From Nautilus pompilius (taxonomy: Eukaryota; Mollusca; Cephalopoda; Nautilida; Nautilidae), in contig JACATO010000052.1 in the NCBI GenBank assembly GCA_018389105.1, forward strand, positions 868,001-932,000: 64,000 bases of DNA. The letters run 5' to 3'. Position 1 is the stretch's first letter. Each line of letters starts with the position of its first letter. Both the position numbers and the translations under genes were made by a program. A model generated the notes under the pieces. The model ran no database searches and was not told where the DNA came from. It saw only the letters and a program-made list of their open reading frames with translations. Of this stretch, positions 1 to 64,000 are shown in pieces.

Positions 1-3000
1 GTATGCAAACGAACAACGGTATATCCCTGGCTCTGGTTCTAAGATGGCCTGGCTGCAGCTGAGGCTTGGAGTAAAGGATGGTCTGTTCGGCACGCTGAAC
101 TTAAAGTTTTCCAAAGATCGCTCCAGCCACACATTTTACCGAAGGAGAGACCTTCGTGGTCGTCTCCTTCTTCTTTGCAACATCTCTCCGATTGACGAGA
201 GCCCATCGATGCAGTTCCAGGGCCAGCCGCCCTCCACGAGCAAACCATGCAGAGAAGCGAACTTTCAGTATGATTCAGCTCCGAAATAGTTCCCTCGACT
301 TTTCATACAGAGTTTCCAAAAATCGTAGCGGGGCAAAATGGCGGTCTTTCCGAAGTTTCCGTGCTGGGAAAATCCAGACGCACAAATTCTGCCATTTTTC
401 AAGAAAGTAAACCCACAAAAAAAAAAAACAGATCTTTTCTTGACAGCGAGGGATGGAGGCGGCAAATCTCGGACTGGCCATCCTGCTGAAGCGCGTGCTG
501 AGCCAGCTAAGTGTTCGTTTTAAAGAGCCCGTCGTGGCCGCATGGGGGATGTACGACCGGCTACCGGAGCCGGTGATACCTCTTGGCGGCGCTGCAACCA
601 CCCATCTCTATTACTAAGGCCGCCGTCCCCGGAGTCTGTCTCTTTGTCATGACAACAGGGCGGTGTTTACATCCCCTCGGCCTCACCTCTCAAAACCGTC
701 GGTTTAATTCCAACTCTTAACATTCCTCTCTCCGCGGAAGCGGGTTGATGAGGGGGGAGAGGGGGGTTGGCAGCGCCTCGGGGCTTTGTCACGGCGACTA
801 TTGTCGAAGATGTGCGCACAGCACTGCACTGCACTGACGTCATCACGGAACGGCGGGAATCTCCGCGAGACGCGCAAACTGATCTGGACGGGATAATTAA
901 CGCCAGGAAATATAACTTCTTAAAATAAAAATTAAAAAAGTTACAGGAATGAGTAAAATCCTTATGGCTTCATTCAGCCTGAGAGTGGAGCGGCAGAAGC
1001 TTTAGATTTGCGCAGGATGGTACAGCCATTGAAATATCGGAATTCCACGTCGGCTTAAAGGAAGGTGGATGGATGTCCGCCGTAATAGTACGGCAGATGA
1101 GATGAAGCCTTTCCATAGAGCGCCGCCTACTCCCCCCCCCCCACACTCACAAGTCCTTCCACACGATCGCTCACTCACCCAAATTAATAATTCCACCGTG
1201 GACGCCATTAAAATTCCACAAAACATAACGGGTTGTCAGAGCAGGAGCGGGACTCCGCCTCGGTGCTACAGCGAGCATTTGTCGGTATAGAATTTACCGT
1301 TCAATGGACAGCTTAGAAATTATTATTAACAATTAGTCGGCGCATAAAAATCATTTACGTATGAGCAAACCGCTGCTGAAGGCGCTCAACGTTTTCCATG
1401 AATTTATAAATAATAATAATTTGTAAGAAACACGCCAAATTAACTGCAGAACGATTCGCAGACAGTTATGACATCTGCCGGCTATCGGCGGGAGTCATAT
1501 GGCGTGACTGCTTGCGAAATGATAACATGTCAGTTACAGAGAGAGATGACGTCAACACAGAGAGAGCGACTTCCGCTTCCGTTCAAAATTACAAGCAGAC
1601 CATACGTAAACGATGTTGTGCGATTTTTCAACGCTTTATCGATAATTAAAATGAATTATCTCAGTAAAAATGCCGCTAAAACTTTATTGAACCAGGTATC
1701 AGAACATGAAAACCATTGATTGTAGCAGTATTGTCAACGTAAGCCTTTTCTGCATAATTGTGGAGCCAGCGAGTCCGTGAACGTTAAGTTTAGCTCAGAC
1801 CGAAACTAAGATGGCGTCGCGTTCATCCGATATTGTTTCTTACCAATAATCCGAATAATTGCTTTTGTATCAATGTTAATGAACCTCGTTATTCGTGACT
1901 GCTATCGCTCTGTTTGGCAAATGGAAATGGCGACTAAAAGCGAAATTCCACATAACACAAAGCTATTGTCCCCCCCTCATAGAGCTGGTTACTCGTGCAG
2001 GAAGGAGGGACACGGGGCAGTACGCGCACAACTATTTAGAGAAAGGAGCCGCACCGAATCAGCTATCAATCTGGAGGGCCGAGGAAGAAGCACAGAGCGG
2101 GAAGATAGGTCACTGGCTCGAAAGTCTAAAGCAAACCCTTTCATGACAGGTAGCCAATTAACTGCTGACCGTAATTCGTAATTCTTCTGCAACAGTCAAC
2201 ATGTCAGCCCTTACCACTAGAAGAAAGCTAAGAAAGGTCCGGATGGTTTTCCGGGTAGCGGTTAGAAAACCCAGGTGGCAGGAAGGAAGTGTGACCGTAA
2301 TGTGCTGTGGTCGGCCGAGGGTTAGGTTTGGAATATCTGATCTAAGCGACGGCGACGTATTAAAAGAAAGACAGGAGAAACGTACAGGAGAGCCGGGCTT
2401 GTCTTATGGTGGTAAAAATGTGTTATTCCGCTGGTGACTTTATTTATTTTTTTTAAAAAAGACAAAATTAGCTTATCACAGTATTCCGCAACTTCATGCA
2501 CTTCCATCAGGGCATCGTTTAAAAGGTGATGGGTTTATACTTCATCAAGATAATTATTCGAAGACAATGCAAATCTCAGTGCACGATACCTTTGCCAGAA
2601 GGGAATTGGAAGGACTTCTTAAAAGCACGAGTTGGCCGAATCAATATCTAGATCTGCCCCCCACCACAGTGAATTTGTGTGGGAGGGACTGGATCGAAGA
2701 GCCAAGGGAAGAAAAAAAGGTGGGTTACTCATAAAGTAATATTTTTAAAAGTTAGTGAACGGGATGGCCGACATGTGTGCATGCAGCTCTTAATCATATA
2801 GAAGGTGGCTGGAAGCGATAAATATTTCACGATTAATGTAATGATTGATATGGTTTGCTACATCTTTTATCAGATTTTCTTTTTCCTGGAATGCAGTTTC
2901 ATTAACAATAAAGCGTTGAAAAGGCAGATAACAAGAGTTTTCATATGTTTTTCTCACAAGTTTGGATTTGTCTGTCTCTCTGTGTGTGGTGAGGGTAGAA

Positions 3001-4300
3001 ATACGTCTGGAAAAACACAAGACAAAATTGTTATTCTGTTTAGTTGCTTTAACTTTGTTTATTTTTAACATTTGTCCACAACATAATGAGGATGACTTTA
3101 AATCTATTCGCGAACTTTTAAACACGTTCTTCTTGAGGAGAATGTAAAACCTGTTCTGACAGATTTTCTTTGATTTCTTTTTAATTCCTTAATTTTAAAA
3201 TATTTCTTTTCATGAACCTATTGTTTCTTTAGCTTGTTTTTCTTTTATCTAAAGCAATTTGTATTTTTTAGCGTCGGATAAAAGTCATTGTGTTTTTTAC
3301 AGGTAATCAGCCCCGACAAACGCCTAGATCCGTAAAGATTATAAGAGCACGCATCGTAAAGGGAACTGTTCTGACGCGCTACTATCAATGCGATACACCG
3401 GTTTAGGATTTCAGAAATGGGTATGAGCCACGATTTATGAAAAGATGAAATGGGTTTACAGTAGACTTGATAAACATATCCTTTTTCTTTAGGGCTTGGA
3501 CCGAGGTTACATTCTTTGGATTTGCGTGCTCTTACGGAATAAGTCGACGTCAATGTTTTACGTGACATGGGAATAAATAAAGACTAGCAGTTATTTTAAT
3601 GTCTAAGAATAGCCTCCGTCATCCAAAAAAAAAAAAAAAAAACAGATCTAAGACCTAATGTTACCAAAAATCTTAAATGCGAAGAAAAACCCACTTCTCC
3701 AACTAATGAAGCTAACAAAACGCTCGGAATAATAAACCAAAGTTGTTTGTTTATTTTTTTTTTAATTTAAAAAAAACCTCAAAATTTTAAATTTCGTTAC
3801 TATGTCCTCGGTTCCTTACATCTTGAATTCTTTAATTTAAAAAGGCTAAGAAACAAGGAACCAATGGGTAATGAGATCCATTACTGAAAATTCATAATAG
3901 TACACTATTGAACAAAAACACGAAGAGCTTCCGAAACATTCTCGCGTGCCATACCCGGGAAGTACGTGTAATATGATTTTGAAGTTAATAATCAAGAATT
4001 CTATTTGCTACTGTTATTTATGACTGATGGTAAGTGCTTACAAACTGTAATGGCAAAATATTTGATAACTTTATTGTTAAACAATTTATTATGACCTTTA
4101 TAATATCCTAGAACATAGGCTGCTGTTGTCTTGGCCATACAGGCTTTCATGAGCATAGCTTAGGTAATAAGGCTTCACGTGTGCGGAAAACAATGATTAA
4201 AGCTATTACTATAATCCGTGAATTATTTTGTTCTTTTTTCAATTTAATCTTAGGGAATCAGGAGGGGGAGGAGAAGCTTAGGAGGATAGCAGGTTCAGCC
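1..4300. other. Non-coding, CpG-normal sequence with no recognised gene
   Basis: I recognise no protein family on either strand here. All open frames are short, under about 110 codons, and none has family motifs. The stretch has normal CpG, some poly(A)/poly(T) runs (for example near 415-430 and 3625-3645) and a CRE palindrome TGACGTCA near 1547 flanked by GA runs, which resembles the array at 7.6-8.3 kb. A distal regulatory role for Olig cannot be excluded. Confidence 0.5.
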
Positions 4301-4307
4301 TCTGGCT

Positions 4308-4503
4308 AAGAGAGAGAGTCTCTCGAGATACGAGGCTTCTCTCTCTCTCTAGACTCGGGAAGCTCTCGAGCTCTCTCGGGCAGCTCTCGCGCTCGTATCT
4401 CAGTATCGCTCGCGAGCTCTCTCTCTCTCTCTCTCTCTCTCATCTTTCTCTCTCTCCATCTCTCTCTCCCACTCTCCATCTCTCTCTCCATCTCTCGCTC
4501 TCT

Positions 4504-4597
<94 letters not shown>

Positions 4598-4598
4598 A
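4308..4598. repeat. Interrupted (CT)n polypyrimidine array
   Basis: About 290 bases of CT dinucleotide on the plus strand, interrupted by CCAT and CGAG units. The left shoulder (4310-4420) mixes GAGCTCTC and TCGCGAG segments that are self-complementary. The minus-strand Arg/Glu open frame across it is an artefact of the dinucleotide. Long mirror-symmetric polypurine/polypyrimidine tracts of this kind can adopt triplex (H-DNA) structure; that is family knowledge, not shown here. Confidence 0.95.
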
Positions 4599-4599
4599 G

Positions 4600-6245
4600 T
4601 CCGTGTCCCCCGCCCATTATCTGAAGCACCAGGCCAATTTAAAATCTCAAAGGCCAGCTTTGCTTATTTTAATTCTCAAACTGTAGTCGGGCTGGCAGCG
4701 CACGAAATAACATTGCTTTGTCTGCCTATAAACCACACCTGAGCACCAGCCAATAGTAAAAGCCGTCTTCGGGTAATTTCGGCATTTCTGAGACCAAGAT
4801 CTGACAAGAAAGATTTGGCCTAATTTTTTTTCTGGAACCTAAGACAAAAGCATGAAGATGGAAAACATTATGAGTTGATTCAAAACTGCTAACATCTTTC
4901 GGATGGATAAAGACATTATCCCATATTGTGCTCCGAGCGAAATTACAGAACAAATGCCCCCACCACATCAGAGGCTGATAACCTAATCTGGCAGACTTTA
5001 AAGATTTTTAACCTCAAATGCATCAGGGACTCAATGGTCCATTCCGGGCGAAAGAAAATGAAACTAATTGGTTTCTTCGGGGAGTTCTGTCTCTACAATC
5101 TTTTTTTTTTTTTTTTTGGATTGCCGGAAACTTCGAAAATGATAATAAAGAAAGTCGCGGGGAAACGAAAGAGAAGCTTAGCTTACCAGGCGAAAACTTC
5201 TGAAATATCTACTCGAAATAAGAAGAGAAAAGGGTTCACAGACATCGACCTACCAACCGTTCAGATGGGCACAGAAGAAATGCTGGTTGGAGCGAGCGAT
5301 CCCTGCTACTGATCGCTGCGTATTAAAGACGGACAGCGATATGCGCCAAATGTGGTCTACGAGTGGATACGTGAAGACTGTTTGGGACTCGCTACCGAAG
5401 ACGCAATTTGAATTCACGTGTACAGATGACATAGACTGCACGAGATAGAGATGGGCCATATTACCCAGCTATTAGGGCAACAAGGCCCGGTCGGATTGCG
5501 CTTGGATAATTTATACTTTTGCACTAGTAGAGCATTCTCGACTGTGCGTCGTTTTCAATTTATTCAATTGAAATAGATTAGCTAATAAATCGCCACGCCT
5601 TGGATACTAGGGGGGGGATTTTCTAATAATAGAAGTATAAATGAAGGGGGATAATTCACCGGGTGATAATAATGATAATGTTAATGAGTTAAAAAAATAA
5701 AATTGTCAGGCATTTGAAAAAAAGGCTCACATAAGCGGTATATATTTTTTTAGACAACGAGGACCCCTGAGACTAGCTGGAGCTAAAGCTGCTTTGTGGA
5801 CCGGATGTGGAATTTTGCCACTCGATGTACGAGAGGTTTTCTGACGGTCGGATCCGTCTGGTTACAAGATAACCATCCCATAATTACATTTCCCGACGAC
5901 AGTGAACGGTTATTGTCACCATCTACCAGGTTTTTGCACACCGTGAATTACTGAAAGGGAAAGAAGAAAATCTAAAAGTATAATAAATGATAACTGCTGT
6001 TTTCGGAAAGGTATCGCAGTGTAAACGGCCGGGCAGCTGATCTTTTCTCAGATGCGAGGTACATCGATGTTATCTGGCAAAAGTTTGGAAGTATTTTTGG
6101 TGAGCGAACCTCCAGAAGAAAAAAAACAAAACCAACGGCGATAACACCTGAGCGTAGTTCTGCTTTGTTGCAAGTCCCCCCCCCCCGTGTTATACCTGAC
6201 GGCGGTGTGTCTAGATTCGTTTAAAAACCGATAACTTCCTCATTC
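4600..6245. other. Non-coding stretch, no recognised gene
   Basis: No recognised coding motif on either strand. Contents are unique sequence with short homopolymers (poly-T near 5100-5117, poly-C near 6177-6186). The longest open frame, about 128 codons from 4926, has low-complexity segments and no family signature, so I do not call it a gene. Confidence 0.45.
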
Positions 6246-6246
6246 T

Positions 6247-6321
6247 CCGGAAGCAGTATACCAGGCACCTTCGGCCCACCGTCGACAAGTGGCTTTAAGG
6301 TGCCTGATATACTGCTTCCGG
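6247..6321. repeat. Near-perfect 25-bp inverted repeat (hairpin)
   Basis: The left arm 6247-6271 and right arm 6297-6321 are reverse complements over 25 bases with one mismatch, around a 25-base loop. Transcribed from either strand it would fold into a single stable hairpin of about 75 nt. Two readings fit: a small foldback transposable element, or a precursor-like non-coding RNA. The stem is short for a canonical animal microRNA precursor and neither flank shows extended pairing by eye, so I leave it as an inverted repeat. Confidence 0.9.
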
Positions 6322-6799
6322 CTTCGTCTTCTATGACTGCAGCCTGGCAAACATCCTACCCCAACCCCTTTCTTTCTTCTGACCCTTCTGCTTTACAAAA
6401 CTTGGTGAAGGTCGTCGGCATAACGCACCGTAGTAAATTTCAAAAGACTTTGGTTAACGAGCAGAGGTTTTAATTCTAAATATTTTGATACTGAAAGTTT
6501 ATGCGCAACTTTTAACATTCTTACAGGTGACCAGACGACATATTTCTTTATACCATTCTGTAGAGCGAACGCGAGGAAAACTTGGAAGTGGGAGACCTTC
6601 CACGTTTTGGGAGTTAAATCCAATTAAATTACGGTTTTGTAGTTGCTTAAACTGTTTTTCTTTTCCTGTACAGAGTGGCACTTTTACATGGCCAGCTTCC
6701 TGAATTTATGCCGCTTAGCTCAAGTACAAATCCTGGTATAATATTTTTAGTCTTTCAACGCCAACCCTACGTGCATGAGTGATGAATATGTTAGACCCA

Positions 6800-6990
6800 C
6801 GAAACTCGGTCATTGCACTCAAATGTAAAAAAAAATAACACTGCATTACTGTAGTGCTTAACTTTTGGTTAATATGAAATAAAATCTAGTAGCGCATAAC
6901 TTATGTTCAAGTGTGTAGGTAGGTTGGTAGGTAGATAACCAATGTGCATTGTTACTATGCCGGCCCAATAATACTCCCACTTCACGAAGT
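6800..6990 (+). repeat. Dispersed repeat, copy 1 (partner at 13.34 kb)
   Basis: The segment shares a run of matching blocks with 13340-13450, including ACTTTTGGTTAATA, CTTATGT and AGTGTGTA in the same order and spacing. It lies just upstream of a Tc1-like transposase relic and may be the terminal region of that element. The second copy does not sit in the same place relative to its nearest relic, so it may instead be an independent repeat. Confidence 0.5.
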
Positions 6991-7009
6991 CATGTTACAG
7001 GCTGTTCAG

Positions 7010-7610
7010 GATATGGCGTAAATCAGCAAAAAAATTGCCAAAGATCTCGCGGATCTATGGCCAATAAAATCGCGAAGTTCAGCAAAGCTAATGTTATTGC
7101 TACAGGAAAGCAATCTGATTGATTTTCGACAGTGACAGCATAAGAAGACGCCATTACTCGTCACATCTGCAGTCACCGTTAAGATTCCTTTGCTAACATC
7201 ATCACCCATGCAACAGAAAAGAGCCAAAAACTGATTCATTGCCAATTGCAGTAACCCGGTTACAGAAAGTGTGCAGCCCACAAGAAAATATTCCTGTCCA
7301 GTAAAAATAAAACGTTTCCAGAGAGTTAGCCACAGGACATATCTGGAAAGATCCACGAGTTCTGGCCCCTAGAATGGCCAAGTTTTCGCAATTCAGGTCT
7401 GCACGTGTTATCTGGTTTCGGAAATGACACAGGGAAGACCTTCAACCCCAAATGTCTTCAACTCATGGTCAAGTATGGAAACGGAAGTATCATGGTATGA
7501 ACTGAAATCTGTTACGATAGAAAGACGATAAGTGTTTGTCGAAGGACGTTCAAATGCATTGCTATTTAAATAAACGTCTAACATTGTACCGACGTTACAC
7601 GCTGAGATTC
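7010..7610 (+). pseudogene. Tc1-like transposase relic, copy A
   Basis: This is a decayed DNA-transposon transposase in plus-sense. Near 7470-7495 a short frame reads MVKYGNGSIMV, matching the Tc1-family motif TVKHGGGSIMVWG that follows the first catalytic aspartate region. The upstream block at 7030-7115 is clearly homologous in nucleotide sequence to 17575-17660 (shared GATCTATGGCCA and neighbouring blocks). Stops and frameshifts occur throughout, so it is non-functional. It abuts the CRE minisatellite on its right. Confidence 0.7.
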
Positions 7611-7631
7611 GATGCCACATTTTCTTCAGAG

Positions 7632-8312
7632 AGATAGAGATGGCATCAGTATATATATAGAGAGATAAGGATGACGTCAGTATATATATATAGAGAGAGA
7701 GAGAGATGACGTCAGTATATATAGAGAGATGACATCAATATAGAGAGAGATATGACGTCAGTATATATATATATAGAGAGAGAGATATGACTTCAGTGTA
7801 TATATATATAAGAGATAGAGATGGCGTCAGTATATATATATATAGAGAGAGATGAAGTCAGTATAGAGAGAGATAGAGATTATGTCAGCATAGAGAGAGA
7901 TATGACGTCAGTATATAGAGAGAGAGATAGAGATGACGTCAGTATATAATATATATATATATATAGAGAATAGAAGATGGCGTCAGTATAGAAAAAGATA
8001 GAGATTACGTCAGCACAGAGAGAGATATGACGTCAGTATATATATAGAGAGAGATAGAGATTACGTCAGCACAGAGAGAGATATGACGTCAGTATATATA
8101 TAGAGAGAGATAGAGATGACGTCAGCATAGAGAGAGATATGACGTCAGTATATATATAGAGAGAGATAGAGATGACGTCAGCATAGAGAGAGATATGACG
8201 TCAGTATATATATAGAGAGAGATAGAATGACGTCCAGCATAGAGAGAGATATGACGTCAGTATATATATAAAGAGAGATAGAGATGGCGTCAGTATAGAG
8301 AGAGAAAGAGGT
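7632..8312. repeat. Minisatellite carrying repeated TGACGTCA (CRE) palindromes
   Basis: About 680 bases are built from three alternating modules: GAGAGAGATA, a TGACGTCA-type core, and a TATATATA run. I count 12 exact TGACGTCA copies plus variants such as TGGCGTCA, TTACGTCA, TGACATCA and TGAAGTCA. In the right half the organisation is higher-order: matching cores fall at 8005, 8061, 8117 and 8173, exactly 56 bases apart, with each unit holding two cores followed by GTATA or GCATA/GCACA. TGACGTCA is the established binding site of CREB/ATF bZIP factors. Whether this array binds anything is unknown. Confidence 0.95.
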
Positions 8313-8329
8313 GGAGTCTTGGAAACCAA

Positions 8330-11130
8330 CCAAACGCTGCGAGCTCTAATTCTGCTTTTGTCGACCTTTCAAAAATCACCCTGAAGCACAGTGAGGTAGG
8401 TGGCTCATACCGGTTTAACATGTATCACTGCTGTTTATTGTTCGATTTCGATGCTAAAACTACAAAATAAGAATTTATCATGCATTTGAAAATTAATTAA
8501 ATAATTGCACATCAACACACAGGAGTCAGTTAACTCGTGTTTTTTGTTTTTTAGCTCTTTTGAAATGAGGGTAGACGGGGTAATGACTTCAGGAGCCGCT
8601 GGAGCAGTTCGCCCGCGTGACGCGCGCCGGGTTTTCGGTGCGCTAGGCAAAAAAAAAAAAATAATAAAAGCCGTGTCCCATACCCGGTTCGATTTATGGA
8701 AATTATCTTTACATTAATGATCGAAGTAAGTTATTAGTAATTTAAGTTTCTTTATCAACAACGTTTTAAGTGAGAGTTATAAAACTAACCCAGCCTCCTC
8801 CGTTGCTCTTTCGCCGCCTCGCCAGGCGAGAAATTATTTCCCTGGCTGCTGCAGGAAATAAAACCTTTTATGAATTTCGCCGACGGTTCGAATTCAAAGA
8901 GGTGAAGTCACTGAACGATTTATTTCATGAAACGGTCAACATTTTCGGGGCAGTAGCGTGATCCCCGTGGGGACAGAACCCGTGCATGTTTTCTTCGCGC
9001 TCTTCTTCACCATCTGGCTGCACGCGCTTATCCATCCCACAACTGAAGATGGGGATTTCCAGTAGGGATTCGCAACCGGACGAACGCTGCTACGGTTGGG
9101 GCTTAGTCGCTTACGCAGCCTGCACAAGTTGCTGTAAGGGGGGGGGGTTAGGGTCTGGCCCTCCATTGATCTCCCGACGTCCGTCATTACCAGCATTTTC
9201 GGGGTTTGTTCCTGGAATTAGTCCGACCAGAAGCCAAATCAATGGGTTAACTGTGTACTACATTAGTCGGTGACTTGTAATTTAATGAACAAAACGTAAA
9301 AGTTGCGTTTGCATGTTAAACGGATGCCTTGCTGTATTTGGTAGAGCCAGTCTCTCGCCGGAAGTCGAGCTCGGCGCGGATATTTAGTCGTTCGTCTTTA
9401 TTTCCGTGGCCACGGAATCACAAACACGCAAACCTCTTGTACACGATCAGCCATTTTGCTCGCGGTGGCGCGACGTCAGATTTCTCTGCCCCTTCTACCC
9501 GACTCGAAGACTTCGTGTCGTTCACGCGACTGGGGCCATCATTCCATCAAGCCTTTAGTCACCCGGTCGGATGGCTGGCTGGCGGTAGTTCTCTCTCTCT
9601 CCGCCAGGAAAAGCGAGCGGCACCCGTCAGCTGACCTCGGGCCGGACACCTGCCTCTTAGAAACTTCCGGCGGAGGTCCCCCCCGAAAGAGAGAAGGGCG
9701 CGAAGATTTGCGACACGCGCTTTATATCTCCGCAATTGACTTGGCTCGACTACCAACAATGGCCACGCGGCGGAAAATCAGATGAAATTACTCTTCATTG
9801 TGCAAGACACGCGCGCTCTTTATTAAGCAGTAAACATTCTCACGTGCGGATCGCTTAACCTCAGACTGAAGCGGGCATGCGCAATGCGACGGCAGTAGAC
9901 AGACGACACTTTCTTTACGGTTGCTGGCAGCGTCTACATTTCCAAAACAGAAGAGCAAGAAGAAGGAAGAGAGAGAGGAAGCGGGAATCGAACATCTCTC
10001 CCACCTCAAAAAAAAAACAAACAACAACTTAACCATCTGCTCTTCCTAGAAAATAGTGCGTCTTACCAATGCTATTCAGAAACTTTTGAAAACGTGACGA
10101 CTTGTTTTTTTAACCCGTGGTGGGTGGGGGGAGGAGGGGACAGAGATGGGGGGGAGGGGGATTCTGTCTTGGTGCCAGATGTCCCATAATACTCGAGGTA
10201 TTGTTGTGTCCGCCTCGCGAGCCGGTCTGACGACTTAATGTAGCGAACGAAATCTACCTATTGGCGGTGTAATTAAGTTTCCTCCGCTCGCGCCGGCCTT
10301 ATGCAAATTAACCTGTCCCTACACATGATTACGCGGTGGGTTGTAGTGCGCCGTGAACATCAGCGTTTGACCCCCCTTTTCCTCCCCTTGGCACCGGACC
10401 GCCTCCCCCACCTGCCGCCGTTTTCTTGATAAGACCCCCAAAAAAACAGAAGATATACAAACTTAACAGACTTTCTTTAGAGCTCCCGCCATTCTGGTCG
10501 GGCGCCCACGCGAAAGGTGCATGCGGCGATTCCAAGATGGCGCGGTAATTGTGTACGGTTTTAATCGTAATAAAATTCGAGGGTTTTCTTTACTTAATCC
10601 GTTCCCTCAAAAGAAGCGCGCCAGTTGTGGCGGAGTTCCCTATCGCTGTCGACAGTCCGCTACCTTTCACACCCCTACAGACGGTGGTGGTTCGTTCGCT
10701 TGTTAATTAAGAGCGCGGATCTGGTTTCACGCGTTCCATGCGGCCAAGTCGTCGCCCCAGCGGGCGGTAACTACCCGAATTCTCCTCCCTGAAAGTATCC
10801 TCGGACCCTTTGTCGGTTCGTACATGCACAGAGTTTCTTAATCCATAATGAAACTGCGCGTAGAATTATTTCAACGATGATACACAGAAGCCTCCCCCCC
10901 TCTCCCCTGACTGCAAGTTGAGAGCAGAAATACTAAATTGGTTTGTTCGTATTCTATAGGTCTACGAGGCTATCCCTTCACGAACCCGGCACCACGGTTC
11001 AGCTGATCTGGTCCGTACGGCAACGAACTAAACGGAGACTCACTCCACGGCCCACCTCCACAAACAAGTACTAACCGTTTTTACATGATTCCATTTAATT
11101 TAAAAAAAAAAAATATATGGATTTGGACTA
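8330..11130. other. CpG-rich non-coding block, possible unassigned promoter region
   Basis: CpG is frequent; I count 14 in 9001-9240 alone. It contains GC-rich runs, a GCATGCGCAATGCG segment near 9875 that resembles an NRF1-type site, and several G or C homopolymers near 9135 and 10120-10160. The plus-strand frames at 9329-9785 are arginine/serine-rich and lack a recognisable domain. It could be a CpG-island promoter of a gene with exons I could not identify, or simply unmethylated intergenic DNA. Confidence 0.35.
10240..10312. promoter_or_regulatory. Candidate POU/homeodomain site cluster
   Basis: Within 70 bases there are a TAATTAAG homeodomain core (about 10269) and a perfect octamer followed by a homeodomain core, ATGCAAATTAA (10301-10311). 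ATGCAAAT is the established POU-family octamer. The surrounding sequence is complex and free of simple repeats. It lies about 14 kb downstream of Olig, and the target is unknown. Single motif occurrences are weak evidence. Confidence 0.3.
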
Positions 11131-11136
11131 GGAAAC

Positions 11137-11205
11137 GTCTCTCTCTCTCTCAGAAACATTCTCTCTCTCTCTCATCTAGCCATCTCTCTCTCGCCAGCTA
11201 TCATC

Positions 11206-11247
<42 letters not shown>

Positions 11248-11446
11248 CATCCTCTCTCTCTCTCTCTCTCCTTCTCTCTCGCTCCATCTCATCTCTCTCT
11301 CTCTCTCTCGCTCTCCATCTCTCTCTCTCTCTCCTATCTCTCTCCTCTCGATCTCTCCATCTCTCTCTATCTCCACTCTCTCTCTCTCTCCTCTTCTCTC
11401 TCTCTCTCTCCATCTCCTCTCTCTCTCTCCTCTCTCTCTCTCCATC

Positions 11447-11494
<48 letters not shown>

Positions 11495-11653
11495 ATCTCT
11501 CCATCCTCTCTCTCTCTCTCTCTCTCGCATCTCTCTCTCATCTCTTCTCTCGCTCCATCTCTCTCTCTCTCCTGCTCTCATCTCTCCCATCTCTCTCTCT
11601 CTCTCATCTCTCCTCTCTCTCTCTCTCTCCATCTCTCGCTCTCTCTCGCTCCA

Positions 11654-11686
<33 letters not shown>

Positions 11687-11753
11687 GATCTCTCTCTCCA
11701 TCTCTCTCTCTCTCTCTCATCCTCTCTCTCATCTCTCTATCTCTCGCTCTCGC
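11137..11753. repeat. Long (CT)n polypyrimidine array
   Basis: About 615 bases of near-continuous CT on the plus strand with sporadic CCAT, CGCT and CCTCT interruptions, the longest such array in the window. It produces a 223-codon plus-strand Ser/Leu frame and matching minus-strand Arg/Glu frames, all artefacts of the dinucleotide. Confidence 0.97.
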
Positions 11754-11759
11754 TAAAAC

Positions 11760-12760
11760 GATATTGTCGGTTATGTAACATTATGTGAAACGTCGTTGGT
11801 ATCCATGGAAAGTTATCTCCCTTGCAAGTCATATTTTTTTTTTTCTGCACGAAAAACTGACGTTTACCTAAACACAACCTGAACATATCAGGCAAAACCA
11901 GACAGCGAGGTTCAAACAAGCTTTTTTTTAATAGGAAACTCGAAAATGATTGTGCAGTGTTTTAGTCTAGGGGGGGCGGCTTTAATTATCAAACTATACT
12001 TGAGATTTTTCGTTGTCTTTTATGTCCGTCACAGACTCTAATAATCAGATTTGATCGAGTTCTAGAAGCAAAAACAAATAACGGGATGCGTGCATTTAAA
12101 TTATATGTAAATTAAATGACCTGATCTTCTTGTTCATTGTAGCCTCTATAGGAAGTACTGACGAGAGTTGTACAATCGAAGTTTTGATAAATTCAAGAGC
12201 CCGGTGGAAATAAAGTTATATACTATAGTGACTTTCTTTTTTCAATGCAGCTTTTTAAGAGTTTATTCACTTCTACATAAGTTAGGCATCACCTGATTTT
12301 CATCAACAAATTTTTTGCGGAACTAGTGCATTTCAGAAGATTAAATCATGTTGTTCTATTCCTCTCCGGTGTTATATAACACTTTGTAGAATAGCATGGG
12401 CAAAATAAAAACTGATTATTGGGAAAAGGTACTTTTGTAAAGCCATTGTGTCATTTGCATTGTCAGTGTTATACAATGAAAATATCTTTTAATGTTCTGG
12501 AAGTTCGATCGTAATGTTTAATGTCAGGATGATTTCCTCACATCTCCAGTTCGTGCTGCTCACAAGGAATCAGATGATCTGTAGTATTGCCCGTCATCTC
12601 CGTACAAAGCCAGAAACATTCTGAACAGGCCGGGTTTCTCTCCACACTACGTCAGATTTTTAAAACCAAAAAATACTTTATCATTTTAAAATCAGAATTC
12701 ATAGCCAGGGGCAAAGTAAGACACTCGATCGCATCACTCTAAAGATAGGGTGCACCAATG
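11760..12760. other. AT-rich non-coding stretch
   Basis: No recognised gene. It includes a perfect 14-base palindrome GTGTTATATAACAC near 12371. The rest looks like unique intergenic sequence leading into a transposase relic. Confidence 0.45.
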
Positions 12761-12765
12761 CAGCC

Positions 12766-13230
12766 TCACGGTCCACCATGAATATTGGTTACGAAACTCA
12801 TCGGACCAATCCACTTTCTTACATGTCCCAAATTTCCATCGAGAACATTGGTGCATTGAAGCCTGACTTGCTTTTTTTTGTCTTCTGGACTCTGTCGTCG
12901 CGGACACAACCCAAGTTTCGCCAGGTCACTAGCACTGACGAAAAGATTGTGTCGAATTTCAGAAATAACTGTTCTGAGTTCTCTAGGAATCATTTTACGG
13001 CGACGACCGCTGCGCACTCTATCGGTGAGTGTTGTGAACGCAGCGTTTGGCAACGAGGCGACCGATAACGGAAACGGTGAATGCCAGGTTACCTCTCCAT
13101 GTCTCTGCAGAAAAGCCCACCATTTAAATTCTATTTGTCCACCATCTTTGAGCTTCTTTGTAGCGCCTCAGTACACAATGACACTTCCAGGTGCCCAACA
13201 TCCCGAATTACATATTTAATTTATACCGGT
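12766..13230 (-). pseudogene. Tc1-like transposase relic, copy C (N-terminal part)
   Basis: The minus-strand frame from 13053 reads through RSGRRRKMIPRELRTVISEI and then FVSASDLAKLGL, the shape of the second helix-turn-helix and linker of Tc1-like transposases (family pattern RSGRPRKLTPR...I...). Near 12800-12850 it continues into KWIGPMSFVTNIHGG with no catalytic motifs beyond. The N-terminal helix-turn-helix probably continues upstream in other frames to about 13230. It is truncated before the DDE domain and broken. Confidence 0.6.
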
Positions 13231-13339
13231 TAGCGCGTGTATAAATCGTGACGTCATAGCTTAGTTTCATAAAAGGCAACTGGGTGTGCGCGCGCGCGAT
13301 CAAAATGAAAGTACAAGCGACACAATGAAAGCTTAGATG

Positions 13340-13470
13340 CGAGTTCACTCAACCGTGAACACAGTTTACTGCTGCAACGTTTTACTTTTGGTTAATAAGA
13401 AGGAAAATCCGAGTGTGTTTTAACTTATGTCGGAGTGTGTACATGACGAAGTGCGCGTTCTAGAACTGTT
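13340..13470 (+). repeat. Dispersed repeat, copy 2 (partner at 6.8 kb)
   Basis: Shares ordered blocks with 6810-6925, among them ACTTTTGGTTAATA at about 13384 and AACTTATGT followed by GTGTGTA. Relative to copy 1 it lacks a short internal segment rich in GTAGGTAG. Identity beyond these blocks is moderate. Confidence 0.5.
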
Positions 13471-13471
13471 T

Positions 13472-14300
13472 TCGAATTTCAGCTAGAGTGACACCTGCCG
13501 GCAGTATTGTAGAGACTCGGGAAATTACCCATTCACCATTTAGGGAGACGTTCCGAGAGGAGAGCAACAGTAACACACACAAAAAAAGAAAGGGTTCACA
13601 CACACACACACAAAAAAAACGCTGAACCGTTGAAGGAACGTCGCACGTGGTAGACAATGACTGGGAGCGGGAATAATTGTATATAAATTTAATGATTTGA
13701 AACTCCGGCTTCTGACAAAGGGATAGCTTTTCCTCTTTCATGCTGGGGCCAGTTAAGAAAAATTGATGATCTGCGTCATTAACTGTGATGTATTCATTGC
13801 CACTAATTATATTTAAAAGAAAAGTGGAGAATGAACAACAGAGGGCGCAATTTGCTCTCCGTTCCCCTCTCCCTCTCCTATTGCAAACATTCCGGGCAGA
13901 TTATATAGGGGCTACTCAAATATTGACAGATTAGGGATGGGGGTAACATAACCGCAAATGTGTTGGTACAACGAGGCGTGTTTGGGGGGGGGGGGTAGTG
14001 GGAGAAGCCCGGCGGAACCATTGAATACCACGAGAGGTATGAGGGAGGCTTGTGTTCTTACCTCACTTCTCCCGTCCGCTGATTGGAAGGGCTGCTTCTG
14101 ACGTCATCGCGACGAGGGGAGCACGTTAATAATTTCCAGCTACTAATCTATTGTTTGAAAAGAAAAAAAACAACAACAATAGATACAATAAACACAAACA
14201 AAAAAAAATACTGTCACTACTAAACACAACAGACAACTACTGGTAAGAAATTACTATTACTACTAACATTATGGCTTGTAGTACGCCACTGCTATTACTA
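13472..14300. other. Non-coding stretch with short CA and G runs
   Basis: No recognised gene. It contains a CACACA run (13596-13610), a G-run near 13983-13995 and poly-A segments near 14160-14210. Confidence 0.45.
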
Positions 14301-14302
14301 CC

Positions 14303-14322
14303 AATAATAATAATAATACTAC

Positions 14323-14372
<50 letters not shown>

Positions 14373-14388
14373 TAATAATAATAATAAG
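14303..14388. repeat. (AAT)n microsatellite
   Basis: About 85 bases of AAT/ATA trinucleotide with two interruptions. The minus-strand poly-isoleucine frame is an artefact. Confidence 0.97.
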
Positions 14389-16575
14389 CAACAACTTTGT
14401 AGATAAAAACAAATAACATAAAGCTTTTTGGAAAATGCAGACACATATCTCACTCTCTACTTGTGTAATGTTTCTTACGTTAGGGATAAAAGCTCCATTC
14501 TAGTGCCATTTTAAAGATAAATTCGTGCTATTCTCATGGTGTCTTTTCGTGTGTTTCAGGTGTGACTATTTTTAAATAGGGAGCCATTCTTCAATTGATG
14601 CGCGCGTGTGTGGTTAATATCATACAACAGCGACACACAGACAGCCCCACATAGCCTTCCTCTTAGCTTCCTGAAAACCTTATCAACGGCCGTAATATGT
14701 CGCTTCTAGCCCCTTATAAGAATTGTGAATATTAACCTTAATCCTTCCCAGAACCAACATCAGACGCCTTACTTAGTTTTTATTAACTGGTGCTGAGAAT
14801 CTGAATTTAAAAAAAACAAAAAACAATAGCATATTGTTGATGGTGGTTTTGCTTTTGGTTCAGGGGAGAAATATCATGATCCGTAGTACTTGACTGCTGC
14901 AGGCATTAGGCTTTCCAGTTGAGCGACGCTTGCCAGGGCCAACCACACACAGCCTGTGTAGAAACAAACACGCGGAAAGCGTGGGCCGCTAGTGTCCTTT
15001 AATGACGGAAAACCCCAAACCGTTCTTGTCTTGTTCGGTTCTGACTGATGGACACCGCCCCTTCTGACCGTTATCTATCGCCCGCTGCCAGGGTGTCGCT
15101 GACCTGGCCGCGCTATTATGGTCAGCTCAGAACGAATGCCACAACGAATTACAATAGCCCGTTCTTCGGTGTAAGCCAACTCAAGGAAAAGTCGAATCTT
15201 CTGTTGATTTGTCAAAAAAAAAATAGCAGGTGTAACGGCTTAGATTTCTCCTCTACGTGAGAGGACCGGAAATGAAGAGCCCACCGAACGCGCTGAACAT
15301 TTCTGCCTGGCTCAGCGTCCACTCAGCGCCCCTGATATTCAGGTGATGAGCCTCACACCTGTAAAACGGTTACGCTTCTTTATCCGACCCGAAGATGGAA
15401 GCCCGGTTTCGATTTGGCGACCTCCTGAAGCGTGGTTTCTTGTCCATCTTCTGTACCAGTTCGTCTGCGAGAGCTTTCTTCGAGCGCTCTGGTTTAGCAG
15501 GTGTCTTTCCAGGTACAAGCGCCCCCCCACACACACCCACTTCTGGCTTCTTCCTGTGAAACGTCCACGAAATCTGAAGTCAGGGTAGAGAGAGAGACCT
15601 CGCAGAGAAAGAAAAGATCCGTCTGATGCAGGAAGGAAATTCTGTCAACTAGAAAGAGACAGTGCTTAGAAATGAATAAAAGAAGCTAACGACACTGTAT
15701 TTTGTTAGAAAACCTAAAAGGAACTGCTATGTAGTGTGTGGCATGGCGGACAGTAAAACAAATCCATTAAAAATAGAACCAAACGAAAATGCATCCTGAT
15801 TAAAACACGCAGTACATATATAAACGTTTGTATTCTTTGAAATATTGGCCAACGCTCCCACAGAGCAACGGGAAACAAAATCTAACAAACCTTCATAAAA
15901 TTATCTTCTTTTAAATGTTACTAGTAAAAGCAAAAGTCCATTGTGGTCGATCGTTAAGCATATTTGTTTTACATACAACTTTTCCGTATTTGGGTTGTCC
16001 GCCATCTTTGAACTGTCAATAAGAACCACCTGCAGAGAGATGAAGTTGTGCCCAGTAGAGGACGCCACGAACACACCCGAGAGAATGCCTCCTTTTTATT
16101 GCAGCGTCTTCGCATAAATCGCTTTAAAAAAAACATTCATGGGACTCCGCGACTGTTACGTACACAAGAATGTACTTCTCAGCTGTTTTTGTGTTTTTTT
16201 AATTTATTTAAAGGTTTTTAAAAAGGAAATTCAGTTATGGGTAGGGAAAAAGTGTTTTTTTTTTTTTTTTTTTAAATAAAGTTCGCGCACCACGCCACTA
16301 ATGTCGCGTCAATCGTCAAACTGGAAGTTCTATCGAACGTCGTTCTAAACGCAGTCCATGATTATCTTTTTCTCGGTCAGTGACTCTATAACATCTTGGA
16401 ATCGAAATGGGAGACCTTCTTTCTATACAGATATACCCGCTTTTGTTCGGGAAAGCGGAAACTTGTTCTGGCAAAAAATGTTAAGATTTTGCAAGTTTCA
16501 AGGGAAGGGAAAGAAAGGGGAGAAAGGGTGTGCGCAAGCGTAGCTGGATTTGTCCATGCGTAACTGTAGCCCTTC
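14389..16575. other. Non-coding stretch, no recognised gene
   Basis: Unique sequence with normal CpG and several homopolymers, including poly-T at about 16254-16273. No family motif was seen on either strand. Confidence 0.4.
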
Positions 16576-16577
16576 GG

Positions 16578-16637
16578 AGGAGAGACGAGAGAGAGAGAGA
16601 GAGAGGAGGGAGAGAGAGGGAGAGAGAGAGAGGAGAG

Positions 16638-16689
<52 letters not shown>

Positions 16690-16692
16690 AGG
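16578..16692. repeat. (GA)n polypurine array
   Basis: About 115 bases of GA on the plus strand with GGA interruptions. It is the same class of repeat as the CT arrays at 4.3, 11.1 and 21.7 kb but in the opposite orientation. Confidence 0.96.
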
Positions 16693-17550
16693 CCATATCA
16701 GATTGGTGCCTCTAATTCCCTCATTCTGAATTTCTCCTGTCAGCAACACAATGGCGAGCAAACAGACAAATATAACTATAGCTGCTGTGGTTTTATTGCT
16801 CTCAATAATCCGTAAATAATACTAACATATTTACACTAACACCCCGGGCCAACTAAAGCGTTTCCTTGTCATCCATGACAGGTGTCGCATTACTTTGTGC
16901 ACCTGTCATTGTCGAGCAACCCGCAATAGCGTGTATTGTGGGAAGACAATATGGCGGTCTGACCCCCAACTACCGTCTTTCTTGGCCGGGGATGTACTCT
17001 TCAAATAAAACCAAAGGTGGGGTGAGTGCTGGGCGGGTAGGTAAGTCGGACTGCGGAGGTAGTGCTATAATGCACTCTCGACAGGGTTTCGCTATGTAAC
17101 ATTAGCCCGGTGCTACGCTTCTGGACAGGTGGGCGGCCGTCAGCTGATGACACCTGGGATACTCGGATACCATTTCTAGGCGCCGCTCCGACTAATTGGC
17201 GACTGAGCAGCACAAACTACTTACGGATGCTCACAAAAGAAATATAAAGAATAAAACCTATATTACACAAAGCAGTTATCGATTTAAGATAATAAAAAAA
17301 CAATGTTCACATCGACGAATAACCGAATGAAAACAATATGAATTATATACCATACTTATGTCCAGATCAGACTCTTGAATGTAATGTTCCTTTTGAACTA
17401 CATTTTTCACTTTGTAGTTTAAAAACAAACAAAACAATTCCTTAAAATAAAATGACGGAAATAAAGAGTAAGCTTATGCATTAGGGAACAAATCACCAGC
17501 GCACGCTATCACCATATCGAAAACAAAGGTCCGGCGATGTTTATCCGTTT
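16693..17550. other. Non-coding stretch, no recognised gene
   Basis: CpG-containing unique sequence. Frames at 16866-17213 are short and lack motifs. Confidence 0.4.
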
Positions 17551-17555
17551 GTATC

Positions 17556-18130
17556 CGAGGCCAGAGTCAACGAAAGATTGACAAGGATCTCGATGGATCT
17601 ATGGCCATTAATATCGTCGAGACGTACACTAAGGCGAATGTCACAGCTGCTGGTAAGTGACCTGGAAGACCTTCAATAGTGATACCATGACAAGAACATG
17701 GCCCTTGCTTACTGTCTGCACTAACTGTTAGGATTCCCTATATAACATCTCCACGCGCAGAAAAATCGTGCCAAAGAACAGACCGAAGTCGTCTCCATAA
17801 ATAAGGAGGGGTGTGCAGAAAGTATAAACCTTCTTCTGTTCATAAGAAATAAAGCGTTTCCAAAGGTCCGGTCAAAGGACATGTCGAGCAAGAACAATAA
17901 CTATTGGCGGCGCGTACTCTTCTCCAACAGTCCAGATTTCAGCCATTCGGGTTTGGAGATTGTACATGGATTTAGCGAAGATCTAAGGACGACACTGAAC
18001 CCGCCGTAAAACATAGAGGCGGGAGTGTCGTGGTATATGTTGCAATCTGATAACATTATGAAAAAGCAAAAGTGGTGATGTCGAAGGACATGCCCATTCT
18101 GCCTGCATTGCCACTCAAAAAACATATCTA
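17556..18130 (+). pseudogene. Tc1-like transposase relic, copy B
   Basis: Paralogue of the relic at 7.0-7.6 kb. The block GATCTATGGCCAT at about 17596 and its flanks match copy A. Around 18005-18040 one frame reads KHRGGSVVVY, the Tc1 motif KHGGGSVMVWG in degraded form, preceded by an LRTTLNPP segment in the position of the family's post-DES loop. Multiple stops and shifts make it non-functional. The two copies imply at least two insertions of one family in this 25-kb region. Confidence 0.7.
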
Positions 18131-20670
18131 TCTTGTACAGGAAAAGAATTCTGAGATTCTTTGCTCAGGTTCTTCGGTAGAAAGGTGCTGCATGCCATAC
18201 TTCTCCTGTGACCACAGTTTAGAAGAATTAAGACATCCAACGAGCATCAGAGAGAGCTTCAAGGTTGTCAGCATAGAGCAATTAGTCCGCATCACGCCAG
18301 TAAAGAAATTCTCGCATAGATATCGCCAAATTATTGGCGAGGCTTTAAAAGTTTTCGAGCGTTGTGTATGTGCGCGCGCATGTGTTCTGTTTTTGTAGAA
18401 AATAAACTTTTACTTCTCTAACTTGGACTCGATTCCATCCTATATAATAATAAAGATGAAAATGTTGTCTCGAAGTTGTGTATTAATTAAATCTAGTTGC
18501 TAGTGCAATGTCAAGTTATGACAAGCTCATTAAAAAGTCAGATGCAGTCTAAAAGAAAGAAAAAAGGAAAACTTTGGGAAGAAACAGTCTAACAGAAATA
18601 TATACCCACACTTCTGCATCAGTCAACCCAGTATTGTGGCATAAGGTCCTCTTAACGGTAGATGAATGTAGTGAGTTTAGAGTATCGCAGATTGGTTAGA
18701 GTGAATCAAGTTTGGCGATTCCAAAGATTTTGGTGCTGCCCAGAAACTTTCCGCCGTCTTTATTTTTGATTGCGAATTTCCCTGTTGTTTTTTTGAGTCT
18801 TGTTTTTTGTTTTTTTTCTGTCATTCGCGATGGTAGCGCTTTAGTAGCGAGCTTAAACAATGAGATTTTCCATGAGTCCTCTCAGCACTGTTTCGGTTGC
18901 ATTTCCATTCCTGTCTCTTTCTTTAAAAAAAAATAAATAATAATAATTATTCCTATTTACCCGTATACTTTTCGATAATCTAGAATGAAAAGCCAGCAGC
19001 TGTTGACTTAATCTTTCGTCCAAAAGTCGTGACCACACCCCCCCCAACTCGTGTCTGCAAAAACAAAAACAAAACACAAGCTGGCGATGGAGTTTTCGAT
19101 TTAATGGAAATACTCCTACAGAAGAGTTGAATGCTTTTCAGTTTAGAACCAAACGTTGTGGTGGTAGACAGAATAACGGTTTACCAAAAAAGAATTCACG
19201 AATGCGGTCATTCGGCAAAATTATGCGACGCATCAGAGCATCACCGATCGGCCACAAGATTAAAGGGACATAGACCCATAATTCCTAGCTTCCGGCGATT
19301 TGCCACTCCAGGTGGCTGCGATCTAGATCCGTCACAAGCTGCTGGAGTCGTGCCTATTGCCATTGTGGTATGAACCCCCCCACCCACCTCTGTATTTCTA
19401 GTGATTAAATTTATTTTTTTTTTAGAAATAAGTAAACAAACGAAAGTAGAAGGCTAAAAGACGTTGGTCCGTCCGTCTGATGTCAGGATACCTGGGAGCA
19501 ACAGGTTCCCGACTGAACGAAATTGTTGAACAGCGATAATTGTTATTAACGACAAACGTCGACCAACTTCATAATAGGGTAAGTTATCAAACTCTCTCCT
19601 AGAACTAACGTAGCCCCCTTTCGCATTCCTCGACACTCTGGGAATCATTAGAATTTCACCAAGTGAAGCGAGTAAATGCGGGTCAAATGAACGGAAAGCC
19701 CGGATGTGCGACCCCTAGGACCAACGAGAAAGAGCGAGACTACTTACACGTGATGCAATGAAATTAATTAGAATTAACTAAATCATGGTTTTCTTTTTTT
19801 TTTAAAAAAATAATAATAATTAAAAAAAAAAGAAACTAAATCGTTTTAACAGTAGCAGGGTTGGGAGACATTCTCAGCCTGGTTCGTGTTTGGGTTCCAA
19901 CTAAATCTTTTTCTAAAATATATACGGGAAAAGGCAACCTGGTGTTTGTTTGTTTGTTCTTCATCCACCGGACTTACAATCGTTTACTTTCCCTTTCTTC
20001 AGCTCCCTTGATGCACGGATCATTTCTATTTAATTTAGTCACGCGATCAGACAGTAACTTAGATTCAAAAAGGACTAATCGACAACAGAGAAGCACAAAT
20101 AAAAATTAACCGAAAAAAAAAAGGGGGTGTCAGAGGGATAGTTGGGGCTGTGAGCCCCCGCCTCGACGTGGAGAAAATTATTGCATTACCCTAAAAGGGA
20201 TTTTTTTGGTGTAATTGTAGATGTGTCATGAATAATGCAACATGTAAGTGGTTTTGTTTCTGATTTATGCATTTCTTTTGTTTAGGCCATGATGGGACGA
20301 GCACGTTTAATGGAGTGTACCGCTTTACTACCCTACGCTCCACAAGAAAGGGGACGCTTCATTAAAGAGAATATTTAGTTCAGCAGTGGCTCTAGGGATA
20401 TCAGAACGAGGCTTCATCGGCTTTAATATGTTAAATTTATTGTTACACAGTAACGCACACAATGAACACAAGACTCTATTTACGAACATAAAAGTAAAAC
20501 AATAATTTTGGCCACCATCATCGGTTATCAATGGGTTGGTCGAGCTACCGCTCGTATGCTCTAAGTGTCGTGGTACCACGTCGTCACAACCGCTACCAGG
20601 AAGTCCGATCTCCGGCTGTGAGTACAAGATCTCTCTCCTCGCGAGTCTTCCTCGAAGTCAAGTGCTAACT
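18131..20670. other. Non-coding stretch, no recognised gene
   Basis: Unique sequence with A/T homopolymers (18927-18945, 19409-19424, 19796-19835) and a short TGTGTATGTGCGCGCGCATGTG alternating purine/pyrimidine run near 18362-18383. No gene motif was recognised. Confidence 0.4.
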
Positions 20671-20672
20671 CT

Positions 20673-20916
20673 CCGTATACCGCGTCAGTTTCTCACTTCT
20701 CTTATCCCCCCCCCCCTTGGCCCAGCGTAGAGTGATAGCTAGTATTCGTGTTGAACTAGCTGCTGTGTGTTGGGTTAAACATGGTCGTAATGCGAAACAC
20801 GAGGAGTTGGAGAGATACAGATTCCATGTTACAACAGGTTATAATGATGAGGAAGGCACTGCGTATCACAGCCCCTGTGACTCAACCTGTGCTGAGCAAT
20901 ACAGATTTAAAATCAG
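20673..20916 (+). repeat. Dispersed repeat family R1, copy 1
   Basis: Matches 63152-63390 over about 240 bases in the same orientation. Shared ordered blocks include TATACC.CGTCAGTTT/TATACCATGTCAGTTT at the left, TGTTGGGTTAAAC/TGTTTGGGTTGAAC in the middle, and TGTGCTGAG.AATACAGATTT at the right. It runs directly into a (TTA)n microsatellite, a configuration common for the 3' ends of short interspersed elements. No RNA polymerase III promoter boxes are obvious. Confidence 0.75.
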
Positions 20917-20963
<47 letters not shown>

Positions 20964-20971
20964 TATTATTA
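20917..20971. repeat. (TTA)n microsatellite
   Basis: About 55 bases of TTA directly abutting the right end of repeat R1 copy 1, so it may have grown from that element's tail. Confidence 0.96.
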
Positions 20972-21291
20972 AAATAGATTCCTCCAAAAAAGCATGAAAA
21001 ATTTTTTAAAATACGCGCAAAACATTTACCAGCGAGAGATTTATGCTAAATGTATGAGATGTAAGACGTAAGTTTAACACAAAGACGAGGAGTTCCGTTT
21101 GTATAAATAAATACGTAATATTCTGTAAAGAGGAAGGTCGTCATCCACACATGTATACCTGTTATTTGTGAAATCATTTGGATTTTTTAACGAAAAAAAC
21201 TCGAAACAATTTCTCGAAATTCATCTTGAATTTATTCGGTTTGTAATGCAATATCTCACGGTCAGCACAACATAGAAAACAACGGAGGGGG
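20972..21291. other. Non-coding spacer, no recognised gene
   Basis: About 320 bases of AT-rich unique sequence between two microsatellites. Nothing else is seen in it. Confidence 0.4.
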
Positions 21292-21362
21292 GCACTCTCT
21301 CTCTCTCTCTCTCACTCACACTTACTCACTCACTCACACACACACACACCTCTCTCTCTCTT
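21292..21362. repeat. Compound CT/ACTC/CA microsatellite
   Basis: About 70 bases that pass from CT to ACTC to CA and back to CT. Confidence 0.93.
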
Positions 21363-21718
21363 CTTCGTCGCATGATTTGCAAGGAGTTTCCAATTACGCT
21401 CTTGTGTCTCGAGGTTTGTTTTTCTTTTTCATTTTTCCTTTCTTCCTTTTTATTTCCCGTTTGAATAGATTTCTAACACCATCTGTGCATCTTTTGCACA
21501 GCAACACCTTCTACTCTATAAATCCAAACGGCCGTCGTTTCTAGAGGCCTCCGTCTATCCTGGGCACGGGAGGCCTGCAGACAGGGTTAGGAGGAAAACA
21601 TTGTTATCTTGGCGGTCGAAGGTTTTCCTGACCGTTTTCAACTATAATAAACGAAAATCGGTGAATGCTTTTTTAAGGTCTATTTTTTCAGAATGGAGTG
21701 GGGGTAAGCGAGTCGAGA

Positions 21719-22175
21719 TCCTCTCTCTCCCATAGCGAGCGAGGGAGAGACAGATGCTCGAGCTCTCTCTGAGCGATCGAGTCTCTCTCTCTCTCTCTCG
21801 ATCTGCTCGGAAAAGAGAGACATCGCGAGAGCAATCGAGTCGTTCCTTCTCTCCATCTCGCATCTCTCTCGCGCGACAGATCTTTCGCTCTCATCTCTCT
21901 GCTCTCTCTCTCCATCTAGTCGAGCTCCAGAGAGATCTCTCTCTCTCCATCTCTCTTCTCCCCTCTCTCTCCCATCTAGTCTCTCCCTCTTTCTCTCCAT
22001 CTCTCTCTCTCTCTCCATCTCTCTTTTCTCTCCATCTCTCTCACCTCTCTCTCTTTTTCTCTCCATCTCTCTCTCCCTCTCTCCATCTCTCCCTCTCTTT
22101 CTCTCCATCTCTCTCATCTCCTCTCTCTTTCTATCTCTCTTTCTCTCCATCTCTCTCTCCCTCTCTCTCTCTCTC
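21719..22175. repeat. Interrupted (CT)n array with self-complementary left shoulder
   Basis: About 455 bases. The right two thirds are CT with regularly spaced CCATCTCTCT units. The left third (21720-21950) mixes GAGAGA and CTCTCT segments with GAGCTCTC and GATCGAGTC, so the two strands of the repeat occur in both orientations and can fold back on themselves. The 146-169-codon frames on both strands are artefacts of the repeat. Confidence 0.95.
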
Positions 22176-23370
22176 ACAAAAGCACACATTTTAAATTAAT
22201 ACATTTTTAAAAGAATGTTACATTATTTAAGGCTCCTTCCCACACTAATTCCCTGGTCTTCTCATATCTCTTGCGTTGAAGGGGAAAAACCGTAACAGAT
22301 TATTTCGTGTTAGAAAAACAGAGATAAGCGAACAAAAGAACCTGAGCTCAGTCGGGTATAAATGGAGGGGGAGAATAGAACAAAGTTTGCTTATTTTACT
22401 TAGAAGTGTATGCTGCTCATCAGTCTAGAAATCGTCTATGTATACCAGGTTGATTGGCTAATTTGTAAATTGTTATTATTTTAAATATTTGTTAGTCATA
22501 CTTTTTAGTTATTTAAACATTAAAAAAAAACTAGACACCACCTTCAAACAAAAGTTAAATAGTCATTTTAAACAGTGTAAGTATATACATATAGTATTCG
22601 GTCTTCTGCCCCGCCCAGGGAGACAGCTTTTGCACTCTGTTTCAAATCAACATTCCTGCTGTGTCCCCCCCAACAATATTATCTGTATTTTTATCGTCAT
22701 TCTGTCTTGTTCAGTCTTTTCGCTGGTTTTACTGTTGCCCTTCGAAGGAAACGGGTTTTGCATTCGTAATTATAGAAATAAACGCACAATACGGTTGCTG
22801 TAGGTTTGAATCGGTCTGCGCTTCTTTAAAAGAAGAGAAAAAAAAAGAGAGAAGCGATATATAAACGGAGAATAAGCCGGGCGCTAATCCGACATTTTGA
22901 AAGGTTTCAGAGCCGGTTTCTGGTGTTCGCTATACGACAAGGTCGTAAGGGACACGGCAACTTTATTCAAGGTGAGGTATTTATTTGGCTTTCGATGAAC
23001 GATATATTTTTTTTCTTGTCCCCCCCCCAATTTTGGTTTCATTTTGTTTTAAAAGTCTATTTGTTTTCGTCTGACAGCGAGATAAAAGGGCAGATATCAT
23101 TACTACGGAAGGATGGCTTCCAGCTTTGCTGACGCGCAAACTTTTTGACAATATCTAGTTAAAAAAAAAAAACATCATGGCAGAAAAGGGTTTTTCGGGA
23201 GCTGCTGGCTAAATTATACCTTCTAGAGAAAATAGCATCCACTGCTTCACTGCATGGGGGGTGAGCCTCGCTTCCACCGCGAAACTCAGGAAGGGGCACG
23301 ACGCCCCAAGTCCTTTTCCACGGTGACCTAATCCAGACTGGCTGTCCGGGCCGGCGAAATCCTCACTAGA
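22176..23370. other. Non-coding stretch downstream of Olig
   Basis: No gene recognised. It could hold part of the Olig 3' untranslated region if transcription extends this far. TTTATT (an AATAAA signal on the minus strand) occurs near 22981. Confidence 0.35.
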
Positions 23371-23374
23371 GCCC

Positions 23375-23380
23375 TTTATT
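23375..23380 (-). terminator. Candidate poly(A) signal for Olig
   Basis: The plus strand reads TTTATT, so the minus strand carries AATAAA about 535 bases downstream of the Olig stop codon. This is a plausible 3' UTR length, but other AATAAA copies lie further downstream and no transcript evidence exists. Confidence 0.3.
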
Positions 23381-23914
23381 TCTAGACGTGTGAGGAAACC
23401 GGAGTTCGGGGCTCGTTGGTGGAGAAGCCAAATTCTACATTTACATAATTGCTGTTATCTTTCACTTTAACCTAAACCAAGGCAGTTGTGCGGAGACGTC
23501 GTGCAAGGTTTTAGGAGAAGCACCATCGCAACACCTGCCAATCAATGAATCAAACTGGCCAAGTAAGTTATAATCTTGTTGCATAGTGTATTTTCGAAAA
23601 TGCTTATATACAAAAAAGGGAAATATTACTTTGAAAACTTATTTACATTGTAAACAGCGTAGTAAAAATAAATGTTGCTTTTTTTTTTCCGTAACATAAA
23701 TTCTAGATCAAGCGATCGTTCAATGCATCAGACGCGAAAAGTGTGAAAGATGGAGTTGTCTCACTGGTTCGGCCGTCATCCCGTGTTGTGTGAGTTCATC
23801 TTAAGTAAATCCAAAACGGTTCGGTCGGGTTAGGGGGGAGTTCCAGTTCGGTCACCTTTTCTCGGTAATCCCGTATTTACGAAGAAAAACGCGAAACAGT
23901 GTTGGGTTGACAGT

Positions 23915-24592
23915 TCACTTCCTGGGAACGTGATGGGAGAGCAGGTGAGACGGAAGTTTATCGGAAGGAAGGGAGTTGTAAGGGGTTCTAAGAGGGTCCA
24001 AGATACACTGGCTGCAGGCGCAGGGAGTCGGCCACCGACCGAACAGCACGTGCCTGGTGTCCGGCGGCGGAGGGGGAGTGGATTCCGGCGACATCTCTTT
24101 GGTCAGCAGGGTGGCGGGAATCGACTGGTGGAGAGCGGCGGAATGCCGCGGGGGCTGGGGGCGCGTCGCGTGCGTCTGGTAGATGTCGCTCACCAGCTTC
24201 TTCATCTCCTCCAGCGAGTTGCTCAGCATCAGGATATAGTTCTTGGCCAGGAGGAGCGTCGCGATCTTCGACAGCTTCCGCACTGACGGCCCGTGAGCGT
24301 AGGGCATGACTTCCCGGAGTCCGTCCAGCGCTGCGTTCAGGTCGTGCATCCTCCGCCGCTCGCGGCTGTTTATCTTCAGCCGCAGCTCCTGCAGCTCCGT
24401 CTCGTCCAGGGACTTGTTGGCCGGGATGCCTTTGCGCCGCATCTTGCCCGCGGAGGAGAAGCCGTCGGACAGGGGCGAGCCGCTCTCGCTTCGGATGTCC
24501 TGGTTGTTGGAATCCGCCTCCGCTGTAGCCACCATAGTTAGTTCCTTCTTCAGGATTTCGGCAGAGTGTCGTCTGAGCGTTTCCGTGTCCAT
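23915..24592 (-). CDS. Olig-family bHLH transcription factor
   Basis: A 225-residue nuclear DNA-binding regulator in one exon, as is usual for Olig genes. The basic helix-loop-helix domain spans about residues 71-137. The basic part and helix 1 read [20 protein letters not shown], followed by the loop [17 protein letters not shown] and helix 2 [20 protein letters not shown]. The [20 protein letters not shown] segment and the KLVSDIY end distinguish Olig from other E-box bHLH families; MPYAHGPS with INSRER points to Olig rather than bHLHe22/23. Glu78 and Arg81/Arg82 of the basic region, which contact the E-box, are present. The flanks are Ser/Pro-rich and disordered, with a poly-Pro run near 173-177. 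A C-terminal TPCACSQC motif (189-196) resembles the cysteine motif of other Olig proteins. Known relatives dimerise, bind E-boxes and act mainly as repressors in neural fate. The start is the first in-frame Met; Met20 is an alternative. The gene faces away from CTU1. Confidence 0.93.
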
Positions 24593-24594
24593 AC

Positions 24595-24830
24595 GGATTT
24601 CCCTCCGTCAGTTCCTTCCTTCCTTCCCCCCCCTTTTTTACAAGTCTTTAGAGGACCACCGACACTTTCCCCCCCTGTTTCCGCCACTAGTTGTCGGCCG
24701 GCGCCTCTTCACACCTTTAAAAATTCCGGGATTCATAGGAAATGCGCTCACGTGGCCCCGGAGGAGGAGTCTGCGAGTCGTCTCGCTCTTCTTCCACTTT
24801 GTACGGACCAGCCAATCGCGCTCCGCCATT
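24595..24830 (-). promoter_or_regulatory. Olig proximal upstream / 5' UTR region
   Basis: CpG-rich sequence immediately upstream of the Olig start. It holds a palindromic E-box CACGTG (24749-24754) and a CCAAT box on the plus strand (24812-24816, an inverted CCAAT for Olig). No convincing TATA box lies at a definite distance from the start codon. The transcription start is not determined. Confidence 0.35.
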
Positions 24831-26080
24831 AGTCACCGCCGCCACAGGGGTGGGAGGGAGTCCGGAACGTGTCACATAAAAACTGACGAGTAAAATCCGG
24901 CAAACATAAAAATTCAGCCTTTCAGCGTTCGCTGGAGGGGAACAATGGCCGCCGCCGTGGGGTGGCCTTCTGCATGACCGACCACAAAGTCGACAGACTC
25001 GACGCTCGATTGTACACGGGTGGGGGTGGACTGGGGAGAGGGAGGGTGGGTGGTGGTGCGCCAGGAAACGCGGAAACACAGCCTGCGATGTTTTGATGCT
25101 TGGAGATTTGTCCAGGAAAGAGTTCGGTCGGCTCCTTGGCAATCACGGTCCTTACGTTTCCGCTGTCCCTCCGCCTCCTCCTCCTCCTCCTCATCCTCAT
25201 CCTCCTCCCCCCCCACAGTCCCTTTGTAGAGGAAAACGCCCAAGAAATGGACGGACAGGTAAAAACAAATGATCTGCTTTAATTCTGAATTCTTATCTTC
25301 GGTCGAGTCTGTGATATATATATATATACACACACAACGTGTGTGTGGAGGGGGGAAGAGAGGAGTTGTCGAAGATACCTCCATCCCCCCCTCCAACGCA
25401 TCACGGACGAATGCTCACGCAGGCGCCCTCCCACCTGACGGGATTAACTTCTCCTTTCCTCGGCTTCACACGCCAACAGTAAGTAACGCGCTCCGACTGT
25501 TAGATCACACACGGGGGAGACAACTTACGAAGACAGTCTCGTGTCGCCCACACCGGCCGGCAAGCTCGCCCCTCCGCAGTCACCGTTGCGTGAATCCGAC
25601 AAACGGCTTCCACAGACCAGGTGAATGCGCGAACATTCATCAAAAGCTCAGGGAAGGTGACGGCGGAGTTAGAAGGAGTCGATGCTGGGTTTTTTTTTCT
25701 ACCTCGCTGCTGGTTCCATTTCCATCCGCCCGAATGGTTCGGAACATTTGTATTGCATATAAACCACGTGCCTGCGGTGATTAGCAATCACGTCCTCACA
25801 AAAGCAACAGTCTGGCAGGGCCACTTCCTACACGTTCTTTATTTACTTAGCTATTTGATTATCAGTTACAGAAAAGGTCTGTACTCGCATAGCGAGGTAG
25901 TTTTTGTATTACCTAAAAGATGCCACTGCACCAACACCCACCCAAAAGATAAATGAGAACGTACGACTTGACGTCATTTGAAGGGAAATACATTTACATT
26001 TAGTGAGCTGGGCTGCCTGATAGAACAGGGCTTCTATAAGTTTTCTGAAATCCAAACCATTAAAGTTAACAATACACTAA
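24831..26080. other. CpG-rich Olig upstream region
   Basis: Sequence between the Olig proximal promoter and the inverted-repeat element. It has a CCTCCT run (25170-25210) and a TATATATA/CACACA run (25314-25338). The many overlapping 60-170-codon frames on both strands are by-products of GC-rich composition; none shows a domain. Confidence 0.4.
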
Positions 26081-27008
26081 TTACTGTATTTTTCGGCATA
26101 TAAGACGCACCCAGGTTTTACAAGGAAGTATTTAGGGGAAAAAAAGATTTTAGTGTATATAAGAATTATAAGTACCGAGTATTAAATTTATAAGCCATTG
26201 TACAGACTTTGAGTATCTATTAATAAGTATTAAATTTATAATATAATAGCTACTAGTATTTATTCATAAGTTTTACCAGTAAATTCATAATATAAGTTAA
26301 TACAATAACGACTCGTATTTATTTGTAAGTATGTAGTATTTGCTCTTATCAATATGGAGTAAAAAAATATTATAATGCCTTTTCTTGTAAAAATCTAATT
26401 TGAAAATGTTAATGTTGTGGTGGCCACCGGAGCGCCATCTATCCCTACATTAAGACTCCATAGTTACGCTGTGACACATTGTGAGTGGCGGCACCGCATC
26501 TTTGTTGTGGAGTCTTAATGTTCGGATAGATGGCGCTCCGGTGGCCACCATAACACAAAACTTTCTACAAATGGCGCTGATGCAATCCTACAGTCTTCTC
26601 CCTCGTATTTTCGTTAATGCTTTCGATAAAATATTGAAGGTTTGTTAGGATATTTCAGTTGAACATAATGAGAAATGATACAGACAGGTGGGAGCGTTGG
26701 GAAATAGGGGAGTGCAGGCTACTACCGAATAGGTCCGGCTTAACCCTACCGATGCCTATAGGCTCATGTTATTACAGCCAGCTCTTTATAAACAGCTTTT
26801 AAATATACTATAATTTCACTCGCTTTCTTTTTTAAATAAATTATCTTCATGCTTTTAGTAACAAATAACGTGTATACATTTCTTTCTGGGTTCGGACCGC
26901 ATCGGACCATAACCATATTTTTTTACCTCTGGCATGGCAGACGCAGGGTGACTTTTGGAGAGACATTTTTTGGAAAGTATCCGTCTCACATGCCAAAAAA
27001 TACAGTAA
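26081..27008. mobile_element. 928-bp terminal-inverted-repeat element (non-autonomous)
   Basis: The left end TTACTGTATTTTTCGGCA (26081-26098) and right end TGCCAAAAAATACAGTAA (26991-27008) are reverse complements with one mismatch in 18, and weaker pairing continues for about ten more bases (ATAAGACG against CGTCTCAC). The termini resemble those of widespread animal cut-and-paste MITEs. There is no transposase frame inside. The interior is AT-rich with loosely repeated AGTATTAAATTTATAA segments and carries a second foldback at 26413-26555. The target-site duplication is ambiguous because both flanks are TA-rich. Confidence 0.75.
26413..26555. mobile_element. Foldback element with 48-bp arms, nested
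   Basis: The arms 26413-26460 and 26508-26555 are reverse complements over 48 bases with three mismatches, around a 47-base spacer. The arms contain GGTGGCCACCGGAGCGCCAT and ACATTAAGACTCCA. The GC-rich arms contrast with the AT-rich host element, which indicates a separate insertion. It has no coding capacity. A transcript would form a long stable hairpin. Confidence 0.92.
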
Positions 27009-27087
27009 TAATACTATGGGCATAGAAATAAAACCTGGGTATCAGATACCATTATGGCGATGGCCGGATTTTATTTGAACATTCCCA

Positions 27088-27099
27088 TTAATAATAATA

Positions 27100-27151
<52 letters not shown>
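27088..27151. repeat. (AAT)n microsatellite
   Basis: About 64 bases of AAT with a single interruption. Confidence 0.96.
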
Positions 27152-27152
<1 letters not shown>

Positions 27153-27262
27153 TATTGGTTGTTGTTATTTCGGTGTTCAGTTGGCTTTACCGACTGCTCC
27201 GTCAGGTGGACACCGGGCCTTATCCGAATAGTTAGTAGACACCTTAATATTCAGGTTTTCAG

Positions 27263-27330
27263 TAATGGCTGGTTAACAGAGCGGTCGGCTCTCAACCGAG
27301 AAGTCTAAAACCGCGTTTGAGACTTTCCAT
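27263..27330 (+). repeat. tRNA-like SINE head (tRNA-Leu/Ser type)
   Basis: The order TGGCTGGTTAAC, GCGGTCGGCTCTCAACCGAG and GCGTTTGAGACTTTC matches the D arm, anticodon arm (loop CTCTCAACC) and degenerate B box of a class II tRNA, but there is no clean acceptor stem and the B box is altered. It is best read as the 5' head of a tRNA-derived SINE or a tRNA pseudogene. Confidence 0.45.
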
Positions 27331-27788
27331 TTTTTGCTGACAGCTGAATCACGCAGGGACCATTTCCGTCAAGAGATGAAGAGTACTGCAATTCATTAAC
27401 CGGCCTTGAAACCAAGCGGTGTTTATCGGGAATATCCTGAGGATGGACGGGAAGAGGGACAGAAAAGTTCGCTGGAATGTTGATCGAAATAAGTTATATT
27501 AAATGGTGATCACATGCGCAAGCGTATGTTTAAAGTACGTTAGGTAGAAGTTTAAAAACCACCGGTAATTGGTGGGGGTTTAACTTAACAAAAATTCTAA
27601 AGAAAGAAATAAAAAGAATTATTCTGCTTTACCACTGACATTTTACACCATCGCTCTGCTACTGTTTGCGTACAACAGCTTGTTAGATCTATACAGAAAC
27701 TTCCACTTTTCTTGTTTATTCACTGGAAAATTTTAGGAACAATAAATCGCATTAAATGCTGTTTTTCACATACACAGCTGCGGGAATA

Positions 27789-27826
27789 GTGTGTGTGTGT
27801 GGTGTGTGTGTGTGTGTGTGCGCGCG
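27789..27826. repeat. (TG)n microsatellite with CGCGCG end
   Basis: About 38 bases of TG ending in CGCGCG, an alternating purine/pyrimidine run of the kind able to form Z-DNA. Confidence 0.93.
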
Positions 27827-28003
27827 ATACACTGACTATGTCCAAGAGGCACACACCAACTATGAGCCGTCGTGGACAAGGAGAGACACGAATGTACTCA
27901 GGCTTGCATTGCATCCTGCTTCGAGGATAGTAAGTACTTGGTGGGTAGCGACGGTTTATTTAGACGGTAAGTGCCAGTAGAAAATTTTTTACCCGCTAAG
28001 CCT

Positions 28004-28085
28004 CCATTTCATTTTTAGATGTGGGAGGAAATTCACGCAACCAGCTGGTGAGGAGCGAGACGGGACAAGCTGAAGCAACTCCGCC
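28004..28085 (-). repeat. SINE family S1 fragment
   Basis: The plus strand reads TTTTAGATGTGGGAGGAAAT...CAGCTGGTGAGGAG, matching the middle of other minus-oriented copies such as 44470-44530. Only the body segment remains. Confidence 0.5.
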
Positions 28086-28147
28086 GTAATGATGTGTGAC
28101 TCCCTCCCGGATTTTGCTTGGATGTCTCCAGTATTGTGATTGGTCTT

Positions 28148-28148
<1 letters not shown>

Positions 28149-28241
<93 letters not shown>
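28149..28241. repeat. (AAT)n microsatellite
   Basis: About 93 bases of AAT. The poly-Asn and poly-Ile frames are artefacts. Confidence 0.97.
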
Positions 28242-28242
<1 letters not shown>

Positions 28243-28734
28243 GTTTATTTTACTGTTCAAGATTTTATTTTTCTGTTAATTTGTCGATGATGTTAAGGAG
28301 TTTTAGAAAACGGATGGACGTACCGAGTATCAAATAGAAGACCGAGAGATTGGGTCTCGTTAAAACTTTAAGAAAAGCATTCGGGACTCTTCCTTGTAAT
28401 GCGTTGTTTTCTTTCTTCCTCTCGTGGCCGCTGCTGATGCATGTGGGGATGGGATGTGTAGATGGGCTCCAAGCGCAAGATGGAAATTCCATGACTTATT
28501 TACATTTTTGTAGCTTTTAGATTGCAAACACGACTTAAGCTGCTTCTGCTCGGGGAAAGGCCAGAAGCCTTGTTTAGCGTTAGGGTCCGTGGAGTTACTG
28601 GATACAAGACAGTTGTTATGGTAACTTCGTGGCCACGAAAAATTCAAAACAAAACAGAGTAAATATATTAAGAAACTACAGGTTCCTATGCTACATCGAT
28701 GTCTACCAAAAAAAAAAAACAATCTACCTCTGTA

Positions 28735-28902
28735 TGTATGCATATGTGCATGTGTGTGAGTTTGTGTCTTGTGTCTGTCTGTGTATGTATATGCGGGTCG
28801 TGCATGTGCATGTGTGTTTGTGTCTGTGTTTGTCTGTGTATGTATATGTATGTATATGCGGGTACGTGTCTGTCTCTCTGTGTCTGTGTGTGTGTGTGTT
28901 GG
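28735..28902. repeat. TG-rich imperfect tandem repeat
   Basis: About 165 bases of TGTATGTA, TGTGTCTG and GCATGTGCATG units forming loose repeats of 20-50 bases. The cysteine/valine-rich frames here are artefacts. Confidence 0.9.
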
Positions 28903-29925
28903 CTCGCTTCACAGGATTAGTAAGAGAAACATTCTGAGATGTTTTCCAGTTCCGGAATAAAAATGCATTTGCTTTCATTTATTTCTTTTGTAAGAAAACG
29001 CTTCGATGCTGTTATGTTTGACTGCTATTTAATTTGCTTTAAAGCTTGCTTTTCTTTCTTTTTCACACAATAAGTACGGTTTAGTATAATATTCTTTTTT
29101 CGGGTATGGCAAACAAATATATACTTAATTCTTCACAAATGATATTTTAACCAATTATTAAAGTATTCCCTCTCTCTCATGCCTTTAAGAGTCGAAAATA
29201 GTTAGCATTTAAATGTTGTAACTGATGTTAAACCAGTAATGATCGAGTTGGATTCATCCTTCTAATGACCAATACGAGTTGTTTTAGTATTTTCTGCACA
29301 TAGAGGGAGATAACTCTTCGTACGGTGTTATAAAAGACACAGGATACCTGAACGATTATTAACAAATATCTAAAAGTATTGTAATGGCAGTTTTATACGT
29401 TAGTATCATACAGTTTAAAAATGGATTAGCTAAAAAAAATTTTTTTTCCTCCTAATTTTATACCAAATTTTTATTTTCAGTTGAAAGGGCATTAAAAATA
29501 TAGGGAATGCGTCTCCCCTTTTAACGAAAGACAATACATTTTGAACAAATAAATAAATAACAATTTAAAATTTATTGTTAATACTTTGTGGTCTGTAGTT
29601 TTGATATTTTTTCGACGAAACAAAATGCTTTCTATTCTTATGAATAATACTACAATACTTGAGCTTACTGCTGAACAGATACAATAAAACGTGGAAATTA
29701 CATTCTAAGAGAATTGCTTAAATTTCCTAAGTTTAATTAATGTTGGATTACTTTTTACTAAAATCAACTTTTCCTGAAAGGTATCTAGTTATACCAAAAA
29801 AAAAAGAACAGCAAGATTTAACAGCAAATAGTTTATATGCCATCGTGTATCAGTAGGCCACCGTTGCAGAACAGAAACCTCGTTTCCAGTGCGAAATTAG
29901 AAAGGGTCGTACACGTCAAAAAGAT
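28903..29925. other. AT-rich non-coding spacer between Olig and CTU1
   Basis: No recognised gene or repeat. Composition becomes more AT-rich than further left, though CpG is not yet depleted. Confidence 0.4.
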
Positions 29926-29929
29926 TATT

Positions 29930-30135
29930 CCACGTGGACCCAGTCAGAATTGGATGATGAATATGTGTACCTCGGGAGGAAAAGCCCTATTGGCACCCTT
30001 TATTTTTAGCTGTGGAGGGCACCTTGGCCGGCTGGGAAAGAAGAGCGAAAGAAAACCGTGCTTAGTGTGGGGGGGGGGCCAAACCGATCAGGATTCGAAC
30101 TGGCGTCTTCAAAACTTAGTAGTTCAGTAGCCTTA
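29930..30135 (-). repeat. SINE family S1 copy, minus orientation, with clear B box
   Basis: The plus strand carries GGATTCGAAC at 30091-30100, the complement of the polymerase III B box GTTCGAATCC, followed by the complement of the tRNA-like head. To its left are the family body blocks GGAGGAAAAGCC, TTTAGCTGTGGAGGG and GGCCGGCTGGGAAAGAAG. It lies outside CTU1 and is the best-preserved B box of the family here. Confidence 0.75.
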
Positions 30136-31323
30136 CTGTAGTTTTCTATATTCTACTAAATGGGGTTTAAATTATTTTTTAACACAAATCTAGAATTTTC
30201 GCAAGGTGCATCAATTAAGAAATATGGCCGGTTTGTGGCTCCGGTCTTTCAATGCATCTACTTATACATTAATGAACCTAATAATTTTATTAGGGATTTA
30301 TTTTTAAAAATTAAAAAAAAAGAATTGCTTTTTAAATTATGGGTTATGATGATCTCTTACTGAAGTAATTTGACCTTCGCATTGATTTAAAATTCTACTA
30401 GATAAAAAAAGAAATCACAGAATTTATAGTTGTTTTCTTGAATTAGTTAATAAAGCATAAAAAGATATTTCTTTAATAAATTCTATTTTCGATTAATTAT
30501 TATTTCAGATTTGTTTTAAAAAAATAACCTACTAATGATTTTAAAATGTGTAACTAGAATTTTACATTATTATTATTATTATTATTATTAATCAATTTAC
30601 TTATTTTAAGCCTCAGAGAAACTATTAATGTGGATTATCTGGTAAATTTTGCATCAGTCAGATCCTAAGCAATCGAGGTGATGTAAGGTGAAAAATGCGT
30701 GCAAAATTACCACCTCTTGTAGTCTTTAGACACTAATGGCTATGTTCAACTCTTTGAGGAAACCCTTCAAGGTCTCGTGCAGGGCTCACACGACCGACAC
30801 CAATAAAAGAGTATTTAGCGCTACGTATTCTTTCTAATTCCATTCTTAAGGGTTGGTATTCGGAGCTCTTTTCTTTTATCTGCCAGATTTTCACCTGACA
30901 TTGCAAGCTATATTTATGATGGGGATCTCATCATTATTAATGGCACACCCATCACATTGTATAGTCAGGATTAGTTTCGTGCTCCTTTTAGTAAAAACCT
31001 AAGCAAATATAACTAATTCTGCAATTATGCATATGTATGTGCGAAGTATTTTTTTTTTAATATATATATAAAGTATCCAAGCAGATTCATTAACCATCTT
31101 TATCCTGTAGATTTTAACTCTTCTTCGCGCAAGGTAAGAACGGTCCAGATAGATGGTTTGTTAACTGCCATTTGATTGGACCGATGATGCGAATCAGCGA
31201 ATGGAAACCGTCAATGCAAAGTCAGCCTTTTGCTTGGAGAAATCTGTCGTAAACATTGTCCCCCCCGGAGGATGGTCGGATGACAAATTGCTATTCAGAT
31301 AATCCCCATAACCCATTTCCATA
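30136..31323. other. CTU1 upstream region
   Basis: An AT-rich stretch with an ATT microsatellite (30568-30590), then sequence with normal CpG leading to the CTU1 start. A strong splice-donor-like sequence CAAG/GTAAGAA lies at about 31133 and could end an untranslated leader exon, but I cannot show that it is used. No TATA box is evident. Confidence 0.35.
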
Positions 31324-31380
31324 ATGCCTAAGAAATGCCTATGTTGTGATAAAAATGCTGTTTTGAAGCGGCCTAAGACG
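31324..31380 (+). CDS. CTU1 coding exon 1
   Basis: Nineteen codons, [19 protein letters not shown], ending at a consensus donor ACG/GTAAGA in phase 0. This is the first zinc-ribbon cysteine pair and the invariant LKRPKT strand. The Met is the family's usual start. Confidence 0.94.
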
Positions 31381-34300
31381 GTAAGATTTCCTTTTAAAGT
31401 AAAAGCTTAATAAAGATGTAAGTATTGTTGTAATGTCCCTACTACGAGGGACAGGGAGTCGTGTGTGTGTGCGTGCGGTGGTTAAACACGGTTCTGTTAA
31501 ATCCCCCGAATTTAAAATTCTGGTTAATTAACCTAATAATAATAGTAATAATAGTAATTTTAAAATTGTGTGTTCGTAACACCGGAATCTCTAATGTCTT
31601 GTTTACCTCCTGATTGTTTTCATTCTGTTTCTAAGTCAGCTATTTCTGACCGACAGAGATGTGACCGAAGGCGATAGTCCTTAAGTTTTTACTCCCCCAC
31701 TGGTTATACTCGAGCTTTTAATTCCGTTCATTTGCCCTCGAGTTCTGCATTTGCTCCATTGGAAGTTTTTAGGAACTTAAGCAAACAAAAATGCGTTTGA
31801 TAGCGGTGGGACGGGTGTAGCGACGGAGGGAATTCGACCAACGATCGGCCCGAATGGACTCGGGTCATGACTAGCCAGGTCGGTGCAGCCATGTAACGTC
31901 GGACTCGTGGGCAGAAAACCTTCGACTGAGATAAAGCTGCTCATAAATTCAAAGCGTGGATACCCATGAAGCTCTCTGCTAACACGCGTACACAATCCTC
32001 AGGTTTGTGTGTATGTATACGTATGGTTTTTGAAAAAAAAAAATCCTCTTGGAAAGGTGGCATTAATTAATTTATCCCTATAAAAAGACTAAATAGTAAA
32101 GCAAATTTCCTGATATCTGCTATTATTATTTGGCTTATTGATAACTGAAATTTAATATTCACTTATTTGTTGATGCGGTGAATTGTTTAGTTTGATTCGT
32201 ATATAAAAGCAGAAAGCAAATGTAGTACATTCAGGATTTTTCAGTGCCATTGTTAAAGTGATTAAAGTTGGTAGATGGTCTGAAAGGCAGAGAGTTTTTA
32301 AAAATAGCTCTTGTGCCCCCCAAATTGAAAACTGAAGCTACTTTTAAAAAATCAAAAATAAGACTTACGATTTTTACCTCAGCTTAGCAAAACTTTCAGC
32401 AACAGACTCTGATTAATTAATTGAGAAGTGCTTTCAAATATTTAATGGAGCATGTTTTTTTTTATTAGTCTTTGTAATTAGTTGTCTTTTAAATGAAATT
32501 TCAGTGTCACCTTTTCCATGACCTCCATAAAAGTTGAGATTTACTAGCAGAAATTGAAGCTAATGTTGCTTGTGGTGATATTTAACCCTTCTAGATAATG
32601 TTAGGTTGGAGAAGAAGAGCCATCCTAATTTTAAGATGCAAGTTCAAAGATGAGCTATTTACCAAGGAATATCACACAATGAGATTTTTTTTTCTGCTCT
32701 AAATTGGCTGAATATTGTACTTTATTTTTTATTTAAAATTTTTCCACTAACTTAATAACTTTTCCCCTGTAAAACTTTGCATTTTCAAATATGGTTCTTT
32801 TATCATTATCTGTTTCAGCATATGAAGGAAAAGGATGGTATTCTAGTATAACTCAAGATAGCTATATTCCATAGGGAGTAATTTAATTATATTACTGGCC
32901 TGAATACTTCATTGAGGTTTTAATTTTTAAAATTCATTGCTTAGAAATATAAAACAATCAATGAACAAAGAATGCAATGTGCATTTCTAACATTTTTTTG
33001 TCTGACAAATTGACTATACTTAAGTTTGCAGTAAAGGAAAGCATTTTCTTTTTCTCTCTCTCTCTCTCTCTCTCCTCCCTCTTTCTGTGTAAAATGTATG
33101 TGTATAGTATGCAAATTAATTTTACTGTTTGTTAAGATAATATATTTTAGAAGCCAAAATAAAAAAATATTCCATGTTATATTCCAGAAAAAGAAGAAGA
33201 AAAAATTAATAAAATATAATTCTTCATTGATAGAGGAACATTTTTTTCATATTTTTCTAAATTTTAGTATGTAACAAATCTTTTAAATGAGAGCAGAATT
33301 AGTTCTAACAAGTGTACAATAATAAATATAAATGAAAACAGGAATTTTTTTCTGTATAGAATTTTAGTACACACTTTTAACTTGGAAGATCAAAGATACC
33401 AATGTTTATCTCCCTTGGATTACATTTTACACTTTGCTTATAATTATATTAAAGTCTTTTAAATAAGGCATTGCAGTTTTTAGCAGAGGCTGAAAACACT
33501 TATTCAGAGCCCCATGTTAAGACTTATTTATCAATGCCTGCTTTTAACTGGATGACACTGTCACTATAACAACTACAGTTTAGACTTTTTAAAAAAAAAA
33601 TTTGGTCAGTATTCTGATAATAAAAACTTTCTTTTTTTTTTCCTATTTTAAACTCTCATACTGTTTATCTAATTTTTAAATTATTATTAGACCCTCAATT
33701 TTTTTCCTCCATACTGACAATATTATTTAGTGTCTATATGTTTAAATCTTTTTTTTTTAATTTAAAAGAACATTTTCAGTTTCTTTTATGTGTCTAGGAA
33801 TTATACAGGGCACACAGACAGACCAACCAAAACTGTTTTGAATAATTTTAAATATCTTGGAAGAAACACAGGCACACTGTTTGTTTTTTGTTTGTTTGTT
33901 TGTTGGTAAATAATTTAATAATAACCATGAATTAAACTTGTTCTTGTTTTTCTAATGCAGGATCAAAATGTAAGTCAAGCAGATTTTCTGAACTTTTAAA
34001 ACGTAGCAACAACAGTTGTAATATTTTTGGCAATTGCATTATAAGAAAATTGCAGAAGAAAGACTTGGTAAACATATTTATTATCTTGCAGATTAGATAG
34101 CTGAATGCTTGTAATTTACTGATCTGATTCAGATAGTTACTTTATTTTCATGTTTGTATGCTAGAACTTTGTCCATTTTTTTAAAACCAATGTTATTTCA
34201 AAGTACATCAAACTTACTGAGTGGGAGACTAGATGGAGAAAATAAACTGTTTCCAACCAGAGTTTATCAGATTCCTGAGAGATAGATAGGTGAAGATGAC

Positions 34301-37300
34301 ACCATGTCATAATGTGGATTCTTCATGATCATGCATTGAAGCTAAGCAAACTAGATTATGCAGGTCTGTGTATGATTATCTAATTTGAATATTTTATAAT
34401 TACTTATGAAGTATTGTGTCAGAAAGTGCACTATAGAGATTCTCATATTTACATGACTGGTACATCTTACTTACTATAGATTTGTAATAATTATATAACT
34501 TTTTTATTTTCAAACCAAATTGTATCATTACACAATAATAACATTATTACAGAACTTTAAACAGAGTTAGTATAGTGGCTTATGTTATATAACTTTTAGT
34601 GTTATCATTGTCTCATCTCCAATTTAAGAATTCTATTGTTCTGGATTACCAGCCATGATCTAAGATAGATTAGGGAGAAAGGGCATATGCATGGTGTTGC
34701 TCACATAATCCTTTTATGTCATGTACAAACGAACCCACTAAAGTTCCTACTGGAATCTCTCATCATTAGATTTGGGTGGAGATGCACATGGGTGGGTGGC
34801 AGAGAGGGACAAAAAGAAACCGGCTAGGAAGGCATGCCAGGCTGAGCTGGTCCTTTGCAGAAATCAAATTTGGGGCAACAACTTAAACAATCCAGTAGCC
34901 TAACCACTACTACCCTAATTTTAGTATAGATTTACTTAATATTTTTTTTTTACACTTAATATTTATTAATAACTACATTTTCAAAATTAAAAAGATAGGC
35001 ATATGGAAACAAAATCCATACCTCAGTATTTCAAATTTGAAAACTTTTAAAGCCGAGCTGGTTTTAAAATACTTCTGTGTAGAGTCCACATGTTTTGTTT
35101 GATATTCCACTTGTCAGATTTCATTGGTAAATAGCAGACACTTGAACTCAGACTGGTCTCTTGTCCAGTGTAAAAAGTAAAGATCATTCAAGTCATTGGA
35201 AGTAACACTAGTTGTGTCCCTTCCCTGCGTTGTAGTGTCAGCAACCATGGTAGAATCTTGCTTAACATTATCTGATGTTTTTATGCATGCACATTATATC
35301 ACTGTTCTAGATTTTGTCTTATTTTCGGCTTGTCCTTCCTGTCTGGATTTTGATTTCATTCAATGTCAGCTTTAATGGTCTCATAATTGTGCTCATTAGT
35401 TTCTCATATAGCCAGCCTGTGTAGCCAATGCCAAAACCTATGGAAAGATGTCCTGCTTCACTGGTTATGGTAATTCCCTTAATATGTAAACTCATTGGAT
35501 AATTCAGAGCTGGGACTTCAGGAGTGTGGTTTTCTTGTGGGTTCATTTAATTAATGTGATGTGAAGGATTTGATTTTCATGAGAATCTGGAGCACATGTG
35601 AGGTTCTTGTATTTCTAAATAATGAAAGTAGAAAGCATTGTTCAACTGAGTAATTATGATTGAACTTCTGGTGCCTCTGGAGTTTCAATAACATACTTTT
35701 AAATGACATTTCATTTACACACACACACACACCTGAGAAAAATGCACACGTTGACAGGAAATTTTCATTGTAAGTTATCCAGTCTGTCAGAGTTTGGTAG
35801 AGCTTGTTTATCAGATCTCTAGTTCTGTTGAAATTTTACTTAGAAAGGGAACTAATCCTTTTGCATGTACAATTTCAAATGGCAGCTAATTCATGGGATT
35901 TTAAAATTTAAAAAAAGAAAGCATCATTTTTGTAAAAATTGTTTGTATTTTCTTTTTATTTATTTAATATTAAAAATAAAATAAAAAAGTTTTTTAACTT
36001 CTCTTACATAAAGGGTCTTTCACAAACATTATTGCCTACTGTCTACAACTGTATGATGATGAAGTTGCAGGGTGGTACTTCTGTCTTTGGGAAATGGAAA
36101 ATCTCTGCTAGGACTTCTGTTAGCTGTGCATAGAAAGCATGTAATTGGAGGAAATCTATACTGATGGACTGCTACAAAAGATTGCAAAAAAATAATATTT
36201 TGGGTGGTTCACCAAACCAAGTTGGCTCCAACAGGGATCAAATTGAGGCCCTCTGATGCAACAGGCTGGTACTCTATATGCCTGGCTATAATATTTTTGA
36301 AAATAGAAGCAGATGTTCATAATTTTTCACCTTGTTTTGCAGTGTGACAAATCAACTTAGTGTTTTGGTAGATAAATATGCTTAGTTACCTTCATAAATA
36401 GTTTTAATGTTGACAGAAATACAGGAAAGCTTTTGATATTGTGCAGTTTTTAGTGTCTGTTTCTCAATTTTGAAAATTTTTTAATTGGACATTACTAACT
36501 TTAGTTCATTACAAAAATTTGGTGGCTTTTATATTATGTTAATTTGAAGTTAATTTTTTGCATGCTTGTGAAGGTGTATGTAGATAAGTTATAATTGTTT
36601 TGTAGCGTGTGCTTTGGCATACATTACATGAAGCCTACCTTTTTTGAAAATCATAAAATGGATATTTGTTTCAGGGTTTTGGGTGAAGCATGGATAAAAA
36701 AGGTTTTTGTGCCATTTTGCTTCACAAGTTTAAACTAGGCCACAAAGTGAGTGAGGCAACTCATAACATTAAGTAAGCATTGGATGAGGACACAGCACAA
36801 ATGAGTGCACACTACAACGATGGTTTACAAAGTTTCAATCAGGAGATGTGAGCCTCAAAGATGAGGAATGTAGCAGACGCTCTTCCAGCTGTGATGACAA
36901 CCATCTGAAAGTCTCAGTTAAAGCCAATCCAAGAAAGAAAGAGAGAAATTGCTGAAGAGCTTGACGTAAGCACTGCAAGTGTTTCCTGGCATCTTGATAC
37001 AATAAGCAAGATGAAAAGGCTTGACAAGTGGGTGCCTCACGAGTTGAACGACAACAACAACAGTCATCAATTGGAGATCTGCTCTTTGCTTGTCATAAGA
37101 AACAAAACCTGACGAAACCATCACAGCTGAATGATATTGCTGTGAATTAAACATTGCTCACCAGAAACTCTCCCAACGATAGCTGGCATTAGTGAATCAA
37201 AAAGGCCCAATCCTGCACCATGACAGTGCTCGTCCTCATGTTGCAAAAGTGACTCTTGAGAAACTGAACATGTTTTGGTATGAAGTTCTCTCACAGACTA

Positions 37301-40300
37301 ACTACCACCTTTTCAAACACCTCGACAGTTTTCTCTGTATGAAATCCTTCTCCAACCAAGCAGCAATTGAAACTGCCTTCCAACACCTTATTGACTCCAG
37401 AAATCCAGATTTTTTTTCAAAATGGTATAAATGCGCTTGTAACTCATTGGCAGAAGTGTACTGATTGTAATGTAACTTACTTTGGTTAATAAACTCCACG
37501 TTCAACAGCGATATGAAGTCTCATTGTTGCGATAAAAAAACCCTGAGAAAACGTTTGTAACAACCTAATACATTAGTGAAATTAAAATAAAACTTCAACC
37601 TTTTTGTAACTAAATCTGTACCTCAGTGTTTCTTTATGATAAAATAAGTGTTCAGTAATTTGTTCTTTAAGAAGTCTTCTTGGGTTACTAAAATCTGTCA
37701 TTTCCAGCCAACTCAGGAGATGAGTTATATGATATACTTTATATTCTGAGATCTGTGGATTCATTGTTTCATTTGTTTGGTTGCCATGGTAACACCGAAA
37801 GTTCATTGAATATCCAGAAGCACATTGGCAGAGTTTTGCCCCCTAACTATCAGAATTGAGCTATTCTTTTTTTTTTTAATTTGAAGATAACATTTGTTGT
37901 TTGGATGCAATGTCATAGGGATTTTGCATATTTTTATATGTTTTATTCTTTTAGGGATTTTCTAAATTTTGTAAAGTTTGAGAATCATAAATTTTGACAT
38001 ATGTACTCAAAACTTCCAAACTTATGCAGATGATAAAATTTTCATAAAACATTTCATTTGACATAATATGTGATACTGCATTTTAGATTTGAAGGTATTT
38101 GAATGGGAAAAAATTATGGAAGCCAGAAAGTGATGATAAATAGCTTTTAAAAAAATCATGTTAGGGAAGATGCACTAGAAAATGCAGATAGACATAGGAA
38201 ATCCATATTGCCTCCACTTTATCTACTCTACTATGTTAACAATATTCATATATGGAGAGTGCGTGTGCATGGTGCATGTGTTGACATCAATCTAAAAGCT
38301 GAGAAATATGACTTGTTCAAAATCTTTGTTTTTTTACCCAAGAATATCTGTTATCTTGTGAGCTGGTATTAAAATAATTTTTGTGAAGTACAGGTTTTTT
38401 GATAGTTCAGTTGTCATGAATTTGTTTTTTAAAAATAAAATAGAAACATTACTAATATAAAAACTTAATATTTTATATTCATTTAACATTCTAAAAGTGA
38501 ATGTTTCTTAATGCAAATAAGGAGTTGTTGGCTTATAATCAGCTAATAAGCTCATGTCTAATATTTAAATGTGGTGAATTATCTAATTGGCGCATGTAGT
38601 GATACAAATCAGTAATTAGAAAAAGAATTCTTGGGAGCTAGTGATCACCCTACAACTGTGGAAGTGTCAAAGCTATGCCATAGAAGAGGAAACTTTTTTG
38701 GCAGTGTATAGATCAGGATTTTTGTCGTGAGTGATGTGAGATATAGAAGAATAGCTGCAGATATAAATGTCAGCCAGGGTGTAGCAAGCAATATTGTGGC
38801 CAGGTACATATATACAGGTCCTCTGAAAGTGCTTGGTTAACAATGGAACATGGAAATTGACAATTTTTACAGTATGGTCACTTAGAATTAAAAGTGGGAA
38901 CAACAGAAAACCCACTGCTCTTGAGCTGACTGCTGAGATGTTTTAAGAAGTTGGTGTCCAGAAGTCGATCTCTGCTCTTGAAAAACATTTGATAGATGGA
39001 ACTTTCTTGGCAGGGTTGCTTACCAGACAGGAAGAAATGTAAAAGTTTTTGTGCTGCACCTTGCTTGGATGGTGGAAAACTGGAAGCCTGATGGGCATTG
39101 ATAGTTAATTTAAAATCTTCAACAATAAGGTTATGCTAGGAGATGGCAAGATTTTGCAGAGTGTTTGGCGACAGTAAAGTGCAGGGGAGGAAGTATGATT
39201 GTCAGGACCTGCATTTCTTTCTTTGGTGTTAACGGAGAAAATAGAGAGAGCTATCCTACAAGGTTTAACGTGGTGTCCTTGACCTCCATGTAGTTCTATC
39301 TGGTTTTTACTTAATTGGGTAAAACAGCTGGTTTTAGGAAGAGAACAATCCCTAGTGTTTAGTGAAGTTGTGTTTGGGCTATTGCCAGAGAATGAATAAA
39401 TGGCAGCCAAGGTGTCATGCAGGATGTTCAACCTTGTCATCAGATTTCTGATCTTAACCTGCTTGATGGTGTATTGGTTCACTTGGATTCTAAGAGGAAA
39501 AAAAGTGCTGAAAGTTTGGCTACAACACCATATGAAGACTTGAAATGAGTATGAGATAAAGTATCCCTTCTGTCAGTTTACATAAATACAATACCAGATA
39601 GATATCAGCATGACTTGGCTCACATCCTTTACTTCATGAATTTTTGGCTCTGGCTCTGAACATGGCATCTAGCAGTATACCATTGCTGCTGATAGTAATT
39701 TTTGAGAGTTTTGCATTGCATTTAGCTCTAGTGAATAGTGGGTTCTTTACTAATGGGTGTCCTACCCTATTAAATTTTTAAAAAATATCTAAGAATTCAC
39801 TGCTGCTACTACTGCTTTAAATCTGCATACCACTGTTGGCGCATAAGACCGGAGGAAACCCCTAGTTTTAGTATTTTTAGATGTGAGAGGAAACCAGTGA
39901 AGGAAACTCATAGTTGGCTAATGAAAAAGAGTAAGAAGAAACAATGGTAGTGAGGTATGCCAAACCAGCACACTAGTCTGCTGTTGTTTCAAAAAGGAAT
40001 TAAATAATTAAAACTTTTGTTTATCTAATTTCAAATAATTTTAACAGTCAGTACACCTAAAGGTCATGTTTGATGCCAATGCAGTCATTTTAGATTATGA
40101 AAGTAGCTTAGTAAGGTAATATTTTGTCTGTAGAATCATGCTAATATCTGAAATCTACTCATTGATGATGTATCTTGGCTTATAGAAAGTGGATTTTTCA
40201 GTATAAAATAATTCTACAAATGTATTATTATTAAATAATGAGACTTGAAAATAGCCATTTTTTTCCCTGAAATTTTTAAGAAGTTTCAGTCTAATCTGTA

Positions 40301-43300
40301 TCAACAATTAATAATTTATCCAACTCTCTCTACTTCTGCATTTTCATTATGCAAGCAAGTAACTGCACTTATAAAATTTTATGTTACCATAATACTCTAT
40401 TTAAAAAAAAAAAAAAGACTGGAATTTTAAAACTGTTTTTTGTTCTTGTGAATGAAGTTTTGTATAATTCTTGCTGTTTCTCTTTTATAAAGTATATGAA
40501 AACTTTTACACATTTAGAAATTGATTCTTATGACAGACAGTCTATTTATTTTCAGCAGTAGTTGCAAACCATTGGTTTTCTTGCTTATTACAGATGCATT
40601 TTCACTTGTGGATGAAAAAAAATAGAAGGATATGTTTTAAGGACTGTATTATAGTTCAACAAATGCAGTTACACTGAGCACTGACCCTGTTCTATTCCCT
40701 GAATACTTCTTTTTTGTTTTCTGTTTGTTTTAGTGGTTTTCATTTTAGCTTAGATTTATCTCCAGGCGAAGTGTCTGTTGTTGCAAGCCTTTGTCTTGTA
40801 TACAAGACCTGAAAGTGTATATTTGTTAGTGGACAGGTGCTTGTCATGGAAATCTAACTATACACCAGCTCTGCAGTTGGCGGGGGTCAAGCCTGTGTGC
40901 ACTGTTATTTTTCTGTAATCACTTGAAGCAAAGGCTGTTGTTGACACATTGTAACAGGCACATTGGCGGAAAAAGTCTCCCACTCCCCCCACTCTTTCTC
41001 CTTCGTGTGTTCTCTCCCTACTGTTTTCTCCACACCTGATGGTCTGTCTCCTTTTATCATTAATGCCTTTGTGTGTGTATCCCTTGGCTGGGAGGCTGAT
41101 ACCCATGAAAGGGGAACTGTTTCTTCAGGGTTTGTCCTGTGTGGAAGAAAACAGTCCAGGGGGGAAGGACGCCTTGTAATCTGACTCAAAGTGACGTACT
41201 CAGGTGTAATTACTTGGCCAGAGCGCACAGGTAAGTGATCTCCACACACAATAGCTTCACACCAGGTAATAACAAATCCAGGTGGAAAGATAATTGATAT
41301 TAAAAAAAGAAAGAAAGAATAAATGAATGAAAGAAAGAATTGATAAGCCTGGTTCAGACACTTTGGATTACCAACCAGCCGATCAGGGCCATATGTTGAC
41401 TTGATGTTCACGATAATTGTACAATGGCCATGCACCATTCTCACTCATGTCCAGTTAACTCTCTGTTTTTTTTGTGTGTGTGTGACACCAAGGGCAGGTA
41501 AGCTAGTAAAACTGCTTCATGAACATTAAAGAAAATTCAGAGAACGAAACAAAATGTTATTTGCGCAACTTGATTATTTACATGAAAAAAAAACACTTTT
41601 ATTGTTTACAACATGAAACATTTAGCAGACTATTTTTTCCTTTATATTGCATCATATTCTGCAGCAGGAAGATTTGGTGTCAGACAGACATTTGCTTGCT
41701 TAGGAAGAGCTTAGATTTATGGACTCATAAGTGACACCTTAAGGATTATGGGGCCTTCGTGTTTAAGATCAGGCACTGCCAGATATGCTACTTTGGCCTA
41801 CATTGCTCTGATGCAAATTCAGATTGTCCATAACATTTTTGATAGCCATTTTTTTCATTTGCTTTCACCTCATTAATTTTTATTCATTTGAAACATCAAT
41901 TTGTAAATTGCCTTGCTATTGTTTATTTAATGTGTTAGATTGTTTACTATTGGAGTTGAATTGTGAATTCTTCATTTAAACAGATTTTGGCTTGTCTGCT
42001 TGTTTTTAAATATTGATATTAAGCGGGAATTTAGCATTGATTCCATACTGATTTTGCTATGTGGGAGTAGCATCAAGGCATCATCATTACACTGTGATCT
42101 CGTAATAGTTTGGCAGATTTCATCCATGTTCATTGATGATGGAAGTCCCAAGTTGGCTTTCATGTACCATATTACCACACTTATAACAGCATGCCATTAT
42201 AGGTGAAATAGAATTTTTTGTCACAAGCGAGACCAATTTTTTGTAGTGGAGCAACCAATGCCTCAGCCTGGGCGGGCTCTGTCATCCAATATATGGTGTT
42301 TGCATAAAATTCGACTTTTCAAACATGGCCTCTGTTGTTGATGTTAAGTTGATCGAATTAATTTCTAAGTGTGAGAGGGGTTTTGATGATGAGATCATTC
42401 CTGTTGAAGGTGGTGAAGTTTTCAGTGATGGATCAGATGACGAAGATGTTTCAATGAAAAAAAAAAAGATTTTGTCTGTTTTGTAAATTATACTGAGCTG
42501 TACCAACTTGAGTTTTTTGCTATTGCTGAAAAATAACTTATTTTTTGCATTTTGAATGTTACCTTGCTTATAATGGCATGGTGTTATAAGTGAGGTAATA
42601 TGGTAGTATGTTGATTTATTCTCTCCACGTAACGTGTTAATTAGACATGAGAGTATAAAAAGATAAATCTAAGCATCTCTAATCAGACTCTTTGCACTGA
42701 GCATGTCTTAACCAACCATAGGTGAGCAAGCACATGTCTCTTCCCTTAACATGTTAGAAAAAATGTTCTGTAATAGACAGCAGGATGTCTCTAAGCCCCC
42801 TAGTTTGTAGTTCCAGTAAAAAATGAGGACAGGATAGGGTGAAAATGTCACTTGGGGGGTGTATAACTGTTGTTTCAAGCTAAACTTCTTTCACTAGAGA
42901 TGGGTCTTAGAATCAGAAATTCTTTAGTAAGATTCATGCAAGTCTGTATGAAGATTACCATTAATTTCCAGCTTGAAATTATGGCTATATATTGAGCTGT
43001 CTCTTGTGTCGACAATTTAAACCTGGTTTGGTCTGGCTATTGGAATTACACTAGAAGGCAAGTAGAGCAGTCCCAGGCATCAGAAAATTGGTTATTTTCA
43101 TGGGAGTTATTCATATGTCTGAACTTGTACACAAATTTATTTTGTCTGTACGTGTGTGTTTGTGTGAGGTTGGGGTGGGGAGGTAGAATTTATTTTTCCT
43201 TCATAAATTTGGCAACTGGTTACCATAGCATTTTGAGACTCAGTTTGGTAGTGGTCACAGTCTAGTTCCTGTTAGGTCTGGGCTATGTTTTGGTATCTAA

Positions 43301-46300
43301 CCAGCCAGTGATGTCCTCTCTCTATTCTCTGTGGTTTTCTTCCTCTTCTGGATGCAGGGTAATCCCATGATCCACCTACCATTGGCTTCTGTCTAATCTG
43401 ACTTTTTTTTTTTTTTCAAAAACCATTAAATTTTTAACTACTAATTGTACTAGTAGAAATCTGTTAATTACATAAATAATAGTAATAAGTCGATGTTTAT
43501 CATTAATCAAGCTTGTTTTCAATAAACAAATTTTTCATTGCTTTAAAATTTGGGCTAAAACAAGGTTAGAGTTTCAAAAATCTTTAGAACATAATATTTT
43601 ATTGATTATTCATTAGTAAAGACATTAAAGTCCTTTAGAAAAATAATGACATTAAAAATCTCATAAGCATGTTTGTTTTGTTGTTTTTTGTCAGTCTATG
43701 CGTATCTTTTGCTTAAATTAAGCTATGTAGATTATCAGGATACATTTATTGGAGTCAGTCGCTAAACATGGGATACCTAGATCCTTGTTGCCTGGGGTCA
43801 TTTATTTGGAAATAGAAAAGAATACATTATATTAACTTTCTAAATATGGAGGTATGGGTGATTAGGCTGCTGGACTGCCAATGTTGAGAACCTGAGTTTA
43901 GTTCCTGGTTGAGGTCAACGCAGTTTGGCTTACCCCTCTGGCATGGTTTCTTCACCAGCCAGTTATGTGGGTTTTCTGTTATTCTCTGCTGAAGTCAGCA
44001 TCATCATGCAAGATGATGTCTTCCAGCAGATAACCGTAGCACTACACTTCCTTTCCAGGGTTGTCCCCCTTGTACAGACTGGAAAACTAAAAAAGAACCA
44101 ACTTGTAATGTAGACTTGATCATATGCAGCTGTTTTGAAACTATGACAACACTCCCTGTAAAGAAGCTGGATTTTCAAGATATTTACATGTAATGCTGAT
44201 GATATAACTTTATCAACACCAGTTATAAAATTACTGAGATGTGCCTATTTAAAAACAAAAAAAACAAAAGAGCATGCTTACAGTCTTAAGAATCCATGCA
44301 GGAAGAAGACTCAAATTCTTTGTAGCTTGTGATAAAGTGAAACTAAACACACAGTACCAGTATCATGATATTCACCACCATCATCAGGAAGATGAACAGG
44401 TGGGATGTTTTCTTGTTGCTTTCAACGAATGTAGGTGATTAATGGAGGCCCTACTAGAGCTGCTTAATTTTAGATGTGGAAGGAAACCAGAATGCACAAA
44501 GAAGACCCATGCAGCTGGCCAGTGAAGAAGCAAGAAGACCAATGCTGGTGTGGTATACCAAACTGAGCCAGTCTTGACTGAGATTCAAACTCAGAGCCCT
44601 GAACATAGCTTTCCAGATTAATGTAAGTTTTTTGGTTTTAATAACATATAGTAAGTAAACAAAATGTTTTAATAATTTTTCTTTTATAATATATAATTTG
44701 TAAAGTTGCTTTGTGCTGATTTTTTGTGTATTTGGGAATAGACTTTAAAATGTTTGTGTAGAATAGGTTCAGTATTTTTCATTGTGCAATAAGACCTAAG
44801 CTCCAACAAAGCACACAATTTGTTTTTACATAATTTATCGCTTAGGAGCTTTCAAAACTTGCTGGCACACCTGTTTAACAAAACCAACTTATTTGAATCT
44901 AATGTATTTCACATTTGTGGATAAATCGCTATAATTGTTTGTTTTTGGTTGTTGTGTTTTTTTTTTTTTGTAACTCTGCAAAGAGCTCCAATCTTTAAAT
45001 GCGTAATTTTAGAAGCTTTTATACTTCTCCTCTCTATGGTTTTCCCAGCCCCCTGCAAGGATTATTGTCAAGTTTGTTTCAGAAATGTCGTTAAGAAAGC
45101 ACCGTATTCATTGTGACAGCCAGGGTCTGCTTTCTATGGGATTACCATCTGTATTTGACAGGTAGTCTTAGGGACAGCATTGGGCCTTGGTCCCTGAGCA
45201 AAACACCTTGCAACTTTAAAACCTACCTGAATCAGAAAGGCTTAGGGTTCCCTGCTGAGAAAATTAGCACCCGGAAGCCTGCAGAGGCAGAGAAGCCTCC
45301 AAAAGGAGCCTTTGCAAGATGTAATTTGACTAGCTACAGGGGCCAACTAGAGGGAGATTATAGGGATCACTTGCTAAAGTTGGGACTGCTAGGAGGAGAA
45401 ATTTTGTGTGATTGGGTAAAGAGGGCAGCGTGGAGGCTATCCTGTTCTCTCTCCTGGTAAATACTTTTTTTGTCTTATGAGCATCTGTCAAAATATCAGG
45501 GGTTTGGGGTACATACACCCTGCTAGAAAACCTTTGGTGTAACTTGACCATCTGATTTTTTGTGAAGTCATATCAGCACTATTAGATATCATTTAGATGA
45601 TTATTGAAGTGCTATCACTATGGATGTAGAAATGTTTGAGGTTTTTTTATAATTATAGCTTTTGTATCCTTTCTTTCTTTACCTGGCACATAGGGATTTA
45701 TAAAATTTAATCTCTATTTAAATTATTCAACTTCCTGCATCTTTTGGGAAACAAACTTGCATTATCAAGATAAAAGCTCTTTAACTTTACCAATTCTTTT
45801 GTTTTGTATGCTATGATGTGGTCGGATTTTTTGGGAGAGGCATAAATCTTAATTAAGCATTTGCCGTAAAGAAAAAAAAAAACTAATCTTTTAAATCATT
45901 AGTTTTATACTGTACATTTACTACTTGGGAAAAGCTTTCAAGTTTTTTTTTCTGCCCCTTCCTCAGTCTTATGTGTTGATGTGTTTTTAGGTAGAATTTA
46001 TTTTTTTTTTAACAGGAGAGCTGTGATAACAGTGCCAGCAGTAATCACATCTTAACTTTTAACAATTCCTTCCCTCTAAAAGAAACAAAAAAAAAACAAA
46101 AAAACAGGTTTTTAGATACAAATATCATCTTTGATGGAAGGGCAGCTGGCAAGGTTGGCAGTTGTTGCTGTCTATTGCTCAAATTGTCATCAGGGGAGAA
46201 TGTGTGGTGTGAAGGTGGTGTGCTGTTTCCCATCAGCCAGAATATGTTTCGAAAGGCAACATGAAGAAGCTAATCTGCAGTTCTGACATCTGTTTCTGAG

Positions 46301-49300
46301 CTGCTCAGCAGTGTCAGCATCCAGCGTGAGCGAGGTATAAATCATGGGGTAACATGTATGGCACACGTTCAAGGGTTTGTTTTTCTGCTCCTGGCTAGTA
46401 TTACGCTGCACTTTCTCCAACACGCAGGGGCCTGATCCTGAGAAAGCCTGGGCCATCTTGCACCCTAATTGGGAAAGATGTCCTATTGTGAATTTGTCAC
46501 TCCAGGTTGCCACTTCTTAGGGAGATAAAATGCAGCCTTCAGAACTAATTGATCAACATGACAAAGAGGGCTGGCCAGTGTGGACATTAATGTTCATTAC
46601 CAGTGCCAGGTCTCGTTAGATCCATCTGTTTGGAATGAAGGAGACAAGCACATCTCCATCTGCCGCGCCTTAGATAGCATCAGGCAGCTTTAAATGAGAT
46701 GCTAGGCAGCAGATTTTTGATAAATATTCCAAAGTAAAATTTAATCAACTCTGGATTCTCGTGAGAGATCTGCCTTGCAGTGGGGTGGAGTTAGGGAGTG
46801 CACGTGACCAAATGGTCAAAGTTTTGTAAATAGGGACCTGTCACTTGATTTGACCCTGATTATTGTACAGATATCTCTGATTACAAGATTGAACTTTTTT
46901 TTAATTATTATTTTTTTAAGCAATAATAGCCCTTGTATGTATCAATGTTGTTCGACTGAAAGTGAAATTGCCTAAATGTTTGTATCAGAAAGTGTACTGT
47001 GTTTATTGTCCAGCAGGCATATTAGCTTATGTAGGGGTTTCTGTTTTTGTTTCTCTCTCTCAAATGAAATGATTTAGATTTTTTGTCTCTGGTAATATCA
47101 CCATTGTAATTTTATGATATAAAACATTGCTGTTGCCCATTTTTGTTCTTTAATTTTTTATTACCATGTTAGAAAGTTATGATAAAAGATATGGTGATAT
47201 ATTATATACTCTTCTTTGTAGGCCCTCTGAAAACTGCAAGTGTGCTGTTCTTGAAAGATTCTGACTTGGGCTTAGAGAAGATCTGATTTATCCCATCTTC
47301 CTGAACAAATTGAATTATTGCATCTGTAGAGTTGGATGTTTCTTGTTTCCCATCTTAGACACATTAATTTGGAAGGTTTATAGAGAACTTTGCTTTCATA
47401 TACATCATATATGAAAAAGAACAGGGGGGGTTGAAGCTCATTTTGTAGATTCTGTTTTTACAGTCTGCTTGTAATTATATTTTTTTCTCACATGTAGAAA
47501 AAAAAAATAATAAACTGAACTTTTACAATAAAAGAAGTGTACTCTTCCTGAATGTGTCAAAATGGGATGCCTACGAGACTGCCAAAGCTGAGGCCCCTAG
47601 CTTGATTCTCAGTTGGGATTGACTCTGTTTGGTGTATCTTCCTGGCTTGGTTTATTCTCGCTCTTCACTATTTGGTTTTGTGGGTTTCCTGTCTCATCTG
47701 AAAATGAAGAGTTCTAGTAAGGATTCCCTGTAGAAGGCAGATGTGCTGGGACCCTAGTGGCACAGGATAGGCAATTCTCTCTAGCAGGTAAACTGTACGC
47801 TCCCTCTCCAGGGTTTTCTCCCTTGTAGTAGAGAAGTTATCTCCATTGTGGAACTTGATGTGCAACAACAGAAACAATATATAGAAATGAGCAGAAAGCT
47901 GCTTTAGGAAGTGTATATTGATATGAAAAGCATGGACGTTCACCCATAATTTGTATCTAACCAGATTCGATTTGAATATCTCTAGTGTGATAAACAAAAG
48001 CTAATAGCATTGGTGTTAAGTTAACAGTAGGGGTGGTAGCACTGTGATAAGAATAGTGTGTTTATCTGTGTTTGCTACAAAGAGTGGTTGAGTCCTGCAG
48101 GATGCTAAAATATGTGAGTAAGCTGCCTCATTTCAGAGACATAGCAAATAAGGCAAAACAAAATTTAGAAACCCTAGGTATAGTTTAATTTCAAACTGTT
48201 GTGATTTTTTTTGAGAGAAACTGACAGACTCCAACATATTTATAAGAAATCTGCTGTTATTTCATTGTAGCTGCAATAATCAATATTAATGTACATTAAG
48301 TATTAAATAGCTATGTATCACCACCTCTGTTACTGTGATTATGCGTTGTTTAGTGGATTGAATGAGGGGTGGTAGATTTAACTTACCATATATTCATACT
48401 ATAATGGAAGATTGCATGGTGATATACAGAAATAGGAGTCTGCTACATGGGTTATCACAAAACAGCCATCTCTTGAATTATACAAAACTTCCAAATTTTA
48501 CCTGTTCTACTGACTCATTAAAAAAAAGAAGAAAAATTATTCTTCAAAAATCACATTTTGGATCATACAAAATGATAACAATTTGAACTGTGTAACTATT
48601 TATCAGTAGGTAAAACCACAGGTAATATATTTTCTATACATTTTTTTCTTGATTTATCACCATTTTATGCACACCACTCACCTTCCATGTTTTTCATTCT
48701 CAATTCTTAATGTGGACATTTCTGTTGTAGTGGAATCTTACATGTATAGGGTTGATTTGAAGGAACACAAAATTCTGTTTGTTAACATTGTTGGAAATAA
48801 TTAAGGAAACAGTTGAAAAACTGGATATAAAGTGAAAATAATGTGATAGAATCATATCTCGTTTTTAAATTAAAATGTTCCCTCTTAGCACAGTTATATG
48901 TAAATATAGTACACTATGAATCGTTGTCATGCAATCAGAAAGTGCCACGCTTGCAGAAGGAAAGTACTGTAAAAGTTTAGGAAGTGATGTTATTGTAGCA
49001 TGATGAATGTGTGGTAAATACTATGGCTCCTGAGAAGGAAATATTACATGACAGGTGTATATAAATCAAAGTCTTAGCTACTGAAGGCTACTCGTGTGAT
49101 ATTGCAGCTTGACTTATTGTTTTAAAAGATGTATGCAAGACTTTGAGGAGGATATGTGAAACTAGACAATAGATGTAGTTGAGGAAGAAAGTCCAAGGAT
49201 ATATTCTCTGTGATAGATAATGAGTCAGTAGAGATTCTGCAAATTAGTGTGAAGTGGTCTTAGTGGATATGTAGCAGCCTGAAAATTTTTGCTGAGGAGA

Positions 49301-52300
49301 GGAAATTAAACAGCAAGGCTAAAATTGGCAGCATAAATGAAACATTGGGATTACCAAACCTGGAAGATGCTCTTTACAGATGAGTCCAGCTTTGAAATGT
49401 TTGGCAATAATTAACAGCAGTTTGTTCGAAGGCAGGTTGGGGAGCAGTAAACAGTTACAATGAGGCTTGAAGGTGGATCAATACAAATGTAGATCTACCT
49501 ATCAGCTGAGAGTGTTGGTGATTTGCATGAAATCAAACAACAGTGACTCCAAGCATACAGCAGTGTAGTGAAAAACTATCTGAAACATAAAGAGGTTGAT
49601 GAAACACTTACAAAGATGCCTTAGCTTGCACAAAGTTTTGTTGAGAACATCATTGAGGCTTCATGGGGCTATGTGGCAGCAAACAAATGCCTTGGCTGAA
49701 TTATGGGAAGTGCTACATGATATTTGGAACAACACTCCATAGTCATGCATTGATGAAAACAAGGTGTCATGCTCTATATAAAGCAAATGGTTCACATACT
49801 AACTAATCCACTGTACAGTATATTTATTTTGTTTCTGTATTTTCTGTAATAATGCATTGTGTTTGTATTAAATATGCATTGCAGTTGCAATTATTATTTG
49901 TGCATATCTTGTGTTTCCATAATTATTTCCAATATTGTACATAATTTGCATAATCATAAAATATTCTTTGTAATAATTTAGCTATATTATCAGGAATGTG
50001 ACATGTCAATTTGCATCTTAAAAAATTATGCACTTTGTATCTTTTTGGTTTAAGAAGAGAGATAGATAAATTGAACTGAAAAAATCATTCAGTTTTTGAA
50101 AATAATAGTGAAAAACAAATTCCTTGAACATTTGTAGCTAAATGTGCTAAGTTACCAACAAAAGAAGAGTTTCAGTGGAAGGAGATACTGTCAACATATT
50201 GACCGCATTGGTAGGAATTATACGAATAATTTGTCACAATTGACTGTTTTGCCATTTTGCGCAACGATTGAGCCATAGCCACGCGAGTGTCGGACACCAC
50301 ACACAACACACAAAATGTTTGTGAACCACATCTCTCAAAATGTTTTAGCAATCTTGGGATGTTGGTATCAAGTGGTCAATGTGACTGTCTTCAATTCAGC
50401 CCAAACCCTGCTTATGGTCAATCTGTCAAGATGGTAACAGCTTCAGAGCAGGTCACCCCAGCTTTCAATTGCTATTGTTTCTCTGTGTCAGATAAAGACA
50501 TTTTATTATCTTTGGAAGAATCACACTAAATGTGGCCATGTAACTGACTGCATAATATCTGGATATATAATTTCAAGACTTTGGTTTTTTTTAAATGAGC
50601 ATCTGTGTAGTGGAGTCTATCACCATCGTGTATCATCCTCAAACAAAATTTGAGGGCCAATTCCATCATACAAGATAGACTAGGGAGAGGAGAGAAAGGG
50701 CAAGCAGGATCTATGGAAAGTTAAAATAGACTGAATTCTCACTTAGTAAAGGAGAGAGAAGTATTTAATTAAGAAAAAATCAAAAGTACATTCAAATATA
50801 GCGACAATCAGATTTTGAAGCTGGTTCTATTTTTAAGATTAGATTTTTTGATAATTATCACTGCTATTGATTTGGCCATTAGGTTTGATAAATTTACCAT
50901 TTCATTAAAGTTGCAGACTTTGAACTATTGATCAAGAATGAATTAATACTCGTGAATACTGAGAATATTGAAAATAAAGTTCACTTTTAGGTTGCAAAAG
51001 TTTGCTTGCCAATCTTATTTTGTTTGTAGTGATCACTGATTTTGAACATTATTTCGTTTGTTTGTTTATTTTTTGTTATAAATTTCTATACTAAAAGTAC
51101 AATGAAAAATTTGACAAAGTTCTGGCATGGTAGAAAGTAAGGAGAATGTTGTTCTTTAAGCATTGCATTGTGGGAATATTTCTTTACTTATTCACAGATA
51201 AGCTTATTGCAGATTCCACAAACATTTTAAACAGGTTTAATTTTGTTTGTGTGGTTTAATCTATATATAGCATTATAGTTCTCTTGAACTTCCAAAGTGG
51301 CTATGTATGCAATCTGAATTTGGTTTCCATCTGCTGCTGATTTAGAAAAAATTCCCACAATGCAGTGTTATGAAAACTCAGTTGCTTACCAGTAGATGTT
51401 GGTAAAATATCTAACAGTCTTCAGAAGTATATTGACATATATACTTTTTATTGACACTTTTTTTTTTCGTCCAACTCACTTAACAACAACAACAACAAAC
51501 GCCCACTGACCGACGAACCCTGATTTAAAAAAAAATTTAAAAAAAGAAAAAAAAAAGTTCTTTTTAGTGTAATTTTCTATCTTGCAAAATTCTGCAGTTT
51601 TTCTTCAAACTTTACTTCACCTGTCCCTTTGATTTGATAGCTTAACATTCAGAAGCATTTTGTGATGACCACACTCTTTTTGATTGTGAATTTTTTTGTA
51701 GCATTGCTTTGTGAGAATATTTTCTAAATCATCAGCAGATTGTTTACACAGGTGATTTGATTAGTAGTAACCCTTTAAAGAACAGTTGACCCTTAAGAGT
51801 TAAATTATTGATATAAAAAGTAACTCACATCCTGGTGGCAGTCATCATTGTGGACTTGACTCATCAATATAATTTATCATACAACAGGATATTTTGATTT
51901 TAGAAAATGTATTGTGTGCAAAATTTCAAAAATACCTCTTTTTTTTAAACATGCAATTATGTTCATTAATGAATTGATTTATGTTAAAAATATGGGGTAT
52001 TTAACTAGTGGGTCTACTACAATTGTGGCTGCTAGTGTATATTCTTTGTTCTTTTAAAAATTTATTAATGAAAGAGTTTTCAGTATTCAAAAATGGATCA
52101 GTGTTTTCTAGAAATCAAAACAAATATTGAATGAACTAATATACTATACATTAGATCAATTTTTTCTATCTTTTTTTAGTAGAAAAAAGGCCTATTTTGT
52201 AATAAGTTCTAAGTAACTGGTTTAATTAATGGAATGTTAATGTAACACTAGTATTGAGAGGGAAAAGGGGCCTATTTTTTGTTTTTAAGTAACTTTTTTT

Positions 52301-55300
52301 TTTTTTTTACCTGAATCTGAGTGCACATTTTTTTCTGCTACATGTATTTACATAATTTCAATATTGGATTTGAGGAGCAATTTTTAATAATGATTTATAG
52401 TTTGATTGATTTCTGTTTTAACTTTGAATATGCAAGTAAGGATACATCTTTGTTTCCTTCTTTCCATATTTTTCATGGAACTGTTAACTTTCAGTCATTT
52501 ACTTGGGGTAGTTAAAATCAATGGAGCCCAGGTTTCCCCGCATTCAAGTGGAAAGGTGGATGATTGGGGGAGAAATGCTTCTGGATAGCTCTGAAAATAC
52601 ACTAACCACTGACCAGAATTGAAGTCATTGGCTTACATAAGTCGATTGTTTTTTGTTTCTTTCTTTCTTTTTTTAAAATGGAATCTTTATGCAAGCATTT
52701 TGTGAACTCTAATCATGCTCTGTAGGAGGAGTTCCAGCCTGTTTGTTTTACAGAGGATGTAGGGAGTCTTTACAAGTCCCTGGGCACAGCTAATTTCCAC
52801 CCACAACAGATGAGGAAAAAGTCTGCCTATGACAAACAGTCGGAGCCCCCAGTCCTGCATCTTCATTAGTTACTAATTAGAGCTGTGAAATAAAAGTTTT
52901 CATTTTGAATCTGGTGGATACAACCCCAGAGGGCTTTTGAATAAGTTAAATTCAATTAGCTTGGATCTTGTGATGGGTGTTGGCGAATCATTAATCTCAT
53001 TAATCAGTTCTAATGGCCACCCCATGGAGAAGTTTCCCCCTCCCAGCCAAACAGCAGATCTGCTTTTGGTGCCCCCCATATGGTCTCTCTGCCCTGGCCA
53101 CTGTTAGCTGCATCAGCTCTCATTACCAGCCATGTTTTATCTAATCTGTGGCTGAGTAATTCAGGGAACTGGAATGGTGGAATTGTCCCCCCCCCCTTTT
53201 TTTTTTAAGATTTGTGACCAACTTGGCCTGGGTATAATGCTGTCACTGTTTTTTCCACCAAAGCTGGTCTAAGAACCTTCAGGAAATCTCGGAGAAGGTT
53301 TTACTGAGACCCTAAATATCAGACAGGAATCTCGTTTGAAAATTGTCAAAAGATTTTAAGGAAATAAAGAATGAAAAAAAAAAAAAAAAAGTGAGCCCCC
53401 CTTTAATTTCTGTAGATTTTTGAGCATGAAAATACAAACATTTCGAGAAATGGTAGACATAGAACAGAGCTAACCTGTGTATTTAGAAACAGATTTCCAT
53501 TGCATGTGTTGTAGTGAGAAAAAAGGCAGTTCTATTGTCTTTTACTGTTGATAAAGAATGGCTTGGTCAGGTAGGAGCCATTCGGCTGAAATGACGTTTG
53601 TGCTGTCGGTGGCAAGTCTTTGGTCAGGTGACACGGAGCCAAGCCCAGGGAGAGGGAACAGGCCTGGTAAGTAGATTGGTTTCCCACACTCCTTGGTTCA
53701 GAAAGGCAACAGGTATTTCGGAAGAAAACTCTGAGGGTGGTCTGTCTGACGAGTCAGCCTGGGAAAGGTATCATCATGTCAATCAGCAGGTTAATTACAG
53801 GTGAACTATGCTAAAATTCGGTGTCAGGTAGATTAAAGATTTCCTTAGCTCAGCCTAGAATTACCTTGGTCTTTGTTCACCTGGCTGTGGTAGACTTAGC
53901 TAAATAAAAGGCAGTGTTTATGAAAATTTTTTCTTTTTCCTTTTTCTTTTTACTATTAAATCAAAATGTTTTCTTTTTTTGGATTTGTAATTTCTTTATG
54001 AAATGAGTCCTGGAATCAGTACGTACCTAGAGAGAGTGAGAAAAATTATGACGAAAAGCAAAAACGAGGATGGTTAGATATGATATGGGAAAAAAAAAGA
54101 AAAAAAAAGTTACTGAGCTGGAAAGAAATGTATTTTTTCAGACTTTCTTAGACCCCTTGAAGACAAGAAATTATTTTAAAAATCTTCTATCAAGTTTTCA
54201 CTCCTAACCCGTAGCTTTGATATTTGAGCTTTCAGAATAGCCTGAGTTTTACCACTCCGAGTCATGGAATTGATGTTTTCGCCCTACCTGAATCTCATCT
54301 TACACATGTTTAAGTATATTTTTAGGTTATTTCATCATTTTATTTTCTGATTTTGAAGATTAATATTATGGTTTTTTTTTTTATGGTGATGCTGGAAGCT
54401 TTGGTGAATTTTTTTTTAAATGTAAAATTTATAATGTCTCCCTACCAAAGCAATAAAATAGATAGTTATTTATAGAAATGACATTTAATTAATCATAGTC
54501 AGTTATTTCTAACACATTAAATATATTTTTTTTAAACTCATGGCTTTTAAAGTTTACACTTAATCAATGCGTATTATTAGTAAATATGTGTAACAGACAA
54601 ACTAAGGGAAAAATACAAGTTAGTGGAACTAATTATGGAAACATGACTTTAAACACTAAATCCATGTTTGGCCAGTTATCTATATCTTCTCATTGTAATT
54701 TTTCCCCTAATAAATAGATAATTTTTGCCTTGTCTCTGAAATAGTATATGGCTTCCCAGCAGCCCTTTTTGAAAGCTTGGAACAATGTGATGGGCAAACA
54801 GTGAGAAATTGGCCGTACTTTAGACCAGTGAGAAAGAGTCACTCCAGTCCTTTTGTTTGTAAAAGTTTTAGCATTTTTTTCCTGTCAGCTGTCACTTATC
54901 TTGTGCTTAGTCATGGCACGTTGAGAGAAATACTACAGGACACTTGCATTTTGAAAAATGTTGTTTATTCCATGTAAGAGAGTAGCAGCTTGTGTAAAGT
55001 TTACTGTGGTTGCTCTGTGGAAAAAAAAGTTAGTGGGAATTATTAGTATGAATAATTGAAAAGGCAATTAAAAGAAAATTTAGTTTAGCTAAAGTGATGT
55101 ACAGATGAAAATCTGGAATAGAAATTGCTAATGAACTGCATCAGTTTGCTGAAGTCTGTCATTGCTAGTTGGCTTGTAAAAATACTGGCAAAAATGATCA
55201 TCATGCGAGAGTAGCTGGTTAAGAAGTAATTTTCACAGTGAGGTAATTGGGCTTAGGTTTGTTAAACAGTAAGTAGAATTAATGAGGACACAACTGGCCT

Positions 55301-58300
55301 GGAGACCATTAGAGGTAGCAGTATAAAAGTATGACAAACAGCTTTAGTAATGCATGGAGAGGATCTTTTCTCAAAGCAAGGCCAAGAGATGTGATACAAA
55401 TTAAGAGTAAAAGCTGACAGGTGACAGATATAGATAATTCTTTGTCATGCAATACCATCTTCACAAGGTTATCAATCATACAACATGATGATAATCCAAA
55501 ACACGTTACCGCTGTGGTGAAATGGCACCTACAGTTTTAAAAAAATTAATAATGATTTCTAATGTTAATGGATTGGGCTGCCCAGATATCAATATTATGG
55601 AGATTGTGGAAAGGGAATACATGAGTGTATACAAAGGCCAAACATCAATCAAAAAGCTTGAATAGGGAAGCTTTTCATGCCTGGATGGAGAAACATGCCT
55701 GTTTAGTATTTTTTATAACTTGAATGCTCGAGCATACCTATGGACTTTACATGGTCAACATTTAATCAAAAAGATAACTTGGGGTATTCACTAGCAATGT
55801 GAGTAGGTACATTTAGTTTTTAGAATAAATGGATTTTTTGATGTTTTCATAATTATTTCCACATATTATAGACTTTTAAAAACAGTCACCTTGTACTTTA
55901 GTAATTGATTTCAGGAAATTGTCTTAATGCTAGTGAATTGAATTTAAGTTAGGGTGGAGTTGACTATGGACTGCCATGGTTGAGGGCCCAAGTTCAAATT
56001 GCAGCCAAGATTGGCTTGGTTTGATGTAACTCGCTTACATCGTATCTTCTTACTCTTTGCCATCCAGCCAGTTTTGTTGGTTTCCTCTGAGCACTTTGGG
56101 TTTCTCCCACATCTAAAAATGAAGGGTTTGCCAGAGTTGGAGGTTCTATAGGTGATTACTGATTGGCTTGCATCTTCACCACTATTCTAGAGTCCCCAAA
56201 TTGTATCAAAGTAACATGGTTGGTTATGAAGGCTGATACCCTATGCTTTCCCCTTCTAGCTCACTGCTGAGACATTCTCAGACCTTGAAAGTCAGAAAAG
56301 GTTTCAACAACATGACAAAAAATTTAAGTTCAGAATTAGTCTTACTTGGTTATAAGGAAGTGGTTTTGACAAAATGCTTTTGCCTGCTTAGTTAAACTTT
56401 GCAATATTGGGTTGAGGTTTTTCCTGTTTCCAGAAGTAATTCAATATTTTGTACTCAAAGGGAGAAACATTTTAGTAAAATATATGAAATAGTTTTATTT
56501 TAGTTAAAACCATTTTTTTTTTTTTTTTTTGGAAATAGCAGCAGGATAGTAGAGTTAATCTGGGTTGATAATGCTTGTGATAAGCATCACATTTCTTGAT
56601 TGATTGAATCTTTTTTGCTCATTGTAGCACAGATCACTATTATATTCTGTTTTTTGTTTCTCATTCTTTTTGATTATTGACTCTAACCTGGTTGATATAT
56701 GAAGAAAGATCAAGCAGGTCTTTTAAAATCATATTCATTTCTTTGTATTTATTTATTTATTTTTTTTTAAATTAATTAAAAATTTATTGTCATAAGTTTA
56801 TTGTTCTCAAGATAATCATGTACTCTTTCTTCTTTTTGCTTTTTTTTCCTTCTCGCTCTCTCTCTCTCTCTCTCTCTAACCATCGTCATGTGTCGTTTGT
56901 TTTGCTTTGTTTGGAAAATGTTCCCAGAATCTGGCTGCAACAAATGGTACATAAAGTAACAGCTTTAATTTTGTTCCCTTTTTTTAGGGAGTAATTTTAT
57001 TCAAACTCATTTAAAATGCACATAGACCTGGATATTTAATTGTGGTTTCTCTTCATTAACATCACAATACGTTCCCGCTCACAGTGAGATGATTAGTTCT
57101 TATAACCCACTTCATGGTCACATACAGCCAGTCATGAATTGAAACTGAAGGCTTTGATTTTGGTCCTTTCTCTGAAAAGCAGCCATGCAAGGGCCACAAC
57201 TCTGGTCTACAGAGTGAATTGGATTAGCACCTTGAAAAAAAAAGAGAAATGTAATTTCTGATTGAGTTATTTTAAATAATAATTATTTAAAATATTAGCG
57301 GCAGCGTGTCAAAATTTCACATCTCTTAAGGCATACTTAATAGGCTCCCTGTATTAGTATTTGTTTTTTGTTTTCATTTTGGTTGCATAGGTAAACATTC
57401 TGACCTTATTCCTAAATCATGGATCTTTTGGCCAGGTTTCATTTGAACACCCAGTGCTAGTACAAATGGTGCTAAATAATGCAATATATATATTTCTCAC
57501 TAAGTTTGAATTTGAAGTACTCAACCTAAATTCCTCTAAACAGTTAAAGGATATAACAAACAGCAGAATTATTATGAAAACTAATCGTCAAGGTCACTTT
57601 ATCAGTGAAAATACTATCATTCCAATTGAGCTTTAATTGAATTCTACAGAAACCCCAAGTTGTCATCGTAGTTATTTAAAAAAATCTTTTTTCAAAATCA
57701 TATGTACAAATCTAAATTAAATGATCAATTTTCAGATTAAATTAAGCCATTAAACCTATTTCCTGCCAGTGTTATTTTCTATGGTGATTGTGCTTATTCA
57801 TGCTAAACCAGATTGGACATTGTTTATTACCTTTGAGAAAGCAAGAATAGTTAGTTATCTCATTTGTTGTTGTTTTTAAATCTGATGATTCCTCTCTTAA
57901 TGTTGCTCTTAAAATGTTCTGTTTAAACTGGTGGTGGTTGGATGATTATTTCTTGAAGGATGCTCAGTATCAGTGAGGAGACAGGAAAGTGGGGCTTCTG
58001 TTCAGTTCTGTGGTTGAAGGAGTTAAGTTAAAATACATTATAACTTTTGACATTGATTCACTAAACAGCTGAAGAATGGGCTGTATTAAAAATAAACTAA
58101 AGATCAGTGACATCCCTCCTAAACTAATAGAACAGTTTCACCAAAATTATTGATTCTGATCAAATCCAGAATTAGTGACATCACTAATTCTTTAATGCAG
58201 ACAGTATACTTATAACTGTTATTTTACTATTTATTTATAATATGACCATCCCATATCAGGAAGCAACATTATTGCAGTGGTTGCCAAAACTATTCATCGC

Positions 58301-61300
58301 TTTTTGGTTTTAAATTAAATATTGAGCATTCATTGTTTGTATGTTACAATGTAAAAATAATGCCTTTTTAACACAGTAAATCCAGTTGAGCCTTGTTTCA
58401 GTATTCTTAGGGTTTATGTACTGAAGCACCCTCCTTAAGATGGTAATTTCTTACAGAGATGTAGAATAATAAAGGAGTAAACTTTCCACTATTGTTTTGA
58501 CTAAGGAATATTATTTTAACAAAAGAAATACAAATAATAAAACAACAAAAGACCTTCAAGCATCACATTTGTCACAGAATGATTACATTCAAAGCAAACA
58601 AGTCAGAATTATTTTGACCACAATTGTTTGTCCAAATTTGCATCTAACTCACAATTTAACATCTCAGTTAAAAAGGGATAATAGTTTTAAAAAAAAATTA
58701 AATATTAAACATTATTTTAAGAAAACATTTTAAAATATTTTAAATCATCTTTTATTTTAATAATAACAATCTGACAACAAGCATTGTTACCTAGTTTGTA
58801 CTAGCTTGCCCTTACTAGCTTTAACAGGGGGCAGAAAGGTCTGGAGATTTGTCTGAAATGTGATTAACTCTGTAAACCACCTTCACCATTAGTCATCATT
58901 CAAACTAGATAATGTGTACCCAGGTAGATCAAAGCTACTCCAAACCAGTTAGCTACCTCTCCCATCATTATCACCTGGTAATTGTAGGATACAGAATACC
59001 TCTGGTGGAGCTCCAGACTGATCTTTATCTCCCTTAATTGAGCAAAAGTGTCCAAGCATGAGTTTACAGTTGCTGAGAAATGTGGGGATCAGGAAACAAG
59101 CAGGACTTGTCCACTGGCTGGAAAACTGAGGGAATCAGTGTATTTCTTGACAGGTTCCATGCAAAGATTGTAGTACTTTTACCCTGATTACTGTTGAGAT
59201 TCTTTGTAAATTGCATTTGTCAGTAGCCCACACAGGTAAAAGTAATCAGACTATGTTGTCATTTGGGTAAAATAACACACACACTGACAATAAAAACCCC
59301 TTACTTTATTGTGTTGGTTGGTTATTTAGATCATGTAATAACCCTAACACACACACCTCTCTCCTCTCTCCCTCCCTCCACGTACACCTAGTGTGGAGTT
59401 CTGTGTCAGCTAGAGTTTCTGACAGGTGGCAAAGTAAAAAAAAAAACAATAACAAAAACCAAACACCTATACTTAATAGATTCTTTTTTCTTTTATAAAA
59501 AATAAGCAGTAGGGTGAAGCTTTACTTTAGAAAATCAGGTTCAGAAGAATTTCATACTAAAAAAAAAAAAAAAAGAGTTTAATGTAATAAAGTTGTTATC
59601 TCTCAAATCAAATACATCAGTTCTCCATTGAAATTTAGTTATCTAGACAGCTGTCATACAGAAGAATTATGGAAGCTATTAAGCATTAGAGGAAGGATGC
59701 CTAAGTAGTTGCAGGAACTTGGTGAGAAACATGTAGTTTTATCCAATTATCAGACATGTGTTTTTTTGTTTTTTTTTTAATATTGAGAAATCTTTTAACA
59801 GTAGAAGAAAAAAAAACCTTAGAATTTTAAAATTGGTCAAGCATTTTTTTTTCCTTGTTAATAAACATGAGGATCTGTCCTCGGCTCCCATCTTTGCAGG
59901 TAGAGATATGGACTGCTGTTTCAGAAGCGGTCAGTATGCAGTTATCCCACCCAAGCTTACAAGGAAACTGTTGTAAACTCAAAAAAAAAAAGGGGGGGTT
60001 TATTTGACATAACACAGTCAGTCTGCTCTAAATCAGGCTAAATGTACTTGTTTCTCACCTTATATAGATTTTCCACTTTCTTATAAAAAAAAAAAAAAAT
60101 ATTGGGAACCACCACCACTCAGATTTTCTAGAGCAATGGCATCATCTGACCAAAAAAGGAAACTGCAGAAGAGCTTAACAGAGAATAGTAGAAAACATCA
60201 AGTGGAAGTAACTCTGTTATGTCCGTTTCACTTTCTAAATTGAATGAAATTAAATTAAAAAGTAACTTGTTAGTAGCTTAAGGAATAAGTAAAAGTTTTT
60301 GGCATTTTAATAAACCTTTCATTTAAATTTTGCTTGTTATTTTTTTCTAAAGCAAATTCCTTAACTATAATTTTGAACACAATACATACAGCAGTTATTA
60401 TTATTTTTAAAATTCTAACCGTAAGAGTCCTCAAGCTTTATAGCTTTAATTTATCAGGGTAGGACAGATGAATTTCTCTGAGAATTAAATTATTTTAAAA
60501 ATGTGTTAATGTTTGTTTATGTATAAGCAGCTTTAAGGATGTACAAGAGAGTCTGAGGGAAAGCCTTTAATAGCTATTTTTACATTTGTATTGAGTAAAT
60601 GGTATATCTTTTTACTTTATTTTCTACCAGAGCCTTGGTGGGTTTGATTCTTTCTTTTGCAGGGTGATGCATTGTGTAAGCAATGCTTTTTTGATGTTTT
60701 TGAGAAAGAAGTGCACCAAACAATTGTGGAAGCCTGTTTGTTTGAGCAAGGAGAATCTGTAGCTATTGGAGCTTCTGGAGGAAAAGGTATGATCTTTCAC
60801 TGATCACAGCTAGTGAAGCTAACTTCTGCTTGTCTGTGATTCTAGTGCTAGGAAAGTTTCAATGTGTTATTTTGTCAGAGTTGAGCTATTCTGAAAGCTT
60901 AATGTTCTGAGCCAAACCTTTGAAGAAGTGCTAAAACTCAGATAACTCTTAGCCAATATCGTGGCCTTTGCTGTGATGTCGAAGCTGAAGGCAAGTATTT
61001 ACATGATAATAAGGTAGCCTTTATTTTCTAGCCAAATCCTTTATGTCGTATGTTGGGAGGTGGAGTTTGTAATTAACTGAGTATAGCAGAGTTGAAGCTT
61101 TTGATTCTGGAGATGGAATTGTTTTAAAAATAAAGCTGATTAATGTAATTTCATACAAAACTGTGCTCTGTAATGTTTTCAATAGATTTATTCTAAGCCA
61201 AGGTCTTTTCTCTTATATTTCCTAAATCCTAAAATTAAATATGGAACCTTTGTTGGGGCGAGTTTGGGGGAGAAAACACAAAACTGCTAGACCTTTTTCT

Positions 61301-62568
61301 ATTAGATTTTTAACAAGAAAAAAAATCCAGACAAAAAACCCAAGACACAATAAAGATGCATTTGTTGTAGCAGTGATATATACTGTACTGTACTTTACAA
61401 TTTTACTTCTCTTTTTGGCTAATGTATCTAGATTCCACTGTTCTGGCATACGTTCTAAAAAAACTGAACGAGAAGTACAACTATGGCATCCACCTAGCAC
61501 TGCTGTCAGTGGATGAAGGCATTACTGGATACAGAGATGACTCCTTGCAGGTAACTACTACCCTGTTTGCAGTCTGGTGTCTGTCTGCTCCAAGAAGGGA
61601 AATCAGATTTCCCTTGATCATCTCTTGATGTCTATGCATTGCAGAAACTGTCTAAAAGAAAAGAAAACCGTGTCACTTGTTGGAATTTCTGTTATGTTAG
61701 AAAAATTGTTAATTAGAGGCTGTTAGATGTTTTTGAAAAGAAAACTAAGCGATGGAGAGAGAGCCCACATTGTCTTAAAGGGTCATTCTAGTCTCTAGTT
61801 TCAACATAATTCTACTGTTTTTTATGATTTGCTTTTAATGCTAGCGTTACTAATCAGAAAATGCATTATTAGAACTAATTAATGGTATTTATAGTTATAT
61901 CAGTTCTTCAGAGACTGCTATCTTATGGTTTTGAGCACTCCTTAAAGAGTAACATCAGAAGCCATGTAGTCCATTCTGATGTGCATGAGGTTGCTTGTGG
62001 TCTTTTTGACAGAAGAGCTGCAACATTTGTTGTTTTTAGAATTGTTTAATTAAGTTGGTTTTTCAGCTTGTATTATTTCTTATTTATTTGAAACTAACTG
62101 TAAAAAAAAAAAAAAAGTAAAATAGAGAAGAGAACAATTAAAATGTATATTTTCAAAAAAATTAACAAAGTTTCAACACTGTTCTCACCAGCTGTTTACC
62201 CAATTGTAAAACACTTAGATAGAGCCTTTCACAAAATAAAAATAACCTAACTGAGAAATAATCATATGATCAAGTTGTAAAATTAACACATTTGCTTGTC
62301 TCAGATCCTAATATGGGATCATCTTATGTGTCTCCTCTTTTTTTTTAAAAAAAAATATAACTTGTAATATTTCACTATAAAATACTTTTTTGGAAGACCA
62401 ATTTTAGCACACTGGTTTATAATTAAAGATCATCCTCTTTGGTTTTTTAAAATTTTTTAAATCCTTTTTTTCAGAAAAGCAATTTACTTTGTGCATCTTT
62501 CTTATCCACAGACTGTGAAGAGAAACCAAGATCAATACAGGCTACCTCTGAAAATAGTCTCCTATCAG
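31324..62568 (+). CDS. CTU1/NCS6/ATPBD3 cytosolic tRNA 2-thiolation protein 1 (5' four coding exons)
   Basis: CTU1, with CTU2, adenylates and thiolates the wobble uridine (U34) of cytosolic tRNA-Lys, -Glu and -Gln, taking sulfur from URM1. Exons 31324-31380, 60663-60786, 61432-61550 and 62512-62568 splice in frame with GT/AG borders to 119 residues; the family is about 340-350, so the rest lies to the right. Residues 1-27 hold the zinc-binding pair Cys5-x2-Cys8 and Cys24-x2-Cys27 around [16 protein letters not shown]. The PP-loop ATP-binding signature SGGKDS is at 57-62. [17 protein letters not shown] (84-100) and the LPLKIVSY segment follow as in other animal CTU1. No coding exon is needed between the first two: RPKT/GDALC is continuous in the family. 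Exon reading is from the conserved sequence; transcript proof is lacking. It is a ubiquitously needed housekeeping gene, which suits the CpG-depleted body. Confidence 0.95.
33052..33075. repeat. (TC)n microsatellite
   Basis: A short run of TC of about 24 bases inside CTU1 intron 1. Confidence 0.9.
34729..34918 (-). repeat. SINE family S1 copy, minus orientation
   Basis: The plus strand shows the body blocks ATTAGATTTGGGTGGAGATG, GAAACCGGCTAGGAAGGCAT, CAGGCTGAGCTGGTCC and then the complement of a degenerate B box, AGAAATCAAATTTGGGG, followed by CCAGTAGCCTAACCACTA, the complement of the tRNA-like A-box region. Confidence 0.65.
36200..36292 (-). repeat. SINE family S1 fragment (head only), minus orientation
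   Basis: The plus strand reads CACCAAACCAAGTTGGCTCC, then CAGGGATCAAATTGAGGCCC (complement of a B box), then CAGGCTGGTACTCTATATGC. The body is missing. Confidence 0.55.
36671..37546 (+). mobile_element. Mariner element relic
   Basis: The coding remnant (36690-37464) is bounded by short inverted ends TCAGGGTTTT (36671-36680) and AAAACCCTGA (37537-37546). The size, about 875 bp against roughly 1.3 kb for an intact mariner, agrees with the internal deletion seen in the transposase. Confidence 0.6.
36690..37464 (+). pseudogene. Mariner-type transposase pseudogene with catalytic-core deletion
   Basis: The sequence starts [20 protein letters not shown], the mariner/SETMAR N-terminal helix-turn-helix. 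It continues with [20 protein letters not shown] and [13 protein letters not shown] (the family's WVPHEL signature). After a deletion it resumes at ETITAE and then [20 protein letters not shown] (the family's HDNARPHVA with the second catalytic Asp), and ends with [11 protein letters not shown]...NPDFFSKW. Several in-frame stops are present. The segment that should carry the first catalytic Asp is gone, as is the SPDLAPSD stretch with the third, so the DDD triad is destroyed. It lies in CTU1 intron 1, same sense as the host gene. Confidence 0.9.
38660..39640 (+). pseudogene. Tc1-like transposase relic
   Basis: Fragmentary frames in order: [15 protein letters not shown] near 38740-38785 (helix-turn-helix-like); [14 protein letters not shown] near 39185-39230, matching the Tc1 motif GSVMVWGCISFFGV; and [21 protein letters not shown] near 39450-39510, in the position of the SPDLN segment of the DDE domain. 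Each is in a different frame or separated by stops, so it is decayed. Its ends were not identified. Confidence 0.55.
39837..39990 (-). repeat. SINE family S1 copy, minus orientation
   Basis: The plus strand carries TTTTTAGATGTGAGAGGAAA, CCAGTGAAGGAAACTCATAG, AGTAAGAAGAAACAATGGTA and GGTATGCCAAACCAGC, in the order seen at 44470-44565. The tRNA-like head is mostly lost. Confidence 0.6.
40860..41450. other. GC-elevated island in CTU1 intron 1
   Basis: A block of complex sequence that retains several CpGs in an otherwise CpG-free intron. A 179-codon minus-strand frame spans it (40905-41444) but has no recognisable domain. The simplest reading is a unique regulatory or unmethylated segment, not a gene. 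An old transposon copy is the alternative. Confidence 0.35.
42167..42603 (+). mobile_element. 437-bp TA-flanked inverted-repeat element with short ORF remnant
   Basis: The ends 42167-42203 and 42567-42603 are reverse complements in 34 of 37 positions (outer end CCATATTACC) and are flanked by TA on both sides, the target of Tc1/mariner/pogo elements. Inside, 42326-42484 on the plus strand encodes [20 protein letters not shown] followed by an acidic [11 protein letters not shown] stretch. I do not recognise this frame; it could be the N-terminus of the parental transposase. The size marks it as a deletion derivative. Confidence 0.8.
43238..43400 (+). repeat. SINE family S1 fragment, plus orientation
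   Basis: Contains AACCAGCCAGTGATG and TGTGGTTTTCTTCCTCTTCT, matching the body of the copy at 43.9 kb. The head is degenerate. Confidence 0.4.
43852..44085 (+). repeat. SINE family S1 copy, plus orientation
   Basis: Begins with a tRNA-like segment (GGGTGATTAGGCTGCTGGAC as A-box region, GAGTTTAGTTCCTG as degenerate B box). The family body follows: TTTGGCTTACCCCTCTGGCA, TTCACCAGCCAGTTATGTGG, then TTTCCAGGGTTGTCCCCCTT at the 3' end. Confidence 0.7.
44438..44620 (-). repeat. SINE family S1 copy, minus orientation
   Basis: The plus strand shows ATTTTAGATGTGGAAGGAAA, CAGCTGGCCAGTGAAGAAGC, GGTATACCAAACTGAGCCAG, then GAGATTCAAACTCAGAGCCC, the complement of a near-consensus B box. Confidence 0.7.
45040..45465. 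other. GC-elevated, non-repetitive island in CTU1 intron 1
   Basis: About 425 bases of high-complexity sequence richer in GC than its flanks. A 115-codon plus frame (45113-45460) crosses it without any domain I recognise. It is a candidate conserved non-coding element or, less likely, a small unrecognised gene. Confidence 0.35.
46130..46850. promoter_or_regulatory. GC-elevated island with E-boxes, candidate enhancer
   Basis: About 700 bases of complex sequence free of simple repeats. Within 46620-46665 it has two CATCTG E-boxes, and it includes GCATCAGGCAGC, AAATGAGATGC and TTTGATAAATATTCC blocks. CATCTG is a recognised bHLH target class. Enhancer function is inference from composition and motif density. 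Confidence 0.35.
47560..47830 (+). repeat. SINE family S1 copy, plus orientation
   Basis: Starts ATGGGATGCCTACGAGACTG with a degenerate B box CTTGATTCTCAG. It continues with CTTCCTGGCTTGGTTTATTC, TGTGGGTTTCCTGTCTCATC and TCTCCAGGGTTTTCTCCCTT in the same order as the copies at 43.9 and 56.0 kb. Confidence 0.7.
48791..49932 (+). mobile_element. Tc1-like element with terminal inverted repeats and decayed transposase
   Basis: The terminal repeats TTGGAAATAATTAAGGAAAC (48791-48810) and its complement at 49913-49932 agree in 19 of 20 positions, giving a 1,142-bp element. The interior encodes [20 protein letters not shown] at about 49341-49400, where TDES holds the first catalytic Asp of the family's W..VLFTDESKF motif. 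Further on come DSKHTAV (from DPKHT, second Asp region) and [15 protein letters not shown] (C-terminal helix) near 49690-49733. Several stops and frameshifts make it inactive. Confidence 0.85.
52690..53200. promoter_or_regulatory. Motif-dense GC-elevated island, candidate developmental enhancer
   Basis: About 500 bases of complex sequence in AT-rich intron. Sites visible: CAGATG (52807-52812) and the palindromic E-box CATATG (53077-53082); paired homeodomain cores ATTAGTTACTAATTAG (52865-52880); two CATTAATC copies near 52989 and 52999; CAATTAG near 52954; and GCAGATCTGC, a perfect 10-base palindrome, near 53054. It has no open frame of note. The texture is that of conserved non-coding elements around developmental genes; the nearest such gene in the window is Olig, about 28 kb away. 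Function is inferred. Confidence 0.4.
53540..53900. other. GC-elevated, non-repetitive island in CTU1 intron 1
   Basis: Complex sequence of about 360 bases with retained CpGs and repeated CAGGT(A/G/T) blocks (near 53570, 53624, 53663, 53709, 53796, 53825). A 68-codon frame at 53598-53804 has no domain. It may form one regulatory domain with the island at 52.7-53.2 kb. Confidence 0.3.
54622..55862 (+). mobile_element. Second Tc1-like element with the same terminal repeat family
   Basis: The left end carries GTGGAACTAATTATGGAAAC (54623-54642) and the right end TTTTCATAATTATTTCCAC (about 55844-55862), matching the ends of the element at 48.8-49.9 kb with a few differences. Inside, 55470-55525 reads [17 protein letters not shown], the Tc1 motif QQDNDPKHTA..V..WL with the second catalytic Asp. 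[14 protein letters not shown] at about 55568-55610 corresponds to MDWPAQSPDLN in degraded form. It is inactive. Confidence 0.75.
55951..56270 (+). repeat. SINE family S1 copy, plus orientation (most complete body)
   Basis: The tRNA-like head has AGTTCAAATTGC as B box (55991-56002). It is followed by GATTGGCTTGGTTTGATGTA, GCCATCCAGCCAGTTTTGTT, GGTTTCTCCCACATCTAAAA and the remaining body. It begins about 90 bases after the right end of the Tc1-like element. Confidence 0.75.
56853..56878. repeat. (TC)n microsatellite
   Basis: A short run of about 26 bases of TC. Confidence 0.92.
56880..60660. other. CTU1 intron 1, distal AT-rich part
   Basis: No gene recognised. It contains A/T homopolymers and a perfect palindrome with 11-base arms at 58168-58191 (AGAATTAGTGA arm). 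It ends at the exon 2 acceptor. Confidence 0.5.
60663..60786 (+). CDS. CTU1 coding exon 2
   Basis: 41 codons plus one base, from [20 protein letters not shown] through [11 protein letters not shown]. It carries the second zinc-ribbon pair CKQC and the first five residues of the PP-loop. The donor AAAG/GTATGA leaves the Asp61 codon split (phase 1). Confidence 0.96.
61432..61550 (+). CDS. CTU1 coding exon 3
   Basis: Two bases complete Asp61, then 39 codons [20 protein letters not shown] and [19 protein letters not shown]. The acceptor is GTATCTAG/ATTCC and the donor CAG/GTAACT in phase 0. It completes SGGKDS and contains the conserved DEGI(T)GYRDDSL substrate-pocket strand. Confidence 0.96.
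62512..62568 (+). CDS. CTU1 coding exon 4
   Basis: Nineteen codons, [19 protein letters not shown], between acceptor TTATCCACAG and donor CAG/GTGAGT. The next family segment (ELYGW and the CxxC-containing core) was not found before the window ends, so the following exon lies to the right of 64000. Confidence 0.92.
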
Positions 62569-62645
62569 GTGAGTGCTGCACATGCTTGAATTCTACTCAT
62601 CTTCGACAAAAAATAAGTAAAAGTTTGAATGATCAGTAATTTGGC

Positions 62646-62860
62646 TTTGGTGGGTTAGCATAGCAGTGCTCGCTCACTTGCCTGTTATGGTAACAGCTGT
62701 GGTTCAATCCCTGATGGATTTGGTGACTAGCCCCAATCTCAGCAGGTTGAAAAGTTCTGGTAAGGGAATCCTGGACAGTTTAGTCTCTCTGGAATCTGCA
62801 GTTCAGCCAGATTGTCTGGCAGCACAATTCTCTGAGGCTCTAGTTGTCATACACCATACC
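62646..62860 (+). repeat. SINE family S1 copy in CTU1 intron 4, good A and B boxes
   Basis: GGTTAGCATAGCAGTGCTCG (A-box region) and GTGGTTCAATCCCTG (B box, near consensus) form a tRNA-like head. The family body follows with AGTTCTGGTAAGGGAATCCT, which matches 47710-47730. Confidence 0.7.
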
Positions 62861-63151
62861 CATGGTAATTAATCACTGGTTGTTCTTTTAAAATGGATTT
62901 AGTGGTTACGCTGATTAGTTTATAGGTTTGATGTCTTATTTTTAATACTAAGGTGTAATGCAATCTTTCTGAATTAAGATAGCTTTTATGATGGCTCTTT
63001 GTTTTTATAGTGGAAATATGGGAACACTGCCATATTTCTCAGATATACACTCATACCCGAGGATAACTCTGTCTGTCGTCTTGTCTTTTTTTTTAAAACA
63101 CTAGGTAACTTCGCAAAGTTAACTTTGGAGATTTAGCTTAGTTATCTTTAA

Positions 63152-63390
63152 CCCTCCATATACCATGTCAGTTTTTAGCTTCCTTATACTACCAACCTAG
63201 AAGCGCTAGCTGGTGTTTGGGTTGAACTGGTTGTTACCTAGTCAACACACTTGTAATTCAAAACTTGGGGGCTGGAACATTATGGATTTGTTGTTACTAA
63301 GGGGTATGTTAAAAAGGGAGGTACTGTCTATCATAGCTCCTATACCTCAATTTGTGCTGAGTAATACAGATTTGAAGTGGTATGCAGAGG
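63152..63390 (+). repeat. Dispersed repeat family R1, copy 2
   Basis: Paralogue of 20673-20916, sharing blocks in order from TATACCATGTCAGTTT to TGTGCTGAGTAATACAGATTT. Here it lies in CTU1 intron 4 and lacks the TTA tail. CpGs present in copy 1 are often TG or CA here (for example TATACCGCG against TATACCATG), in line with deamination inside the methylated gene body. Confidence 0.72.
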
Positions 63391-64000
63391 GTTAGTTTCT
63401 ACCACTCTTGGCTCTCTTAGTTAAAATATCTTTTGAAAAAAGAACAGTTGATACTATTCTCATGAGGCTGATAGATATCAACATTTCTTTGTAACATTGG
63501 CCTGGAATACTTGAAGATAGTGGCAATGTATGTAAATACTTCTAAAAAAATAAATTAGATATGCACTCTTTTGACAAAAGGGACTTTATGGAAGTTTTAC
63601 AAATTTCCTTCCCTTCCTCTTTAACTTTCTGTATATCTAAAGATTTAGCCTTCCCTTCCTGTCATTCTAAAGGTTGTCTCATTTGAAATGGGTGCATTTT
63701 AAAATGACATAGCTATAAATATTATCATGAAAAATTGCCCATCAAGTAAAAGGAACAAAAATTAAAATATTTACAGTATTCCTGTTGTTACTGGTGAAGC
63801 TTTTCTCTCTCATCTTGTTTATATCAATAATGTTTTTTTTTTTCTGATCACAATAGAATTCTAATTAAAGGTTAAGTCAAAGTTATGTGCTGTTCTGAAG
63901 GCATCCTAACTATTAGCTACTATTTGAAAAAGCAGGGCTATATAATAAGATGAGATAATGGAAAGGTACTGATTATTTAGTTTGGTCATCTCCCATGACA
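63391..64000. other. CTU1 intron 4, rightmost part
   Basis: AT-rich intron sequence with no CTU1 exon, repeat or other gene recognised up to the edge. Confidence 0.5.

Follow-up and report, generated by a model that had tools for sequence, protein, structure and literature searches.

A sharp fall in CpG content just inside CTU1 of Nautilus pompilius, the probable imprint of a germ-line methylation boundary

The window analysed here is a stretch of 64,000 nucleotides from the genome of Nautilus pompilius, positions 868001–932000 of contig JACATO010000052.1 (C52) in the 727.6-Mb assembly. It contains the beginning of the gene CTU1 and an Olig-like bHLH reading frame (Table 1). A Pfam search with nine reading frames of the window besides CTU1 found only the HLH domain of the Olig-like frame; the name Olig is that of the original prediction, and we take it to be appropriate. 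The window has no Rfam match to a structured RNA at the gathering threshold. The open frame at 37192–37464 looks by eye like a relic of a mariner transposase, with an HDxARPH motif that we take to be a sign of such enzymes, and has no Pfam match at E 0.01.

Table 1. Features of the window; position 1 is its first letter, and o/e is the ratio of observed to expected CpG
Feature	Position	Strand	Remarks
CpG-rich domain, window part	1–32020	.	o/e 0.97; right part of a 36.4-kb domain
Olig-like bHLH reading frame (225 aa)	23915–24592	-	HLH by Pfam; inside the CpG-rich domain
CTU1 coding exon 1	31324–31380	+	19 codons, then GT; 2 CpG; left of the step
CpG step	31987–32069	.	95% interval; 31991–32308 if conditioned on C content
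CpG-poor block	32021–64000	+	o/e 0.19; G+T strand excess over the CTU1 body
CTU1 exon 2	60663–60786	+	0 CpG; ends by eye at AG/GT
CTU1 exon 3	61432–61550	+	PP-loop ATP_bind_3 region; ends by eye
CTU1 exon 4	62512–62568	+	ends by eye
Repeat copy, rich side	20666–20911	+	paired with 63149–63376
Repeat copy, poor side	63149–63376	+	CpG-poor counterpart of 20666–20911
Old interspersed repeat, SINE-like by eye	44448–44616	+	member used in the CpG retention test
Same SINE-like repeat, right side	34744–34900, 36102–36271, 39870–39967		
Same SINE-like repeat, right side	43865–43984, 47569–47723, 55963–56128	-	
Same SINE-like repeat, left side	8979–9069, 15386–15480	-	
Same SINE-like repeat, left side	23359–23432, 28006–28068, 29984–30132		

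The first intron of CTU1 is 29.3 kb long, and later matches to the gene continue outside the window, collinear and on the forward strand, up to C52:945,833. As the query took its first 19 residues from the window itself, the independent support for exon 1 comes from two other matches. The joined exons 1–4 match the TtuA-type tRNA thiolase of PDB entry 6scy (E 4e-15) starting at residue 3, and residues 5–29 match the TtuA N-terminal domain with 22.3 bits, below the cut-off of 27. The Pfam domain ATP_bind_3 scores above its cut-off and, together with the 6scy match, bears out the identification of the gene as CTU1 in the original prediction.

The CpG content of the window changes abruptly inside this gene. 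In a model with one change point, the o/e ratio falls from 0.97 (1,390 CpG observed, 1,426 expected) to 0.19 (171 observed, 918 expected), and the maximum-likelihood change point lies after position 32,020 with a log-likelihood gain of 554, or at 32,210 when conditioned on C content. The original prediction had placed the step 0.7–0.9 kb inside CTU1, and it was found 0.70 kb past the ATG (31,324). The predicted counts of 14 CpG in 9001–9240 and two in 32221–34020 proved exact on recount, the Olig side keeps its CpG as had been claimed, and the poverty asserted up to the window end continues for 44 kb beyond it, to C52:976062. The step is independent of G+C content because the contrast persists at matched G+C: in windows of 30–34% G+C the median o/e is 0.91 on the left (n=9) and 0.16 on the right (n=19), and the gap between the medians of matched classes is 3.5- to 8.6-fold, the smallest classes having n=1 and n=3. 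An artefact of G+C was thus ruled out. Tandem repeats were discarded as a cause as well, since the left side without its arrays still has an o/e of 1.01.

Several compositional measures shift abruptly at this one point, as they would if an assembly chimera or a contaminating sequence had been joined at 32 kb. However, exon 1 of CTU1 lies left of the step and its other exons lie right of it, collinear and on one strand; one repeat family occurs on both sides; and similar steps are present at other genes of the contig. Because the CTU1 exons are in order and the repeat family is common to both sides, a chimeric join is very unlikely, to the point of being negligible, and we rejected it.

The poor side lost its CpG by decay, the signs of which are an excess of TG and CA and the state of repeat copies. 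Right of the step, the CpG deficit of 747 is accompanied by an excess of 478 TG and 428 CA (906 together), in agreement with the predicted frequency of these dinucleotides, whereas the left side has neither the excess nor the deficit. In four alignments between left and right sequences (E<=1e-4), 12 of 16 left-side CpGs are CA or TG on the right, compared with 8 of 25 GpCs that appear as GT or AC in the control (Fisher p 0.011). Seven of the eight aligned CpGs of the rich-side repeat copy listed in Table 1 are CA or TG in its poor-side counterpart. CpG retention was further measured in an old interspersed repeat represented by 37 copies, five of them in rich and 32 in poor DNA. Four alignment columns were regarded as ancestral CpG, by the rule that at least two copies have CG and that 60% or more have CG, TG or CA. 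Rich-sited copies kept 8 of 14 such sites; poor-sited copies kept CG at 4 of 107 and have TG or CA at 76 and other dinucleotides at 27. In the GpC control (nine columns), 11 of 22 sites were kept in rich-sited and 78 of 217 in poor-sited copies. The p value of 5e-6 for the retention contrast is optimistic because there are only five rich copies and the sites within each copy are not independent.

The surroundings of the window were divided by a two-state segmentation of 264 kb (C52:768001–1032000), with rates set after the profile had been seen. The poor state covers 217 kb (o/e 0.14–0.25 by segment) and the rich state 47 kb. The rich DNA consists of one 36.4-kb domain at C52:863,593–900,020 (window positions -4407 to 32020), within which the Olig-like gene lies and the o/e is about 1.0, and of six islets of 0.3–2.8 kb. 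A Tc-type transposase domain is located on the forward strand of the rich domain at about 866.2–866.6 kb of C52. Selection could retain CpG in the Olig domain for regulation, for example by CpG-binding factors or at CRE-like sites, and the window indeed contains 17 copies of the motif TGACGTCA, which we take to be a CRE-like palindrome, compared with three in the other 200 kb. However, an o/e of about 1.0 over 36 kb, or 1.01 free of arrays, resembles the absence of loss and not enrichment, and the poor side shows decay. We consider such selection highly improbable as the origin of the step. Twelve of the 17 motif sites belong to the tandem array at 7628–8305, the unit of which carries TGACGTCA.

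The step in CTU1 is one instance of a neighbourhood pattern, which was found in all three genes with placed starts. A TMEM50-like gene lies on the forward strand in the 850–863-kb block (UPF0220; TMEM50A query). Its ATG is at 850,019 and its rich/poor edge at 850,438, about 0.42 kb downstream, with CpG thinning up to 850,889. Between 946 and 976 kb, MutS domains occur in order on the reverse strand, the one searched there, with a weak domain II (E 0.02), and the best PDB match for these pieces is MSH2 (E 7e-35 and 2e-32). A human MSH2 query, run against both strands of the 264 kb, gave 21 pieces on the reverse strand from 972,025 to 946,472. The ATG of MSH2 is at 976,824, as read by eye from the frame, and the edge at 976,063, about 0.76 kb inside the gene; the corresponding positions for CTU1 are C52:899,324 and 900,020. 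The 5′ ends are therefore spared in all three genes, as expected from the claim that promoters are left bare. Within the genes, CTU1 combines CpG depletion with an excess of TpG and CpA, and the exons of MSH2 and the TMEM50-like gene are CpG-poor as well. CTU1 and MSH2 are convergent, their ends lying no more than about 0.6 kb apart (C52:945,833–946,472) in a common CpG-poor block. At the other side of the Olig domain, the left edge at 863,593 (863,500–863,621) lies about 4.9 kb beyond the last coding exon found of the TMEM50-like gene.

The assembly encodes DNMT1 and DNMT3-type sequence, a trait of animals with mosaic gene-body methylation. A DNMT1 exon on contig C649 matches DNMT1 in the PDB (E 1.7e-38), and DNMT3-type catalytic exons were found on C2302 in a one-way search with a human DNMT3A query. 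The same query matches a DNMT3-like frame at C1449:92900–94500 that has no introns, spans 413 aa and is open at its 5′ end; it is possibly a retrocopy alongside the multi-exon DNMT3-type gene on C2302. The presence of these sequences bears on the proposal that the two sides of the step differ regionally in mutation or base composition, by biased gene conversion or a context-dependent bias for instance, and owe nothing to methylation. The G+C content does differ, from 0.42 in the Olig domain to 0.35 in the block right of it, and by rough arithmetic CpG loss explains about half of this. Against a compositional origin, which we regard as improbable, stand the DNMT1 and DNMT3-type sequences, the 3.5- to 8.6-fold o/e gap that remains at matched G+C, the specificity of the loss for CpG with its matching gain of TG and CA, and domain edges that can be located to about 0.1 kb and lie just inside three genes.

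To gauge how far the poor state extends, 20 windows of 1.5 kb, set at round coordinates, were sampled from seven long contigs. Five windows were on C52, the other six contigs came from the list of homeobox matches, and one window was without bases. Eighteen of the 19 readable windows have an o/e below 0.45, with a median of 0.17. The poor state is the usual one in the sampled DNA and the CpG-rich side of the step is the exception, which corrects the context of the original prediction. Depletion of most of the sampled genome (18 of 19 windows, 217 of 264 kb) is a trait of global methylation.

Developmental genes are spared from the depletion and constitutive genes are mostly subject to it, in line with what had been predicted for the former. 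Windows at homeobox genes, ten of the top fourteen matches (two on C1804, one on C561 and one on C1988 were passed over), all have an o/e of at least 0.6, with a median of 1.07 and a lowest value of 0.64. Among DEAD-box windows, ten of the top thirteen matches (three were passed over, of which two contain an internal stop and one is a very long frame), eight are below 0.45, one of them at 0.44, and the other two have 0.46 and 0.83. Around four homeobox genes, probes placed at distances of 5, 10, 20 and 40 kb in both directions are rich (o/e of at least 0.6, one at 0.60) in 28 of 31 readable cases and poor in three, whereas one of eight probes in the flanks of a DEAD-box gene is rich (0.98). 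Under global methylation, the flanks of developmental genes would be depleted beyond a few kilobases; here those of the four homeobox genes stay rich to 20–40 kb, which is beyond vertebrate expectation. Under mosaic methylation, untranscribed intergenic DNA would keep its CpG. The Olig domain and the homeobox flanks do keep it, and 18 of the 19 readable sampled windows, which may or may not be transcribed, are poor.

The poor blocks are mostly associated with a strand skew of the transcription type. They have an excess of G over C and of T over A on one strand, the sign being mostly constant within a block, and the Olig domain has nearly zero net skew (-0.006 and +0.008). Counted in bins of 3 kb, the two skews are correlated across the 71 bins of poor DNA (rho 0.51) and uncorrelated across the 15 of rich DNA (rho 0), and |Z|>2 is reached by 46 of 71 poor and 3 of 15 rich bins, two intermediate bins being left out. 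A correlation between the skews is also present among the sampled windows that are poor (rho 0.64, p 0.004; n=18), nine of which reach |Z|>2. The last 20 kb examined (1,012–1,032 kb) are poor, yet have little T-A skew. The sign is positive over CTU1, a forward-strand gene, suggesting transcription of its body, negative over 946–976 kb, positive over 850–863 kb, where it lasts past the TMEM50 coding exons up to the left edge of the Olig domain, and negative over 822–848 kb. It flips at C52:942,457 (940,742–945,115), near the tail-to-tail junction of CTU1 and MSH2 at 945.8–946.5 kb. Introns of human and mouse have a transcription-associated asymmetry of G over C and T over A that switches sign between opposite genes; in Nautilus, by contrast, where the mitochondrial code is of the invertebrate type, the skew lies on the very blocks that are CpG-depleted.

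The gene searches guided by the skew covered the strand that it predicted. MSH2 was found on the reverse strand, where the negative sign had predicted a gene. A search of the reverse strand at 838–848 kb, one 10-kb piece of the 822–848-kb block, found no Pfam domain. A glycine-rich hit was discarded as spurious, produced by reading stop codons as glycine, and these regions were afterwards searched with stop codons read as other residues.

Based on the CpG profile, the gene positions and the skew, an origin of the step can be proposed. We consider it probable, at about 0.6, that a germ-line methylation domain over the CTU1 transcription unit has left the trace of its 5′ boundary in the base composition, as the step; we infer the methylation, its timing in the germ line and the histone marks. 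Transcription would place elongation marks on CTU1 from a few hundred bases past its start, and these marks would recruit DNMT3. The enzyme would be excluded from the promoter by H3K4me3 and from the surroundings of Olig by silent, untranscribed chromatin. DNMT1 would maintain the methylated state, and methylated CpG would be deaminated to TpG and CpA over evolutionary time. The original prediction of a gene-body methylation boundary stands in its CTU1 call, its deamination-type CpG loss and the sparing of 5′ ends in three genes, and it is strengthened by spared homeobox and mostly depleted DEAD-box genes and by the transcription-type skew of poor blocks. Its specificity for gene bodies is less certain: 217 of the 264 kb and all but one of the 19 readable windows are depleted, and the poverty extends across the CTU1–MSH2 gap and for about 4.9 kb beyond the final coding exon identified in TMEM50.

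The same extent could be explained if germ-line methylation were near-global unless prevented, protection being limited to promoters and long developmental domains. The step would then mark where protection of the Olig domain ends on the right, the domain having merged by chance with a CTU1 promoter islet. Near-global methylation fits the extent of the poor compartment nearly as well as the gene-body reading does, and overall we regard it as possible but doubtful. The 217 poor kilobases and the 18 poor windows agree with it, and such a share is above that of classic mosaic methylation, which speaks against the transcription-coupled boundary unless germ-line transcription covers almost the whole genome. 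Of the six islets, four measure 2.0–2.8 kb, a promoter-like size, and two of these are at the starts of TMEM50 and MSH2. Poverty beyond the TMEM50 coding end and the lack of clear skew in 25 of 71 poor bins also favour near-global methylation and, with the nine of 18 poor sampled windows short of |Z|>2, weigh against the transcription-coupled boundary. So do the exceptions among DEAD-box genes (two of ten windows not below 0.45 and one of eight probes rich), the three poor homeobox probes and the empty Pfam search at 838–848 kb, one of three regions chosen by skew. Near-global methylation is opposed by the homeobox flanks, rich to 20–40 kb in 28 of 31 readable probes, and by the concentration of |Z|>2 skew in poor bins (46 of 71, compared with 3 of 15 rich ones). 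A purely global depletion unrelated to genes is weakened by the skew pattern and by the discovery of MSH2 and TMEM50. The transcription-coupled reading, which we favour, and the near-global one differ solely for DNA that is neither transcribed nor developmental.

The locus shares features with two known types of methylation landscape. In animals with mosaic gene-body methylation, such as Ciona, Pacific oyster, octopus and Nematostella, constitutive gene bodies are likewise CpG-depleted, 5′ ends and developmental genes are spared, and boundaries are sharp. Here, however, the depleted compartment dominates the sampled DNA, and the depletion is very deep, with a median o/e of 0.17 over the 19 readable windows. 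Genomes with global methylation and CpG islands or valleys (vertebrates and, as cited by other papers, the sponge Amphimedon) have a similarly low background o/e, CpG-rich promoter islets and long rich domains at developmental transcription-factor genes. In contrast to those systems, the developmental domains of Nautilus reach tens of kilobases into the flanks (28 of 31 probes), and, by strand skew, the CpG-poor DNA has a tendency to track transcription units. Methylation domains of Ciona are reported to have sharp boundaries, and one domain may cover convergent genes, which is matched here by the CTU1/MSH2 block (PMC3827831); oyster methylation rises sharply after the start site (PMC4378273); less than 10% of CpG is methylated in octopus (PMC9476566); and more than 60% is methylated in nereid annelids, in data that are not genome-wide (PMC11292947). 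Remethylation in Nematostella is linked to transcription-associated marks, with H3K79 methylation a better predictor than H3K36me3 (PMC13345969). That result speaks against our preferred mechanism, as does the report that Ciona boundaries are tied neither to the first methionine nor to the stop codon (PMC3827831). Literature searches of titles and abstract openings found no paper on methylation or CpG content of Nautilus. The step alone would be an ordinary case of a methylation boundary recorded in sequence, and it gains weight from its scale: a genome in which little besides promoters and developmental domains escapes CpG depletion contrasts with octopus, where methylation is reported to be sparse. 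Such depletion would allow germ-line transcription units, promoters and developmental domains to be read from an unannotated assembly.

Tandem repeats follow the same division of the DNA. All 23 tandem-repeat rows of the window are left of the step. Within the 264 kb, arrays make up 7.0% of the rich DNA and 0.13% of the poor. Among the remaining sampled windows, of which 41 are rich and 36 poor (one in-between was left out), they cover 1,693 of 32,500 rich bases (5.2%) and 62 of 44,000 poor bases (0.14%). Tandem repeats are thus 37- to 53-fold denser in CpG-rich DNA. This confinement speaks against the transcription-coupled methylation reading, since methylation alone does not predict it. We speculate, tentatively, that the genome has two compartments, in which transcribed DNA is about as poor in CpG as that of mammals, skewed and nearly free of tandem repeats, and promoters and developmental domains are CpG-complete, unskewed and tandem-rich, and that a single mark, H3K36 methylation, writes all of these properties. 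It would attract DNMT3, causing CpG loss, and follow elongation, causing skew; by attracting MSH6 through its PWWP domain it would improve mismatch repair and leave few microsatellites. H3K79 methylation may be an alternative to H3K36 methylation in attracting DNMT3, going by the Nematostella result (PMC13345969).

The assembly contains 117 COX1-like matches (e.g. C112:262789–263529), most with internal TGA, which suggests that nuclear copies of mitochondrial DNA may be abundant. One COX1-like nuclear copy examined by eye has AGA at an expected serine and nad2 just upstream, presumably reflecting the motifs of an invertebrate-type code and the nad2-cox1 order.
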